Assembly (NCBI GenBank): GCA_004565275.1
Contig: SDOX01000002.1
Location: forward strand, 256,884-320,883
Direction: 5' to 3'
DNA: 64,000 bases
From: Nannochloropsis salina CCMP1776
Taxonomy: Eukaryota > Sar > Eustigmatophyceae > Eustigmatales > Monodopsidaceae
Positions 1-64,000 of the stretch are shown piece after piece. The translations under genes and the position numbers were made by a program. Every line of letters starts with the position of its first letter. Within the stretch, counting starts at the first letter, position 1. Under the pieces are notes generated by a model. It was given only the letters and a program-made list of their open reading frames with translations. It was not told the DNA's origin and made no database searches.

Positions 1-890
1 GCGCTTGGCGTCCACCAAGTCCTCGAACGCGTTGGGGCACTTCTTGATCGCCACCTTGTGGCCAAGCTGGTTGTCAGTCGCCGAGATGACCACCCCATAG
101 GCCCCGTGACCGATCGGTTTGATCAACTCGTAGCGGGCATCCAGGACGAATTCGGTGCCGACCACATAGAAGGTTTTGGTATTCTTCCTCCCCCTCAGTC
201 CCGAAGAACTCCGCGAGAGGCTCCGCCCGCTGCTGCTGCTTGTCATAACCCCGCTCCCTGCTTGCTGTGCTTGCAATGAGCGGATGGCGCTCGTGACCGC
301 CACCGCCCACGCGTGCTTGTCTTGAGGGGTTTCTGCGTTCAGCTGAAACCCCTTCCCTGCCGTCACGATGGAAAATCCATTTTTTTTGGATGAAGAGGAG
401 GAGAATACGCTCTATCGAATGCAGGGAGCATGTCGAATGATGCGGAGGAAGATGGAAAGGGGAGGATGAAGTTTAGTTGATTAAGGCCTGAGACTACCGT
501 GACACCATTCAGCACGCTTCGTAATTACAAATCATCCAACTCCCAAACTTATAGATCTTTGCCCATCCAACCCGCCCTCGCTCTGTCACTTTCTCTCTAT
601 GATGCTCGATAAGATTTGCATGATGGCTTTCTCACTCTTTCTCTTCAGGCATGATTTTTGGTTCGTACCTGCGCGGTCAAGGCCATTTGATTCCGGCATT
701 TGGCATCCCCTTTCTTTGCGTAATAGGTGATTATGTGGCCGTGCAATGTAAAATAACGTCTTTTCCAAGTCATTCGCCCTTTCTTATTCAGCCAGCCTTC
801 CACCTCCGCCGGAGTGCGGTTCGCCTGGGCCGCTGCCATCATAGCTGCCGCCGAGGAGGAGGAGGAGGAGGAAGTCGAGGAGAAAGGCAT
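1..890 (-). CDS. PH-domain/MAP-kinase fusion protein, 3' part outside window
   Basis: Two exons are supported: 890..669 and 411..1, with an intron at 668..412 (GTACGA...GATAG, phase 0). The joined 211 residues hold a pleckstrin-homology domain at about 29-123. It starts with VEGWLNKKGRMTWKRRYF; exon 2 supplies FSIVTAGKGFQLNAET and the helix with its invariant Trp (DKHAWAVAV). After a Ser/Arg linker comes the N-lobe of a MAP kinase: FYVVGTEFVLDARYELIKPI, the glycine loop GHGAYG at about 175-180, VAIKK with the ATP-binding lysine, and the DAKR stretch that precedes helix C in MAPKs. The gene runs off the left edge, so the HRD, DFG and TxY motifs are not seen. The PH domain probably recruits the kinase to phosphoinositide membranes (inference). 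An internal ATG at 246 could start a kinase-only form, but the PH C-terminal helix upstream is in the same frame. Confidence 0.85.
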
Positions 891-1687
891 CGCGCTTATG
901 TCACTGACAGTTTGACACCGTCGTCCCCACCGACTCAGTCGTGAATACTTTATAATCTGTAATTCAGTGTGGCGCCATGTGCAGTCTTTGCACCCGGGTC
1001 TCCCTGTGCAACGGTGATGCTGCTTTTTCCTTTCTCAAGAGGGGCAGCCAAACGAGCCTTGCGGTATGTGTTTAGACACTATTGAATGCACCAACTTATG
1101 CAAAAAATGATCCAACGCCTGCTTATACTCCTGGATGGAGAAAAAATGTGGTGGGGGATGAGAAGCGGTCGGTGTGAGGGAGATAAGGGGGAGGAAGCCG
1201 CACGGTAAAGATAATCAACTTGGAAGGGAGGAGCTTCAGGCAGCAGGCGAAGACGAAACAGTGGGCACATGACCTTTGACTAGCACCACGCCTTGACAGT
1301 CCAGGAATAGCCCATCCATATTGTGCCACCACATTTATCATGCAGAGTGCATTTTTCTCCCGTCCGTACGCGTGTATCTGGTTCCTGTCTCTGTTGTGGC
1401 CTGAGAGTGGCACCTCGCGTCACCCCCTCCGTGATGTCTCTAGGGTTGGAAAGGCTTGCTAGCAAAAAAAAATCTCACCCAAACCTCTCAATGCCTCTCT
1501 TTGAGGGGCTTATACATCTCATTTTACAAAAATCATGCTCTGAAGCATTTTTAGTGCTGGATACCACGTTGTCTACTCATGTCCGCGTGATTTACCTGAC
1601 GGATGCGGGTTTCTCATGACTATCTCTACAGGAGGGAGGCAGAGGAGGTCTGCATTTAATACGGCCGCGGGGATGGCTTTATCCAGC
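891..1687. other. Intergenic, divergent promoter region
   Basis: This lies between the PH-MAPK gene on the minus strand and RTRAF on the plus strand, and should hold both promoters. A short reading frame at about 1096-1206 (+) gave no recognisable family. I see no RNA gene or repeat. Confidence 0.5.
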
Positions 1688-2789
1688 ATGAAACCGAAAA
1701 ATGCATGTCTCTTTCGGCTTTTAGATGCCTTGGAATATCCAGCATTATCTACGTTCTCTCTTGATGGTAGGTACACGCGCCTATCCATGCATATATCTGT
1801 GTACTTTGTCTAAGCCCGTTCCCTCATCACCGGTATTTCGGGACGTACGTCAAGCTGAAAGCGTATCGCGTTGTGCATTGAAATAATTCAATATCTCACA
1901 GACCCAAATCAAGTATGCAAGGCCGTGGGGTACATTGAAGATCGCAAAATACGACTTTACGACATTGAAGATCGCAAACCTCTACGCACGCCTGGTCAAG
2001 AGTGGAGCCCGGCTTTACAAAAATACCTTATAGATGTGCAATGCCCACACACCTTTGAGGGCGAGTGGAACGCCGTATCGGAGACAGCACGTGTTCGAGT
2101 TCTACATTGGTTATTTGTAAAAGCGTTGGCGTTCCATTTCTCGGACATGTCGGCTGATGCCATGAAAATGGACGTGGCGGCGGGGAACGCCGCATCAATA
2201 GCAGCCAATTCCTCGGGAACACCCATGGAAGAGGAGGCAGAATGTGCTGCAAGAGAAGAGCATATTCCAGTCGACTTTGACGAGCGGGTCCGGGCCTTGT
2301 CCTCACGCCTGGGCTTGCCAAACCCCTCTCCCCCTTCGCCCAATCACCCTACCCCCGACCCGTCCTCCCTTCTCAAAACTCTGCAAGGCATCCTCTCCAT
2401 CATCCAGCTCCGCTTGTCTCCCAACGCGGAAGTGGCCGCAAAAGAAGGGGCGGTCGCCCGCCTGGACATCGACGATTTCCCATTGAGCTACACCACCCAC
2501 GACCCCCTTGTCGACCGAGCGGCGCGGGCCCTGACCATGCTGTACGTGGCGGACCTCCGGGGGCTTCAGACGGACATCAACGACATTTTGGTGTCTGCCC
2601 AGGAGTTTACGGCCAATCCGTACGTAGCATGCTTGGAAGGGGGGGAAGGGCGGGGCGTGGGGGTGAAATAGCCTGGACAACTTCGCTTTCACAGTCTTTA
2701 TTGAACGCTCTCCTCTCTTGTTTTCTTTTTCGTGTTACACTTCTCATAATAGGAAAACCAACACAGCGCTGGGCAGGGTGGGGCGATGA
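1688..2789 (+). CDS. RTRAF: RTRAF (C14orf166/CLE/hCLE) homolog
   Basis: Three exons, 1688..1766, 1902..2619 and 2753..2789, give 277 residues. Joins are phase 1 (GATG|GTAGGT to CACAG|ACC) and phase 2 (AATCC|GTACGT to AATAG|GAAA). The protein has the family signature LLDALEYP near the start, YIEDRKIRLYDIEDR, YLIDVQCP, and a C-terminal LRGLQTDINDI helix. The 37-base last exon supplies KTNTALGRVGR, the conserved family C-terminus. Without that exon the frame runs into intron sequence after NPYVA. In animals RTRAF belongs to the tRNA-splicing ligase (RTCB/DDX1) complex and binds cap and RNA polymerase II; that role here is by homology. A Ser/Pro/Glu-rich insert at about 120-150 lengthens it relative to the 244-residue human protein. 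An in-frame ATG at 1616 would add 24 residues; the 1688 start matches homologs better. Confidence 0.9.
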
Positions 2790-2965
2790 GCAGCACCTGA
2801 AATCGGGGGGGGAGCCTCGGGGGACAGACAGGGTCGAGCGGGTGAGACAGCTCACGAACCAGACAAAAGCCAGGTTGGAAAAGTAAGCAATCTCAACGTG
2901 GGCGCGCATTTGCTTTTGCCATCCTTTGCCTTGATTTGCTTTCACATTTGCTGAGAATAAGCCTC

Positions 2966-4298
2966 TTAGTCCATGTGGTAGCCTCCATTTTGATCAATAA
3001 TCTGGAAGCATTCGAATGGAAAACATGAGGAAGTTTTGTGTGAGAGACAGCTAAGCGGAGTGGAATGGAAGAGACAGGGAAGACAGGCGAGGTGGGGCCA
3101 AGGAGGGGGGGAAGGGGAGGCGTAAGACCACCCCTGCATCCGATCTCCCTGGCGCCCGACCGCCTTACCTCCCCAGTGATGAACCCGGCCAGAGGGGAGA
3201 TCAGGAAGCGGACCGTGTGGGCGACTTCTTCGGGCTCGCAAAACCGGCCCACGGGGATGTTGTTCAACACTTGAACGCGCTGCTCCTCTCGGAGCTGCTG
3301 CATGACCATGGGGGTTTTCACGTAGGCAGGCGCGACGCCGTTGACGGTGATGCCGTCTCCTGCCTGGAGGGGGCGAAAGAGAGGCGGAAAAGGGATGGAT
3401 GGAGCAAAAGGAATGGATCCTTTTTCGTTCAAAAACATCTGCATCCTGTGAATGATGGATATCTGGAAACAGCAACGATGCGACCGGGACATCCCCCTAG
3501 CACACTGGGAAGGTCTTGCTATTGAATAGAAGGGGAACCCACCGTCTCTCGGGCCAAAGAAAAGGTCAAACTGGCCAGAGCACCCTTGCTAACAGCATAG
3601 GCTGTCCCCGCGGTGACTCCTCCTGTCTTGGCGGCCATGGAGGTGATGTTGACGATACGTCCGAAATGCATCGACCGCATGCACGGGAGCAGTTGTTGGG
3701 ACAGGAGGAAGGCGCCGTCCACGTTCACATGCATGACCCGATGCCACTCCGTCAGGGAAGTCTGCAAACATTTATGATTCGACAGCAGCCCTGCGTTGTT
3801 GATTAGCACGGAGACAGCCCCCAGGCGAGTGAGGATAGTGCGGCAGACTTCTTCAACTGCGGGGGCTGACGAGATGTCTACCGCGAAGGCATGATATTGG
3901 TCGCTCTTTTTATCCAACGTGGCTTTCAAAGCTGACAAGCCTTCGGCACGGATGTCCAAAGCAGCCACGACGTATCCCTCTGACAGGAGCATGCCGGTGA
4001 TGCTTTCTCCAAGGGTACCTGCCGCGCCAGTGACCACGGCTACCTGTGAGGAAGTGAGAACAAAGGACGCAAGATGCAAGACATGCCACAAGCTACGGTC
4101 AGATGAACTTTTCTTGTCTTGCCTACCATTGCACGCAACAAGCGATGCTTTCGGATGGCGTAAAAAAACATAATAGCATAATAGCCTGTAGCGGCATACC
4201 TCCTGCCGCAACCTCCTCCCTACACGTCGTACCTTTCTGCGGGCATGCTCCTGTGTGGTCAGATGATGCGAAGCCATACCGGCGCCTTTATCCACCAC
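2966..4298 (-). CDS. Short-chain dehydrogenase/reductase (FabG-like)
   Basis: Four exons, 4298..4233, 4043..3543, 3363..3169 and 3001..2966, are all joined in phase 0 with GT-AG sites and give 265 residues. Classical SDR motifs are present: cofactor loop TGAAGTLG at about 27-34, LINNAG, catalytic Ser in NITSMAA, and catalytic YAVSK. They are followed by ITVNGVAPAYVKTPM and the FITGE...GGY ending typical of 3-oxoacyl-ACP reductase-like SDRs. The last exon is only 36 bases and supplies IIDQNGGYHMD. The first exon encodes a short N-terminus, so no targeting peptide is evident and a cytosolic enzyme is likely. ATG at 4277 is an alternative start. The substrate cannot be read from the sequence. 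Confidence 0.87.
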
Positions 4299-4660
4299 CT
4301 GTCCCGCCGCCTGAGTGTTTGTGGTGTTGTGGTTGCGTGAGTGAATGCTTCGGACGCAACATGACGTTTGTCGCTAAATCAAGTAACAAAGGCATCAGCG
4401 AACTGTTGAACGTGCTGCCATTCCCTCTTTGGCCCCAGGCTCGTTGCAAAGGTGCTCCAGTTAGACCATGTTCAAGAACGACATTTATTTCATGGCCTTT
4501 ATCTCGTACACTAGGCGTAATCACGAATCATAAACACTTTTGTTTTCGAAGCCCGGTATCTGCTAGCTATACCAAGGATCAGAATCGAGGGTGGGGGATG
4601 GAGAGGGTGCCTGCTTGATCCTCCTTCTCCACGAAGAAGCAAATCATCCAGCCGGCCAGC
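4299..4660. other. Intergenic, divergent promoter region
   Basis: About 360 bases between the SDR (minus) and the giant gene (plus). No gene, repeat or RNA is seen; it probably contains both promoters. Confidence 0.5.
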
Positions 4661-7600
4661 ATGGAGGATGACCAAATTTCTGCAAATGTATCACAATCAA
4701 GCTCATCTGGCGTGGCGCGACAGCCTACGCCGCACCCACCATCACCTCCTGCCGCTGGAGGCTCCGAGATGGGACAGCACGGGAGCGAGGCACGTACCAT
4801 TCCGCAGAAATCGACTACCTCAATTACAATGGAATCCACGTCGTCTTCAACTCCTCTCTATGAGGCACCGATACTGCCCCAACCGACCGAATCGCGATTG
4901 CAACCTGCACTTTCCCATCTTTCACTTCCTATTCCGGCTCTGCCCCTACCATCGTCCGACATCAAGCCCGCCTTGAGCATTGATCCTGCCCGCGAAGCCT
5001 ACCTCCGCCGGTACCTTGGCCGCGATGAATATCCAGTAAGCCTTCAGACGCGAATCGAGGCCTTCCTGGGAAGGCACCTGTACCCCCGCTATCAAGTGGG
5101 TGAATACGTGGAGGTCCGGGCCCGCCTCCTGCCCGGAGAGCACAAATTCGGGGGCCTGGGTCACGTGGTCGCCGTGCATACCGACCACTACTACGACGTT
5201 CGATACGCCTTGGGTGGGAACGAGAAGGCCGTGGACGGGAATTTTATTGTCTCGAGGGCCAAAGACGACAGCGCCCACCGGGGGCACCGGAGGAAGACGT
5301 GGCGCTGCGGGGGTTGTGGGGCCTTTGCGCACGAGTGCCGTTGCGAAAGGAACGGGCGACGGCGACAGTCTTCCCTGCGGAGGCCTCTCTCCTCAAAAGC
5401 TGCGGGGCCGGGTGGGTGGGAGAAGGAAAAGAGTGCGGGTGCAGGACAGCGGGAGCGGCAAAGGGTGCGGAGGGAGGGACCACTGGGGAGGAGATGGCAA
5501 ATGGAAGGAGACGGAGAGACCGCGCACATCCGCCGGTCCTCCGTGGCTTTACCGCTATCTTCCTGGGCTTCTGGTCATTCGTCGTCCTCGTCCTTGTCCC
5601 TGTCCGACGCCACCGAGTCTCCTGTGGACCGAGGAAGGTCCTCCCGGGCCGCCCCCACCGAGCCCGGGCACGCCCCCCCCTCGCAGCGTCGCATCGGCCA
5701 GTCCTTCCCCTCTCCTTCCCTTGCCCCGCCGTGCCGAGATCCACCTGCCCGCCGCCGTCACCGTCCCTGGGCCCGCGACGCGAGGATCCGGCCCGGCGTG
5801 GGAGGAGAGGCAGGTGCCAGTGAGAGCAGCGGGTCCTCCTCCTCCACCGAGGCCTCGTACGCCGCCCGCGTGGCTCGACGGGAAAAGGAGCGCTCGATCG
5901 CTCTCCGTGAGGAGGAGGAAGAGGAGGCGGCGGCCATGGCGGCGCGCGTCCAGGCGGCCTACCAGGCCCAACAAACCTCTGCGGTGGCGGGAACAGCGAG
6001 GGAGATGGTCGCCAAGGGGCCCCGGGCAGGGACAAGCACGGCGATGGAAGTGGAGGAGGAAGAGGAGGAGGGGGAGAAAGAAAGGGGGGAGGAGGAGGAG
6101 GAGGAGGAGGAGGAAGGGGCTTTCATTCGTGAAGAGGGAGCCTGGGCCGCCGAGGCCATGCCTGAGGAGGTCGGGGAAATCCTCTCTTCCTTGGGCTTGA
6201 GAAAGTGCGCGAGATCGACCCTGCCGACCCGGATGCCGACGCTTCTGCAGGAGGCCGACGTCGCCCTGGAGGAGTACAAGGCCCGCCTGGAAGGGCTGCA
6301 GAGGGAGGTGGAAGCTGGTCTAGACCCAGTGAGACGGGGCGGGCACCGAGACGTGCGGGAAATCGAAGCCGTCTGTCAGGCCTGTGCGGAGGGCTTGGAG
6401 CGGTTGCACCGGGTGATGGTGCGGTTCACTCGGCACACGGACGACGTCCTCAATTGGTGTTTGAAACGCATGCGAGGGAGGGAGGCGGAGGCTTGGGAAG
6501 GGCGGGTGGACGCCTTCATTGCCTCCCACGCGGGGGTGGACCGGGCGTGCAAGACCTTCATGAAACGCACCAAGGAGGAGCTGTTGGAGGTAGAGGTGGG
6601 AGGTCGAGTGGTTTGGGAGGATGTGTGGGAGGAGGAGACGGAGGAGGAGGAGGAGAAGGGAGAGGGGGGGGACGGGAGATGGAGGCCGGAGGGCAGGGGA
6701 GGGGAGTGGGGTTGCGGTCAAGGAAGGATCGAGGGGGAACCTGGGAGGGGACGGAAGGCTGATCGGCTACAGGGCTCTCGCCGGGTCATGGGGGACAAGA
6801 GGGGCGGGCAGAGAAGAAAAAATGGAAGGGGGAGGCGGCTAGGAGGGTTCGGGCCTGGTAGTGAGCGTGAGGATGCCGCGGGGCGGGAGGGTCCTGAGGA
6901 ACCGGGTAGGGGAGGCTCGAGGAAGAAGAGGCGTCGCCGGGACGCTAAGCCTACGAGACGCGGGGGAGATGTGACGGGGAAGGAGGGGACGGCCGACGAT
7001 TTCGAAGAGTCTTCGACGGAGGCACTCGCGCCATCGCCGACCCGGCGTGGGTGTGGGGACGAGAGGAAGGCAACCCCCAAAGTGCAAGCCCAACGTGAGG
7101 CAGGTCGGCAGCGGCAAAGGCGGAAACGAGGGCGGAAAGAGAGGGCTCGGAACCAGGACGCCTGGAGTCCCTCCTCGGAGTCCGGGGAGGGAGAGGATGA
7201 GTGGGAAGGCGGAAGCGAGGACGGGTGGTGGACGAGTGATTCCGAAGGGAACCGGCGGGATGCGGGCAGGGGGCATGGGCAATGGGCGATGACGGATATG
7301 GAGGCCTCCAAGGCAGCGGAGGGCATGGGAGAGGATATTGAGGTTGCCTTGTCCCGTCAGGGCCATTGCGCCTGGGGGAGCGTCTCAGTACCTACTGTGG
7401 TAGCCTGGGTGCTGGATGAAGCAGTGATGGGGTGGGAAGCCAACATGGAAGGTTTGGAGGAAAGCGAGAGGGGAGTCGTGAGTGTATTTGATACGCTGCG
7501 TCTTCGGGTGCATGGTTCGTGGTTGAATGAGCCACGGCCTCTTCTGACGGAGCTGGTCATTCCGCGGTTGCGCAGGCATTTCGAGGAACTGACAGGCGGA

Positions 7601-10600
7601 TGGACGAGGGGACAGGGAGGGAGAGAAGATGGGAGGGAGGGAGAGGGGCCATCGCTTTTGACGTTGCGGACGGGCTTGAGGGCCATATCGGCGCACCTGC
7701 GAGACTACGGAGGTCGCTACAGCACGGGGGAACGCAAGACGTTCGGAAGGGTCCTTTTCCGTCACACTTACCAAATGGACCGAGACTTCTGTCCAGGCGG
7801 CCTCCTGGGCGAGGAAACAAAGGGAACGAGCCTCGCAGCGTGTCGGCGACAGGAGCCGCAAGGGTGCATGTCGGCTACCCTGTACTGGTACCTCTTGGAC
7901 TGGAGCAGTGTGCTGGTTCAACATGCCGCAAAGGCTCTCTCTGCGTCGCCCCGGACGTCCGAAAGGGAGGACAATGAACTTCAGCTCGAAGTCGCATCTA
8001 TCCTTACGCCTGCCCGAGAACTTCTCCTGTTCGTCTTATGTCAACTGGTAACCCTACATCTTCGAACACCCTCCACTCTCGCGCTGCAGCTCGATGTCTC
8101 TCCGGCGGGGATCTTCCGCCCCCTCTTGAACTCTACCCCTTTCTCCGATTCCCCCTCCCCCTCGCTATGTTCCCTTTGGCTACAAATATACAACCACGCC
8201 AATATCATTGCTCTTGCGCAAACGAAATTGGCCTGCACCCGTGGAGGCACTACCAGCAATACGCGGCCTCTCGGCTTCTGGTCCTGGCTCCTACATATCC
8301 TCCGAGGACGGCCTCACTTGAACCACTACATCTCTACCGCCCCTGCCTTGCGCGAGTCTCTGATCCGCCATGATCTGGAGGAACACGTGCGTGTGGCAGG
8401 CAGATCCAATAACGAACTCCCTCCTGGCAACATGACCAATGGAAGCAAGCCCGTCGAGGGTAGAAAGCCGCGGAAAGCGAAAGAGGAGGAATGGAGTGAA
8501 ACACCTCTGCAGCAGGATTTGGGCACCATTGAGGGAATGTGGCGCCTCGTTTTCGAGTCCGTCCGACTCGAACTGCTTGCTGAAAAAATCGACGGAATGT
8601 CGGGGAGGCAGAGGACATCAGAAGGAGGGGAACGAGAACATTTTTCCTGCTGGGCACTGGTAGAGTACATGATTGCGGCCTCGGACAACTTGAATCTCTT
8701 GAGCCAGCACCGGCAAGTCCTCGACGGCGGTCTTCGCTCTGATATGGATGTAACGGGGCGCCATCGCTACTTGGCCCTGCTCGTCCGTCGGCTCCGGACG
8801 CTGTTGAGGGTGTGGCAGCCAGACGGGGACTTGGTCGCCAGGCTATGGCTCTCCCTCCTCCAGACCTCGGCAACTCGTCTCAAGGACGCCTCTCCACCAA
8901 ATCCCACCCTTTCCGCCCTACCCCTTGTCAAGACACTCGTTCGCACATGTTGTCGACAGGCAGCAGTTGCCGATGGCACGCCCGGCACACTCCCAGATAC
9001 GACGCCGCTCTGGGGACGGGACTGGTCGATCCCGCGCAGCTTGCTCTGGGACTTGGCTGATCCCCAATACTGCGCGCTTCCTTCCTACCTCGTCCTTCCT
9101 CCGCCCGCCTTTCTTCGCGATCTGGCATTTGGTGATGCAGTTCGGCGGTTGGTCAGTCGGGGAAGCGATGAATTACTGCTGCTGGCCTCGTGCCTGCTGG
9201 AGCGCCACATGAGCATGCTGAAAGACGCTGGAGCCCGAAGGGACTTCCTAGTCAGCTTGTTGCCGCGTTTAGAGACCATGACTTCCATTTCGCCATCGAC
9301 TGGGAACAGGGAAAGGTATGCAAGCTCTTCGCGCTCCCTGACGTTGGCAGAAATAGCCGCCGGTGCCAAAGACCGTGGTGATGGATTGGGCGGTATTAGG
9401 GCTGATGACATGGGCAACATCGCTCAAAACGAAGCAAAAAGAGGACAGCTTCTCGGTTTGCATAACTTGGCGCTTGCCCTTCTAGTCCTTGTCGATAAAG
9501 GGGACGCCGAGCAAAAAGTACTTCTCAATTTCTGGCGACGTCTCAAGCATTTCACGTCCTCCTGCTCTGCACGTGGAGGTGGCGGAGTCCAAGACGCAGA
9601 GGCCTCTTTGGCGTTATCGGTGCAATTTTTGGCCCTTATAGGCCCGTCGACAGAAGAAAACATTGATTTTTTGCACTACGAATCCCTCTTAGACAGCCTT
9701 TGGCAGTGGTTCGGGGTCCTGGCCAAAATGACTACGACAGCGCCGAGACCCATGGCCAGTTTTACAACGAGCAATATCAATATCAACAACTTCACCGGCA
9801 TCCGAGACGTTGCCGGAGGTAATCAACGGTATTCACCGGTTGTCCTGTGGTCCCTCCTCCAAGGGTTGGCGTTTGCCGTCCAGCTTTCTTGCACCTTCCC
9901 CTTCCCTCCCAGTCACGTTGCTAAATTGCTTGGTACCGTGGAAGGGCTGCTGACACAGTATCGGGAGCTGGACGACGCTTCACTCGGCCTGCTTCTACGT
10001 ATATATCGATGCGTGTGCCCTTTGAGGAAGGTGACTCTCTTGCGAGACGTCTCGGCCATTCCCTTGTTCGAGAAAGTGCCTTTATTTGCGTCGCTGGTCA
10101 AAGGAGCACGCAACCTTACCTTTGACAGTGGAACGTTGCTTGTGAGTACCTCCTGTAATAGGGGAGGCGGAAATGGGAGGGAAGAACAAGAATTATTTGC
10201 ATCCCAAATGTCCGCTCCAAGTATAGATCTGCTGCAGGCCCTGGGCCGGCTCACGAAAGAATGTTGGGAGGTTGGGGGCGGAAATGACAATGCCATGGAC
10301 CCGTCACCTGTCCCTTCTACTGGCCCATACCTGATGTCCACCTCACGACGAGTTTATAAGCATCTCCATTCCCTGTCGGCCCTCCAAGCACTGGCCGCAG
10401 CGCACGCCCTGACTCATGCCAAGGGCCTGAAAGCTCCAGATTTTCCCCTGCTCCGCGCCTCGTTGGAATCCGGGACCGCCACTTACTGTGATCGGCAAAC
10501 GAAATTCCTTCGTTTTTTGGCTCCATGCTATTATAATGCCTACTTGGCTTACGATTTACCCTCCTTTCCTTCCTTGGAAGGACGCGAGTATCCCGTTCTG

Positions 10601-12832
10601 GCCGCATGGATCGGCCTCACGCTTGAGGGCGCCTCCTGGGTAGAATCTGGAGGTGCGGCTTTAATCAGCACCATGAACATCATGGGCCGCGCCGATGTCG
10701 ATCTCGGGAATGGAGGCATGTCTGACATTTTCCCCGAACGATATCTGATGCGATGGTACTGGCCGTTCACAATTCGCCTTTTTACTGTATTCAAGTCCTC
10801 TTCCTCCGACTCTATCGCAAACCGCGGTCCTGCTTTTCCGCCGCCAGGCGACACAGTGGCGTCGCGGCTATTAAATTTGGATGAGAATTTTCGATCTTAC
10901 ATACATATTCCTACCTCGGAAGAGCTTACCTATCTAAAGACTTGGAGTCGGGGCCCTTTCCTTAGTGAACGACCTCTTTTCGAGCACGACTTACTCGGTC
11001 GCCTCCTTTTGCTCAGCAATGTGGCCATAGCTGTTGCGCCTATTTCAAGCCCGCAGCAGTCCATGCAGGTAAGAAATGCCAGAAAACAGCAAATCCTTCG
11101 CCTCTTGGCCCATGTAGGGGCTGCCACTCGCTTGTTGGCCAGCGCGAGAGCCGTCAAGACGAACAGCTCCACTCCGAATCTTATCCTCGCTTTGCGCCCC
11201 TCTCATCTTCTGGCCTATGCGTTTGCCTCTCTTCTCTTCCGTTTCGCCGCGGACGTCATACAAGAAAAGCTGCTCGATGAATTGATTGCATCTCTCTTTT
11301 CTGGGCTGTTTCTTCCTGGCCAAATATGGCACTCAACAAGTACCATTTGCACCCGTGATCCTATCTGTTTGCCTACCACGACGCCCTCGCCCTGCCCTAC
11401 CTCTACAAATCCGACTTTGGCAGCACTGTATGCGGGTGATGCGATTCGCTGCCTGGCCCAAATTCGTTTTGGGCGGGAGGCGGTGGTCCAATGGTTGCGA
11501 TACCTCGTGCAGGAAGGCATGATCAATTTTGGAGGTGAAAAGACATGGCGGCGGGCGATCGATGGGGATAAGGATGGGGAGAGTGATGATCTGAGCGACC
11601 AGGGTAGATGCCAGGCTCGCCTTTTAACATCACTTGCTCACGGGCTATGGCACGCGTCACCCTTTGATTTCCTGCATGGGTCTGCTATCAACAATTGGAA
11701 GATGGGGACACGGGACGAGATAACCCTTAAAGGGCTACAAAAGTTGATGGGCAATATCGTTTTGCTGCGTCCGCCCTCAGTCAATGATCCACACCACCCT
11801 TCTGGAAGTTGTCAGCTGGAAGTTACACACATACAAGCGAAGTTACCATACTTTCGGTGGCAATTTTTACTGGACCTTGACGTCGGGCCATCTTTGACAG
11901 CCGCATTTGCTGCCGATTTGACGTGTACAGAAAATAGAAGAGCGATCGACAAAGCTGAAGTTCTTCTGAGGTTCTTGTGCTTCTTTGTTGATTCTCCGTC
12001 CTGCACGGCAGAGGGTGTCCTAGAGGAAAATATCGGAGCTTGCTCCAGTCAGGATTTGTTCCCGATCATGCTGCCAGTCCTGGAAGCCCTCCTCCGAGCG
12101 AATTGGAGAGAGAAAGGGAAATCTGGTGGTGCAGGCGGCAAACTGTTTCTTCCAGCATTACGCGTAGCCTTTGCGGTGTTACGGTGCCCATTGGCGATCG
12201 ATTCTGAAAGAGCCCCAAATTTGACGCCATTTACTGCAGCCACACCAACGTTGTGGCACTGGGCAATGCGATCAAAACTCGGAGGCAGCGGCGCTTCTGG
12301 CACCGATATTGGCCGTGACGTCGATGTTGGATGCCAGGATGCTTGCTATAGAAACATCGCTCTGCAAAGATTTGCGGGGCTGTGGGGCTGTTTGGTAGGC
12401 CTTTTAGCTGTATTTCCGGAATATATGAGTGACGTAGAAGTTCAAGCACCAAGTTACTCACAAATGTCGCAACTTCACCTGATAACGGAAGAAATGTGGC
12501 GACTCACAGCGGAAAGCCACTCAATATTCGCAGCTGTACGCGCCAAAAATATCTACACGCTTTCAAGGCATGTGTGGGGCGGCCAAGAAGGGCATGGGAA
12601 AATTTCTGAGGGCAATTCTTTGTTAAAGTTCACCTGTGGAGATAAAATTAGGACCAGAACACGGGAGGAAACTAAAATCTGCGAGCAATTGCGAGAGTTT
12701 TTGTTTACTGGGGTGGACGAAAATGGGAAGGACAGTTTTGCTGATGAGGGTTCAGCCGAAAGCAATGTAACCACGTGGAAAAAGGTCAGGCCTTGGATAT
12801 TAGGCTTTAGAAATCGTGACGGAGCTCCATAG
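4661..12832 (+). CDS. Giant intronless protein, 2723 aa: SH3/Tudor-like module plus long helical region
   Basis: A single open frame of 8172 bases. Residues 1-105 are Ser/Pro-rich and disordered. Residues about 141-198 form a compact basic beta-type module (YQVGEYVEVRARLLPGEHKF... then VRYALGGNEKAVDGNFI) that looks like the Agenet/Tudor/SH3-like modules of chromatin proteins. A Cys cluster (C216, C219, C226, C228) follows and may bind zinc. Residues about 230-900 are Arg/Gly/Ser/Glu-rich with long acidic runs. From about 930 to the end the protein is rich in Leu/Ala helices, with no catalytic motif I recognise. The layout, a disordered N-terminus and a very long helical C-terminus, recalls Mms22/MMS22L-type repair scaffolds, but I could not confirm that from conserved residues. 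Nuclear location is inferred from the basic tracts. I regard the product as of unknown function. Confidence 0.8.
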   Translation: MEDDQISANVSQSSSSGVARQPTPHPPSPPAAGGSEMGQHGSEARTIPQKSTTSITMESTSSSTPLYEAPILPQPTESRLQPALSHLSLPIPALPLPSSDIKPALSIDPAREAYLRRYLGRDEYPVSLQTRIEAFLGRHLYPRYQVGEYVEVRARLLPGEHKFGGLGHVVAVHTDHYYDVRYALGGNEKAVDGNFIVSRAKDDSAHRGHRRKTWRCGGCGAFAHECRCERNGRRRQSSLRRPLSSKAAGPGGWEKEKSAGAGQRERQRVRREGPLGRRWQMEGDGETAHIRRSSVALPLSSWASGHSSSSSLSLSDATESPVDRGRSSRAAPTEPGHAPPSQRRIGQSFPSPSLAPPCRDPPARRRHRPWARDARIRPGVGGEAGASESSGSSSSTEASYAARVARREKERSIALREEEEEEAAAMAARVQAAYQAQQTSAVAGTAREMVAKGPRAGTSTAMEVEEEEEEGEKERGEEEEEEEEEGAFIREEGAWAAEAMPEEVGEILSSLGLRKCARSTLPTRMPTLLQEADVALEEYKARLEGLQREVEAGLDPVRRGGHRDVREIEAVCQACAEGLERLHRVMVRFTRHTDDVLNWCLKRMRGREAEAWEGRVDAFIASHAGVDRACKTFMKRTKEELLEVEVGGRVVWEDVWEEETEEEEEKGEGGDGRWRPEGRGGEWGCGQGRIEGEPGRGRKADRLQGSRRVMGDKRGGQRRKNGRGRRLGGFGPGSEREDAAGREGPEEPGRGGSRKKRRRRDAKPTRRGGDVTGKEGTADDFEESSTEALAPSPTRRGCGDERKATPKVQAQREAGRQRQRRKRGRKERARNQDAWSPSSESGEGEDEWEGGSEDGWWTSDSEGNRRDAGRGHGQWAMTDMEASKAAEGMGEDIEVALSRQGHCAWGSVSVPTVVAWVLDEAVMGWEANMEGLEESERGVVSVFDTLRLRVHGSWLNEPRPLLTELVIPRLRRHFEELTGGWTRGQGGREDGREGEGPSLLTLRTGLRAISAHLRDYGGRYSTGERKTFGRVLFRHTYQMDRDFCPGGLLGEETKGTSLAACRRQEPQGCMSATLYWYLLDWSSVLVQHAAKALSASPRTSEREDNELQLEVASILTPARELLLFVLCQLVTLHLRTPSTLALQLDVSPAGIFRPLLNSTPFSDSPSPSLCSLWLQIYNHANIIALAQTKLACTRGGTTSNTRPLGFWSWLLHILRGRPHLNHYISTAPALRESLIRHDLEEHVRVAGRSNNELPPGNMTNGSKPVEGRKPRKAKEEEWSETPLQQDLGTIEGMWRLVFESVRLELLAEKIDGMSGRQRTSEGGEREHFSCWALVEYMIAASDNLNLLSQHRQVLDGGLRSDMDVTGRHRYLALLVRRLRTLLRVWQPDGDLVARLWLSLLQTSATRLKDASPPNPTLSALPLVKTLVRTCCRQAAVADGTPGTLPDTTPLWGRDWSIPRSLLWDLADPQYCALPSYLVLPPPAFLRDLAFGDAVRRLVSRGSDELLLLASCLLERHMSMLKDAGARRDFLVSLLPRLETMTSISPSTGNRERYASSSRSLTLAEIAAGAKDRGDGLGGIRADDMGNIAQNEAKRGQLLGLHNLALALLVLVDKGDAEQKVLLNFWRRLKHFTSSCSARGGGGVQDAEASLALSVQFLALIGPSTEENIDFLHYESLLDSLWQWFGVLAKMTTTAPRPMASFTTSNININNFTGIRDVAGGNQRYSPVVLWSLLQGLAFAVQLSCTFPFPPSHVAKLLGTVEGLLTQYRELDDASLGLLLRIYRCVCPLRKVTLLRDVSAIPLFEKVPLFASLVKGARNLTFDSGTLLVSTSCNRGGGNGREEQELFASQMSAPSIDLLQALGRLTKECWEVGGGNDNAMDPSPVPSTGPYLMSTSRRVYKHLHSLSALQALAAAHALTHAKGLKAPDFPLLRASLESGTATYCDRQTKFLRFLAPCYYNAYLAYDLPSFPSLEGREYPVLAAWIGLTLEGASWVESGGAALISTMNIMGRADVDLGNGGMSDIFPERYLMRWYWPFTIRLFTVFKSSSSDSIANRGPAFPPPGDTVASRLLNLDENFRSYIHIPTSEELTYLKTWSRGPFLSERPLFEHDLLGRLLLLSNVAIAVAPISSPQQSMQVRNARKQQILRLLAHVGAATRLLASARAVKTNSSTPNLILALRPSHLLAYAFASLLFRFAADVIQEKLLDELIASLFSGLFLPGQIWHSTSTICTRDPICLPTTTPSPCPTSTNPTLAALYAGDAIRCLAQIRFGREAVVQWLRYLVQEGMINFGGEKTWRRAIDGDKDGESDDLSDQGRCQARLLTSLAHGLWHASPFDFLHGSAINNWKMGTRDEITLKGLQKLMGNIVLLRPPSVNDPHHPSGSCQLEVTHIQAKLPYFRWQFLLDLDVGPSLTAAFAADLTCTENRRAIDKAEVLLRFLCFFVDSPSCTAEGVLEENIGACSSQDLFPIMLPVLEALLRANWREKGKSGGAGGKLFLPALRVAFAVLRCPLAIDSERAPNLTPFTAATPTLWHWAMRSKLGGSGASGTDIGRDVDVGCQDACYRNIALQRFAGLWGCLVGLLAVFPEYMSDVEVQAPSYSQMSQLHLITEEMWRLTAESHSIFAAVRAKNIYTLSRHVWGGQEGHGKISEGNSLLKFTCGDKIRTRTREETKICEQLREFLFTGVDENGKDSFADEGSAESNVTTWKKVRPWILGFRNRDGAP
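6050..6116 (+). repeat. GAG/GGA purine tract encoding a poly-Glu run
   Basis: Imperfect trinucleotide repeat, almost pure purine on the plus strand, encoding an acidic run inside the giant gene. A second GAG-rich tract lies at about 6627-6670. The extreme strand asymmetry is what produces the long meaningless reading frames on other frames here. Confidence 0.85.
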
Positions 12833-13042
12833 GCTTTTTGTGATCGATAGAGACATTTGAAGGGCAGGAGGAGCAGTATTGCTCACACAAAATAAGACAG
12901 AAGTAAACTTCCACAGACTCGTATTAATCACAAAATCGTGTACAAAAGATGTGGTAGGCAACATTTTCATTATCAACTTAGGATTCTTCATGCTTTCATG
13001 CGGCTATTGAAGGCTCTCTAATGCGTCAACCCTTTTCATATC

Positions 13043-13993
13043 TCACTTGCGTGCATTACCCCATCCCCAAGTGATTACATCAGGGGGGTAAGAGCTCTCC
13101 TGAAATATGTCCATATCAAACATGTGTTGCATATACGCCGCTAATGCAGTCAGACTCGGCGGGATAATGACGTTCTTAAAATGAGCCACGCCTACCTTGA
13201 TGTGATAAAGTTTGGGTGCCAATGCCATGTCATCGAGGGTGATGCGCTCCCCTGCAAGAAAGGGCCCTTTAGTTGTCTGCAAAAACGAATCGACTTTATC
13301 CAACTCTTCGAATAGGGCAGCTTGCAGGGGTGGATCTTGCTCCTTGTCCATATTCTTCATGTACCGCGCGAACGCACCAAAGACCCCCGAGGTCGCGGTC
13401 TTGACCTCTTCAGCCAGTTCTGGCTTTTCATCTTCCACCGTCAAGGGTTCCTCACCAGGGAAAAAATATTCAAGGTATTGCGTGATAGTACCGGAATCGG
13501 TATAGGCCTCCTCGTCATGAACCAGGCAAGGCATTTTCCCTCCATATCCCTCCACAAGCCATTCGGGTTTGTCCTCAGGCGTCAAGGGAATCAGCCTGTA
13601 ACGCAAACCTTTGTAACGGAGTACCATCTGGACATAGTGGCAGAAGGGACAGTCGCCCAAAGCTGCTCCGTCAGGCCCTGCCTTGCACAAGAGCTCAATG
13701 CGGCCTTGCTCATCGCGCGCACCCCGTCCCCGAGCGTCTCCAAAACCCGTCGTAGAGCGGGCGGATGCCAGGGCAATCGAAGATGACATCGAGCTCCGAG
13801 TATGACTACCTTCTATTCTGCTCGTGATGCTCTGTGGCGTTGCGTCGGCTGAAGTGATATATCGCACAGCGACAGACGAGGCTCTCAGCGTGCTGCTGTA
13901 CCTTGGCAAGACAGGCCGGAGGAAGGCTTTCGTGCGCACCACCAGCAACAGCAATGAAATTGACGATACCTGTACTAATGAGCGCATAATCAT
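13043..13993 (-). CDS. DHAR: Dehydroascorbate reductase, probably plastid-targeted
   Basis: GST-superfamily protein of the DHAR/CLIC type in one exon. Visible are LLCKAGPDGAALGDCPFCHYV, with the glutathione-site CPFC at residues 115-118 of the chosen form, then a cis-Pro loop (GGKMPCLV) and EAYTDSGTITQYLE. The alpha-helical domain has ITLDDMALAPKLYHIKVGVAHFKN in shortened family form (LAPKLYH is diagnostic). It reduces dehydroascorbate with glutathione. I chose the ATG at 13993 because it starts a signal peptide (MIMRSLVQVSSISLLLLVV) ending in KAF-LRP, the Ala-Phe motif of ochrophyte plastid presequences. An upstream in-frame ATG at 14101 would bury that signal. About 100 residues of Ser/Thr/Arg-rich transit-like sequence follow the motif. 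Confidence 0.88.
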   Translation of the reverse strand: MIMRSLVQVSSISLLLLVVRTKAFLRPVLPRYSSTLRASSVAVRYITSADATPQSITSRIEGSHTRSSMSSSIALASARSTTGFGDARGRGARDEQGRIELLCKAGPDGAALGDCPFCHYVQMVLRYKGLRYRLIPLTPEDKPEWLVEGYGGKMPCLVHDEEAYTDSGTITQYLEYFFPGEEPLTVEDEKPELAEEVKTATSGVFGAFARYMKNMDKEQDPPLQAALFEELDKVDSFLQTTKGPFLAGERITLDDMALAPKLYHIKVGVAHFKNVIIPPSLTALAAYMQHMFDMDIFQESSYPPDVITWGWGNARK

Positions 13994-14395
13994 TTGCCCA
14001 GTCTTCGTGATATGATTTTTTCGAAGTCCGTGAACAGAAGGATGAGAATGAATAGGGCTAGATTTGTTGAAGACTGCTATGACCCACACCGGGTTGGACA
14101 CAAATTTACCAAATAGAAGAGCCCCGACCCCATTTTTATTTTCGACGGGGGGCTTGCTTTCTTTCTATCGAAAAATATTCGTCTCGTACGAATACAGCTT
14201 AATCTCACATTTTCTGCATGCGTCTTGTTATATTGTTGCTGTTGACATGCTTTTCTTTGCTTGAATGAACTACTGCCATAGACCTGGCCGAAAATCGCCC
14301 TTCACGCTTCTGATACCAGAGGCGACGTGGCCCATGTTTTTCTTTCCCAATTTTTTCTTCATTTTTCTTACATTCAATACAGCCTCGAATAGACT
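13994..14395. other. Intergenic, divergent promoter region
   Basis: About 400 bases between the DHAR signal-peptide ATG and ZMYND10. The part nearer DHAR is open in the DHAR frame but looks like 5' leader. A T-rich stretch precedes the ZMYND10 start. Nothing else is seen. Confidence 0.45.
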
Positions 14396-16219
14396 ATGGT
14401 TGTGATCGAAGAACTTTCCACGCCATTGTCCTCTCAATTCCTGTCCGCGTCGTCTCCGCAGTCATTGTCCAAAAAGCCACGTGCCAAATTGGGACACAAG
14501 TCACATAGCGCCAGCAGCAAATCCGGAGGAACGGTCCAGGCCACAATCGGTACTAGCTTACCAATACAAGAGCAGGATACCCCTGTCACAATCTCCGCTC
14601 TTCTATCGGTTCGTGAAGCGGACGAGTTGGTAAGTAACCTGCGTGTTTTTACCTTGCAGGAGGTCGGATCATCTACGTGGCTGCGCCAGCATCAGGCCTT
14701 GGAGCGCTTGAACGCCCAGGCGCATCAGTCTGCCCGATGCCCTGACAGCCACGACGGCGAGTTCATCGTAGAGGCATTTACCGCCCACGACAAAATTACA
14801 TGCCTGCTGCATGAATTGATCTTACTGGATGTTTGGAAAAACAAAGTGTGGCCACGACTCATCTCCCAGGTGGTCGCCCGCGGGGCGAGTACGCGGGCAT
14901 ACTTTGTCTTATTCCACGAGGCCACCCTGGTAAATCTCCTCCAACTCTTGCTCTACCATCTCAAAGCCTGCGAGGCCGCCGGGGACGCCCTGGTTGATCT
15001 TGTTGACTATTGCGCAGGAAAACTGACTCTCCTGAATGGAGGGGCCTTTGCGATAGGTTCCACTCCCGGAACGATCCAAGGTCCTGCTGAGAAAGACAAC
15101 GCAGGCGATAATGCAATCTCGCGTGCTGCAGCGCTGGCCAAGCGCGATCCTCAGGAGAGCTTGGAAGAGCAGGCACGGACCGTTGACTTCCAAGTCGCAG
15201 TCACGGCTGTCGGCATCCTCCGCCTCGTGTGTGGCCACCTCGACGACTTGCCTCTGAGTGTCAGCACTCGACTTGTCCACACCCACGATGTCCCACTGGT
15301 CCTGGTGCCCCTCCTTGAAAATCCACCCTGGGTGAGGAAGCGCCCATGGAGCAGTCGGGAGACCGACACCAGGGATGGTCGCCAGTATGGAGGCGCTTCC
15401 CCTCAGCACACGTGGGAGAAGCTTGGTCCTGACCTCCTGTGGCACGCCGTGGCCCCCGCAGACCTGCTTTTGCTCTCCAAACACGAAGCGCAAGCTTGGC
15501 TTATGCTCTTCCACCTCCTAACCAGCCCCCAGGTCCGTCAACGTTACCCCCTGAACCGCTTCCGGAGGCACCAACTCCTGCGCGTGCGCAAGTACCTAAG
15601 CGACGTCCTTCTCGACCAACTCCCCGTCCTCATCGACGTACAACGCTACCTTGACGAGCTCGCCCTCACAGAGGTGCCCGAGAACACGGCCGCGGCGGTT
15701 CCCTCCTTCCTCCTGGTCGAGCAGGTGGCGCCGCTTCGAAGCGCAGTCTTGGCGCGACTGGAGCCTCGTCAAGTCGGAAATAGCGGGAAAACGGGGGTAC
15801 GGAGAGGCGCGGGTAAAGAGGAAGCGTGGGAGGGGGTGGCCCGTGCGACGTTGACGGCTAATTTCAGTCGTGAGAAGGGGGACGCCCAGGATCCTGACTT
15901 GGCACTACTGGCCTCGCTCTACTCGTCGGAGTGGGTAGACGAGGCGATCGCGTCCACAAAAACGCCGGATGCATCACGGTCCGAAACGTCTGGAAAGGAC
16001 AGGGCTGAACAAACTGCCGACGAGGGCGGGAGAGTTGGGGCAGCCGGTGGGGCGGAGGGTCCATGCAGTCACTGTGGGAAGAGAGCCACGAAACGCTGCG
16101 GACGATGCAAAAGGTCGGAGTGGTACTGCAGTCGGGATTGCCAGGTGACCATGTGGAAGTCTCATAAGCCTGTGTGTGACGCCGCGGTGAAGACAGTGGG
16201 CAGCCCCCTGTCCGAGTGA
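14396..16219 (+). CDS. ZMYND10: ZMYND10 (BLU) homolog, dynein-arm assembly factor
   Basis: 607 residues in one exon. Full-length similarity to animal ZMYND10 is visible by eye: EADELVSNLRVFTLQEVGS, a W-x-QH-x-LE-x-LN-x-QA segment, HEATLVNLLQ, DLVDYCAGKLTLL, a conserved PW...R stretch, VAPADLLLLSKHEAQAWL, and LLDQLPVLIDVQRYLDEL with LALTE. It ends in a MYND zinc finger with C557, C560, C568, C571, C578, C582, H590 and C594 all in place. In animals the protein works in the cytoplasm with LRRC6 and chaperones to pre-assemble axonemal dynein arms for motile cilia. Its presence therefore suggests a flagellate stage or a retained or re-used assembly factor. Low-complexity linkers at about 20-60 and 500-550 make it longer than the roughly 440-residue human protein. 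Confidence 0.93.
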   Translation: MVVIEELSTPLSSQFLSASSPQSLSKKPRAKLGHKSHSASSKSGGTVQATIGTSLPIQEQDTPVTISALLSVREADELVSNLRVFTLQEVGSSTWLRQHQALERLNAQAHQSARCPDSHDGEFIVEAFTAHDKITCLLHELILLDVWKNKVWPRLISQVVARGASTRAYFVLFHEATLVNLLQLLLYHLKACEAAGDALVDLVDYCAGKLTLLNGGAFAIGSTPGTIQGPAEKDNAGDNAISRAAALAKRDPQESLEEQARTVDFQVAVTAVGILRLVCGHLDDLPLSVSTRLVHTHDVPLVLVPLLENPPWVRKRPWSSRETDTRDGRQYGGASPQHTWEKLGPDLLWHAVAPADLLLLSKHEAQAWLMLFHLLTSPQVRQRYPLNRFRRHQLLRVRKYLSDVLLDQLPVLIDVQRYLDELALTEVPENTAAAVPSFLLVEQVAPLRSAVLARLEPRQVGNSGKTGVRRGAGKEEAWEGVARATLTANFSREKGDAQDPDLALLASLYSSEWVDEAIASTKTPDASRSETSGKDRAEQTADEGGRVGAAGGAEGPCSHCGKRATKRCGRCKRSEWYCSRDCQVTMWKSHKPVCDAAVKTVGSPLSE

Positions 16220-16353
16220 GAGCAGGCACGTAGACAGGCGACCTCCGCACAATCCTCCCTCCCGGGTGCCATGCTTGCAAACCTGGAGGCTAGATTGTTC
16301 AGTTGCTCGTACAGTTTTTGTTGCTCGTCGCCTTGTCATGCCTTTCCCGAGGG

Positions 16354-16623
16354 TCACTGTGAGCCTCCGTGTCCTTTCCGAAGTGCCTTTAACTCTGCCT
16401 GCATGCACGTCCGAAGCACCGCAAATTCGGACTCGCATACTCCGCGCTCCACTCCCTGCGTACCTCCTTCCAACCTGGCCGCAATACAAGCGCCATAAGC
16501 ACGAATCTGTCACGCAAAAGAATAACAAATAACAAACGCGATGAGACACGTTTCGACTGAGGTTTTCCTCCCCGCAACTTCTCCAGCCAGTCTTTATACC
16601 TCTCCTGGACAAGCCACAGTCAT
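16354..16623 (-). CDS. Small twin-CX9C protein, NDUFAF8-like
   Basis: Two exons, 16623..16600 (ATG...GGAGAG|GTATAA) and 16506..16354 (TTTTGCGTGACAG|ATT...TGA), joined in phase 0, encode 58 residues. The protein has CPGEIRAYGAC and CESEFAVLRTC, two exact Cys-X9-Cys motifs about 17 residues apart: a CHCH fold imported by the Mia40 route into the mitochondrial intermembrane space. The second motif (C-x-x-EF-x-x-LR-x-C) and the AYG before the second cysteine match NDUFAF8 (C17orf89), a complex I assembly factor. Identity to that family is by eye over a short protein, so other CHCH families remain possible. It is convergent with ZMYND10 (stop codons 135 bases apart). The protein is too short, and its frame too split, for ordinary ORF calling to find. 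Confidence 0.7.
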
Positions 16624-17598
16624 TCTACCAAAAACTTGAGCAAGGCGGCCTTTTCGTGCGTGCGAGGCTGCTGCAGATGCGACATTGGCAGCACTGGAGG
16701 AGGGCACGGTCATCTTGGCGTACAGACTCGCGGCAAAGGGAAGGGGAGAGAGGGGCTACTAGCAGTCTATCTAGTAGATGCACAGGCGACGATAGGAAAA
16801 CGACGCAGTATCCGCAACCTTGCTTGTTGGACAGAGAAGCATTACGTGAGATATCGTCACTCTACCATCATTTGATTAATTTTCATGTTCGCGATTTCTC
16901 GCGTTTTTGGTCTCTGTCGAGAAAGCACAACAGGAAGACGAGCCTCCCCTTCTGCTAGACGCCTTCTATCCCCTCACTGCCTTGGCCAAGACAGAAAATG
17001 AAACCTGTCATTTGCGCCGCGACTCATAATCCCCTTTGACAAACACAGAAAGGTGACATAAGCCTACATTTTCTACTACGAGTGATTTGCGGCTGCCTTC
17101 GTGGGCGTGATAGGAGTTTACTCTTCCCCAGAATCTCACGTGCCCGCTGCTTTGCCCCTACTTCACGGTCCCACAGCCCGGGCTTTCCCACGGAGAGAAT
17201 CATCTCATTGTCAGCCAAAGTGATTCTAAAGAATTGCTGTGAACGAGGAGGCTACACGCCACGCTGCGTGGGTCGTTATCCGGCCACTGTATTTCCCTGG
17301 TCCTGCTGTGACAATTTACAAGTACGACATGATCGAGGGGAAAGGCTACATCGGGGTACCTTCTGCACTGTCTTTTAATCCTTAATTTACGCGTATCGCG
17401 CACATCCTTTTGTACCTATCTACAGGGTAGATTTGAAGAGGAACGTCACCTTGCACGCGGACTTGGTATCGTTGATTGTGTCTACTAAGATCCCGGCGGC
17501 CGCGCCCGCCTAGGCCGCCCCCCCTCCCGTCGCAGGCATCAACATTGCTCCTCATTCACGCTAAGGGCTTTTAAATCCCTGCCCATCGCCAATTTTGC
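16624..17598. other. Intergenic, divergent promoter region
   Basis: Nearly 1 kb between the CX9C gene (minus) and the mitochondrial carrier (plus). No reading frame here matches a family. A short GC-rich stretch at 17490-17535 precedes the carrier leader. No RNA gene recognised. Confidence 0.45.
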
Positions 17599-18797
17599 AT
17601 GGCCGAAGACACCTCGTCCACGCCGTTGGACATGTCCTTCCTGGACGCAGTGCCTCACACCTACCGCCTGCTCGCCTCCGGGGGGATTGCTGGGTGCGTG
17701 GCCAAGACCATGACTGCGCCGTTGAGCCGTCTTACCATCCTCTTCCAAGTGAACAGTGCCCTACATGTAGGCGGGCGGCCTCAATACGCGAACGGTCTGC
17801 TGTCAGCGTTGAGGAAAGTGATGCGGGAAGAAGGCTTCCTGGCCTTCTGGAAGGTAGTTGGGGGGGGACAGAGGTCAGGGGTTAGCATGCATGGATGCGG
17901 TGAGCCTCGAGGGAGACCATCCCAATCCGCCGGCATTTCATTGCTCGGTCCCAGCGATTGATCACGTCAGAAATAGCATGAAAGCCTGCGTGTGTGAGCT
18001 GGAAGAGAAGAGGAGCGCAATGAAGGAGAGGAAACCATCTTTTGTCCTGACCATTTCTTATTGCCTTTTCCTCGGTCGAGCAGGGAAACGGGACCAGCGT
18101 CCTCCATCGTTTTCCCTACGCAGGCATCAACTTCTACAGCTACGAGAAATTCAAAGAGTACCTGGGGGACGGCTCCCCCCGGAATGAGACGCCCTTCACA
18201 CGCCTGATAGCCGGGGCATGTGCCGGTGGCGTCGCCTGCTCGGCTTGCTATCCCTTGGATCTGATACGGACCCGCCTGACGATCCAGGACGAAGGTCCTG
18301 GGCGGGAGTACCGGTCGATCGGCCACGCGTTCCGGAGGATTGCGGCCTCGGAGGGCTTGGGTGGGCTCTACCGGGGGCTGGGCACCACGCTGATGGTAGC
18401 CGTGCCGAATCTGGCCATTAGCTATTGCATCTACGGGACCATGAAGGAGGTGATATACCACTATAAGTACCCGACCAGGGACGTGACGGAGGCTTCGGAG
18501 GAGGAGCCGCATTTCTTGGAAAGTCTGGTGTGCGGGGCGACCTCGGGGATCTGCTCCTCCCTGATCACTTACCCCATGGACGTCCTACGCCGGCGTCTGC
18601 AAATACTAGGGCTGCACCCAGGCAACCATCGCCCGGGAGAGACGGTGGGGCCTTGGAATGAACTGAAGACGATTTTGAAGCACGAAGGCCCGCGGGGACT
18701 CTACCGGGGACTGCTGCCGGAGCTTTTGAAGGTGACACCCATGGTCGGTTGTACCTTTACTACGTATGAGCTGATGAAGGACGTGTTGGGGGTATAG
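17599..18797 (+). CDS. Mitochondrial carrier (SLC25 family, CoA/adenine-nucleotide subgroup)
   Basis: Two exons, 17599..17853 and 18084..18797, joined in phase 0 (TGGAAG|GTAGTT to GAGCAG|GGA), give 322 residues. There are three tandem carrier repeats. The first signature is degenerate (PLSRLTILFQV, with Ser in place of the acidic residue), the second is YPLDLIRTR, and the third is YPMDVLRRR. The exon join restores FWKGNGTSVLHRFPYAGINF, the GN..R..PY..I.F block of the SLC25A16/A42 (CoA, ATP-Mg/Pi-like) group. LTILFQV closely resembles an uncharacterised plant subgroup (from memory). It is an inner mitochondrial membrane exchanger, probably of CoA or adenine nucleotides; the substrate is an inference. 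Confidence 0.9.
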
Positions 18798-19038
18798 CTC
18801 GGGGGGGACTGGATGAATGAGTCGGGGGGAATGTGATGGGTGTAGCGGGGTGGTTCTAGTGATGACAGAGGCATTCCTAGCGCCAAGCAAATTATGACAA
18901 CAAAACAGAGCAAATCGAACTTGCCAGTGGGGAGGACAGCACTTGACTGTTCGTGCCCCATACCGGGCTCCCTTGCCATAGCTTTCCAGGACTTGGTGGC
19001 GATTAATTATACTCCTTTCTGCGTATTTCCAAAACCCC

Positions 19039-19655
19039 TCACGAATTCTCCAAATTAATGGAGCTCCCAAACCGTCCGTACAACACCTTTTTTAACTCCA
19101 TTTGTCTCGTAGTAATTTTTTCCTTCTCCCTTCCCAACTCCTCAACTTTCGCCTGCAACTGTTCTTGCTTTCTTTCACAATGCTCTGTTGCATAATCCTC
19201 AGACACATCCATAAAAGCCTCCCCCAAAGACAACCGCACGGGGCCCCCAACCCCGACCATTAGCTCGGTCACAGCATCGTCCAATTTTTCCAGTTGCTCC
19301 TATGTATCATGTGTATGGCAGAGAACAATGGGAAATGGAACAAGTAATGTATAATTGAGGGTGCACTGTGTTGAAACCAAGCTCTTTGGGGGGGGGGTTG
19401 AATCACACGGGAGAGAGGGACTTGACAAGGATGGCAAGCACACAACCGTCGGTGGGCACTAAAACATTGATTACGCACCTTAAGATTTGCAAGGTCCTCG
19501 TCTAATTCCAGGTACTGATTATTCAGACGACCAAATTCGTTGATCATCTCCTGATCTTCTTTTCGCACTTCCACATCAGGAGCGTCGTCGGGAGTCTTAG
19601 CTTTGCACTTGTCCTCGGACGGATTCACCTCCCGCATGACCCCAGTAGCGCTCAT
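19039..19655 (-). CDS. PFDN4: Prefoldin subunit 4
   Basis: Two exons, 19655..19479 and 19299..19039, joined in phase 0 (CTTAAG|GTGCGT to ACATAG|GAGC), give 145 residues. The N-terminal helix VRKEDQEMINEFGRLNNQY is the PFDN4 signature. It is followed by LDDAVTELM, a beta hairpin segment (VRLSLGEAFMDVS) and a second long helix (EQLQAKVEELGREKEK), so it is a beta-class prefoldin. As part of hexameric prefoldin it would pass nascent actin and tubulin to the CCT chaperonin in the cytosol. It is slightly longer than the human protein (134) because of an acidic N-terminus. Confidence 0.92.
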
Positions 19656-21920
19656 CGTAAGGAGCCCTGTAGCATATAAAAGACATCAACAAAAATTGCG
19701 GTTAAGACTATTTTCGATATGACGGAAGAAATCGCTGCCAAGCATCCTGTTTGAAGCAGCGACGAGGGAGCTGAGGCAGGAGGTTATTGGTATGTATCCC
19801 ACACCATACAAAACAGGCGCCGTGCATCCATTTTCGTGGCTATTTTATAAATTATTGAGTGTAGTAAATTTTTTTTGGAAAATCTACGAAATATCGTCTC
19901 GACAGGAACTATCACACTTACTCAACTTGAACATTTTTGTGAACATTTTTGTGGAGGGGAATAATGACACCAGTATAGGGAGCCAAACACTTGTCAAGTG
20001 TCGGTGTTTCAGGGAGCGACGGAGTTCTTTTCAAAAATACGCTCATATTCATTTTATAAAATCACGTCGCCATGTTTGTGTCGATCGAGGAGGTTGTGTG
20101 AAATCGTGACCAGCCAAAGAATTTGGCCTAGGCATCCGGAATCAGGGATGAGGTTAACATTGAATTGTCTTCATTAGAGGGTGAGAAATCTTTAATTAAG
20201 GAATTTTCATTCTAGCTAGCTCAGCTGTAACCAAAAGAACGAGTAATCGGCAAGGGAGCCTGAAGCCACCGTAGAAGACCTGTATGAGCTATGTTTCAAG
20301 TCTCCTGCTTGAACAACTTTGGGTACATGATCGCTCACTTCAGCATCTCTGCTTATCCTCGGCTCACTGCTGCAATGTCTTAACGAAATAAATGTGTAAA
20401 TAGCGGTCAGGCTGAGTGAGATAGTACGGAGTAGATGCGCTATGAGACAGTTCCTTGAGAAGCACAATGCAGGAGAAAGATGGTGAGTCCTTCTGGGCTG
20501 ATCAACCATTGCCAACCTTTTGTGGGATCCGAACAGGGACTATTCATTGAGCCTAAGCGCCTGATCCATGAATGGCATTCAAAGCTACGAAGGTCACCCT
20601 CCTGACCACTACATATATGACTGTGACCTTTCTCTGGTTAATGCTTCCCAATGGACAATCATGGGCCTACCAAGAAGGCTAGTCTGTTAGCTGCTATGTG
20701 AGTAGTCAACTTCAGCCCTGTTAGTACACAAAGACTTGTAGAGAGACTAAATCCTTCCTGTTGTCCGTTGGAATGTGATGATGCCACTGGGAAGCTAATC
20801 CTCAGTACAATGAACGAGGGCATAACGCGGATATAGAATTGCTTCTATGCTTGAAAATGTCAAATAACCTAAAAGTCTCGAGCATGCCGGTCTCAGATGA
20901 AGGCCAATACTCCTGCAATGGCTTCCACAATTGTAGATAATCGTTATCACGGTACTTGTCAAAAGTCGCGGTGAGGAATAGACATATATTTTTGGTGTGT
21001 TCCAATCTCTCACCCCTAAAAAAAGAAACAATCCAGGATAAAAGCGGGCACCTCATGATAGAATATCCTTAAATGTGCGTCAATTGTAATCAACAAGTTA
21101 TTTTAAATTGGGTAACACTTCGTTTTCTCATTTTCAACGTTGCTGAATAGCAAGACATCGAAATTCGACTTAATTCGGTACTACTGCTCTCAACCTTCAC
21201 GAGACGATGCTCAATAGGCGGTATGCTTAAGTTTGACTTCGTTACTAATTAGTATGCTTTGCATGCAGAAACCATAAGTGCTTATGGTCTCCCTCAAGCC
21301 CTCCACAGGGACGTTTCTCAAGATATGCGGTCAAGCACATTCAAAAATCATCCCAACCGTTACAAAAGGCATGCATCTGGTACTACTATTTGGTGAGCTG
21401 CAACATCGACCATTGCATTCCATTGCAAATTGTTTGGTTTTAATTTTGGAAAAAATATTTGCGCAACATTATATGTCATGCATTTTTGTTCCTTTTAAAG
21501 TAGCCTAAGCATCATTTTATTAGCTTGTATAGCCGTTTCATATTTGAATTGGGCAACGGTTTTGAATTTGAACGACATGGTCTAGGACGGCCGAAAAGAA
21601 GAAAAGATATGGTATCCTGTGATTTCTTGGTTGAAATGTGCGCGAATAGAGGAGGCTGGTGCATTCGCTTTCCTACGGTACTCAGGAACTTCTTTATTTA
21701 TACTTTTATTCCCGTCAAAGATTTGTCGAGATTTTGGTGTGAAGAAAATCATTTAAGACATTAGCGATGTCTAATAGTATCGATGCGCTCAATTTCGATT
21801 TTACTGGCGGGTGCAGGTATGAAATAGTGTTGAACGTGCTTTACTTATAAGACTTTTTCTTTCTGAACCATCAATTCACAGTGTGCATTTGTAGTCCTAT
21901 ACTCCGAGTTTCGTCAAGCT
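19656..21920. other. AT-richer gene-poor stretch
   Basis: About 2.2 kb with visibly lower GC than the rest of the window and many short A/T runs. No reading frame over 100 codons is convincing. The two most peptide-like frames (21056..20802 on minus, and 21525..21764 on plus) match nothing I know. The part at about 20480-20800 has more balanced composition and could be a decayed mobile element, but I see no terminal repeats or target duplication. It must also hold the promoters of PFDN4 and the F-box gene. Confidence 0.5.
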
Positions 21921-23120
21921 ATGCTTAGTATTCTCATTCCTGAAGGCGCTTCGACCGGGACAAGTACAATAACTTGTTTAAAGGAGAAAGTTCCTTCATC
22001 GCTTTTGCTACGTCCATCTCCGCAAAGCCTCTTCTTCCCAGCACAGCTTCCTGACACTCTACTTTTACACACGTTTGGCTTCCTGGAAGTGCCATCCCTT
22101 GTTGCTGTCCTTTCCACATGCTGCCATTGGCGTTCGCTGGCTCTTACCGAGCAACTTTGGAAAATGGCGTGTTTCGCGGAGTGGCCCGGCCTAATGCAAC
22201 AATTAGAGAGGTGTCTTGATGCGCAGCCTGATGCCTATCGCTGCTTTTTTTTTAAGAACAGGCGATCTGCTTACGAAGCACGCTTTGATCGGGCAGTTGG
22301 TGGCAAAGCACAGAAAGATATGAATGTGGTGGGAAGTGTCGACGGCAGTGAGAACGCAGAAGCAGCAGCTGCCGCAGCAGCAGCAGCAGCAGCAGCAGCC
22401 TATGCAGCTGCAGAGGCCAGGCGACGATACTTGGCGCACTTCTTCCAAGAAATGATTTTATTTGTTGATATCCGTCTCACGACAACAGGAAAGTCTGTTC
22501 ATTCCATGGCCATACCGTTGACCTTGGGTGTTGTCCGTAAGCTTTTCAAAGCTGACATGCGCCTGTCAGGATATTACGATGTCAGGGCAGTGCAGGACAC
22601 CTTTTTGGTGCAAGGAGTGGCCCTCACTCTCGATGAACTAGAGATCGAAGAACTCATAACATCAATGCAGAATGAATATGAAACCACTGCCGGGATCAGT
22701 ATGGGTTTGCGGTTTGAATTCACCCTTTTTCACAAACGGACGAAAACCATGGCTTTACTGGGACAAGGGACTGCAGGGTTGGACCGGCGCTTGGACGGGT
22801 ACGGCCCGCGCTTTTCTGCCAGCGCGATGCATGTGGAAGAAGAGGAGGCGCGAGGAAACGATGATCGATACGAAGGACGTCTCTTTGGGGAAGGAGCTGA
22901 ATTCCTGTGTGCTGTTCCATTGTTTGCGTGGTTTTTTGTGTCGTCAACCTCTGTCTCAACTAGCGACGGGGAAGCTGAGAAGACCTTGCCTCGCGTGAGT
23001 CTGGACGCTTTAGCAATTGAAGTGCATTACGTGGACACGGCTGACACGTCTGTGCGACCCCAGGACGAGCTTTTGGAATGCTTATACCAGATTATCCGAA
23101 AAGAATTAGTGTGGGTTTGA
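21921..23120 (+). CDS. F-box-like protein with poly-Ala tract
   Basis: 399 residues in one exon. An F-box-like helix set lies at about 42-85 (LPDTLLLHTFGFLEV then LSTCCHWRSLALTEQLWKMAC), the usual Skp1-binding layout L-P....L..IF.fL...dL......C..W......d..LW. A 20-residue nearly pure Ala stretch follows at about 147-167. The C-terminal half is a mixed alpha/beta domain of unknown family (VDIRLTTTGKSVHSM then LGVVRKLFKADMRLSGYYDV), with no WD40, LRR or Kelch repeats. It is probably a substrate adaptor of an SCF ubiquitin ligase; the target is unknown. The start is the first ATG and fits an F-box about 40 residues in. Confidence 0.75.
   Translation: MLSILIPEGASTGTSTITCLKEKVPSSLLLRPSPQSLFFPAQLPDTLLLHTFGFLEVPSLVAVLSTCCHWRSLALTEQLWKMACFAEWPGLMQQLERCLDAQPDAYRCFFFKNRRSAYEARFDRAVGGKAQKDMNVVGSVDGSENAEAAAAAAAAAAAAAYAAAEARRRYLAHFFQEMILFVDIRLTTTGKSVHSMAIPLTLGVVRKLFKADMRLSGYYDVRAVQDTFLVQGVALTLDELEIEELITSMQNEYETTAGISMGLRFEFTLFHKRTKTMALLGQGTAGLDRRLDGYGPRFSASAMHVEEEEARGNDDRYEGRLFGEGAEFLCAVPLFAWFFVSSTSVSTSDGEAEKTLPRVSLDALAIEVHYVDTADTSVRPQDELLECLYQIIRKELVWV
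22360..22414 (+). repeat. GCA/GCC trinucleotide repeat (poly-Ala)
   Basis: A run of GCA and GCC codons inside the F-box gene encoding alanine. It is in frame and likely length-variable between strains. Confidence 0.85.
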
Positions 23121-23890
23121 AGATTTTATAACAACGCTTTTTATATTTTATAAATTTGTAGATCGCGATAAGCCCGCCCTTTTTTTTGGTTGGACGTGCC
23201 TGATAAGTATCGTGATGATTTGGTAGAAGGCGTCCAAGCAAAATAAATGAATTTTATTGAAACAGATTGCAAAAAGCCAATTCTATTAAAACACATGCCG
23301 ACTAATGAGTCACCTTCTTCCTATTTTTTTTAAATGTGTTCGTATAGTTCAACTCATTGCTACATGAAAGATATGCCTTTCATGAAGTTGGAGACCTTGG
23401 TCCGTCTCCCTCCAAATACAGAAGAAAGGAGCCACTTCGCCGTTCACATATTCTCGCACCACAAATCCGTATTTCATGCTACCCCTCTCCTGTTGACTTC
23501 CCCTGACTGTGTTTGTTGCAATGAACTATACCATGTTTTGTCCCCACAAACCCCTTCATTTGTCCTCTTTTGTCTGCAAACCTAGAATGCATGTCTTCCG
23601 TTGCTCTGAACCCCTCCTACTGTCACCTGTCAGCTTTTGATTAATTAAGTTTGAAGAGATAAATCGCACCATTTTGACTCAACCGCTGTTTGTTTCCACA
23701 TTCCTGACGCTTTTCCCCCTCTGATAAATCGGCAAGCGTCGAACTCGTACAATGTTCGACAATGACGGTCCCCTCTACTCATTTTTTATGGCGGGAAACA
23801 AAATTTGAGACCAGTAGCTGTATTGAAACAGCTTTGTGCTCCTCTGAAACTACCCCGAAGCTCGGTATATCCTCCAACTGGCGCGGTCGC
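23121..23890. other. Convergent 3' intergenic region
   Basis: About 770 bases between the F-box stop and the small last exon of ACLY. AT-rich near 23121-23340 with several AATAAA-like stretches (for example near 23244), consistent with 3' UTRs. No gene is seen. Confidence 0.45.
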
Positions 23891-26800
23891 TCAAGCAAAC
23901 TCTTGCATGTACGTGCTGTGATTGTGGTAAATGATGTGGAGATGATAAGAAGATGAAAAGTGAGGAGCTTATACTTTCATGAAAAGGCGTAATCACGTTC
24001 CAAAAGTCACACAAATGCTACTCTCAAGACTTTCCGACCCATACTTACATGTCATCCCACGGGTGGCGATAGAGGGGCTGCTTGAGACGTCGCTGGTCAA
24101 GGTAATGCCCGATAAAGCCAATGCTGCGCCCCAACACGAACAAGCCATTCAGGCAACCGTTTTCAATCAATTCTCCGGCTTCTTCCCGGGTGAAGGCCCC
24201 GCAGCTCCGAAGCATGTCCACAAAGCAGACGGCAATGCAGCCGTCCACGTTCAGAATCAGCGTTTCACGCTTCTTGGTGGTGATTTGTTCTACTCCCAGG
24301 GCAAAGTCGAGCACCTCCGTGTTCTTGAAGTGCTTCTTCGCGTACTGCTTCACCAACACAACGCGCGCGTCAGGGTTCGCCAAGGACTTGATCCGGTGCC
24401 CAATGCCCATGATCAACTTGTTCTCATTCTTGCAGACTTTCACAAACTCAGCCGGCTCCATGCCGCTGTCATGCGCGTTGGTAAACATCTGCGCCGCGTC
24501 GTCCAAAGCCCCGCCAAAGCGCGGGCCGATCGTCAGCAGACCTGAGGCCAACGAAGAGACCAAGTCCTTGCCTGCACGGGCGGTGACGATCGCGTTGTGG
24601 GCCCCTGAGACGGCGGGCCCATGGTCTGCGGTCACCATCAACACCATCTCGATGAACTTGGTTGCGTAGGCGGGCAGGCGCCGGCGGAACCACAGGAGGC
24701 CGACGACCCCTCCCAGACCAAGGTCCTCCTCGAAAATCTCCGAGATCTTCATCCCTGCATACCGAAGCTCGTCGCCGCGGTCGTCGGAGATGGAGGAGAT
24801 AAAATTAGCCGGCTTGCGGACCAGGCCCAGTTTCTTGGCCCACGTGTAGTCAAGAGGGACTTTGGGTACTTCGGGTTCGGCGCGTGGCACGATGACCCGG
24901 GATTTGACCAGTTTGTCATAGATTTCCCTGACGGCCTCCCCGAATTTGTCGAAGGTCGGGGGCACCAGGGCGCCAGCCTCCCTCAATGCAGCATTCTTCT
25001 CGGCCGCCGTCTCGCCCATACCCCGCGCGCAGGCACCCGCGTGGCCAAATTGGACTTCATAGGGGAAAATCGAGGCACAAGTGCCAATGCACCAGGCGAT
25101 CAAGGGCTTGGTGATCCGCTTGCTTTTCAGAGCCTCGCAGACGGCGTACTCGTCCGTCCCCCCCACCTCGCCCAGCAACACCATCATTTTCACATCCGGA
25201 TCGTCGTTGTACCGAAGGAGCATGTCAATAAAGCTCGTGCCGGGATACCGGTCCCCTCCGATCGCCACTCCCTCGTACACACCGTCCGAATTTCGGGAGA
25301 TGATGTTGTTGAGCTCGTTGGACATGCCGCCGGACTTGCTGACGTACGCCACAGAGCCTGGGCGATAGAGCTTGGAGGCGACGATGTTGTCCAGCATGCC
25401 TCCTGTGTTTCCGATGCGGAAGCAGCCCGGCTTGATCCCGCCCACAGTCGCCGGTCCGATGATACCCACGCCTTTCCCCTGGGCCACCAGGTTAATGTCT
25501 CGGGTCTGCGATTCAGGTACGCCCTCGGCGATGATCGCCACCGTCTTGATCTGGTCCGAAAATCGGAGGATCTCCATCGTGGTCTCGTGCACAGAGCGGA
25601 ACGAGGCAAAGTTCACCACCACGTTGGCGTCCTTGTTGCGGCGAATCGCCTCCTCTGTGGTCTGATATACGGGGATCAAAGTCTCCTCAGTGCCCCAGTA
25701 AAACTTGATGTAGTGGTTTCCGGAGAAGGGGAAGATCATGGCGGCCACTGACGGCTTTTTACGCTTGCAGAGGAAGTCAAAGTCGAGCATGCCCTGGACG
25801 GCACGTTGCTGCAGGCCGTAGACGATGCAGCGGGTTTCGGGGGAAAAGGGAATGATCCTGTGCTTGGAGGGTATCGTCACCTCGGGCTCTACCGCATCCG
25901 GGGGTGCCAAGTCTGCTGGGTCATTCGGGAGGGACTGGGCCGGCTTGGGGACGGTGGAGATTCCGCTGGTCTCGTCAAACTCCGGGTAGTTTTTCGGGTC
26001 CTCGAGGCCCAGAGCCAGGGGGACGATGGCGGTCACGTGCGTCTCGGGACCGTACACTTTGATGGGCACACGGATTTCCTGTCCCAGTTCCCGCATGATA
26101 CGCAACCCTTCTTGGTAGTTAGGGCCGGCACGACGCACCCAAATGGTGATATTGTGCTCGCGCAGCTCCTCCTGAAAGGCCCGCAAGGCGGTAATAATGC
26201 CCTTGAAGGTAGCCGCCACGTCCGTGAAGTTGGCGATCCCGCCGCCGACGATCAAGACCTTGCCGCGCGGGTCCTGCATCCGCGTCATCAGGCTCAAAAT
26301 CGTACGGGCGTAGTCGAAGGTCTGCTGCTCGTTGGGGGCGCCCGAGTACTCGCCGTAGTTCGCAAGCTCGTGCCCCTGGCCCAGGTCGGCGATGGAGTCC
26401 GCGTACACCACGGAGGCCCCACCGCCCGCCACCATCGTCCACACCCGCCCCGAAGGGTTGAGGACGGTCAGTTTCAAGGAGGCCCCGGTCTTGGAGTCGA
26501 GCTCGCGGATGTAGGCTTCTTCCGGGAACTCGCGACGCCCGAAGGGGGCGGGGAAGTCCACGTGTCCCCACTGGGGCCCACACAGGAAGGAGGCTGTCTC
26601 GTCGATCTTCGCTGCCAAGTCCAGAGGAACCACGCGCCCGTCCCCAGTCACCACCAAGGGGTTGACCTCCATGTAGGCGAAGTTGAGTGCGCGGTAAAGC
26701 TTGAGGATTCCTTCCAAAAAGGTGGCGAGGAAATCTTGCTTGGCCGCAGGCACGTGCACCAAGAGGGCAGCCTTGATGGCCTCGGGGTTCGGCTCTTCCT

Positions 26801-27296
26801 GCAAAGGCACTTGAATGCGCAAGGCCTTGGCGTCCACGTCTCCAATGTCCACACCACCTTCGTGCGTGAAGAGGATCTCTTCCCCCTCCCGGTTGGAGAC
26901 GATGCAGAAGTAGTACTCCTCATCTTGGGAGTGCGGGACAAAGGCCTCCACGATGAAATGGTTCAGGACGCCCTTCACTTGCTCCACCTGCACCTCACGC
27001 TGCATTCGCTCCAAGATCCACGCTTGAACTTCCTCCCAGGTCTTGTTCACAGCAAGCAGACCGGCCTTCCCACGGCGCTTGATGAGCTGATCGGGTTTCA
27101 CCACCAATTTCTCCTTCAACAACCACGGGTTCGCTTGTGCAATCACTTCGAAACTTTGACCCTTCGTCGGCTCCAACACATCGGGCGTGATAAGGACTTG
27201 TTTCTTGTCGGTTGTGTGCCGCCCATTGCTGTACTCCGGGAGCCAGCGCGCGATGAGCTGCTTCCCGTAGTACTCTCGAATCGCCTTGGCCGACAT
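23891..27296 (-). CDS. ACLY: ATP-citrate lyase, fused animal-type
   Basis: Exon 1 is 27296..24049. I propose a 25-base exon 2 at 23915..23891 (GACAT|GTAAGT to ATCACAG|CACG, phase 2), giving 1090 residues. It begins [14 protein letters not shown] and keeps the ATP-grasp signature [16 protein letters not shown], the citrate-binding half with [17 protein letters not shown], the CoA-binding half with [15 protein letters not shown], the phospho-histidine in [13 protein letters not shown], and the C-terminal citrate-synthase-like domain ([36 protein letters not shown]). It makes cytosolic acetyl-CoA and oxaloacetate from citrate, feeding fatty-acid and sterol synthesis. One chain covers both halves, unlike the split ACLA/ACLB of plants. 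The tiny second exon turns an abrupt WDDM end into WDDITYMQEFA, matching the family WDD-I-x-Y ending. Confidence 0.96.
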
Positions 27297-28330
27297 GATG
27301 GAGGCGGAAGCTCAGGAAAGACTGAAAGAAAGAGGACGATAGGATAATACCTGGGCCTCAGTAACTCTGGATGTGGACACAGGAAGAGGAGAAGGGGGTT
27401 ATTAGGGCATCATGAAAGAGATGTCAAAGGACGGCTTCCAGGAGGCTTGTGCAGCTCTCGGTTTGACAATAAACAACGAAGGGTCCCCAGTGGCGCCTTC
27501 CCCTTTCAAAAGGTGAGAGCAAGCAAATGAAACAACTGGCAGCACACGCATCCTCGTGTTTGCAGGGGTTCGGGCGCCCCCTTTCCATTCCCTTCAGAGG
27601 GTCAGGACAATCCCAACGGACGAACAGCAATCGCGGAAAACGAAAAAAAAAAAGGGTGAAGGACTTTGCCTGTGTCGGTGCCTCTTTGCACGCTTCGACC
27701 GCGCCTCGAAATGTTGACACCGCCGTGCACGCACGGCGTGAGGAGAAAACGATGGGGGTGACATGAAGGCGGACGGAAGGGACGCGGAGCCGCACCATGT
27801 GCACGATCTAGGTCAGGTTCAACGCATGCGCTGGGCGGACTGTGTGGTCAGGGAAAAGAGAACACCGTCTGCGCCCTAATTGGACACGCAGCCGGGACCG
27901 TGTGCTCCAACACTAGCACGCCTGCCATGTGTTGACCGACTTCCGTGGTACATGCGTGTTGCGCACGCTCCATTTCGAAATCCTTGCCACGAAAAAAAGC
28001 TCGTGGACGCGGACAAAATGAAACGACAAGGAGGGTTGGGGCGGAAGCGCCGGAGGGGCAATGATCCAAACACCTCCTGTAGTGATGGCGCGTGACGCAA
28101 ACTGCTTGGAAATTTTAATCTTTTCCTGCTGCGAGGCACTTATCACAATTTGTTTGTTCCTGACAGAGACGCACAACAGCCAGGCTGCAGATACATGCTT
28201 GTTGCCTGCTAATTTTCAGTCTCCGGAGTCAACGGAAGCTTCGCTCCCTTGTTCTTCTCAGCTTGGGCCGGGCCCGTCGTGTTCTTCGATCTGCCCCGTC
28301 TGTGAACCATCGCACCACCAGAAGGTATCG
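27297..28330. other. Intergenic, divergent promoter region
   Basis: About 1 kb between ACLY (minus) and the R-SNARE (plus). Several short frames are present on both strands but none resembles a family. It should contain the ACLY promoter, and perhaps the true 5' end of the R-SNARE gene. Confidence 0.45.
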
Positions 28331-29653
28331 ATGGCCGACACCACACCTCTACCGACCACAAACTACTCCTTGCTTTCCAATGACAAGAATTTGCGGATGA
28401 CGGTACGTTCAAGGTTGACGAGCTTTGATCTGGAAGTATTTTATTCCCATCAAGTGAAGGAGCATCCCTGCGGACATTGATCCAGCGTTAAAGGCGGAGG
28501 TGGCAAGTTCGATGTCAATCGAGTTTTGTGAGAGCCAATAGACTAGATTTATGCCTTCTTACCTCTTTTTTCCTCGCCGAGCCTGACTGCTCCTGATGTC
28601 TCCGTGGAAGTAGGGCGGTGCTGTGGCCCGCATCGACGGCGTGATAGTGGGCACCTGCGTCGGTGAAGGCACGCATGCGATTTCCGAGGAACTCTTACAA
28701 CGAGTAACACGGATCTTAGCACTGGTAAGTGTGCAGTCTGCTTTTGTTGTCCTTTTCTGAATGAAAGAGGACCTTTCTCCAATGCAAGCAAAAAAATTTG
28801 GAAGATCGTGTAGATTTTGATCGCATGGTATGTTTACCTCCCCGTACTTGTTCTGTAGCTCCATATGAGTCGAACTGAGTCTATTTCCTGGTACTTTGGC
28901 TTTTTCTGAATCTTTACCCTGCTCCCTCGCAAAATTTAGCGTTGTGCCCAACTATCCCCAAAGCAACGTCCATTATTTTTTAGCGAAGTAACTTGCAGTG
29001 ATATTGTTAACTTTCATGTGGGCATGGACAAGGAAGCGCGCGTCTTCGTGGTGGCTGTCGAGAAAAGCTGCCCGGTCCGCCTGTCCCTGTTGGCAGTGGG
29101 AGAATTCGCGAAAGAATGGGCCGAGGGTCAGCATGGAAACCGTTCCCTGATTTGTGTGGAGGATGGGTGTCGCTTTGCCGTACGTGAGTATGTTATGAGC
29201 CTAGCGAGGCGTTTTGAAGACATGGGAGCGAAGGACCAGCTGACGAGGGTTCAAGCTGGGGTGGAGGGTGTGAGAGAGCTGATGCAAGTGAACATCAGCA
29301 AGGCTCTGGAGGGTTTGCAGGCAACAGAGGATATACTGGTCCGCTCCGAGGAATTGAAATCCAGCGCCTTGGTTTTCAAGAAAAATGCGACGACGTTGAA
29401 GAAAATTATGTGGTGGTACGTGTAGATCAGCCTTCCCCCCCCCCCCCCCGGCCCTTGGCTACTTCTTGCTCGCTCGATTTTCTCCCCACCCCCCTGGTCA
29501 TTTAGTATTTAGAAAGATGCAGCCTCTTACATTTCTCTTTCTGATGTCTCGTTTAGGCAAAAAACTAGGTATCAACTCCTGCTCGGCGGGCTGATCATCT
29601 TGGTTGCGGTCGTGTTGGGAGTGGTGCTAGGCATTACGCTTCACAAAAAGTAG
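28331..29653 (+). CDS. Longin-type R-SNARE (VAMP7-like) with zero-layer glycine
   Basis: Reconstructed exons: 28331..28402 (uncertain), 28614..28724, 28859..28890, 28999..29415 and 29557..29653, giving 242 residues with consistent phases. The longin domain shows AVARIDGVIVGTC, a helix ending RVTRILAL, and NFHVGMDKEARVFVVAV. The SNARE motif runs from about 155 to 211 (VEGVRELMQVNISKALEG... to LKKIMWW), followed by a C-terminal membrane anchor (LLLGGLIILVAVVLGVVLG) and a short LHKK tail. This is the VAMP7/VAMP72 layout: a vesicle SNARE for endosome, vacuole or plasma-membrane fusion. Residue 177, where R-SNAREs carry the ionic zero-layer Arg, is Gly. The 32-base third exon and the first exon rest on phase and fit only. 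The sequence from 28614 onward is firm apart from that small exon. Confidence 0.83.
29435..29449 (+). repeat. Poly-C homopolymer in intron
   Basis: Fifteen consecutive C within the last R-SNARE intron. Likely length-variable and prone to sequencing error. Confidence 0.9.
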
Positions 29654-30103
29654 AGAACATGGAGCGGTTACCGAAGCGAACGCATGGCCATCTCAAGGGG
29701 GAAAAAAACAAACAAGTCTGGTCTGACGGGAGGGAGGCAGCAGCATACATACTGTAGAATGACTGGAGTTTCTTGGGCCAAAACTGATCACCCGAGGCAT
29801 ACGTGACAAAGCCAGGTTGGCATGTCCATGATCGATTCAGAAAGTATTTTAGCAAACGACAAGACAGCCTGTGACGGGAATTCATCTCGCACCTTGATGC
29901 ACTGGAGTGTGAACCGCCATGACCGGGGAACGGATGGGGCGGCGCGCAGACTGCCCCGAACGTTGATTGGCATACAACAACAAGACTCAAAGGATGTAAA
30001 AACATAGCGAAAAAATGAAAATCGAGATTTTAATGTCCGCACCGAAGTGCGGCATGCCAGCTCGTGCTTCGTCATGGGTTAGTACTTTTTATTGTCAGGC
30101 TCT
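29654..30103. other. Convergent 3' intergenic region
   Basis: 450 bases between the R-SNARE stop and the SDR stop. Only 3' UTR-like sequence; no gene seen. Confidence 0.45.
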
Positions 30104-31642
30104 TTATTTAGAACCGATTTTTCGCTCGGCCCGCCCGCCAACACGGAGACGAGCACTCCTCCTGACTCCAGGGCTTGTTCCTTTCGATCCATTTGCCCCT
30201 GTGCGAACGCTTCTCAAGCTGGTTTTGGGAGTGGTATTGCGGGCCTCATCCCCGTTGCTCATGGTACCTGCGGGAGCGTTCGTTTTCCTGTTTTTCCGAG
30301 GGCCGCTGTTGACAGAAGAGGAGCCGACCGTGGCATCTCCTGTGGCGGTCGTCAGTCCGCACGCTTCTTCACTCATGGCCCATAGCCGACCTGCCACGGA
30401 GGGGTCTCGCGCTACCGCAGAGACGTCTTCCGTGACGTCGCAGTTCACAAAAAACTTTCCACCTATGCCTCGCAATGCCGGCGAGGTCGCCACATGGACC
30501 GAGGTATAGGCCCCCTGTGCCGGATTCTTGGAAAAGCACCATAGTATCGGACTGCAAATTCTCTGGCCCCAGTACAAGTACCAAGGCATGTTTCGCGCCA
30601 CCTCTGTCTGCACGTTGCCCGGATGGACCGCATTGGCGGTTACGACCCTCCTCACCGCCAGATCTCCGCCTCCCCGTTCCCCTTTCCACCCAACTTTGTT
30701 TGCTTCGTCGCTTTGGAGTACTTCAAGGCGTCGTTCAAGCTCGAAAGTGAAAAGAACGTTGGCGAGCTTGCTCTGACCGTAGGCTCCGAACAGGGAATAG
30801 GCACTGGACTCGTACAGAGGGTCGTCAAAATTGAAAGCGCGGGGGACTTTGTGGAGACTTGAGGAAACATTGACCACGCGGCCGTCCGAGACCTTTTCAA
30901 GTTCTGGGAAAAGGAGCAATGTCAAGAGGAAATGGCCGAAATGATTGGTGGCGAGGGTCGCCTCCAGGCCCTCGGAAGTGAGCCTCCTCTCATTCAGCAT
31001 CACGCCCGCGTTGTTTATGAGTATGTCCAATCCCTTGTGGCCCGCTTTCTCTTGGAATGCGGCTGCAAAGTCTCCAACGGACTGTAAACTGCTCACATCC
31101 AACGGCCAGAATTCTAATTGACTGGGTTTTATTTTAGAACCTGATTCCCACAAAATTGCTCGGATGGCTTCTTCCGCTCGATCTTTTGACCGACACGCCA
31201 GAATAACTTTGGCGCCCATTTCCGCAAGAAAACGTGACGTTTCCCGTCCAATTCCAGTATTGGCACCGGTGACGATGGCTACTTTACCGTGCAGATCCAC
31301 GGACTGGAAACGTGGCCCTACGACGAAGTTACGCCAAATGCGATGCAACACGTACACGTCCCATCCCAGCAGCAATGCTGCTAACAAAAGGTGCCACTTG
31401 CAGCCTTCTAGACTTTTGTGGCTTGTAAATACGAACATGCACAGCGGTAATAATGGTGCAACCGCCAAGGCTGCTAAACGCAAATAAGACTCAGCGGTCC
31501 TGGCCTCGTATGTGCACCAACGCCACAGTCCCACCAGCACCGCATAAAGAAATGCAATGCCAGAGCCCACACAAACAACATTAAGCGGGGGCATATCAGT
31601 TGACAAAGGCATCATCTGTCTCATTGGGATAAGCGTGGGCAT
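30104..31642 (-). CDS. Membrane-bound SDR (retinol-dehydrogenase/WWOX-like)
   Basis: 512 residues in one exon. The N-terminus has about three hydrophobic segments (near 21-40, 53-72 and 84-100). A classical/extended SDR core of the RDH11-14/WWOX/protochlorophyllide-reductase-like type follows: KVAIVTGANTGIG at about 120-132, LDILINNAGVM, NHFGHFLLT, VVNVSSSLH with the catalytic Ser, and YGQSKLANVLF with the catalytic Tyr-Lys at about 288-292. AVHPGNVQTEVARNM is the usual substrate-loop start. The C-terminal 90 residues are Ser/Thr/Gly/Arg-rich and probably disordered. It is an NADP(H)-dependent oxidoreductase held to a membrane, probably ER; the lipid or retinoid-like substrate is unknown. Other Met residues at 7, 10 and 11 could be the true start. 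Confidence 0.88.
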   Translation of the reverse strand: MPTLIPMRQMMPLSTDMPPLNVVCVGSGIAFLYAVLVGLWRWCTYEARTAESYLRLAALAVAPLLPLCMFVFTSHKSLEGCKWHLLLAALLLGWDVYVLHRIWRNFVVGPRFQSVDLHGKVAIVTGANTGIGRETSRFLAEMGAKVILACRSKDRAEEAIRAILWESGSKIKPSQLEFWPLDVSSLQSVGDFAAAFQEKAGHKGLDILINNAGVMLNERRLTSEGLEATLATNHFGHFLLTLLLFPELEKVSDGRVVNVSSSLHKVPRAFNFDDPLYESSAYSLFGAYGQSKLANVLFTFELERRLEVLQSDEANKVGWKGERGGGDLAVRRVVTANAVHPGNVQTEVARNMPWYLYWGQRICSPILWCFSKNPAQGAYTSVHVATSPALRGIGGKFFVNCDVTEDVSAVARDPSVAGRLWAMSEEACGLTTATGDATVGSSSVNSGPRKNRKTNAPAGTMSNGDEARNTTPKTSLRSVRTGANGSKGTSPGVRRSARLRVGGRAERKIGSK

Positions 31643-32072
31643 AACTTAAGTGAGAATTGATAGGCATTATATGTGAGCGATCATGGCGGAAGGCAGCGAT
31701 CTCATTATTTTAGACTTCAGTCATTTGCTGCTGTATGGATAAGTACGCATAGAGATCACGTGACGCGAGACAAGTAAAGAGTGCTTCCATGTAATAATCC
31801 TCACGAAGATGCGTCAAAAGGTCCACCCAGTTTGTACGACACAAAGCTTCTGACGGCGAGCAATGCTTGGTGGGAGGTTAAAGTGTCACCTCTGGGAACA
31901 GCACTTGGCAAACAAGGCCCGCGAGTGCTATCGTCGTTGCTTTCTTTTTAAGAAGTCGCATTCTCGTTGAAGAAAAAAAAAGGCTCTTTGTTTTTGGGTT
32001 CGATTTTTGCATTTATTTTCCAATGATCCATATTGAGTGGGCCGCATTACTTTGAGCCTTAAATCTCAGCGG
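31643..32072. other. Intergenic between two minus-strand genes
   Basis: About 430 bases holding the SDR promoter and the 3' region of the Lys/Ser-rich gene. There is a run of nine A at about 31973-31981. No gene seen. Confidence 0.45.
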
Positions 32073-32743
32073 TCAATCAAACTGTGAATTCATGAAACGC
32101 AGAAAATCTTTTCGGCCCCTCTCCATTTGCATATCTGCTGCATCTCGCTTTAACTTCATCTTTATCTTCTTCCCCGAAATTGCAGAACGTGGAGCATCGT
32201 CATCGCTTTCTGAGTCGCTACTGGTGGCCGCTGTGTGGGAGGAAGACTTCCTTCGTTTACTCTCTTTCTTCCGCTTTTTGTTCTTTTTCTTATCCTCTTT
32301 CTCATACTTCTTTTTCTTGTCTTTCTTGTGCTTTCGCTTTTTTGTCTCCTTTCTGGCCTTCTTTACTTTCTGCATGTGGGCGAAAAAATAACGTTCGGTT
32401 GCCGAGTTCAACACGCAGTTTCAAAATAAAACCCTTTTGATCTACTTACCTTCGTTTTTCCTTTTTCCTCCCTCTCATTTTTCTCTTTCTTCGACGACTT
32501 TCGCTTGCTATCACGGGAATCTGATGAAGATGAGGTCACGCTGCTTTCACTAGATGAATCCGAGGAATAAGAGGACGATGATAGGGACCCCTTTTCTAGC
32601 TCCACTTCTTCCTCCCGCTTCCGTTTCTTCCGCTTCTTTCGCTGCTCATAATCCTGTCGCACGATGTCGTCGTCTTCTCTGTTACCATGACGACTCCTTT
32701 CTTCACTGTGATGACGATTATCACGATTGTCGTGCTTGCCCAT
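32073..32743 (-). CDS. Lys/Ser-rich basic nuclear-type protein
   Basis: Two exons, 32743..32450 and 32369..32073, joined in phase 0 (ACGAAG|GTAAGT to CATGCAG|AAA), give 196 residues. The N-terminal half is His/Arg/Asp-rich, then KKRKKRKREEE and a long Ser/Asp run. The second exon is mostly Lys/Glu (KKARKETKKRKHKKDKKKK), followed by another Ser/Asp patch. A conserved-looking end, SGKKIKMKLKRD...RKDFLRFMNSQ, is the only part with a defined pattern. The composition is that of splicing-speckle proteins, so nuclear RNA-processing association is inferred. I do not recognise the family. An upstream in-frame ATG at 32827 would add 28 residues that look like leader. Confidence 0.72.
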
Positions 32744-33598
32744 CGGCCTGCTTGCGTCGAACGGTAGCAAATATGAGCTAGAAGGACGAGCCCTCGCGTA
32801 AATATATGTATTCAAATACATGGTCAAGTAGTATTTTCCTTTATGTATGAGGAATTGTGGCCATGCCTACCACAAGCGTATGGAACTGAGACTTCTCCAA
32901 GGGGAATGTCGATCGATATGTTCACGATCGATGACCCTGCTCATAAATCGTATCGACAAAAGTCACGGACCTGCATGTTATCAGCATATATCTGCAAAGC
33001 CTTTAACATTCTTCAAGGTAACCATAGATAGTCTGGGTTTCCTAGAGTCAGTCGGCAGTCCTTAGACTTTCCCACAGCCCGTCAAGTTGCATCGGGCACC
33101 ACGGAGAGAGAGAAAGCAAGAAAAGATAGCCGGGAGAACAAACCTAAAAACAATTAAAAGTCCTCAAACCACATTGCTTGGCTAGTATTTGAGCACTTCG
33201 CATTGAGAATGTCTCGTCCAGTATTTAGCACGCTCTCATCTTTAGCTGAAGCAACTTCTTATAACCTCCTGTTATCGCTTTTTGAACAAAGAGATGATAG
33301 CATATCAGGCAACTGCATGAGTGCGTTAAATCACATTCATAGGATAGTTATCCTTCCTACCTTTATCTTCCTAATTATTCTTAAATCTTTACTCTCGCGT
33401 CCGTACTCTGTCTTGCCGCTCAGGTGGGCATATGCCAATACCTGATTATACCCGTATTAGCTCACTTTCCTCGTCCCTCTTGCTTCGGGTCATGTACTCG
33501 TACTCCTGTTTCTCCTACCGAAGTACCAGATGTGGTTCACCGACATCACACTTTAAAAACTTCCATTTCTTTCTCCGCCTTGATCAGGGTGCTGCACA
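32744..33598. other. Intergenic, divergent promoter region
   Basis: About 855 bases between the Lys/Ser-rich gene and IWS1. Only short unconvincing frames. No repeats or RNA genes noted. Confidence 0.45.
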
Positions 33599-35116
33599 AT
33601 GGCTGCCTCTCGATTAGACTATCAAAATCTTTTTGGAAGCTCAGACGAAGAAAGCGACGGCGACGAGGGTGAGCAACAACAGCAAAGTACTAGCACCGCC
33701 GTTCCCAAGGCATCTTCCGGGTCCTCTACCATCAAACCCTCGGCCCTTGGCAAAGGCAGCGACGACAGCAGCAGCGACGAAGACAGCAGTGAGGAGGACG
33801 AACATTTGTCGGCCAAGAAAAGGTTACAACAAAAAGGAGTCCCGCTAGCATCCTCGTCCGACGAGGAAAGTGACAATGAGGAAGAAGGTGACGTTCCTCG
33901 GCCCGCGGGTAAGGCGCGGACCACGGGGTCTGAGGCATTGAGGAGAGCGACGGCCGACTTCGATGACGAGGAAGAAGAAGAGGAGCCGCGTAGGGCCAGT
34001 GTGCTCCCCGACCTGAGCAGTGATGGGAACAGCAGCAGTAGTGGTAGCGAAAGCGAGTCCTCGGACGATGAGGGTGATTCAAGGCGGCGAAAACGAGGGG
34101 CGGAGAAGAGGAAGCACCGACTGAAGACAAAGGGGAAACGCCCGAGCAAAGGGATAGACAAAGGGAGAGACGGGAGGGGGAAGGCAGGCAAACAAGTGAG
34201 AGACCGTGGGCAAGGGGCCGATGAGGATGGTGGAGGGGCTGCAGCCGGGACCCCTGGGAGAGGGGCAGCCTCGGAGCCCCGGCGGGCGGCGCGTGAGCTA
34301 ACGGCAGTCGAGCAAGCCTTGGCGTCCTTCAAGCGCAATCGGATCCAAAAGCTACCGGACGCGCAGGTCCAAGAGATGACGCAACGCCTCATTACTCTGA
34401 TGGAAACGGCGGCGAAGGAGGACCGACAGGCTTTGCTGCAGCACCGTCCGGCCACGCAAAAGTTGAAGCGGCTGACCGAGGTGCTGGACTTGCTCCGAAG
34501 CAAGCATCTACAAGGTGCCCTGGTCGACAACGGGCAAGTACTTGGCTTGATTCGACTCTGGTTGCAGCCCTTGCCAGACAAGAGCCTTCCCCTTTACGCG
34601 GTCCGGACGCCGCTGATCGATTACCTGGTGACAGCGAGGGTTGAGGTGCATCGGTTGAAGGAGAGCGGGATTGGGAGGGTGATCCAACAGCTGAAAAAAC
34701 ACCCAGAAGAGACGGTGGAGAACAAGGCTAAGTTGACGGAAATCGTGGATAATTGGTCCCGGCTAATCACAGGCAAAGGGACGACGTTGAAGAGCCGAAC
34801 CAGCGAGGAGGAAGTGGAGGGTCGGCAGGGACCGGCGGAGCGGGAGGGGGGAGAGGGGGGCTTCATCATGTCCACCACCTCGAGGGGGGTCGTGATCCCC
34901 ATCCGGACGGGCTTCAATTTCAAAAAGGTCGCCTTGACCTTCCGGGAGGAGTTTGACCGGGGGCAAGGGAAGGAGGACGAGGCCATGGAGGTGGCGGAGA
35001 GGGAGCCTCGAGACGGATCCGAGAGTCGTACGAATCGGGTTAGGAAGGCGTTGAAGGACATGGGGAGGGCGGGAGGGAAGAAGCTGCGGCATGAAAGTGT
35101 GCAGCATGGTCATTAG
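33599..35116 (+). CDS. IWS1: IWS1/Spn1 transcription elongation factor
   Basis: 505 residues in one exon. The long acidic Ser/Asp/Glu-rich N-terminus opens with LDYQNLFGSSDEESD, the kind of short F-G-S-D/E motif by which IWS1 binds partner TFIIS-N domains. A basic stretch follows. From about 235 to 400 there is the helical TFIIS-N-like core: VEQALASFKRNRIQKLP, QRLITLMETAAKEDRQALLQ, PATQKLKRLTEVLDLLRSK, GQVLGLIRLWLQPLPDKSLP, VRTPLIDYL and the GIGRVIQQLKKHPEET helix, ending with the KLTEIVDNWSR family motif. IWS1 travels with Spt6 on RNA polymerase II and couples elongation to chromatin and mRNA export. The C-terminus (about 420-505) carries the usual conserved basic tail. Confidence 0.94.
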   Translation: MAASRLDYQNLFGSSDEESDGDEGEQQQQSTSTAVPKASSGSSTIKPSALGKGSDDSSSDEDSSEEDEHLSAKKRLQQKGVPLASSSDEESDNEEEGDVPRPAGKARTTGSEALRRATADFDDEEEEEEPRRASVLPDLSSDGNSSSSGSESESSDDEGDSRRRKRGAEKRKHRLKTKGKRPSKGIDKGRDGRGKAGKQVRDRGQGADEDGGGAAAGTPGRGAASEPRRAARELTAVEQALASFKRNRIQKLPDAQVQEMTQRLITLMETAAKEDRQALLQHRPATQKLKRLTEVLDLLRSKHLQGALVDNGQVLGLIRLWLQPLPDKSLPLYAVRTPLIDYLVTARVEVHRLKESGIGRVIQQLKKHPEETVENKAKLTEIVDNWSRLITGKGTTLKSRTSEEEVEGRQGPAEREGGEGGFIMSTTSRGVVIPIRTGFNFKKVALTFREEFDRGQGKEDEAMEVAEREPRDGSESRTNRVRKALKDMGRAGGKKLRHESVQHGH

Positions 35117-35683
35117 AGGAGAGCGAGGGCGGGGGGGAATGTAGTGACGCGTCACTGGAGGGGTATACTGGGCAGAGAGGGAACAAAGAAGGTGGAATGG
35201 ACCGCCATGGTCCTGAGAAAGAAACGTCGAAGACACCGTTAAGAAACCCCTTGGAGACTTGCCCGAGCTGTTTCGTGTCCTCCACTCGCTTATTTTTTGT
35301 GTGCAGTCATATTACTCGCATTGCCCGGGGAATGACAGGCGTGGGCTCGCATCAGACTGACCCCACGATCCACGGCGCAGCCTCCGTGCTAATACCACGC
35401 AATTACTTCCACCACCTCAAAGCTGTCCGCTCCGGCCTATCTTCGCCGCCCTCCCGTCGCCACCAAGATTTCAAATATTTGCATAAAGCACAGACATGAG
35501 GACAGGGACGCTAATACGACCTGCACGCCCCACATCCCACCTCTGGTCCCCCCTCGAAACATCTCTCCCGTCCACCCCTCACGCGCTTGCGCATGGTCAA
35601 ATGCGATGATTGCCGGACGCCTCCTGCTTGTCTATTCATACATGTCTCAAGGCCTTCCCCATCTCTTCCCACACCCACCCTCC
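35117..35683. other. Convergent 3' intergenic region
   Basis: About 570 bases between the IWS1 and threonine synthase stops. Pyrimidine-rich near 35500-35680. No gene seen. Confidence 0.45.
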
Positions 35684-37825
35684 CTAGGAGAGGACTCCTC
35701 TCCCACCGCCCGCGGCCGCCCTTCTCGCCCCCACCCAGACCCCCACCGCGGTCCCAACCACCGCGACCGCCACCGCCATCGACCACCGTCGTCTTCTCCG
35801 TCCGAGTTTTCCGTCTCCGTACCCCCAGATCAAGCCGGCCATCTCCAGCCACCGCAACAAGGCTTGGTTGTCCTTCCCTTCAAGGGTTTGCAGGATATAT
35901 TTCTGCACATAAAATGCGCTCGCCGGCAAGGTTACAGATCGGGTGGGGAGGTGATCCAGCTCTCTCAATTGGGTGGGCATGTCTTCCTCGATCTCCTCCA
36001 CCTCTGCCACTTCCACTGGCAAGTGCTTCAATGTGGCGTCCAGGAATTTCCCCGGGTGGGCCGTGGCCAGACAAATGGTGTGCGCATCCAACATATCCAG
36101 TCCCTTTGCCGCGGCGACGCCCACCGCACTGTGGGGGCAGAGGAGGTAATGGTGCTCGCGGAGGAAAGACAGCATGGTCTCCAACATGACCGGCTCATCC
36201 ACCCGGCACGATACGAAGTCTTCGCGTGCCTTGGCGAGGGTGGGCGGGGGCAAGGTGAGTCGGCCGGTACGCTCGAACTCCTCCATCCATTCCCGCAGCA
36301 AGTCCGGGTCCCGCCCCGCCAAGTGATAGAGGAGACGTTCAAAATTGCTGCTGATGGCGATATCCATCGAGGGCGACAACGTCGGGTGCACCTCCCTCCG
36401 CCAGTACTTGCCGTTGGAGAAGAACCGGTGCAAGATATCGTTCTCGTTGGTGGCGATCAGGATTTTGTCGATGGGGAGCCCCATGGCCTTGGCGTAGTAT
36501 CCAGCCAAAGCGTCGCCGAAATTGCCCGTCGGCACGGAGAAAGACATCTTGGGGAGGCTCCTCGACCGCTTACTCCCAGTATGTCCTTCTCTTCCCCCTT
36601 CCCTCCCTCCACCTCCGCTGTTGGGTATCCCACCGGAACTCGTGGCGGGGGCGCCACCCTCCTCCCCTCCATCTGACGCACCCCCGTCCTTCCCAGACCC
36701 GCCACTCCCCGTCGCTTTGCTCTCTGTCACCGGCGAGACGCCTCCTCGCCCACCCTCATTACCTTCCCGTTGCTGTTGTTGCTGCTGCTGCTGCTGCTCT
36801 TTCCGCATGGCCCGCTCGTTTTGAGCCAAGACGCGAAAGTAGGCAAAGAAATAATACGTGACCTGCGCCAGGACCCGGGCCCAGTTGATCGAGTTGACCG
36901 CCCCAAGGCAGACTTTCTCGCGGAACTCTTTATCCTGGAAAGCGGACTTGACGATGCTTTGGCAGTCGTCAAAGGTGGCGTTCTCAACCGCGATGCAATG
37001 CACGTTCTTGTCCAAGACTGTTGTCATCTGACGTTCCTGGACCTCACTCACCCTTCCTTTGGGGTAGAGCACGAAGACATTCACATTCTTCTTACCCCTC
37101 AAGCCTTCGATCGCCGCCGATCCTGTGTCCCCCGATGTGGCCCCCAAGACCGTCAGCTTTACGTCCGGGTCTTTCTTCTTCGCCATGAAGAACTCGAAGA
37201 CATTGCCGAGGAACTGCAATGCCACGTCCTTGAACGCAAATGTGGGACCGTGGAAGAGCTCAAGCACCCAAGTGGGGCCCACCTTCCGCACAGGGGCCAC
37301 TTCGTGCACCCGGAAATTTTTGGTGCTGCACTCGATCAAGACTCGCAAGTTTTCCGGGGGGATGTCCTCGGGCCCGACGACAAGGCGCATGATGTAATTT
37401 GCCAATTCCACAAAAGAAGCGTCACGAAGCTTTTCAAGCTGTTCAGGAGGTATGTAAGGGAGTTCCTGCGGCACATATAGTCCTTTGTCGGGAGCCAGAC
37501 CGCCCATGACGACCTCCTCAAATGTCACATCCCGACACCCCCCTCGTGTGGAACAATAGAGCACGCCCCTGTGCGTGGGTGGGTATTGAGGACCGGAGGG
37601 GTGCTGATGCGACTGGTAGTGGTGCGAGGACTGTGAGGACTGTCCAGCTCCGTGACCATAGGAATGAGGCTGGCTTTGCGGTGTGGAAGACACGGATGGG
37701 CTGGACATTTGATATCCTTGACGTGGGTGACTGAGCGAGGCCGCTTGTTGTTCTTCCCCATTGCCGCCGCTGCCAATGCCGCCGCCACTACGACCATCAG
37801 CACCTGTGCCACTGTTGTCTGTCAT
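35684..37825 (-). CDS. thrC: Threonine synthase with insert and C-terminal hydrophobic tail
   Basis: 713 residues in one exon. After about 85 disordered residues the enzyme begins YCSTRGGCRDVTFEEVV...GGLAPDKGLYVPQ. The PLP lysine is K199 in FHGPTFAFKDVALQF. GATSGDTGSAAIEGL binds the cofactor phosphate, and SVPTGNFGDALAGYYAKAMG follows. It converts O-phosphohomoserine to threonine. The core is the E. coli/fungal type. Two oddities stand out: an 89-residue Gln/Gly/Ser-rich insert at about 337-425 between conserved blocks, and a C-terminal extension ending in RRRRR plus a 19-residue hydrophobic stretch (AVAVAVVGTAVGVWVGA), then a short basic tail. The extension could instead be intron read-through, since a GGGG|GTACGG donor lies just before it. 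No plastid signal peptide is seen. Confidence 0.93.
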   Translation of the reverse strand: MTDNSGTGADGRSGGGIGSGGNGEEQQAASLSHPRQGYQMSSPSVSSTPQSQPHSYGHGAGQSSQSSHHYQSHQHPSGPQYPPTHRGVLYCSTRGGCRDVTFEEVVMGGLAPDKGLYVPQELPYIPPEQLEKLRDASFVELANYIMRLVVGPEDIPPENLRVLIECSTKNFRVHEVAPVRKVGPTWVLELFHGPTFAFKDVALQFLGNVFEFFMAKKKDPDVKLTVLGATSGDTGSAAIEGLRGKKNVNVFVLYPKGRVSEVQERQMTTVLDKNVHCIAVENATFDDCQSIVKSAFQDKEFREKVCLGAVNSINWARVLAQVTYYFFAYFRVLAQNERAMRKEQQQQQQQQQREGNEGGRGGVSPVTESKATGSGGSGKDGGASDGGEEGGAPATSSGGIPNSGGGGREGGREGHTGSKRSRSLPKMSFSVPTGNFGDALAGYYAKAMGLPIDKILIATNENDILHRFFSNGKYWRREVHPTLSPSMDIAISSNFERLLYHLAGRDPDLLREWMEEFERTGRLTLPPPTLAKAREDFVSCRVDEPVMLETMLSFLREHHYLLCPHSAVGVAAAKGLDMLDAHTICLATAHPGKFLDATLKHLPVEVAEVEEIEEDMPTQLRELDHLPTRSVTLPASAFYVQKYILQTLEGKDNQALLRWLEMAGLIWGYGDGKLGRRRRRWSMAVAVAVVGTAVGVWVGARRAAAGGGRGVLS
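36770..36799 (-). repeat. CAG-type repeat (poly-Gln) in threonine synthase
   Basis: A run of CAG/CAA codons encoding about nine Gln inside the non-conserved insert of threonine synthase. Confidence 0.85.
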
Positions 37826-38581
37826 TGTCCGTTCTACACCGTCTTATCGCGGAATGCGTGAAGAGACTGTCTCAAAGAGGAAGGGGCGCTGACAAGCAGG
37901 GCCTCGGCCTTCGATACTCTTGCCCACGTTGCAACCGCACTGAACAAGGCAACCTAAAGGCAAACGGGGCAAGTGCCCTATAAATAAAAATTTAATAGGG
38001 CTGAGAGGAGCTTGTGCAATAAGACAACGGGACGGGAGAAATAAAAGCAGAGGATGGCTGTGGTCCAAGGCCGTGAACGACCCTATGCGCATGATGATGA
38101 GCAGGGCCCCTGACCACCCACAGTACTCCTTTAGCCTTTACGGTAACAACGAGGCCCAGACCATCCATTCAAGCGCTCAAATGTGTGCCATCAACTCATG
38201 CAGGCATATATATAGTATGCCAATTCCCGCGCGCACGCCACAGAGGCGGGCCCCAAACCAGGCGTTTTCACACGAGCCGGAGAAGGCCGAGACGAACCGA
38301 TCCTCCCCTTCGCGTCTCCCCGCCCCTCCCTCGGCTTGCCCTTTTCTCACGCCCGCCGTGCCCATGGGGCACGTGCGCCTTCCGCGCTGAGCGGGCAGTC
38401 CTGGGTAAACTGGGCTTTGAATATGGTTTTCACTCGGTCGCTTGCAGAAGCATGCTCGCATCACCTAATTCCTTTCCCCACCCACCTTTCCGGGGCCCCC
38501 TAGACGAGAGGGGAAGTAACAGACGCAAGGTTCGAGTTAGAACATCCGCCCAACGCATTGAATTCATTCCCTTCAGTCATC
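37826..38581. other. Intergenic, divergent promoter region
   Basis: About 756 bases between threonine synthase (minus) and TVP23 (plus). No gene or repeat recognised. Confidence 0.45.
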
Positions 38582-39788
38582 ATGATGGAAGGGCACGCCC
38601 AAGGAGACGACGAATTACAGGTAATTGACACACGAAGTGAACAGTGTCTCATGGTCAGGCTCGTGAGGTTGCGGACATGATGGGTTTCCTGGGACCTTTT
38701 TCACGTCCTGACTTCCTTCTTCGTGAAATCGCGTTATTCTTCGATTGAAATGCATTCACGCCCTTACGACCTCACTCCGCCGTCTCTATATTCCTATCTA
38801 TAGTTTATTAGGGTCCCTGAGACCTCAGTTTCGAGCCAAGCCTCAGGACAGACCCCGTATGCCCCCATGGGCGCCGCCCCGGCCTCCGGGCCTCCTCCTC
38901 CCCCCGCCGGCGACGCCCTGGCTTTCATCAAACAGTCCAGGGTACGTGTTCGTAATCATCAAGAGATGCATACATAGCCTTCCGAGTTGCTGCGGGGATT
39001 TGAAGGGCTAAGTGGAGCTTGGAGAAAGTGAGAACGCTTTCTCACAAGCCTGCATCAGGCCCGGCCCCTTCTGTTTCCCACCTCTCATCCTTGGTGCTTG
39101 TTGCGTATTTTGCGTTCTATTTGTTGCATTCTTAAAGCTCCGTGCTTCCTACTGGTTAAATCCCTAACGTCGGACTTTCTCTTGCCTTTTCACCCCACCA
39201 TAGCATCCCGTCGCGGCAGCATTTCACTTCGTCTTCAAGGCCCTAGCCATTTTTTTCTACCTTTTCGGTGGCTTTTTCTCTTCCAATTTCGTCTTTATCT
39301 GCGTGGTTTGCATCTTGTTGCTGGCTTTCGATTTCTGGACCGTCAAGAATGTCACGGGGCGCCTCCTCGTTGGCCTCCGGTGGTGGAACAACGTGCGGGA
39401 CGATGGCAGCAATGAGTGGGTGTTCGAATCGGTCGAGAACCCGGGAGAAATCCACCCCGCGGACGCTCGCCTGTTTTGGACTGGATTGTACGTGACGCCC
39501 ATTGTATGGTCGGTCTTCTTCTTGGTGGCCCTCCTTAAATTCTCCGTGCAATGGTTGGTGATCGTTTTCGTGGCTTTGGTTCTGAGCGGGGCGAATATTG
39601 TCGGATACTACAAATGCAGCAACGACCAAAAGAAGAAGGTACAAAACGTGGTGCAAGGCGCGGCTTTCAAGACGGCTTTCGGTCTGGGAACGTCGGCGGT
39701 GCAAAGCTTCATTTCATCGACGTTTGGGCAGCAGCAACAGGGGGGGGGAAACGCAGAGGGGCCACACGGACCCCCTTCGCACGTATAG
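38582..39788 (+). CDS. TVP23: TVP23/FAM18 Golgi membrane protein
   Basis: Three exons, 38582..38620, 38852..38941 and 39204..39788, all phase 0 with GT-AG ends, give 237 residues. The first two exons encode a Pro/Gly-rich cytosolic head ending ALAFIKQSR. Exon 3 starts HPVAAAFHFVFKALAIFFYL and carries the family signature DFWTVKNVTGR then VGLRWWN, followed by a WVFES segment and two further hydrophobic hairpins (WTGLYVTPIVWSVFFLVALL and SVQWLVIVFVALVLSGANIVG). It ends with a Gln/Gly-rich tail. TVP23 is a late-Golgi integral protein linked to vesicle traffic and v-SNARE localisation. The firm part is exon 3; the head exons rest on phase, splice sites and the matching KQSR-HPV junction. Confidence 0.92.
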
Positions 39789-40321
39789 GGGACATGGTGT
39801 CAAAGTGATGGAAGAGAATGGGTGCATGGGCTCACGCATCAATTGTATGAGTAGACAGGGCAGGGGGGGAGGAAGGAAGGTCGTGGAGATTGGATGGACG
39901 AGGAAATTTGGTCCGTGCGCTGAGGAAACACTCTGATTTCAAGAGAACCAGCTTTGTAAACTGCCTTGTGGTTCATTTTCCAGTATCTGGTATGCAGGGG
40001 AAGAAAGAAAATGGTCGGAATGGGAAACCTAGGGATGGAAAGCTACATACATACCGAAGCAGCTGTTGTGTGCCTACGACTATCATCGTCACTAACGGAT
40101 CCTTTCGTGAGTCAAATCTTAAGAATGTAGGGGACGACGCGAACAAAGAAATAAAACCAGAGCCTCCGCTTGCACTCTTTCCATGTCTCTGGTTAACAGT
40201 GGGTAGCCAGGCCCCGGCGGCCGACATGCTCCCCCCTTAGGCTGGCAATTACTTGTCGAGGTCACGTACACGGAAGCTGCTTCATCTTGTTCGATCCAGG
40301 GACAGCCCATCCATCAGTTGA
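39789..40321. other. Convergent 3' intergenic region
   Basis: About 530 bases between TVP23 and the coiled-coil gene. An AATAAA-like motif occurs on the plus strand near 40150. No gene seen. Confidence 0.45.
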
Positions 40322-43075
40322 TCATGCTGTTTCCTTTCTTGGCACCTTTCTCTTTGTCCGCTTTGCCGTCTTGGAGACCTCGCGTTTCTTCTGCGGTGTT
40401 TCTCCCAGGGATGGCTCAATTTCCTCTTCACAATCTACGGCCGTCAGCAGATCGGCCTTGAGGGAACGACAGCGCTGCAGGATTTGGTCCAACGACTCAG
40501 GCAAGACCCTTTCGTTTCCCTCCTCTCCCTCTGATTCTTCGTCTCCCGGTGCTGCCTTGAGTCCCCTCGCACCGACTTTGCCGCCCGCGTCCTGCTTGTC
40601 AGCCCGATTTTCACGGTGCTCCTGCGTCCGCTCCTCTTCCCTTCCCGCCGAGCTCGGAAACAAGGACGAAAAGGGAATGGCTCCTTCTTGTTCTTGGTGT
40701 TCGGAAACGGGCATGGGAAGGCCGTGGTCCCTGTGGGATCGTCGGAGTTGGTCCCGCAGCCTTTCGAAGGCCGCCAAGGCCGACGAAGCGGACGAGGCGG
40801 CGAAAGCGGGAGGCCCGATGGGAGGGACATGGCTGGTCACAACTGTGGAGGGAGACACTGCAGTAGTGCCATCGGACATCGCGGGGAACACGGTGTGTGT
40901 GCTACGAGTCGCCCTTTGAACTTGCTGGGTAGTGCGCATCAGTACCTCTGTCAATCGGTCCTCCCTGATGTCCGTAGGCCCCTGGCTCGGCTTCGTCGGG
41001 ATGATTTTCTGTGACATTTCTCCGAGCCCGTTATGCGGGTGTAAATGAAAAGTAGAGGCATGTGCTGACGTTGGTAGTGCCTCTTCCTCTTGTCTTTGTG
41101 GCGCCTTGGACGCCATCGGCTGTGGACTTCGTCCTGGCTGCCCCCTCGGTCGCGATTTGCCTTGTTCTCCATTTTGGCCGGCCTGCTCCTCTTGCTGCCT
41201 TAATACCGCCTGCAGCTCCTCGAGTTGGTGGACGGTCCTCGACATCTCTGCCCGCGTTCCTGCCATCTCCTCTTCGTAGGCCACGATTCGAGCCGCTGCT
41301 TCGGACACTGCCATTTCAAGCTCCCGCGCCTTCTCTTGCTCGGCCTTCACGATCCTCCGTGCCTCCAAGCTCTCTTTCTCGAACGCAAGGCAGCGGGCTT
41401 GAGCCTTGCTCAGCGCCTCCCGACTTTTCTTTCTTCTTTCCTTGTCCAGGGATTCCTTCCTGGACTTGGTCCGCTGCTGCTCTTCCTCCTGCTGCGCTTT
41501 CATCCGCTCCAAGTCGTCCATCACGCCGTTCATAGCCTGTAGGTAATCTCGGCACTTGAACCTCAGGTCAGCGGCCTCCGCCTGCCTAGCTTTTAGCTCT
41601 TCTTGCTGACTCCTCAGTGCTCGCTCCGCAGCACGGGCGACGCCTTCTGCCGCCTTGGCCTGGTCGTGGCCCCCGGCCCCACCGCGACGCTTCCCGCCTC
41701 CTTCTTCTGCCGGTCTCCGCGACTCCAACATGTCCTCTAGCTTAAGGGCTTTGCTCCGGTATGTCTCCGCTTGAGACTTGGCGTCTGTGACCTCCTGTCG
41801 CCGCCGCATCTCCTTCCCACGCCAGGCGTCTCGCTCACTCTCCAACCGCGCGGTGGCCCTCTGGGCCGCTTCCTGAGCCTCCCGATCCACCTCTTTCGAT
41901 TTGCGCAAGACTTCCTCCAGGTTCTGACACCGGGCCTCCAGCTCCATGATTGTACGAGTCGCCGCCGGGGTTTGGAAGGATTCTCGCTCCCGTAGCGACG
42001 ATAACTCCCCCTCCATCGCCTTGGCTCGCGCCTCTGCTGCCGTCGCCCTGGCCTTCCATGCAGTCACTTCGCCGCCACCGGCGTCTTGGGACGACAAAGA
42101 TAATGTCAGTCTTCGCACCTCCTCTTGCACCTGGGTCTTCTCGCGTTCCGACCTGTGCAAGGACGTTTCGAGCGTCTCGATCGTCGCCAGGCACTCCCGG
42201 AGCTGCTCCATCCCGTCGTCCAGCCTCGCTCTCATCCCATCCACCAGCTCCGCCGCCTCTCTGGCCTTTGCTTCTGCTCTGGCCTTCGTACGGGCCACGG
42301 ATCCGGCCTCCTCCAATGGTCCTTGGGGACTTCCTGGGGAGCCGTTGCCAACCTCGCCCGTCCGCCGCACCTCCATCTCCAGTACTTTCACTTTCTCTTG
42401 CAAGACAAGCACCCTTTTCTGTGCCTCTTCCAGGGCTTCTTCGGTCAGCAACTTACTCTTTCGACATCGTTTCAGATCTACTCGTGCCTGTCTAGCTTCC
42501 TGGAGAAGATCATCGCTTTGACCCTGGACGCGCGTGAGGATGTCGTCCTTGGCCCGCAATGACTCGTGGACCATCTCGAGTTCCTGTGCCTGGAGCCCCA
42601 GCACTTGGTGCAAACGGGAGATCTCTTCGTGCAGGCCCTTTTTGCTTGCAACACTTGTCACATTACTGGCGGCACTGATGACGCTTGCGGCGCTTCGACC
42701 GAATGCGGTGGATGAGACGTGGGGGGGGGAAGACATGAGGGGTGGGTGCACAGGTAACTGCGCTTGATGAGCGTGAGCGGACCTCGCAGCCGACGTCGCC
42801 GAGGCCAAAAATCCTTCAAACAGTCGTGGATGTGTTGCTTGTGTTGTACTGTAATATGGAGAGGAGGATGAAGTGCGACGTGGAAGGGCTTTGGTCTTGA
42901 AGGCGTCCAACTTGCCGTCGTTGTCGCCATTGCCTTCCGCCGCAAGCTCGCGGGACGGCAGTTCTTGCTCGCTTAATCCCTCGTCCTCCGTCTCAATGTC
43001 TACTTCCTCTTCTTCTTCAACCTCGATGTCGTCCTCTGAGGATAGTAGCCGTCGCGGGGGCCTCAAACTTCGCAT
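40322..43075 (-). CDS. Long coiled-coil protein, family unknown
   Basis: 917 residues in one exon. The N-terminus has an acidic patch (DDIEVEEEEEVDIETEDE). From about residue 150 to 640 the chain is almost continuously heptad-like, rich in Glu, Lys, Arg, Ala and Leu (for example KCRNLEEVLRKSKE-type stretches and LEDMLESRR), with a few Gly/Ser breaks. The C-terminal 270 residues are mixed and end in a basic tail (KTAKRTKRKVPRKE). No motor, CH or GRIP domain is visible. Such proteins usually serve as centrosomal, cytoskeletal or Golgi tethers, but nothing here decides between these. I do not recognise an ortholog. Confidence 0.75.
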   Translation of the reverse strand: MRSLRPPRRLLSSEDDIEVEEEEEVDIETEDEGLSEQELPSRELAAEGNGDNDGKLDAFKTKALPRRTSSSSPYYSTTQATHPRLFEGFLASATSAARSAHAHQAQLPVHPPLMSSPPHVSSTAFGRSAASVISAASNVTSVASKKGLHEEISRLHQVLGLQAQELEMVHESLRAKDDILTRVQGQSDDLLQEARQARVDLKRCRKSKLLTEEALEEAQKRVLVLQEKVKVLEMEVRRTGEVGNGSPGSPQGPLEEAGSVARTKARAEAKAREAAELVDGMRARLDDGMEQLRECLATIETLETSLHRSEREKTQVQEEVRRLTLSLSSQDAGGGEVTAWKARATAAEARAKAMEGELSSLRERESFQTPAATRTIMELEARCQNLEEVLRKSKEVDREAQEAAQRATARLESERDAWRGKEMRRRQEVTDAKSQAETYRSKALKLEDMLESRRPAEEGGGKRRGGAGGHDQAKAAEGVARAAERALRSQQEELKARQAEAADLRFKCRDYLQAMNGVMDDLERMKAQQEEEQQRTKSRKESLDKERRKKSREALSKAQARCLAFEKESLEARRIVKAEQEKARELEMAVSEAAARIVAYEEEMAGTRAEMSRTVHQLEELQAVLRQQEEQAGQNGEQGKSRPRGQPGRSPQPMASKAPQRQEEEALPTSAHASTFHLHPHNGLGEMSQKIIPTKPSQGPTDIREDRLTEVLMRTTQQVQRATRSTHTVFPAMSDGTTAVSPSTVVTSHVPPIGPPAFAASSASSALAAFERLRDQLRRSHRDHGLPMPVSEHQEQEGAIPFSSLFPSSAGREEERTQEHRENRADKQDAGGKVGARGLKAAPGDEESEGEEGNERVLPESLDQILQRCRSLKADLLTAVDCEEEIEPSLGETPQKKREVSKTAKRTKRKVPRKETA

Positions 43076-43450
43076 TGTTCTTCAAGCTGATCGCTTTGAC
43101 AAGACCTCGGCTCGGTCATCAAATGACCAATATCATAGCGCTACCGACTAGTGCCTCTCCAAAGCGCATCCATCAGCATTCTCTGTGCCCCAACCCGGAA
43201 CTCCTGTGCGGGTACGTGCGTATAGGGCCTGGTTGAGCTATTTCACGGGCTTGGCGAATACGCCCTCCTTGAGCGATGACGTTGATGACGCCACTCCCCT
43301 GTCCAAGCCCGTTGACATGCACTGGCCTCTTTGTCAGACTGCGTACTCATTGCGTGTATCCCCACGTTTAACATCCACATGCACAGGAGAGCTTGCCAAA
43401 AGAGTGAGAAAGACTGTTGAACGGTACCGAGGATCATGTATTATGGTGGT
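43076..43450. other. Intergenic, divergent promoter region
   Basis: About 375 bases. No gene or repeat recognised. Frames crossing into the hydrolase start read through its leader. Confidence 0.45.
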
Positions 43451-44607
43451 ATGGCCAAATTGAGCATACTATTTTTGTTCCTTCTCCCACTGGTTTCCGC
43501 CTTCAGCCCTCCCCTCAGCACGGCAAGACCTCGAATTAGCACGATCACCAAGGCGGTAGCTTTACCCGCTTCGGATCAGTCCACTCTAAACAAAAACCCT
43601 ATTGTTATCTTCCCGGCACAATTTGGCGTCGCAAAAGATTACGAGGAAATGATTGCGGAGCTAAATTCGCGAGGTCATCCGGCGTATGCGGTAGATCTCT
43701 CCCGTTTTGATTGGCTCAAAATAACCAAGTCTGCCATTACGCAAGGTACAGAATCTCACTTCAAAGACTGTTTGAAAACATATAGACAGATACCCCATGC
43801 ATTTTGAACACAGAGGCTCACAAGCAGGGCAACATGCGGGGGGGGACACGATCCTGCTCACTTTGTTTGAGGTGCTCCACCCTAAGCCTTCGTATGAAAT
43901 TTACCCATCTGATTTACTGTAATACTAACGTTTTCATCTTCTATTGATTTTTTAAAGACTACTGGAGAGGCACGCTGAAACCTTCGGGAACATTGGATTT
44001 TTATTTCGATGCCGCCGCAGCCATAATCGAGCGCGTGAAGTTAGAATATCCCGATCGCAAAATTCACCTTGTGGCTCATTCCATCGGAGGCTGGGTTGCA
44101 AGGGCATACTGCGGCGAGGTAGCTGACCCAGAGGACGTCAAAAAGCGATTCATCTCCCTAACCACGCTCGGCTCTCCGAATTACCCTCCTCCGGCCGGGG
44201 AAGGCATCTGGGGTTCGATCGATCAGACACGCGGATTGCTAGAGTATGTGAATCTAAGATTTCCCGGAGCTTTTCACAAGGGAATGAAATACGTATCGGT
44301 TGGAGGGGTAGGAACCAAGGGTAAGTTTGGTGGGGGCCTCGAAGAGAGCATCGCGTACATAAGTTATCTACCTTTGTGTGGTAAAGGGGATGCTGAGGGT
44401 GATGGTATTATACCCGAATCGGTGGCATTTTTGGAGGGCTCCACGCACGTCCGTGTGATGGAGGCGAAGCACTCTGGATTTATCCCGACGGCAGGCCCGA
44501 GCATCAAAATCCCGGGGTACGTCTGGTATGGAACGCCGGAGATCGTGGATCAGTGGTTGGTGCATTTACCGGAATCAAAAAAGGTCGGGCTCAGGGGGTG
44601 GAATTGA
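43451..44607 (+). CDS. Alpha/beta hydrolase (lipase-like), probably plastid-targeted
   Basis: Two exons, 43451..43745 and 43958..44607, joined in phase 1 (ACGCAAG|GTACAG to TTTAAAG|ACT), give 314 residues. The start begins a signal peptide (MAKLSILFLFLLPLVSAF-SPP) with the Ala-Phe cleavage motif of ochrophyte plastid presequences; an in-frame ATG at 43436 adds only five residues. The hydrolase core has PIVIFPAQFG (oxyanion strand), the join-restored DYWRGTLKPSGTLDFY, and nucleophile elbow AHSIGG with Ser at about 140. It continues with LGSPNYPPP, DQTRGLLEYV, an acid in GDGIIPES and a His in AKHSGF, so the triad looks complete. The sequence resembles a plant plastid hydrolase family without firm function (from memory); a galactolipid or other acyl-lipid substrate is a guess. 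Confidence 0.87.
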
Positions 44608-45368
44608 GAATCGCAGCCTGCGACAGCGTAGAATCGGAACGTGTGATAAGTGCATGTGAAAATATGATGTCGATTTGCTCGAGACCCTACTGACGATCAA
44701 AGAAAGACATATAATTGGTAAGCTCGTAGATAGTGTGTGTTGCATTTTCTTTCGTATCATATTTCCATTATTTTTGTGCAAGAGTCATGGGACGCAAAAT
44801 CCTTTCGCGTACATGACTGCTGTGGATGACATACTGGAAGCCTGTCTCTCTTAGTAAACTCTTTTGAAACGACCTATCATAGGTTCCCCGATGGACAACA
44901 GACAGCGGATCTAGCCTAGAATTGCTTCCTTCCGTTTCAATCCCCCCAGGCGTCCATGATTGAGTTCCAGTCATGCTGTCTGAAAAGACCTTCTTAAAGA
45001 TACTGTCCATTAATTACGCTATCATCCTTCTAGATCTCTAGCATTTGCTTATCTGTGCACTGTCACTGTCTTGCAGCGGTCATCCCTTCTATTGTATAGA
45101 ATCGTCTTGCCTGAGCTAAATAAGTACATAGAGATAAATCATCAGGTCCACTGTTGACTGTAACCATCAATTCAGGGATTCAATCTCCCTAAGTGGGTTT
45201 GCGAGTCGGCGTGGCCCTATTTCGTGCTCTGTTTCCCCGAACCACGAACAATCGCCGAAGAACGGCCTCGGGTTTTCGGCGTTTCCCTCCAGTCGTTGTG
45301 TGCCGCAACTCACTCACGCTCCAGTCGGGATGTGCGCTTTACACCCATGCACACATCCAGCACAGGCA
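44608..45368. other. Intergenic between two plus-strand genes
   Basis: About 760 bases, AT-richer in 44640-45170. A frame at 45010..44768 (minus) has no recognisable homology. The promoter of the nucleotide-sugar transporter is expected here. Confidence 0.45.
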
Positions 45369-47000
45369 ATGGATGGCTCGAAGCAGGATGTACTGTTGCT
45401 TCCCAAAAAAGGGATGGCTTCAACGCAGTCAGCCTGTAAGACATCGTCCAGAACACCTTTACAATCGTCTTCATCAGCTTCTGCGACACATTTCAAGCTC
45501 ATGGCTTTGGTTACTTTGGTCATACAGAACTCTGCACTCGCACTAACCATGCGACTTTCACGGACATCAGCTAAGAAAGGCGCCGACCCGATGTATCTAG
45601 CGAGTACAGCTGTCGTCCTTTCCGAAGTAATCAAGCTTGTTGTGTCAACATGTCTTGTGGTCCGTGCTGAGTACGGCTGGACCAATGCCAAACGAAGACT
45701 ATATCAGGAAATGATCGGTCGTCCAGAGGATATGGGCAAGCTACTGGTGCCTTCACTGCTGTACGTCATTCAAAACAATCTTGGTTATGTGGCAATGTCA
45801 AATTTGGACGCGGCTACCTTCCAAGTACTGTACCAGGTATGTGAGATATGCTGGCACTCACTTACTTGCTTACGGAGGCCCTTTTTTGGGCACACGCGTC
45901 AGTACTAGTGAACAATGTTCCTTAACACGTGGCATGATGTAAGATTTGAAACCACTGGAACCTATTTGCTGGACTCATCCATCCCATCCCTAAATCTATT
46001 CCTCTCCCCCTGGTACCCACCGAAGCTCAAGATCTTGACTACCGCACTCTTTTCTGTTTTCCTTCTCGGTCGACATCTGGCCCTGAGGCAATGGCTCGCC
46101 TTGCTGCTACTTATCTGCGGAGTCTCCATCGTCCAACTTGCGAAGCAGCGAGGATCGGATCGAGAGCACACGTCACCGGAAGGCCCATCCGAAATGAAAA
46201 TTCCATCTAGCGAGACCAACAATCCCACGCTCGGCTTGATTTGCATCCTTCTTGCTTGTATCTCGAGTGGCTTTGCGGGGGTGTACTTCGAAAAAGTTCT
46301 CAAGTCATCCAAGGACGTGTCTGTCTGGGTTCGCAACGTGCAACTTGCCTTGATAGGAATCATGGTCGGCCTCGTCGCCGTCTGCTACACCGACGCTGCG
46401 GCTGTACGGGCTGGTGGCTTTTTTCAAGGGTACTCACTGCTTGTCTGGACAGTAGTAGGACTTCAGGCGCTGGGTGGTATTATGGTAGCGCTCGTTGTCA
46501 AGTACGCAGACAGTGTCCTTAAAGGCTTTGCTACCTCAGTTTCGATTGTTGTGTCGTTTGTGCTGTCTCTGCTGCTTTTCCAGGATGCGGCTCTGTCATT
46601 CCTCTTTTTGGCGGGAACGACCCTTGTCATTTCATCTACTATATTGTACAGCATCAAAGGTAGCACTCCCAAGGCCGCCATCTATACCAGTGCCGCTCCG
46701 AACAGCGGCGTGCTGGGAGTGGCGGTGACTTCCTCGCGGGCCCCACCATCAAAGTCTTCTTTGATGGAGTCAGGAGCTGCAATGGGCGACAACGTATCTT
46801 GCGAGCTCGCTTCGCTTTCAGCTCCTCAAACCTGTGCTTCTCACGTCCATCAAACTTCTCATGACACATGGAACGATAGACATGCCAGTACGGAATCCGA
46901 CGCCTCTACCTCCCTGGTACAACCCACGCTCCCAACCTCCTTCGCTTCATCCTCCTCGCCGACGAAGCGTCGGTCCGGAGTAGCACTGGTCACGGTTTGA
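45369..47000 (+). CDS. Nucleotide-sugar transporter (SLC35A type)
   Basis: Two exons, 45369..45836 and 46026..47000, joined in phase 0 (TACCAG|GTATGT to CCGAAG|CTC), give about 480 residues. The join restores TFQVLYQLKILTTALFSV, the strongly conserved SLC35A motif. Further family blocks are QNSALALTMRLSR, a GVYFEKVLK motif (FAGVYFEK), and ALVVKYADSVLKGFATSVSIV, near-diagnostic for UDP-galactose, UDP-GlcNAc and CMP-sialic-acid transporters. About ten membrane segments are expected in the Golgi membrane, exchanging nucleotide-sugar for UMP or CMP. The last 120 residues are Ser/Thr-rich and cytosolic. The specific sugar cannot be read. Upstream ATGs exist, for example at 45300, but the stretch before 45369 looks like leader. 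Confidence 0.91.
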
Positions 47001-47456
47001 ATGCCAAGGCACGTGTTTGATATGTAGTTAAGGTGGTGCGAACGTGATTTCATGTCGACATTATGTGTCCAACGGCGTACCAGCCAGTAGAGGGAAAGCT
47101 TCTTCAATTGGGATGCGAAATTTTTTGGACTGAAAGTGTAGAAAAAGTAATGCCCAAATAGTCAAAATTGGTCCGGATCATCGATTTCAAGGCTCCATTG
47201 TGTTAATCCCGACTTTTTCTTATTAGTTCATCGAAACTACATCACATCTGCGACGTTTGTAACCCCTTCCTCCACACACTAGCTGACTGTGATTGGTTTA
47301 CGTATATTTGAGAGCCATAATCTTCATTCAAAATTTGATTCTCCCCCTGCCCCAACCAACGCCCCTTCGTAGGCCTTTGCCTGCCAATCTTCATCAGTTA
47401 TAAGACATCAGGTACGCCGCTTTTGCGTCTTCTATTCATGTTCGAATGAAGGTTTT
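47001..47456. other. Convergent 3' intergenic region
   Basis: About 455 bases, AT-rich, between the sugar transporter and SDHA stops. No gene seen. Confidence 0.45.
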
Positions 47457-50119
47457 TTAATATACTCGCTTAAAAGGCGGAACAGGTTTCACCTCGTTCT
47501 CGTCCAAGGTGTGCTTGTGGACGGGTCGGTAAGAAATCGTCGTCTTATGCGTGTCGTAGTCAAAATCTGCTATCGTGTGCATCATCCAGTTCGCGTCATC
47601 CCGCTCCGAAAAGTCCTCACGGGCATGTGCGCCTCGACTCTCCTTACGAGCTTCGGCGGCATACATGGTGGTCGCCGCATTCGACAGGAGGTTTCTGAGA
47701 AGAAGGAAAGTTGGTAGGGAAAATGAGCCGGAAAAGTCTTCGAATCCCCATTCCCGCTCTCAGGCGCCTCCTACACTTTCCCCCTCTCCCTCTTGTCCTT
47801 CGACATCACTTTTACCTTAATTCAAGAGATTCAATCAAGTCCGTGTTCCACATGAGGGATCGGTCGGTCACCTTCAAATCCTGCCAGGTGGACAGAACCT
47901 CGTCGATCTTCACCTTGCCCTCCGCAAGACTATCTTGCGTCCTGTCGCGGGCGACGTGGGAGAATGCGAGGCAAAGTTGTGTGTTGTGAGTTTTCATTGA
48001 AAGGAAGGCTTTCAGGGCTCGTGCCTACAATAAGAATGAGAGAGTGTGCTCCCACCAGGAAGGTACTCGTCGGTTCGGTCGCGTACAACCAGACGCGCCA
48101 CGGTTGGGCCATCACTTCTTACGAGCCCAAACACTGATAAACATTCAAAGCAAGATTCTCTCATCAGTCACATCGTTTTGAACTCCTCCTTCCTCCTTGA
48201 CGTGCTTACCGGTACACAGCCGCGTGCTCCTGCATAGTCTTCTGCATCTTCTTCCTGATCGTCGCTGTGTTGGTGCTTCCACTGGCAAACCGGACCTTGT
48301 CCAAGTCCTCCACCGAGCGTTGACCTGCGTCGGCCGGCATGGGAGGAACCTTGTCTCCGGGCTTGGCGATGTCCGCAATTCGCAAGGCCGTGGCCCGTCC
48401 GAAGACGACGATGTCCAGGAGGGAATTGGCGCCCAGTCGATTCGCGCCGTGCACGGACGCACACGCGGCTTCTCCGGCCGCAAAGAGTCCTGGAATAACG
48501 TGGTCCGGGTCCAGGGAACCGTCCGCCTTCTTCTTGGGAGCGATGACTTCCCCAAAGTGGTTGGTGGGAATGCCGCCCATGTTGTAGTGGACCGTGGGCA
48601 GGACTGGAATGGGCTCCTTGGTCACGTCCACGCCGGCAAAGATCGCCGCTGTCTCCGAGATCCCCGGCAAGCGCTCCGCAAGGAGATCAGGGGGCAGGTG
48701 GTCCAGGTGCAAGAACAAATGATCCTTCTCCTTGCCTACGCCTCGCCCCTCCCGGATCTCCATCGTCATGGCGCGCGACACCACATCCCGCGACGCCAGG
48801 TCCTTGGCCGTGGGCGCATACCGCTCCATAAATCGCTCCCCCTCTGCGTTCCTCAGGATTCCTCCCTCCCCTCGGCAGCCCTCTGTAATAAGGCATCCCG
48901 CACCGTAGATCCCCGTGGGGTGGAATTGAACAAACTCCGGGTCCTCCACGGGCAGACCCGCCCGAAGCACCATGGCATTGCCGTCCCCTGTGCAGGTGTG
49001 GGCCGACGTGCAAGAAAAATAGGCACGGCCGTACCCGCCCGTTGCCAGGACGGTGTTGTTGGCGTGGATCCGGTGCAAGGTCCCGTCCTCCATGTTCAAG
49101 GCGGTGATCCCGACGCAACGCCCGTCCCCATCCATGATCAAATCCAGGGCAAAATACTCGATGAAATATGTGGTGTTGAAGGCAAGAGAGCGCCCGTAGA
49201 GGGTGTGCAACATGGCGTGACCCGTTCGATCCGCGGCACAGGCACAGCGGTAGGCTTGCCCGCCCTTTCCGTATTTGAGGGACTGGCCGCCAAAGGCCCG
49301 CTGGTAGATCTTCCCGTCCTCGGTGCGTGAGAAGGGCAGCCCGTAACTCTCCAGCTCGTACACGGCCCGAGGTGCTTCTCGACACATGTAGTGGATCGCG
49401 TCCTGATCCCCCAGCCAGTCTGAGCCTTTGACCGTGTCGTACATATGCCAGCGCCAGTCGTCCTCGGTCATGTTTCCCAAAGCCGCGTTGATGCCGCCCT
49501 GAGCCGCCACGGTGTGAGAACGGGTGGGGAAGAGCTTGCTCACACACGCGGTCTTGAAGCCGGCCTCTGCAGCTCCCATGGCCGCCCTAAGTCCCGCCCC
49601 ACCGGCACCAACCACCACCACGTCGTACTCGTGATCGATCACAGTGTACTTGGCGTTTGGGGTAGAGGAGACCTTCCCCTCGGGGGGAACGCCCGAAATG
49701 GCGGCCAGGTGGGCTGATGAGGCATGAATGGCGCGCTGGCGTTGGGTAACGTGGGGAAGAAAGAAACAATGCAAAGGTTACCATGATATTATACATGTTT
49801 TACGCTCCCCTGGACACATCTCCTGCGGGCTGGACGGGCCTGGAAACGGAGCTCGCAGTCTCAATCCTTCTCCATACACCACCAGAGGGATGATAGCCAT
49901 GGGCGATGCACAAGGAATACAGGGGTAACTTTCAAAGACCACAAGGCCCATACAAGCTTCCTTCGGTCCAGAAACCACGGGAGTGGTGGAACGGAAGGTG
50001 TTCCGGCGGGGAATACGCCGGAAGAGTGAATCACTTTGCCAAGCCCGTACATGTACGTCACGTACCCGCTGAACCTGCGCCACACTGTCCAAAAGACGCT
50101 TGCCTACGCTGCGCAGCAT
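47457..50119 (-). CDS. SDHA: Succinate dehydrogenase flavoprotein subunit, mitochondrial
   Basis: Four exons, 50119..50066, 49735..48210, 47941..47816 and 47694..47457, with phases 0, 2 and 2, give 647 residues. Exon 1 encodes a mitochondrial presequence ([18 protein letters not shown]). Exon 2 continues with [10 protein letters not shown], then the FAD-binding [19 protein letters not shown] and the covalent-FAD histidine in [13 protein letters not shown]. It goes on to the active-site region ([23 protein letters not shown] in shortened form) and [19 protein letters not shown]. Exons 3 and 4 restore [12 protein letters not shown] and then [15 protein letters not shown], near the universal SDHA C-terminus, ending in FKRVY. 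This is the catalytic subunit of complex II: it oxidises succinate to fumarate and feeds electrons to the iron-sulfur subunit at the inner membrane. Confidence 0.96.
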
Positions 50120-50886
50120 GGAAGGACGTCCAAAAAAGTATGAAAGTGTTGTACTGGGTGGTTTTGAAGTTTTTTCCTGAAGAGCTGGTGGCGTAAGAGA
50201 ATCAAGGATTGATGTACATAACGACGTTGGAAACTTGCAATATTCACAAACAATCTCAAGGCTACGCTCAAAGATAAGTCCTGACATAATGAGGTACTAT
50301 TGTAACGCACTCCCGAGGTTTACGAAGCAAGTGCGAGCATTGAGGCTGAAAGAGGTTGAGGTGCTCTGAGCTTGAAGGCGTTTGTTCCAGCCTCTTCTAT
50401 GGCGGTCGTCGCACTCTTCCTGCCAAACATCCCAGGCATCAAGCCCTCCGGTGTAAAATGACACAGATGTATGCGCATGCACCACGCCCATCCTGACGTG
50501 GTCGTCCATCCATGCTTTACCAGAGGCAAGCACACGAATCAGCCGCCACCTCAGTCCTCCGCCTTCCCTAGGGCGTCGCTGAAACCGCGCCGGCCGTAGC
50601 CCTCCCCCCCTCCCTCCCTCCCTCCCTCCCTCCCTCCCTCCCCTTGGTATGCCCTGCAGACGCTCGATGGGCTTGCGTTTTGCTCGTCATCGTCTCCGCA
50701 TGGTTTTCATACGTGGGTAGAGTCAATAAATTGTCGTCTGCGTGCCTTTTTTAACCGTCCTTGGCCAATGTTGCAGTACACGGTGGCCCATGGGCCCCAG
50801 GATGAACCTTTGATGCTCACCTCCTCCCTCCTTTTAACCTATCTCGACAACACACCATCACTCACAGACTTGGCTCGCTCCCCTAC
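50120..50886. other. Intergenic, divergent promoter region with microsatellite and a small frame
   Basis: About 770 bases between SDHA (minus) and HOOK (plus). It holds a CCCT repeat (listed separately). A 78-codon frame on minus (50533..50297) is Trp/Asp/Arg-rich (GGLDAWDVWQEECDDRHRRG) and does not look random, but I know no match and see no clear upstream exon. Confidence 0.45.
50604..50643. repeat. (CCCT)n microsatellite
   Basis: About nine copies of CCCT. The minus strand is GGGA repeats and could fold as a G-quadruplex. It lies in the shared SDHA/HOOK upstream region. Confidence 0.9.
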
Positions 50887-53130
50887 ATGCCCTCTATGAT
50901 CGGTAAGGAAGAGATAAATGGAGGTGTCTGCGCCGCGACTGCCAACGCATTGCTGGAATGGATAGGCAGCTTCCACTCCCTCCTTTCCGCTGGCGACCTT
51001 CCCACAAAACTGGAGCACTTGACAGACGGCGTCGCCCTGGCAGAAGTTCTTCACGACGTAGCGCCGGCTCGTTTTCCGCGCAATGTATTGTCTCGTCCTG
51101 TATCGTCCGCCTCCTCGTCTTCCCCCCCCACGCCCACGACCAACTGGGCCTTGGCGCTCACGAACATGAAAAAGCTGACACGGCTCTTGGAAGCACACTA
51201 CGAGGAAGACCTTGGGTTGTGCCTGCGGGGATCCGAAGAGATGGAGAGGGTGCATGCTGAGAAAAGCAGCGCTGGATTTGATGGGTTCATAAGTTATTTT
51301 TCTACTTTGGATTTGGTCGGCATAGTCCGAGAGAAACGGGAAAGGGAGATCGTGAAAATCTGGGAGCTTGCCATTTTTGCCGCTGTGCGAGCCCCTACCC
51401 CTGAAAAAGCTCGCATCTACGTGGAGAAAATCATGGCATTGTCTCCTGGTGCCCAGGCTGAATTGAAAGACTGCGTCGAACGAACACTGTCCAGAGCCGG
51501 TCCTTCCTCACGACCCTCTCCTTCCTCCTCCTCCTCTTCCTCGCCATCCTCCCTCTCCAATGCCATCACCGCAGGACTGACAACTGAGGCACATCCTCAA
51601 GAGGAGGGAGGGAATGTATGCCTGAAGGAGAAGCTACAACAGTTGCAAACCGCCCTGGCTTTGAGGGAGGAGGAGGTGGGAAGGGTCCGAGCGAGCGAGG
51701 GAGAGATGAAGGATGAGATGGAGGGGATGAAAAACCGGTGGAAGGAAGCGGTGAACAGGGCAGATAAGCTGCAGAAAGCCTGCGAGGAGTGGCGCGTGCG
51801 AGTGGAAGAAAAGGAGGAGGAAGGAGAGCACTGGCGTCGGGAGGCGGGCCGGTGGGAGGCCAAAGTCAAGGCGGAGAGGGAGAGGGCTCGAAAGGCGGAG
51901 GAGGTGGAAAGAAAGCTAGCAGATGAGGTGGACGTGCTGCGAGAAAGGGCAGGGACTGTGCAAGATTTGGAGGGGTCGTTGGAAAAGTACAAGGGGCGGC
52001 TTGAGCAGATGGCGGGGCTGAAGCAGCTCTGTCGAGACCTGGAAGAGCGGAATGCCGCGTATCTGGACCAGATTTTGCAGGCGGAGGAGGGAACAAAAGC
52101 GACGGTGTCCAGCTTGAAAAGGGCACTGGAGCAGTACAAGGAGAAGGTGGTGGTGTTGGAGAGGGAGAAATTTGTGGCCACGGAGAGGAAAGAGGTGGTG
52201 GAGGGAGAGAATGACCGGCTGGAGGCAGAGCTCGAGGCAGCGAGGGAGGGACGGCGGACGGTCACCGAGGAGTATCAGGAGTGTAAACGACTGCTTTCGA
52301 GGCTGCAGCAGCAAGCAGACCGGCCAGAGGGGGGAGAGAGAGACGGTGGAATCAGAAGGGAGAAGGATCGGGTGGCAGGCCTCTTCGAGGACGCGGCGAG
52401 TGTGCAGGAGCGGCTGCAAAGGCTGGAGCGGGAGAATAAACAGCTGCGGAAGGACATGGGAGGAAGGAATCAGCAACCCTATGGGGAGGGGCGGTCAACC
52501 ATTAGTTTGGAAGAGGACTTAGCCCTTCTCCGCTCCGAAATGCAGGACGTGGTACGCATCAAAGGAGAGAGAGAAAAGGAGGCCATCGCGGCAACGAAGC
52601 GGGCGGCGGACTTGGAGGCGCAAGTCCTTATCTTGAAAGGACAATGCGAGGAGATGGAAGAGGAGGTGGGAAAGGCGAAGGAGGAAGGGGTCCTGGCTGT
52701 GGCCGCACAGGAATCAGCATTGGCCCGCGTGCGCGCTCTTGTCGCCGAGACCCAGGATTTGGAGGGGCAGATCGCGACCTTGAAAGGCGAGAAGGACCGA
52801 CTGGAAGGGTACACGCGGAAGACCCTCCAAGCTGTCCAAGAGAAGTACGTTCAGACGCTTGGTAGCTTGAAAAGGAGTAACGCCGAGTACAAGGGGAAAT
52901 GTCAGGCATTGGAAGCACGCCTGCAGGAGGACAGGGTAGCACAGAAAAGGGAGGAGAAGCTCTTGATGTCGGCCGTCTACGGTCTAGGTATGGAAATGCT
53001 ACAGCCGGAATTCAACAGGGTGGCGCTTGCAGGGAAAATTCGTGGAAGTGGAACCGAAAGCAATGGCCCGTGTGGTGCACAGAATGAGTTGAAGACGATG
53101 GGAGGGAATAAGGGAGGGGAAAGGAGATGA
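50887..53130 (+). CDS. HOOK-family dynein adaptor
   Basis: 747 residues in one exon. Residues about 17-180 form a HOOK (calponin-like) domain: ALLEWIGSFHSL, LTDGVALAEVLHDVAPARF, NWALALTNMKKLTRLLEAHY, and a second helical part GIVREKREREIVKIWELAIFAA followed by the KARIYVEKIMALSPGAQ block. A Ser-rich linker (about 200-220) leads into a long coiled coil (about 235-715) rich in Glu/Lys/Arg with heptads. HOOK proteins bind dynein light intermediate chain through this domain and link dynein-dynactin to cargo. The cargo-binding C-terminus is short and not recognisable here. The two initial Mets (1 and 4) are equivalent starts. Confidence 0.87.
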   Translation: MPSMIGKEEINGGVCAATANALLEWIGSFHSLLSAGDLPTKLEHLTDGVALAEVLHDVAPARFPRNVLSRPVSSASSSSPPTPTTNWALALTNMKKLTRLLEAHYEEDLGLCLRGSEEMERVHAEKSSAGFDGFISYFSTLDLVGIVREKREREIVKIWELAIFAAVRAPTPEKARIYVEKIMALSPGAQAELKDCVERTLSRAGPSSRPSPSSSSSSSPSSLSNAITAGLTTEAHPQEEGGNVCLKEKLQQLQTALALREEEVGRVRASEGEMKDEMEGMKNRWKEAVNRADKLQKACEEWRVRVEEKEEEGEHWRREAGRWEAKVKAERERARKAEEVERKLADEVDVLRERAGTVQDLEGSLEKYKGRLEQMAGLKQLCRDLEERNAAYLDQILQAEEGTKATVSSLKRALEQYKEKVVVLEREKFVATERKEVVEGENDRLEAELEAAREGRRTVTEEYQECKRLLSRLQQQADRPEGGERDGGIRREKDRVAGLFEDAASVQERLQRLERENKQLRKDMGGRNQQPYGEGRSTISLEEDLALLRSEMQDVVRIKGEREKEAIAATKRAADLEAQVLILKGQCEEMEEEVGKAKEEGVLAVAAQESALARVRALVAETQDLEGQIATLKGEKDRLEGYTRKTLQAVQEKYVQTLGSLKRSNAEYKGKCQALEARLQEDRVAQKREEKLLMSAVYGLGMEMLQPEFNRVALAGKIRGSGTESNGPCGAQNELKTMGGNKGGERR

Positions 53131-53518
53131 GACTACGCCAGCCGAAGGATCAACACCATGCATGGATGTACATGCCTGGAATGGCCCAACACATGAGACT
53201 GAAGTCGCAGGAACAGGGACACCTAAGGCCTTCGTCTGAAAATGTGAAGCACTTTGAAGTGCTTGAGATACGTAGCCCCACTGTGTACATACACGTGTGT
53301 TATAATTAATTGCATTTAAGTAAATATGGCTGCAATACATGTGTAGCTTACACCGGGGCCGACGAGTACGCTTCGTCTGGATCTCTCCCCATGCCAAATA
53401 TATGCTTTGTTACTGTCTCTATACATTTCCTCATTGTCAAATATAAAAGCTTTTCCTATTTAATTACTTCTTGTTTAGTATTCAACATTTCAAGCTTGGA
53501 TGCCACACCTACCACTTT
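53131..53518. other. Convergent 3' intergenic region
   Basis: About 390 bases between HOOK and the MORC gene. AT-rich, with a CAAATATAAAAG-like stretch near 53437. No gene seen. Confidence 0.45.
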
Positions 53519-56500
53519 TCAAGGACCTCGCGCCGGGCGATACAAGATATCCGCGCTCAGGACTGCGAGCTTCCTTACCAGCTGGTGTGATCCTAAGCGT
53601 TCAGAGGCTTTCCTCCTCAAACACGCCTGCAAAATTTGTTTGATTCCAATAAGACGCTCTTCCCATCCCGAGTCTGCCGGTAGCCGCGACTTGAAATTCT
53701 CGAATATGCGCCACCCGGAGAATTCGGCTATCGAAAAGTCAGCCACTAGCCGACGAAGCTCCTTCGGATCCCTTGCTGCGCCCCACGCTTTGCGTCCCAC
53801 CATCAACTCGAGGAGCAGAACGCCCATGCTCCATAAGTCACCCGATGGATGCAACGCAAGGGGTGGCAGCGTCTTGGATTGGGATCGACTTCTTGCTTCA
53901 GCCGTGGCCATTGACGACGACAAAATATTCAATGTCTCAGGAGCAGTGAAGGCAATCCTGTCCGCGCTCCCGCATCTATTCGGCACACCTTTGAATAACC
54001 CACGATGGGCAATACCTTGGTCCGTCAGCTTGACCACCTGCAGCCTCGGCATCGGGAAAGAGACTAGGATGTTTGCTGGACGTAATGCACCATGAACCAG
54101 CCCCTGAGCGTGCAAGTAGTCCAATCCGGCCGCGATCTTGCACGCGGTCAGTAATCGGTCCTCCAGCGTAACTAGCGCGTGTGGCTTCAGTAGGACGTGA
54201 TCAAGATCTACAAGCGCTTCTTCAAAAGCGAAACCCACCGCCGACAAGGCCTTTCCCTCCTCGATGCGGGCCGCCACTACCGGCACGAGGTTCTCATGAT
54301 TTAGCCGCCGCAACTTTTTCAATTCCTCTCGAAAGGCTAAGCGGGCTTCGGGCACAGGAGACACAGCCACGTTCTTCAAGACAACCTTTCGTCCGTCTGA
54401 GAGTTTGACCAAATTTAGATGAGGAAGTGACAGGGGTTTCAGCAAGGTGGTGTCATTTCCCGAGATAAGAAAGCGAGGTTTGCGACCTGCGCCGTCTTTT
54501 CTGTCGCTGTAGTCATCGCGATGGCATTTCTTGCGCCGCTTTTTTTGCACGCCTTCTACCTTCTGGTCCAAGTCCAGGCCGTGATGCTTCTTTTTCGTCC
54601 GGGACTTCTCTCCTTTCGACTTTCGTTCTCTCTCCTTACTACCTTCCACGCTTTGCCCCTTACCCTGTGATCCACATTTGTTGCTTGCAGGCACATGCTT
54701 TCGCTTCCCTGGAATGTTGTCCGCGTAAGCCATTTCTCCGCCGTCAACGATGGCTGTCAGATATTCGGCCTGACTACCCGTTTTGAAATCCACCATCACT
54801 TCCTCCCCCTCTTGAGAGATCACTGCCTCGGGGGCTTCGCAGCTCGTCACTGGTGATCCTTGCGACCAACAGTACCATTTGGTATCCTTCCCTGCGAACT
54901 GCATTACGTACGACTGTGTCACCATTCGCCACTTGCCGCAGTGTTCGCACTGTATGAAATCCGTCACTTTTAACTTGGCCCTGGACGGTATTTCTACCGC
55001 TTTGCTCTTCCCTATCCTTGCCTCGTGCGCAAGCTCTTGGGAAACATACTGAGTCCAGACACGCCCGAGCCGCTCTTCAATTTTCTCGAGGGCCGGGTTC
55101 GGGCGACGGAAGGATTGCTTGGAATGCTGGGTTTCGTAGTGGCGGGGATCTAAATGCACGACGGCGAGCACACCCATCCCCTCCCGCGGATTTGTAATTC
55201 CGATCTCCTGTCGCACGTAGGACGCGATCAGAACGTTGGTGCAAAAAAACATGGCCCCACCCAAGCCCAATCGCTTCGCCTCGGATGAGAAACCTACGGA
55301 GGCTATGACGGGTTTTCGGGTTGGCTCGTCTTGGAGCAGGTTGTAACGCCGTACGTGAAGCAAGGTCTCCAGGAGGTCTGGCGTCGGAACGTCTTTTCCT
55401 ACCAAGGTGATTCTCATGCGGTGTTGAAGGAAGGCTACTTGGAGGTACGCTCGAAGGGAGTAGTCAATAGGCACGTCATGAGCAAGGAGGGCACCGCGGG
55501 TGTTGAGATGTTTTTTCCCCGTCCGCGTCACCAGCTGGAGATCGCCTTCCGCCCTGTCCACTCGCAGCTCACGCCAAACGCCACCGCCCTCCGGATCCCC
55601 TCGTTCCATGCCTTGGATGTAGACCACGGTGCCCGACTCTCCCGCCGCCCAGGCGTTGAGCAACAGAGACCAATGCCGCTCTGGAGTGACGAAGCTGTAG
55701 CGAGCCATCAGCTCGGAGGCCTCTCGGAAGGCCTGGCGGGACGTGTACCGCGGGTCAGGCTCCATGGTGTCCGGGCTCAATGTAACCACACGACACACGG
55801 GCGCCGCGTTCTCGTCCCGAAGGTGGGGCTCATTTGACAGGATGCCCATGACCAAGGACTTGTGCCTCAGGCTTTTGCTCAGCACAACGGCCGTGGAGCC
55901 GATCCGAAGGCTTCCCTGCTTGAAACCGCAGCCGTATCGGCCCACCCTTTCCACGTTTCCCTGGTCTCGAGCATACGTTTTGCCCAATCGAAACATCCCC
56001 TTCATCTCGTCGGGGCCCATCCCTACGCCGTTGTCCTTGATTTCGAGGACCATGACCCCGCCTTCCCCTCCGTCTTCCTCGCGGACGTCGATATGCAAGC
56101 GCGTGCTCCCTGCGTCCAGGGAATTATGCAGCAACTCTGCCAGCGCTCCAAACAACCAGACATGATTTTGGCTGAGGGTGCTCAAATAAGAATTGTCGAC
56201 CGCCATAAATGTGGAGGCGGGCATCGAGGAATCCACCGGGCGTGGAGGAGATGACGAGGGATGACTTACGTAAGAAGGGGCAACAGGCGGAGGAATCCGT
56301 GCACGAGTCCCAACCGCCGAGAGTAGCGAAAGAGCTTCCCCAGAAGTCCTGAGTGTCTCGTCGCTTTCCAAATCTGCACCCTCGAAATGTTGTCGTACCG
56401 GTACACGCTTCTGCATTCCGGTGGTGTTATCATCTGTCGCAGCACCAGCGTGGTGGAGCGTATCGAGAGAGCCACCTTTCTCTATAATAGAGTTTACATT

Positions 56501-57184
56501 CCCAGAGGAGACAGGTGAAGGTATGGGGGAAGATGGCGGCGAGAATGTGAATGAACTCAAGAGGATGGGTGGGATCAAAAGCTTTAGCTTATCTGTTGCT
56601 TCGAAAGCTGAGGAATCCGAAGGTGGGCAAAGCCATACACAGAGATTCCGGCTCTGAGGCAGGCGTATCTCGGCATATTTTGGCAAGCTCTTTCCTTGAA
56701 GCCCGTGGCTTAAATATTTACAAAAGCCGACGTAGTGCTGCTTCTCTGATTCGGAGGCAGCTTCGGGTACACCTACGTCGATTGCTGGTAGCGTCTTCGT
56801 ATCCACCCCCTCACGCTTGTAATGCGATATTACAAACGCCGTGTCGAGTCTGGATGTTCGTAGATAGTATAAATGATGGCTTAACGGGTTTGAAGGACCG
56901 ATGATCGTCCAGACTGATTTACAAGCAATACTACTAGGGACGTATAGACAGAGATAACCTGCCGAAGGCAGATGGGATTCGGCAGACCGAGTGTCAGCTC
57001 TTGCCACACATTGAAAACCACTTACATAGATGTATGACGCCCAGTATCCAAATAAAGTGGGCAGATATATTCTTGCTGTAGGTTGTTTTTCGTAAAAAGG
57101 CGGAAGGTCTTCTTGTCCGTGGTAACGTCCCCCATTTCCTCCTCCACTCTTACGCGAGTAGGTGGTGGTAGCGCGCCCCGCCAC
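53519..57184 (-). CDS. MORC-type GHKL ATPase with CW zinc finger and C-terminal pseudokinase
   Basis: 1221 residues in one frame. Residues 340-470 are a GHKL ATPase of MORC type: FGALAELLHNSLDAGSTR (N-box Glu and Asn), DNGVGM, GRYGCGFKQGS. An S5-like half follows (about 500-690: GAMFFCTNVLIASYVRQEIG, GVLAVVHLD), then a CW zinc finger at 741-786 (CEHCGKWR...WYCWS...SCEAPE). A Lys-rich linker leads to a kinase fold at about 917-1215. That fold keeps the ATP-site lysine (VVLKNV), a helix-C Glu, an APE motif and DLWSMGVLLLELM, but HRD is HGA (VHGALRPANIL) and DFG is DQG, so it is probably a pseudokinase. MORC proteins compact chromatin, and CW fingers read methylated H3K4. Residues about 125-200 faintly resemble a SPOC domain. 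A GTAAGT donor after residue 53 suggests an intron may remove residues 54-123. Confidence 0.85.
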   Translation of the reverse strand: MAGRATTTYSRKSGGGNGGRYHGQEDLPPFYEKQPTARIYLPTLFGYWASYIYVSGFQCVARADTRSAESHLPSAGYLCLYVPSSIACKSVWTIIGPSNPLSHHLYYLRTSRLDTAFVISHYKREGVDTKTLPAIDVGVPEAASESEKQHYVGFCKYLSHGLQGKSLPKYAEIRLPQSRNLCVWLCPPSDSSAFEATDKLKLLIPPILLSSFTFSPPSSPIPSPVSSGNVNSIIEKGGSLDTLHHAGAATDDNTTGMQKRVPVRQHFEGADLESDETLRTSGEALSLLSAVGTRARIPPPVAPSYVSHPSSSPPRPVDSSMPASTFMAVDNSYLSTLSQNHVWLFGALAELLHNSLDAGSTRLHIDVREEDGGEGGVMVLEIKDNGVGMGPDEMKGMFRLGKTYARDQGNVERVGRYGCGFKQGSLRIGSTAVVLSKSLRHKSLVMGILSNEPHLRDENAAPVCRVVTLSPDTMEPDPRYTSRQAFREASELMARYSFVTPERHWSLLLNAWAAGESGTVVYIQGMERGDPEGGGVWRELRVDRAEGDLQLVTRTGKKHLNTRGALLAHDVPIDYSLRAYLQVAFLQHRMRITLVGKDVPTPDLLETLLHVRRYNLLQDEPTRKPVIASVGFSSEAKRLGLGGAMFFCTNVLIASYVRQEIGITNPREGMGVLAVVHLDPRHYETQHSKQSFRRPNPALEKIEERLGRVWTQYVSQELAHEARIGKSKAVEIPSRAKLKVTDFIQCEHCGKWRMVTQSYVMQFAGKDTKWYCWSQGSPVTSCEAPEAVISQEGEEVMVDFKTGSQAEYLTAIVDGGEMAYADNIPGKRKHVPASNKCGSQGKGQSVEGSKERERKSKGEKSRTKKKHHGLDLDQKVEGVQKKRRKKCHRDDYSDRKDGAGRKPRFLISGNDTTLLKPLSLPHLNLVKLSDGRKVVLKNVAVSPVPEARLAFREELKKLRRLNHENLVPVVAARIEEGKALSAVGFAFEEALVDLDHVLLKPHALVTLEDRLLTACKIAAGLDYLHAQGLVHGALRPANILVSFPMPRLQVVKLTDQGIAHRGLFKGVPNRCGSADRIAFTAPETLNILSSSMATAEARSRSQSKTLPPLALHPSGDLWSMGVLLLELMVGRKAWGAARDPKELRRLVADFSIAEFSGWRIFENFKSRLPADSGWEERLIGIKQILQACLRRKASERLGSHQLVRKLAVLSADILYRPARGP

Positions 57185-57590
57185 CTTCGGGCTTAATGGC
57201 GGAATGTATCAAATTACTTTTGACATTTGATGAGCTACCTTACGGGTGGTTTCGGTTCAAAAGGTGGAGGAATGTGCGTAAGTGAAGAACTACCATAGGA
57301 TGATTCCTGCAAGCCGGTTTGCTACCCCCTTGAGCCGTTGATGGCCCATATCTCGTGTGGAAAAGTCGATTTGTAGGATGCATGCGGTAAATGGTACGTA
57401 TTAAACACACAACGCATGTGACGGAATAATTCCTAGATATCGAAGGGCAACGCTCATGTCAACCTCCCCATCTCGATTGCTACGAGAGTTAATTGTTCAT
57501 TGGTCTTTGAGACATCTCCTATATAGTATTTTCTGTCATCAGATAAACATTCATCGATGAGCAAGTTTCTTTTCCTATTTAATTCATTTT
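57185..57590. other. Intergenic between two minus-strand genes
   Basis: About 405 bases, AT-rich towards 57480-57590. It should contain the MORC promoter and the tetraspanin 3' end. No gene seen. Confidence 0.45.
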
Positions 57591-58652
57591 TCATACCATA
57601 TGAGCAGGCGAGCGCCGAGAACCACATCGACGCCCTCCATACATTGTAGTATTGTTCTTCCCTTCGATATCCACCACAGGCGAAGGTGTTGTAGGACTCG
57701 CGATCGCTGAGTCCTGTGACCTTTTTACACCTACGTGAGATGGTTGCTCTTTTTTTGTCGTCGGAGGTTTGAGAATGCGAGAGGTTCGATGCTCATCTTT
57801 GGGCAAAAAATCTCTGCGTTCGTGCATGATAACGACACCTGTCTTGGCTAATAGCTCTGCAAAGGAGTCGCGCGGATTGTAGCAGATGAGCATGCATGTG
57901 CTTATGAGAACAATAAATTGTAGTATCAACAGAAAGTTGAGGTACTTTTGCAAAGCTCCCAGGCGCTTACTTAGAAAGCGGGCCACACCCAACCGACAGC
58001 GGTGATATGGACAGGCATCTAGATTTCCCGCTGTGCAGAGGTCATCCCGAGGACAACATCCATCTGTATAGGGCACACTGGTACCGCCGTCGCCGTCAGT
58101 ACCACACGAGGTGCAGGTACCAACATCCATGGACAAAGGGCAGCTCTGACGCGTCCAGTCTGCAAACCAATTAAAAGATCCCGCCCCTCCGTCGTGTGCC
58201 CTAACCGCAGCTTTTCTGGTTTTGAAGTAAAGACGATTGAAGTAAGGGACGAGCAAATTTTGCTCTGAGCGAGCGTAAACTGCGTCTGGATTATCCAAGA
58301 GAAGAGGGACCTGGGTGTGAAGAGTCCGCATAGCCAGAAATGCCGTTGTAAAAGCAAACAGCAGTCCCAGCAGTAGAAGCTGGTACAATGACAGCAATCT
58401 CCTTCCTCCGCACGGCCCGACGCGGACGATTTGACGTTTTACTCCAAAGCATCCAAGACAGGATAAAAAGACAAGCCCAAGGCCAACCAACATCGTCCAC
58501 ATGATCCATCCTTGGGTAAGACTGGTCAATGTCACCGCAGCAAGTGATGTTGCGTAGTAAAGATATGCTGCTAGACCTCCCAAGACTAAGCCTGCGATGC
58601 AAAAGCAGGTGTTGCTCGTAGAGACAACAAACTTGATGTTGTCGTTCAGCAT
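57591..58652 (-). CDS. Tetraspanin-like four-helix membrane protein
   Basis: 353 residues from the ATG at 58652, chosen because it sits just before the first membrane helix, as in tetraspanins; the frame is open for 114 more codons upstream that look non-coding. There are four hydrophobic segments: three near the N-terminus (NTCFCIAGLVLGGLAAYLYY, WIMWTMLVGLGLVFLSCLGC followed by the FGVKRQ loop, LYQLLLLGLLFAFTTAFLAM) and one after the large loop (LNFLLILQFIVLISTCMLIC). The extracellular loop is Cys-rich with one CC pair (DGCCPRDDLC), a tetraspanin-like layout, although the CCG motif is changed. A 90-residue cytosolic tail follows. The function is unknown; tetraspanins organise membrane microdomains. 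Confidence 0.7.
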   Translation of the reverse strand: MLNDNIKFVVSTSNTCFCIAGLVLGGLAAYLYYATSLAAVTLTSLTQGWIMWTMLVGLGLVFLSCLGCFGVKRQIVRVGPCGGRRLLSLYQLLLLGLLFAFTTAFLAMRTLHTQVPLLLDNPDAVYARSEQNLLVPYFNRLYFKTRKAAVRAHDGGAGSFNWFADWTRQSCPLSMDVGTCTSCGTDGDGGTSVPYTDGCCPRDDLCTAGNLDACPYHRCRLGVARFLSKRLGALQKYLNFLLILQFIVLISTCMLICYNPRDSFAELLAKTGVVIMHERRDFLPKDEHRTSRILKPPTTKKEQPSHVGVKRSQDSAIASPTTPSPVVDIEGKNNTTMYGGRRCGSRRSPAHMV

Positions 58653-59177
58653 GTTCACGTCAGGTCTATCGGACGCTTGCTGCGCGTGCACGTAAGCGCC
58701 AGCCTGCGGTACCGTTCTCAATAAAAGTTTGGCAATCCTGCTGTGTGTGGCTGATACTTTGATTTCAAGAGGAAGTGGTGAGGGCGAGGAATAGCATAGT
58801 GTATTTTTGGCCCATGTGGCAGCGTACTTTTCAAAAGTGAAAAAAGGCACGGTGGTGCTCGTCCCGCCCCGGTCATAGGCAGCACGTTTAAAGGAAGCGA
58901 CGTGGGGTCGGTAAAATTGGCATGGATAGCATTCATGATAGAGTCCATGGGAATGAAATGACCAATCGAGGGCTCTATGCGGTTTAAGTGTCATTTTTGG
59001 GGGTTAGGTGGTGCACAGGAGGAGCGTCAACCGGCTCAGCGAGAAATTTGATTGCTGCTGTCCACTCCCGTTAGGAACCCGCGAAGCACTTTATCAACTA
59101 CCTCCTGCCTCTTCTTTCATGTTATTCGGATATAAAACGCTTACAGTCATGACGGGAGTGCAAGGCATATTCTAGAA
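58653..59177. other. Intergenic, divergent promoter region
   Basis: About 525 bases. The tetraspanin frame remains open through most of it on the minus strand, but the translation is unlike any protein and has no signal sequence. It may be 5' UTR. No other gene seen. Confidence 0.4.
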
Positions 59178-60458
59178 GTGGGGAAGGCATTGGACATGGA
59201 CCTCTTGGCGTTGCTGCCCCCTTTTCCGAAGTCTGGGAAGCACCACGTACTGCTTGTTGTGGTTTCAGCAGTTGCTGCCTCTGCGACGACTGCAGCTATC
59301 TTGCTTATGTTTTCCCAGCGTCGATCAAAATCTAAACGTACCTTAGAGAATAAAGGTGGCAATCGGGAAAGTGGTTATGCGGCATTGATCGGTAACACGC
59401 CGCTCATCGAATTGACTAGTCTATCGCGCGCGACGGAATGCCGTGTCTTGGCAAAGGTGGAATATCTGAATCCCGGTGGTACCAGCAAAGACCGCGTGGC
59501 ACTGCGAATGATTCAGGAGGCAGAAAAGGCCGGTTTATTACATCCTGGTAGTACGGTGATAGAAGGGACCTCAGGAAGTACGGGTATTGCTTTAGCCTCC
59601 TTGTGCCGTGCCCGAGGGTATCGATGCTTGATAGTCATGCCAGACGACCAGGCGGCGGAGAAAGCCCATTTATTGAAACAGTTTGGTGCTGAGGTTGAAA
59701 TTGTCAAGCCTGCAAGCATTGCCAACCCTAACCATTACTGTAATCGTGCACGGGCACGGGCAGAAGAGTTAGGTGACGAGGCAGTTTACATGGATCAGTT
59801 CGAGACCATGGCAAACTTTCGAGCCCATTATGAGGGAACAGGGCCAGAAATGTGGGAGCAGGTAATGGCTGGATACGGTGCCCGTCCAGACGCTTTCGTC
59901 ATGTCGGCAGGGACGGGTGGCACGCTGGCGGGGGTGTCTCGGGCCTGGAAGGAGCGTGAGGAGAAGGTACAAGTGTTTCTGGTGGACCCCCCGGGCTCCT
60001 CCCTCTACCACAAGGTCAAACACGGCGTCTGCTACTCGACGGCGCAGCGGGAGCGAGGAGTGCGGCGCCACCGCTACGATTCTCTTGCCGAAGGGATTGG
60101 GCTGGACAGGCTGACGGCAAACTTTAGAAAAGCGCGGATCGACGAGGCCTTTCATGTCCCGGATCAGGAGGCAGTTGACATGGCCCATTTCCTCCTCCAG
60201 GCAGAGGGCATGTTCGTGGGGAGCTCGACAGCGATGAATCTGGTGGGCTGTGTGCGTGCAGCTCGGGTGCTGGGGCCGGGTCACACAGTGGTCACGGTCC
60301 TGTGCGATTCAGGACAGCGACACTTGACTCGATTTTGGAACCGGAGAGTAGTAGAAGGCGCTGGGTTGATATGGCCGGAGACACCGCCCGTGAATCTGAA
60401 CTTCTTGCAGAGAAATGGACAAGGAGACAAGGAGGATTTGAGAGAAGGAAGGCATTGA
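59178..60458 (+). CDS. Membrane-anchored cysteine-synthase-like PLP enzyme
   Basis: 426 residues in one exon. An N-terminal hydrophobic helix (about 22-45, HVLLVVVSAVAASATTAAILL) followed by basic residues suggests a membrane anchor, probably mitochondrial. The catalytic part is a fold-type II PLP enzyme: GNTPLIEL, PLP lysine K104 in NPGGTSKDRVAL, the substrate loop EGTSGSTGI at about 129-137, and the phosphate-binding GTGGTLAG. KHGVCYSTAQRE and LAEGIGLDRLTANF match the fungal cysteine synthase 2/YGR012W group (from memory), which is distinct from plastid OAS-TL. It may use O-acetylserine or a related substrate with sulfide; the exact reaction in that group is not settled. An alternative start at Met7 would not change the anchor. 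Confidence 0.88.
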   Translation: MGKALDMDLLALLPPFPKSGKHHVLLVVVSAVAASATTAAILLMFSQRRSKSKRTLENKGGNRESGYAALIGNTPLIELTSLSRATECRVLAKVEYLNPGGTSKDRVALRMIQEAEKAGLLHPGSTVIEGTSGSTGIALASLCRARGYRCLIVMPDDQAAEKAHLLKQFGAEVEIVKPASIANPNHYCNRARARAEELGDEAVYMDQFETMANFRAHYEGTGPEMWEQVMAGYGARPDAFVMSAGTGGTLAGVSRAWKEREEKVQVFLVDPPGSSLYHKVKHGVCYSTAQRERGVRRHRYDSLAEGIGLDRLTANFRKARIDEAFHVPDQEAVDMAHFLLQAEGMFVGSSTAMNLVGCVRAARVLGPGHTVVTVLCDSGQRHLTRFWNRRVVEGAGLIWPETPPVNLNFLQRNGQGDKEDLREGRH

Positions 60459-60654
60459 GAGGATCGGGCGCGACTTAAGCTCTGGCTTTGCAATGGTGAA
60501 TGGTGAAACTATGTGCTCGTCCGCCAAGCCAAGGACTGCGATTTGTAAATAAATGACACCTTTGTATACTGTTCGTTTCATCATCCCTACTCATGTACAT
60601 ATGTAGGCACGCGTTGCATGCAAGGGTTCTCACGCCACCTCGTTCTACTCATTC

Positions 60655-62130
60655 TCACGCCCACTCCTCCTTGACGACAATCTCTTTTTTCACGACCGCG
60701 GCCCGGGCACCGCCCTTCCCCTTGTTGATGCTCTTCTGCCTGACCGTATTCTGGGTCACCGTCTCTTCCTCCTTCTTGACGTGTGCCAGTCCCACCCGCG
60801 CGGCCGCAGCCTCCATTGCCGCTGCTTCGGCTTTGACCAGCTCTTCGCGCATTTTTTGCAGCTTTCCCAAGGGGCATGGGCCGTCGGGCGCGAGCTGCGT
60901 GCGGCCTTTGCAGCAAGACTCGCACTTCTTTCCGTGCAGCACCAAGAGAACATGCAGGGCATACTTTATAGCGTCAGGCACGCGGTTGTTCAGGTGCTTG
61001 TAGGCATCCTCCCTGGAGGCGGCTCCCGGCACCCACCCTAGCTTCTTAGCAATATGCCAGACGTGCGTGTCCACGGCGAAGTCGTCGTGTCCTATCGTGA
61101 AGAGCAGGACACAGGCGATGGTCTTGGGCCCGACGCCCTTGAACTTGCTGAGGTACTCCTTGATCCCGGCCGTCGGAAGCGCTCGGAGAAACTCCAGACT
61201 TGGCTCCCCTTCGGGGCACTTCTCGGGGTGCTCTTCCAGCACGGTCTCTAAAATGGCGCGGATTCGGCCGACTTTGATATCAGACAACCCCGCAAATTTG
61301 ATCGTCTCCTCTACTGCGCCGGGTGCGGCAGCCAACACTTGCTTGTAGGTCGGGTAACGTGCCTTCAAATTTTCGAAAGCACGCTTACTCAAAGCGTCGG
61401 TGGTGTTTTGACTCAGGATCGTGCGGACAAGAGAATCGAGGACAGAGCGTGCCCGCTTTTCTAAAAGCGTGCCTTGGCCGCTGCAATTTTCCTCCAACAC
61501 ATCGCGCTCTGGTTCGCCGTGGAGCTGTGCCAGCAGGTCGCGCACGTAAAGTGCTTCAAATGGAGTCGGACGTCGTTGTTGCGGGTATGGACTGATCTCA
61601 CTGGCTGTGATTTTGATGGAGGTGCCTGGTCCTGTCCATTTATCGAGTAAGGCCTTGATTTTGAGAACCTCGTCCGCGTCGTGGATCAACTTATCGGGAC
61701 ATGCCGAGGGCTTCCGCTTCGATTCCGCCTCCAATTTTATCTTTTTAGAAGACAGAGACTCAACACGAGAAGAACCCAAAGCCTTGTCTCGCGAACGCCG
61801 TGGCATGTAGCCGTCGACTGCACCCGTGACCTTGATGTCTTCGTCCGTCTCCTCCTTCTTCACAACCCTTACTTTCTTGCCTTCTTCCCCTGAAGCTTTG
61901 GGCGTCGCTTTTCCGCCATCGAAGTATCTCTCTTTTTCCACAGCAGTCTCTACTTTCACGTGTGTCGTTGATTTCTCAGTGTGGACGCTTCTTGTCGAAT
62001 TTCCCTTGAGTGCCGGCTGCCCTTCAGTCGCAGCGTCAGCAAGAGGCGGCCCCCCTCTTTCATTTCTTAAGCGGGGGCTTCGCTTCGTCTCCCGACCAGG
62101 CTCTAGCTTCATGGTATTCAATCCTGCCAT
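60655..62130 (-). CDS. Endonuclease III-type HhH-GPD DNA glycosylase
   Basis: 491 residues in one exon. The first 140 residues are a basic, Lys/Glu-rich disordered region. The glycosylase core spans about 190-425: LDSLVRTILSQNTTD, the helix-hairpin-helix FKGVGPKTIACVLLF with the Schiff-base Lys336, and FAVDTHVWHIAKKLGW with catalytic Asp354. The cluster region reads C403, C406, C407 and C419 instead of the classic CX6CX2CX5C of Nth, so the 4Fe-4S cluster may be altered or lost. It resembles a plant HhH-GPD family (At3g47830 type, from memory). It would remove oxidised pyrimidines in base-excision repair. The C-terminal 70 residues are helical then basic. Convergent with the cysteine-synthase-like gene. 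Confidence 0.9.
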   Translation of the reverse strand: MAGLNTMKLEPGRETKRSPRLRNERGGPPLADAATEGQPALKGNSTRSVHTEKSTTHVKVETAVEKERYFDGGKATPKASGEEGKKVRVVKKEETDEDIKVTGAVDGYMPRRSRDKALGSSRVESLSSKKIKLEAESKRKPSACPDKLIHDADEVLKIKALLDKWTGPGTSIKITASEISPYPQQRRPTPFEALYVRDLLAQLHGEPERDVLEENCSGQGTLLEKRARSVLDSLVRTILSQNTTDALSKRAFENLKARYPTYKQVLAAAPGAVEETIKFAGLSDIKVGRIRAILETVLEEHPEKCPEGEPSLEFLRALPTAGIKEYLSKFKGVGPKTIACVLLFTIGHDDFAVDTHVWHIAKKLGWVPGAASREDAYKHLNNRVPDAIKYALHVLLVLHGKKCESCCKGRTQLAPDGPCPLGKLQKMREELVKAEAAAMEAAAARVGLAHVKKEEETVTQNTVRQKSINKGKGGARAAVVKKEIVVKEEWA

Positions 62131-62410
62131 TTTCCAACGCCTCGATTGATGTCCTGACGTGGGTAAAATTTTATATCGATCAAAACTAGTGTTGGCGTAA
62201 GAAACGAGGAATTTGTGGCGGCGATAACCAGACTACCGGAAGGCGAGCGAGCAGGAGAGCGCCTGGCGCAGGATACGAACCAAAAAAAATGCCACTCATG
62301 TATTGTAACACCCTAAAACAGGTACAATTTAGACGCCCATGACAGGGTCATGAAGACACGCGGAGTTAGTGGGGATGCTATTCGATCGTAAACTTCCTGT
62401 GTGAACTTTG

Positions 62411-64000
62411 ATGGCCACTGTCAGGGTTGCAGCCTCGGCGTCTCAGGCAACATCAACCAGCCGCACAACCCGGAAACGCCGCCGCCCCCCATGGCGCGCA
62501 ATGGTTTTTGCAGCTTCAGCCTTACTATGTCCTATTTCAGCGGGTGTGGATGCATTTGTCCGGTCAGGAGTTGATCCATCATTTTACCAAGGCTCACGGC
62601 TCAGGTCCTGGCACACCCTCACAGTCCCGCGACGACCTCCTCCAAGTGAACGACATTGCCAATTTTTTTTCCTTTATGAGGCTTTGCTAACGCTGACTGC
62701 ATCCAAAGAGTCGAATGATGGCAATGATTTCAAGCAGAAATCAAGTGCAAGGATGTCGGGCCGAGGCGTATCATCGTATTTTCTCACCCACAGCACGCTC
62801 GGCCCGCCGCACGCCTCGTTGCATCCTCCTTTGCTTCTCGACGACGAGCGTCAAGCGGCCATAGTGAGCAAGCTGGCGAAGGAAGGATATCTCAAGCAAG
62901 CTGTCAAGCTTTTGTCCAATTTAAAGGCTCCATCTCCCCTCCTTGTGCGAACCCTTTTGATGGCATGTGTAAATGCGGAGAGCTTACCCTTGGCCCTTGC
63001 TGTGGTGAAAATGCCGCACGTGCATCCTTCCGTGCAGCAATACACCTTAGTCATCAAAATTTGTGCCCGGCAGGAGAGATGGTTTGAGGCCGTGCGCCTT
63101 CTGCGCGACATGCGGACCCGAGGGGCACCGCCCGACCTGGTCGCTTACACCGCCGTGATGGATTGTTGCGCCAAGGCGGGCCAGTGGGAGGCAGCCCTGA
63201 CGCTCATCCCTGAAATGAAGGAAGCGGGTGTTCGGCCTGATCGCATTACGTATAACACGGCCATTGATGCGTGCGCGAAGGGGGGGCAATGGCAGAGAGC
63301 TTTGGAAATTTTGCGTGGGATGGAGGAACCTAATTTGATCAGCTACAACAGTGCGTTGGATTCTTGCGCTAAGACAGGCCGATGGAAGGAGGCAGTAGGG
63401 CTGTTGGAGGAAATGCGGCAGGCAGGCAGGAGGAAAGATGGTAGGGGGAGCACGGTCAGCGACCAGACGCACCAAGTCGGCGCCAACCAGGGCAACACCA
63501 CCAACACTAGTCCCGGCAATCGAGGTGGCAAGCCGTCCATCCGGCCCAACATTATCTCCTACAACACCGCGATAGAGGCCTGCGCGAAAAGGGGGCGCTT
63601 TGAAGAAGCCCTGGCCATCCTGAGATCCATGCAGCTCCCCGACACGGAGAGGGCGGGGGGGCATGTGCCTCTCCCCGGCGCGAGTAAGAAGCGCAACGGA
63701 GCCTCCCATCACCGCCGCCACCAACGTCTTGCGCCAGAACCGGACCTGGTCACGTACCATTCCGCGATCAAAGCATGTGGACATGCTGGGCAGTGGGAAC
63801 ATGCCTTAAGCCTCCTTGCCGAGGTGCGTGCCGCTCGATGGATTGAGCTGGAGCCCTCCACCTACAATGCTGCCATCGCGGCTTGCGCCAAATCTGGTCG
63901 ATTCAACGAGGCGCTGGACTTGTTGAAGGAATGTGGAGATGCCAGCAATGTCGTGACTTACAACTCGGCCATGCAGGCTTGCTCCTCGGGTGGGCGGCCG
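62411..64000 (+). CDS. Pentatricopeptide-repeat protein, probably plastid; 3' part outside window
   Basis: Open from the ATG at 62411 to the right edge, 530 codons with no stop. The N-terminus is basic, then a hydrophobic stretch (MVFAASALLCPISAGV) followed by DAF-VR at about 48-51, the Ala-Phe plastid presequence motif. From about residue 215 there are at least seven 35-residue PPR motifs of the pattern TYN-A-I-AC-K-G-W--AL-LL--M (for example YNTAIDACAKGGQWQRALEI, YNSALDSCAKTGRWKEAVGL, YNAAIAACAKSGRFNEALDL), plus a partial eighth at the edge. Two repeat junctions are split by inserts of about 35-45 residues rich in Asn/Gly or Arg/His. PPR proteins bind organelle RNA base by base, so it should act in plastid RNA processing or stability. 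The C-terminal domain type is not visible. Confidence 0.88.
   Translation, partial: MATVRVAASASQATSTSRTTRKRRRPPWRAMVFAASALLCPISAGVDAFVRSGVDPSFYQGSRLRSWHTLTVPRRPPPSERHCQFFFLYEALLTLTASKESNDGNDFKQKSSARMSGRGVSSYFLTHSTLGPPHASLHPPLLLDDERQAAIVSKLAKEGYLKQAVKLLSNLKAPSPLLVRTLLMACVNAESLPLALAVVKMPHVHPSVQQYTLVIKICARQERWFEAVRLLRDMRTRGAPPDLVAYTAVMDCCAKAGQWEAALTLIPEMKEAGVRPDRITYNTAIDACAKGGQWQRALEILRGMEEPNLISYNSALDSCAKTGRWKEAVGLLEEMRQAGRRKDGRGSTVSDQTHQVGANQGNTTNTSPGNRGGKPSIRPNIISYNTAIEACAKRGRFEEALAILRSMQLPDTERAGGHVPLPGASKKRNGASHHRRHQRLAPEPDLVTYHSAIKACGHAGQWEHALSLLAEVRAARWIELEPSTYNAAIAACAKSGRFNEALDLLKECGDASNVVTYNSAMQACSSGGRP

Follow-up and report, generated by a model that had tools for sequence, protein, structure and literature searches.

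A divergent MORC ATPase with a CW zinc finger and a predicted C-terminal pseudokinase in microalgae around Nannochloropsis

Introduction

Work on MORC ATPases treats them as DNA clamps driven by ATP, with dimerization and regulation influenced by their C-terminal parts, and in animal MORCs coiled coils lie at the C-terminal end. Animal MORC3 and MORC4 have the order GHKL–S5–CW–coiled coil. Human MORC2 is described as having a threonine (Thr496) at the floor position of its CW finger and as not binding H3K4me3 (PMC5811534), and as having several coiled coils, one of them inserted into the ATPase module, besides a Tudor–chromodomain region (PMC5811534, PMC12216690). Outside the family, RNase L (ankyrin repeats–pseudokinase–RNase) is described as a dimer-working enzyme with a pseudokinase in its chain (PMC4718504).

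The protein considered here is encoded in a 64,000-nucleotide stretch of the Nannochloropsis salina CCMP1776 genome (the window). It shares with MORC3 and MORC4 the order of ATPase, S5 and CW within one alignment, as well as the catalytic Glu and Asn, the glycine motifs and the S5 lysine. By contrast with them, the algal protein adds a conserved N-terminal domain and a C-terminal kinase fold, and has exchanged the CW cage-floor Trp for Phe or Ser and the S5-motif Arg for Val or Ile; a Pfam scan of it matched no coiled-coil family. With MORC2 it has in common a CW finger that lacks the floor Trp, but the Pfam scan matched nothing corresponding to the coiled-coil or Tudor–chromodomain parts of MORC2, and a predicted kinase fold takes up the C-terminal end instead. 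The likeness to RNase L, which differs in its canonical nucleotide binding, its RNase effector and the order of its parts, is drawn here as an analogy.

Results

Four Pfam profiles, all over their curated cut-offs, match the protein in the order HATPase_c_3, Morc6_S5, zf-CW, Pkinase (Table 1), bearing out the original prediction that a MORC ATPase, a CW finger and a kinase fold reside in one protein. Six further database proteins (P0001–P0006, of which P0005 is labelled Nannochloropsis oceanica) align throughout and share this order; the homologue searches were scored over 7998 and 7996 candidates, chosen for having the most 5-residue words in common with the query, and counts out of seven below refer to the window protein plus these six relatives. 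The reverse-strand frame at 53519–57184 is open throughout its 1221 codons and, as had been proposed, is uninterrupted, with no stop or frame change between the CW finger and the kinase region in the window. It is thus extremely unlikely that two neighboring genes have been read as one, with a MORC transcript that stops short of the kinase region: although the intervening linker is poorly conserved, the six other proteins, which come from several sources and include an NCBI-named N. oceanica protein of 1147 amino acids, are also continuous there as deposited.

Table 1 Features of the MORC–pseudokinase gene in the window (residues numbered in the 1221-codon frame)
Feature	Coordinates	Strand	Residues	Basis or remark
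Predicted exon 1, start ATG 57135	57026..57135	-		36 codons + 2 bases; MGDVTTDKKTFRLFTKNNLQQEYICPLYLDTGRHTS(I)
Predicted intron, 176 bases, GTAAGT...CAG	56850..57025	-		Splice removes stop after exon 1 and joins homologous frame
Predicted exon 2, all named domains; stop codon 53519-53521	53519..56849	-		Open frame
Conserved N-terminal domain without known relative	56540..56848	-	113-215	Cross-species identity
GHKL ATPase core, HATPase_c_3	55868..56152	-	345-439	Pfam E 1.1e-16
MORC S5/transducer, Morc6_S5	55046..55462	-	575-713	Pfam E 2.5e-13
CW zinc finger, zf-CW	54827..54955	-	744-786	Pfam E 2.7e-8
Variable Lys/Arg-rich linker	54470..54814	-	791-905	Identity and composition
Predicted pseudokinase domain	53549..54469	-	906-1212	Pfam Pkinase E 1.9e-19 (residues 926-1204)
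HGA replacing HRD	54086..54094	-	1031-1033	Catalytic Asp missing 7/7
DQG replacing DFG	54014..54022	-	1055-1057	Asp and Gly 7/7

The 5' end of the gene requires correction. A start at GTG 57184, as first assumed, is very probably wrong, since the first 112 residues of that frame would consist of upstream sequence, exon 1 in the wrong phase and the predicted intron; the two-exon model starting at ATG 57135 is the most likely alternative. Read in its own phase, exon 1 encodes a sequence similar to the start of P0005 (MVETTKKAFRLLTVNGDQQEYICPLHLETGRHTSI), and the predicted coding sequence comprises 1146 amino acids, compared with 1147 in P0005. The named domains are unaffected by this correction. 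We weighed another GTAAGT, at 56269, as an additional donor but kept it as coding because the frame stays open across it; a small intron there is still conceivable, as the homologues align poorly in that linker, which follows the N-terminal domain (29–32% identity in P0003, P0005 and P0006).

The N-terminal domain itself is 67–77% identical in P0003, P0005 and P0006 and 99% identical in P0001; P0002 and P0004, as deposited, lack it. It had no Pfam match over cut-off and no PDB sequence match at E values up to 10; a sub-threshold Pfam match to DUF1885 (E 0.27) was dismissed.

The ATPase core has the catalytic Glu/Asn pair and glycine motifs of the GHKL (Bergerat) fold, with E350, N354, D384, G386, G388, G415 and G418 invariant in all seven proteins. 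C-terminal to it lies an S5 domain with the expected basic finger residue: K689, within QHSKQ, is kept throughout and aligns with HNKQ/YNKQ of MORC3/4. Iyer et al. (2008, PMC2292703) give the S5-fold motif of MORCs as GhXhhpXXRhl; the stretch GAMFFCTNVLI at residue 643 broadly fits it, but the motif Arg is Val or Ile in 7/7. When P0005, P0006 and a diatom protein (P0007, below) were scanned with Pfam, P0006 gave no Morc6_S5 match. In a PDB sequence search, the best nine chains were all MORC2, MORC3 or MORC4, headed by MORC4 (E 1.4e-27, residues 331–787, through the CW finger) and including MORC3 at E 4.4e-27; the MORC2 matches span residues 332–614 only. Since MORCs still rank first by similarity despite the missing motif Arg, we file the protein as a putative divergent MORC. 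Morc6_S5 has a single match in this genome (six-frame search, best candidates only). HATPase_c_3 has seven other matches there.

The CW finger had been predicted to read histones. The finger itself is present, as judged from the Pfam match and from the four cysteines (746, 749, 772 and 782), which, like the wall Trp 752, are invariant in 7/7. Its reading function is doubtful, because the Trp that would floor the methyl-lysine cage is replaced in every protein, by Phe in six (here Phe 743, directly before the finger) and by Ser in one.

The C-terminal domain was modeled with moderate confidence (pLDDT 68.1, pTM 0.74; 68 of 320 residues below pLDDT 50) as a bilobal fold of the protein kinase superfamily that matches solved kinases in the PDB, in line with the kinase-like fold first proposed; the resemblance to RAF/KSR is not a family assignment. 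A full-length model, built from eight sequences and the frame from residue 113, reached a pLDDT of 31.5 and was not used for domain contacts. Pseudokinases are defined as lacking one or more of the VAIK Lys, the HRD Asp and the DFG Asp (PMC4718504). Here the HRD Asp is missing from all seven proteins (HGA in six, HGS in one), whereas the VAIK Lys937 and the DFG Asp1055 are invariant, as are the helix-C Glu954 and Asn1038. The HGA and DQG motifs are exactly as originally read, and the middle residue of the latter varies across the seven (Q, Q, Y, H, H, H, F).

Such a domain might yet be an active kinase of unorthodox catalysis, directed at the MORC itself or at chromatin. The bilobal fold and the retained Lys, Glu, Asn and DFG Asp, together with the APE motif and helix-F Asp, are compatible with this, some predicted pseudokinases are described as active (PMC4718504), and phosphorylation in the C-terminal part of MORC2 is described as controlling the compaction that MORC2 carries out (PMC12216690). 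However, the loss of the HRD Asp is accompanied in 7/7 by replacement of the catalytic-loop Lys by Arg, and the Gly-rich loop is lost, making activity unlikely. A role as a nucleotide sensor, binding ATP without phosphate transfer and reporting nucleotide state to the clamp, is compatible with the four invariant residues Lys937, Glu954, Asn1038 and Asp1055: one paper describes about 40% of pseudokinases as binding nucleotide on available data, and the HRD Asp as not absolutely required for binding (PMC4718504). Yet these residues are weak evidence, because 136 of 307 kinase-domain columns (44%) are invariant anyway, and the Gly-rich loop has given way to an invariant P-H-L (residues 921–923, 7/7) that sets the domain apart from four other aligned kinases. 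We regard nucleotide sensing as possible but not probable.

Conservation of the kinase domain also bears on whether it has any role. Identity to the window protein in P0002–P0006 is 73–80% for the ATPase, 57–65% for the kinase domain and 29–39% for the linkers, and we count the kinase domain as kept because it so exceeds the linkers. The adjoining Lys/Arg-rich linker (K + R, 26% over its main 95-residue stretch) is 93% identical in P0001 but 31–39% in P0002–P0006, with 21 of 115 columns invariant (18%). Searched against this genome, the kinase domain found six matches besides itself, at 31–37% identity over short stretches; a protein search, which scored 7875 candidates, returned three kinases at 29–30% identity, of which two carry names of bacterial MAG proteins. 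Neither the genome nor that one protein search yielded a close paralogue. This last result, and the lower identity of the kinase domain compared with the ATPase, would suit a recent chance fusion or a decaying remnant without a role, a reading that is nonetheless very unlikely given that the domain is present in 7/7, with more than twice the share of invariant columns of the linker beside it and with APE, helix-F Asp and subdomain XI Arg all invariant. No relative is encoded in the 101 viral or 16 bacterial/archaeal contig stretches that matched search patterns (two short patterns each), an observation that counts against the protein as a whole having come from viruses or bacteria.

Beyond these seven proteins, the nearest kinase-less relative found, and the sole one from another ochrophyte, is A0A7S4MLF4 (P0007) of the diatom Odontella aurita (E 2.7e-43; the alignment takes in 40% of the query, at 33% identity). 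Its ATPase and CW finger score over cut-off and its S5 domain under it (E 3e-4); it differs in having a bromodomain between S5 and CW and no kinase match in the Pfam scan. Conservation in related algae, raised at the outset as a condition, thus holds for six further proteins, all within one group around Nannochloropsis, and did not extend to the diatom. We take the protein to be, on present alignments, a real and conserved MORC variant so far seen in microalgae around Nannochloropsis. Among the matches listed in searches of the open-access literature, we found no description of a MORC–kinase fusion, and none linking MORC with Nannochloropsis; MORC plus a C-terminal pseudokinase is, accordingly, a domain combination that we have not found described.

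Discussion

These observations are best explained by a MORC-type chromatin ATPase in which a predicted pseudokinase stands where animal MORCs have their C-terminal coiled coils. By extension from MORC2/3/4, and with the catalytic residues checked being kept, ATP binding would close the GHKL/S5 module as a dimeric DNA clamp, while the CW finger may pack on the ATPase, contact chromatin, or both. The linker, whose basicity is evident and whose binding to DNA is presumed, would flexibly tether the pseudokinase, for which no phosphate transfer is predicted because its catalytic Asp is gone. Most likely the pseudokinase would offer a second surface for dimerization, or a platform for docking, and thereby influence the place and the ease of clamp closure; similar scaffolding of homodimers is proposed for the RNase L pseudokinase, and C-terminal coiled coils do the like in animal MORCs. 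We consider scaffolding, dimerization and docking, taken jointly, a somewhat probable role, and any single one of them less so. More tentatively, the clamp may be gated by its own pseudokinase, binding of a ligand, partner or phospho-signal controlling ATP-driven closure, with the further, lineage-specific N-terminal domain as a second input.

A natural MORC with a conserved C-terminal pseudokinase makes it possible to ask whether the part at that end mainly dimerizes, recruits or senses. If Morc6_S5 also has a single match in N. oceanica or another transformable relative, no sister gene would hide the effect of a knockout in that alga. The joining of a pseudokinase to a chromatin ATPase is, as a combination, one that we did not find described, and it may represent a new mode of controlling the MORC clamp; if the gated-clamp reading is true, a single polypeptide in these algae would connect signaling directly to the compaction of chromatin.

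Domain architecture and gene model

The frame is open across 1221 codons, in agreement with the single uninterrupted frame of the original prediction, and the MORC ATPase, CW finger and kinase fold claimed for it are each matched above cut-off in a Pfam profile search. Among the best 60 PDB matches listed, the nine top chains by sequence are MORC2, MORC3 and MORC4, and the remaining 51 fall on the kinase part; the best chain, MORC4 (E 1.4e-27), aligns across residues 331-787, so that ATPase, S5 and CW stand in animal MORC order. The full predicted order is an N-terminal domain without a known relative, ATPase, S5, CW, a variable linker and the pseudokinase.

Features in the window (residues counted in the frame)
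Feature	Window	Strand	Residues	Evidence
Frame	53519-57184	-		1221 codons without stop
N-terminal domain	56540-56848	-	113-215	conservation
HATPase_c_3			345-439	Pfam E 1.1e-16, above curated cut-off
Morc6_S5			575-713	Pfam E 2.5e-13, above curated cut-off
zf-CW			744-786	Pfam E 2.7e-8, above curated cut-off
Pkinase			926-1204	Pfam E 1.9e-19, above curated cut-off
HOOK protein	50887-53130	+
Tetraspanin	57591-58994	-
PLP-dependent enzyme (PALP)	59178-60458	+
HhH-GPD DNA glycosylase	60655-62130	-
2723-aa open frame	4661-12832	+		no Pfam match at E 1e-5
917-aa open frame	40322-43075	-		no Pfam match at E 1e-5

The start first proposed, GTG 57184, is very unlikely on sequence grounds: ATG 57135, in another phase, opens MGDVTTDKKTFRLFTKNNLQQEYICPLYLDTGRHTS..., which resembles the N terminus (MVETTKKAFRLLTVNGDQQEYICPLHLETGRHTSI) of P0005, a relative labelled Nannochloropsis oceanica. 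A predicted intron follows (GTAAGT at 57025 to CAG ending 56850), and the predicted spliced protein (1146 residues) stays in step with P0005 (1147 aa) beyond the junction; with this start and splicing, frame residues 1-112 are therefore probably not part of the protein. The relative P0001 (1223 aa, 96% identity to the query) carries the same unspliced frame, a model that we infer an intron-blind gene finder would yield.

The four annotated neighbours look ordinary. Genome-wide (26.5 Mb, 103 contigs), profiles match Morc6_S5 once, zf-CW three times and HATPase_c_3 eight times; the two further zf-CW matches over cut-off lie in frames of 188 aa (G000:C89:78266-78361) and 363 aa (G000:C99:253883-254023).

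Relatives and conservation

Searching 5.8 billion proteins with the query from Met321 (7998 candidates scored) gave seven matches at E <= 1e-5. Six of them (P0001-P0006) carry the kinase; the seventh, P0007, a MORC-like protein of the diatom Odontella aurita (UniRef A0A7S4MLF4), lacks it. An alignment search returned the same seven and P0008, whose domain list is kinase-type only. Morc6_S5 is missing from the precomputed Pfam lists for P0006 and P0007; in our own scan it fell below cut-off in P0007 (E 3e-4) and gave no match in P0006, despite end-to-end alignment. In P0007 the S5 region and the CW finger are separated by a bromodomain that scores over its cut-off (E 6.4e-5). The viral contigs and bacterial and archaeal species contigs scanned held no confirmed relative.

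Pairwise identity over the MORC part gives three clusters: the window protein with P0001 (98%), P0002-P0005 (86-93%) and P0006 (69-75% to all others). With near-identical P0001 and kinase-less P0007 excluded, P0002-P0006 share 73-80% identity with the window protein in the ATPase, 69-71% in the transducer, 59-75% in CW, 57-65% in the kinase domain and 29-39% in the two linkers (the first in P0003, P0005 and P0006 only). Across all seven sequences (window protein and P0001-P0006), invariant columns number 122/195, 122/215, 26/51 and 136/307 in these domains, respectively, and 21/115 in the linker ahead of the kinase. The predicted pseudokinase is less strictly conserved than the ATPase, but far more so than the linkers.

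The N-terminal domain, which is about 100 residues long and precedes the MORC ATPase, was missing from the original prediction. Its identity to the window protein is 67-77% in P0003, P0005 and P0006 and 99% in P0001, with SLPKYAEIRLPQSRNLCVWLCPP the best-conserved stretch; the linker after it reaches only 29-32% in P0003, P0005 and P0006. P0002 and P0004 start at the ATPase, and the domain is not seen in either. A PDB sequence search at E up to 10 returned nothing for this domain, and no Pfam family matches it over cut-off.

All seven sequences keep the four zinc Cys of CW and its wall Trp, and the floor position is Phe in six and Ser in one. The floor of MORC2 CW is Thr496; that finger does not bind H3K4me3 and packs onto the transducer instead (PMC5811534). 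Histone reading by the predicted CW finger is therefore doubtful.

Novelty and proposed mechanism

Iyer et al. 2008 give Bromo, BAM, CW and MBD-type domains as the partners in MORC fusions; the phrase 'kinase domain' is absent from the main text of that paper (PMC2292703). No description of a MORC-kinase fusion was found among the matches listed from the open-access literature searched. Precomputed domain lists in public databases already contain these domain combinations; the sequences are thus public, and the architecture seems undescribed.

Domain order, retained ATPase residues, the missing catalytic Asp and conservation are observed at the sequence level. By analogy with MORC2/3/4, the protein would form an ATP-dependent dimeric clamp on DNA. 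The C-terminal pseudokinase may serve dimerisation, docking or allosteric gating. These roles would be the most economical for it, because MORC2 and MORC3 are dimerised by coiled coils (PMC8627505) and in RNase L the pseudokinase is believed to provide a scaffold for homodimerisation (PMC4718504). ATP hydrolysis and DNA binding of MORC2 are regulated by its C-terminal part, which has phosphorylation sites (PMC12216690); the C-terminal end of a MORC can thus be regulatory.
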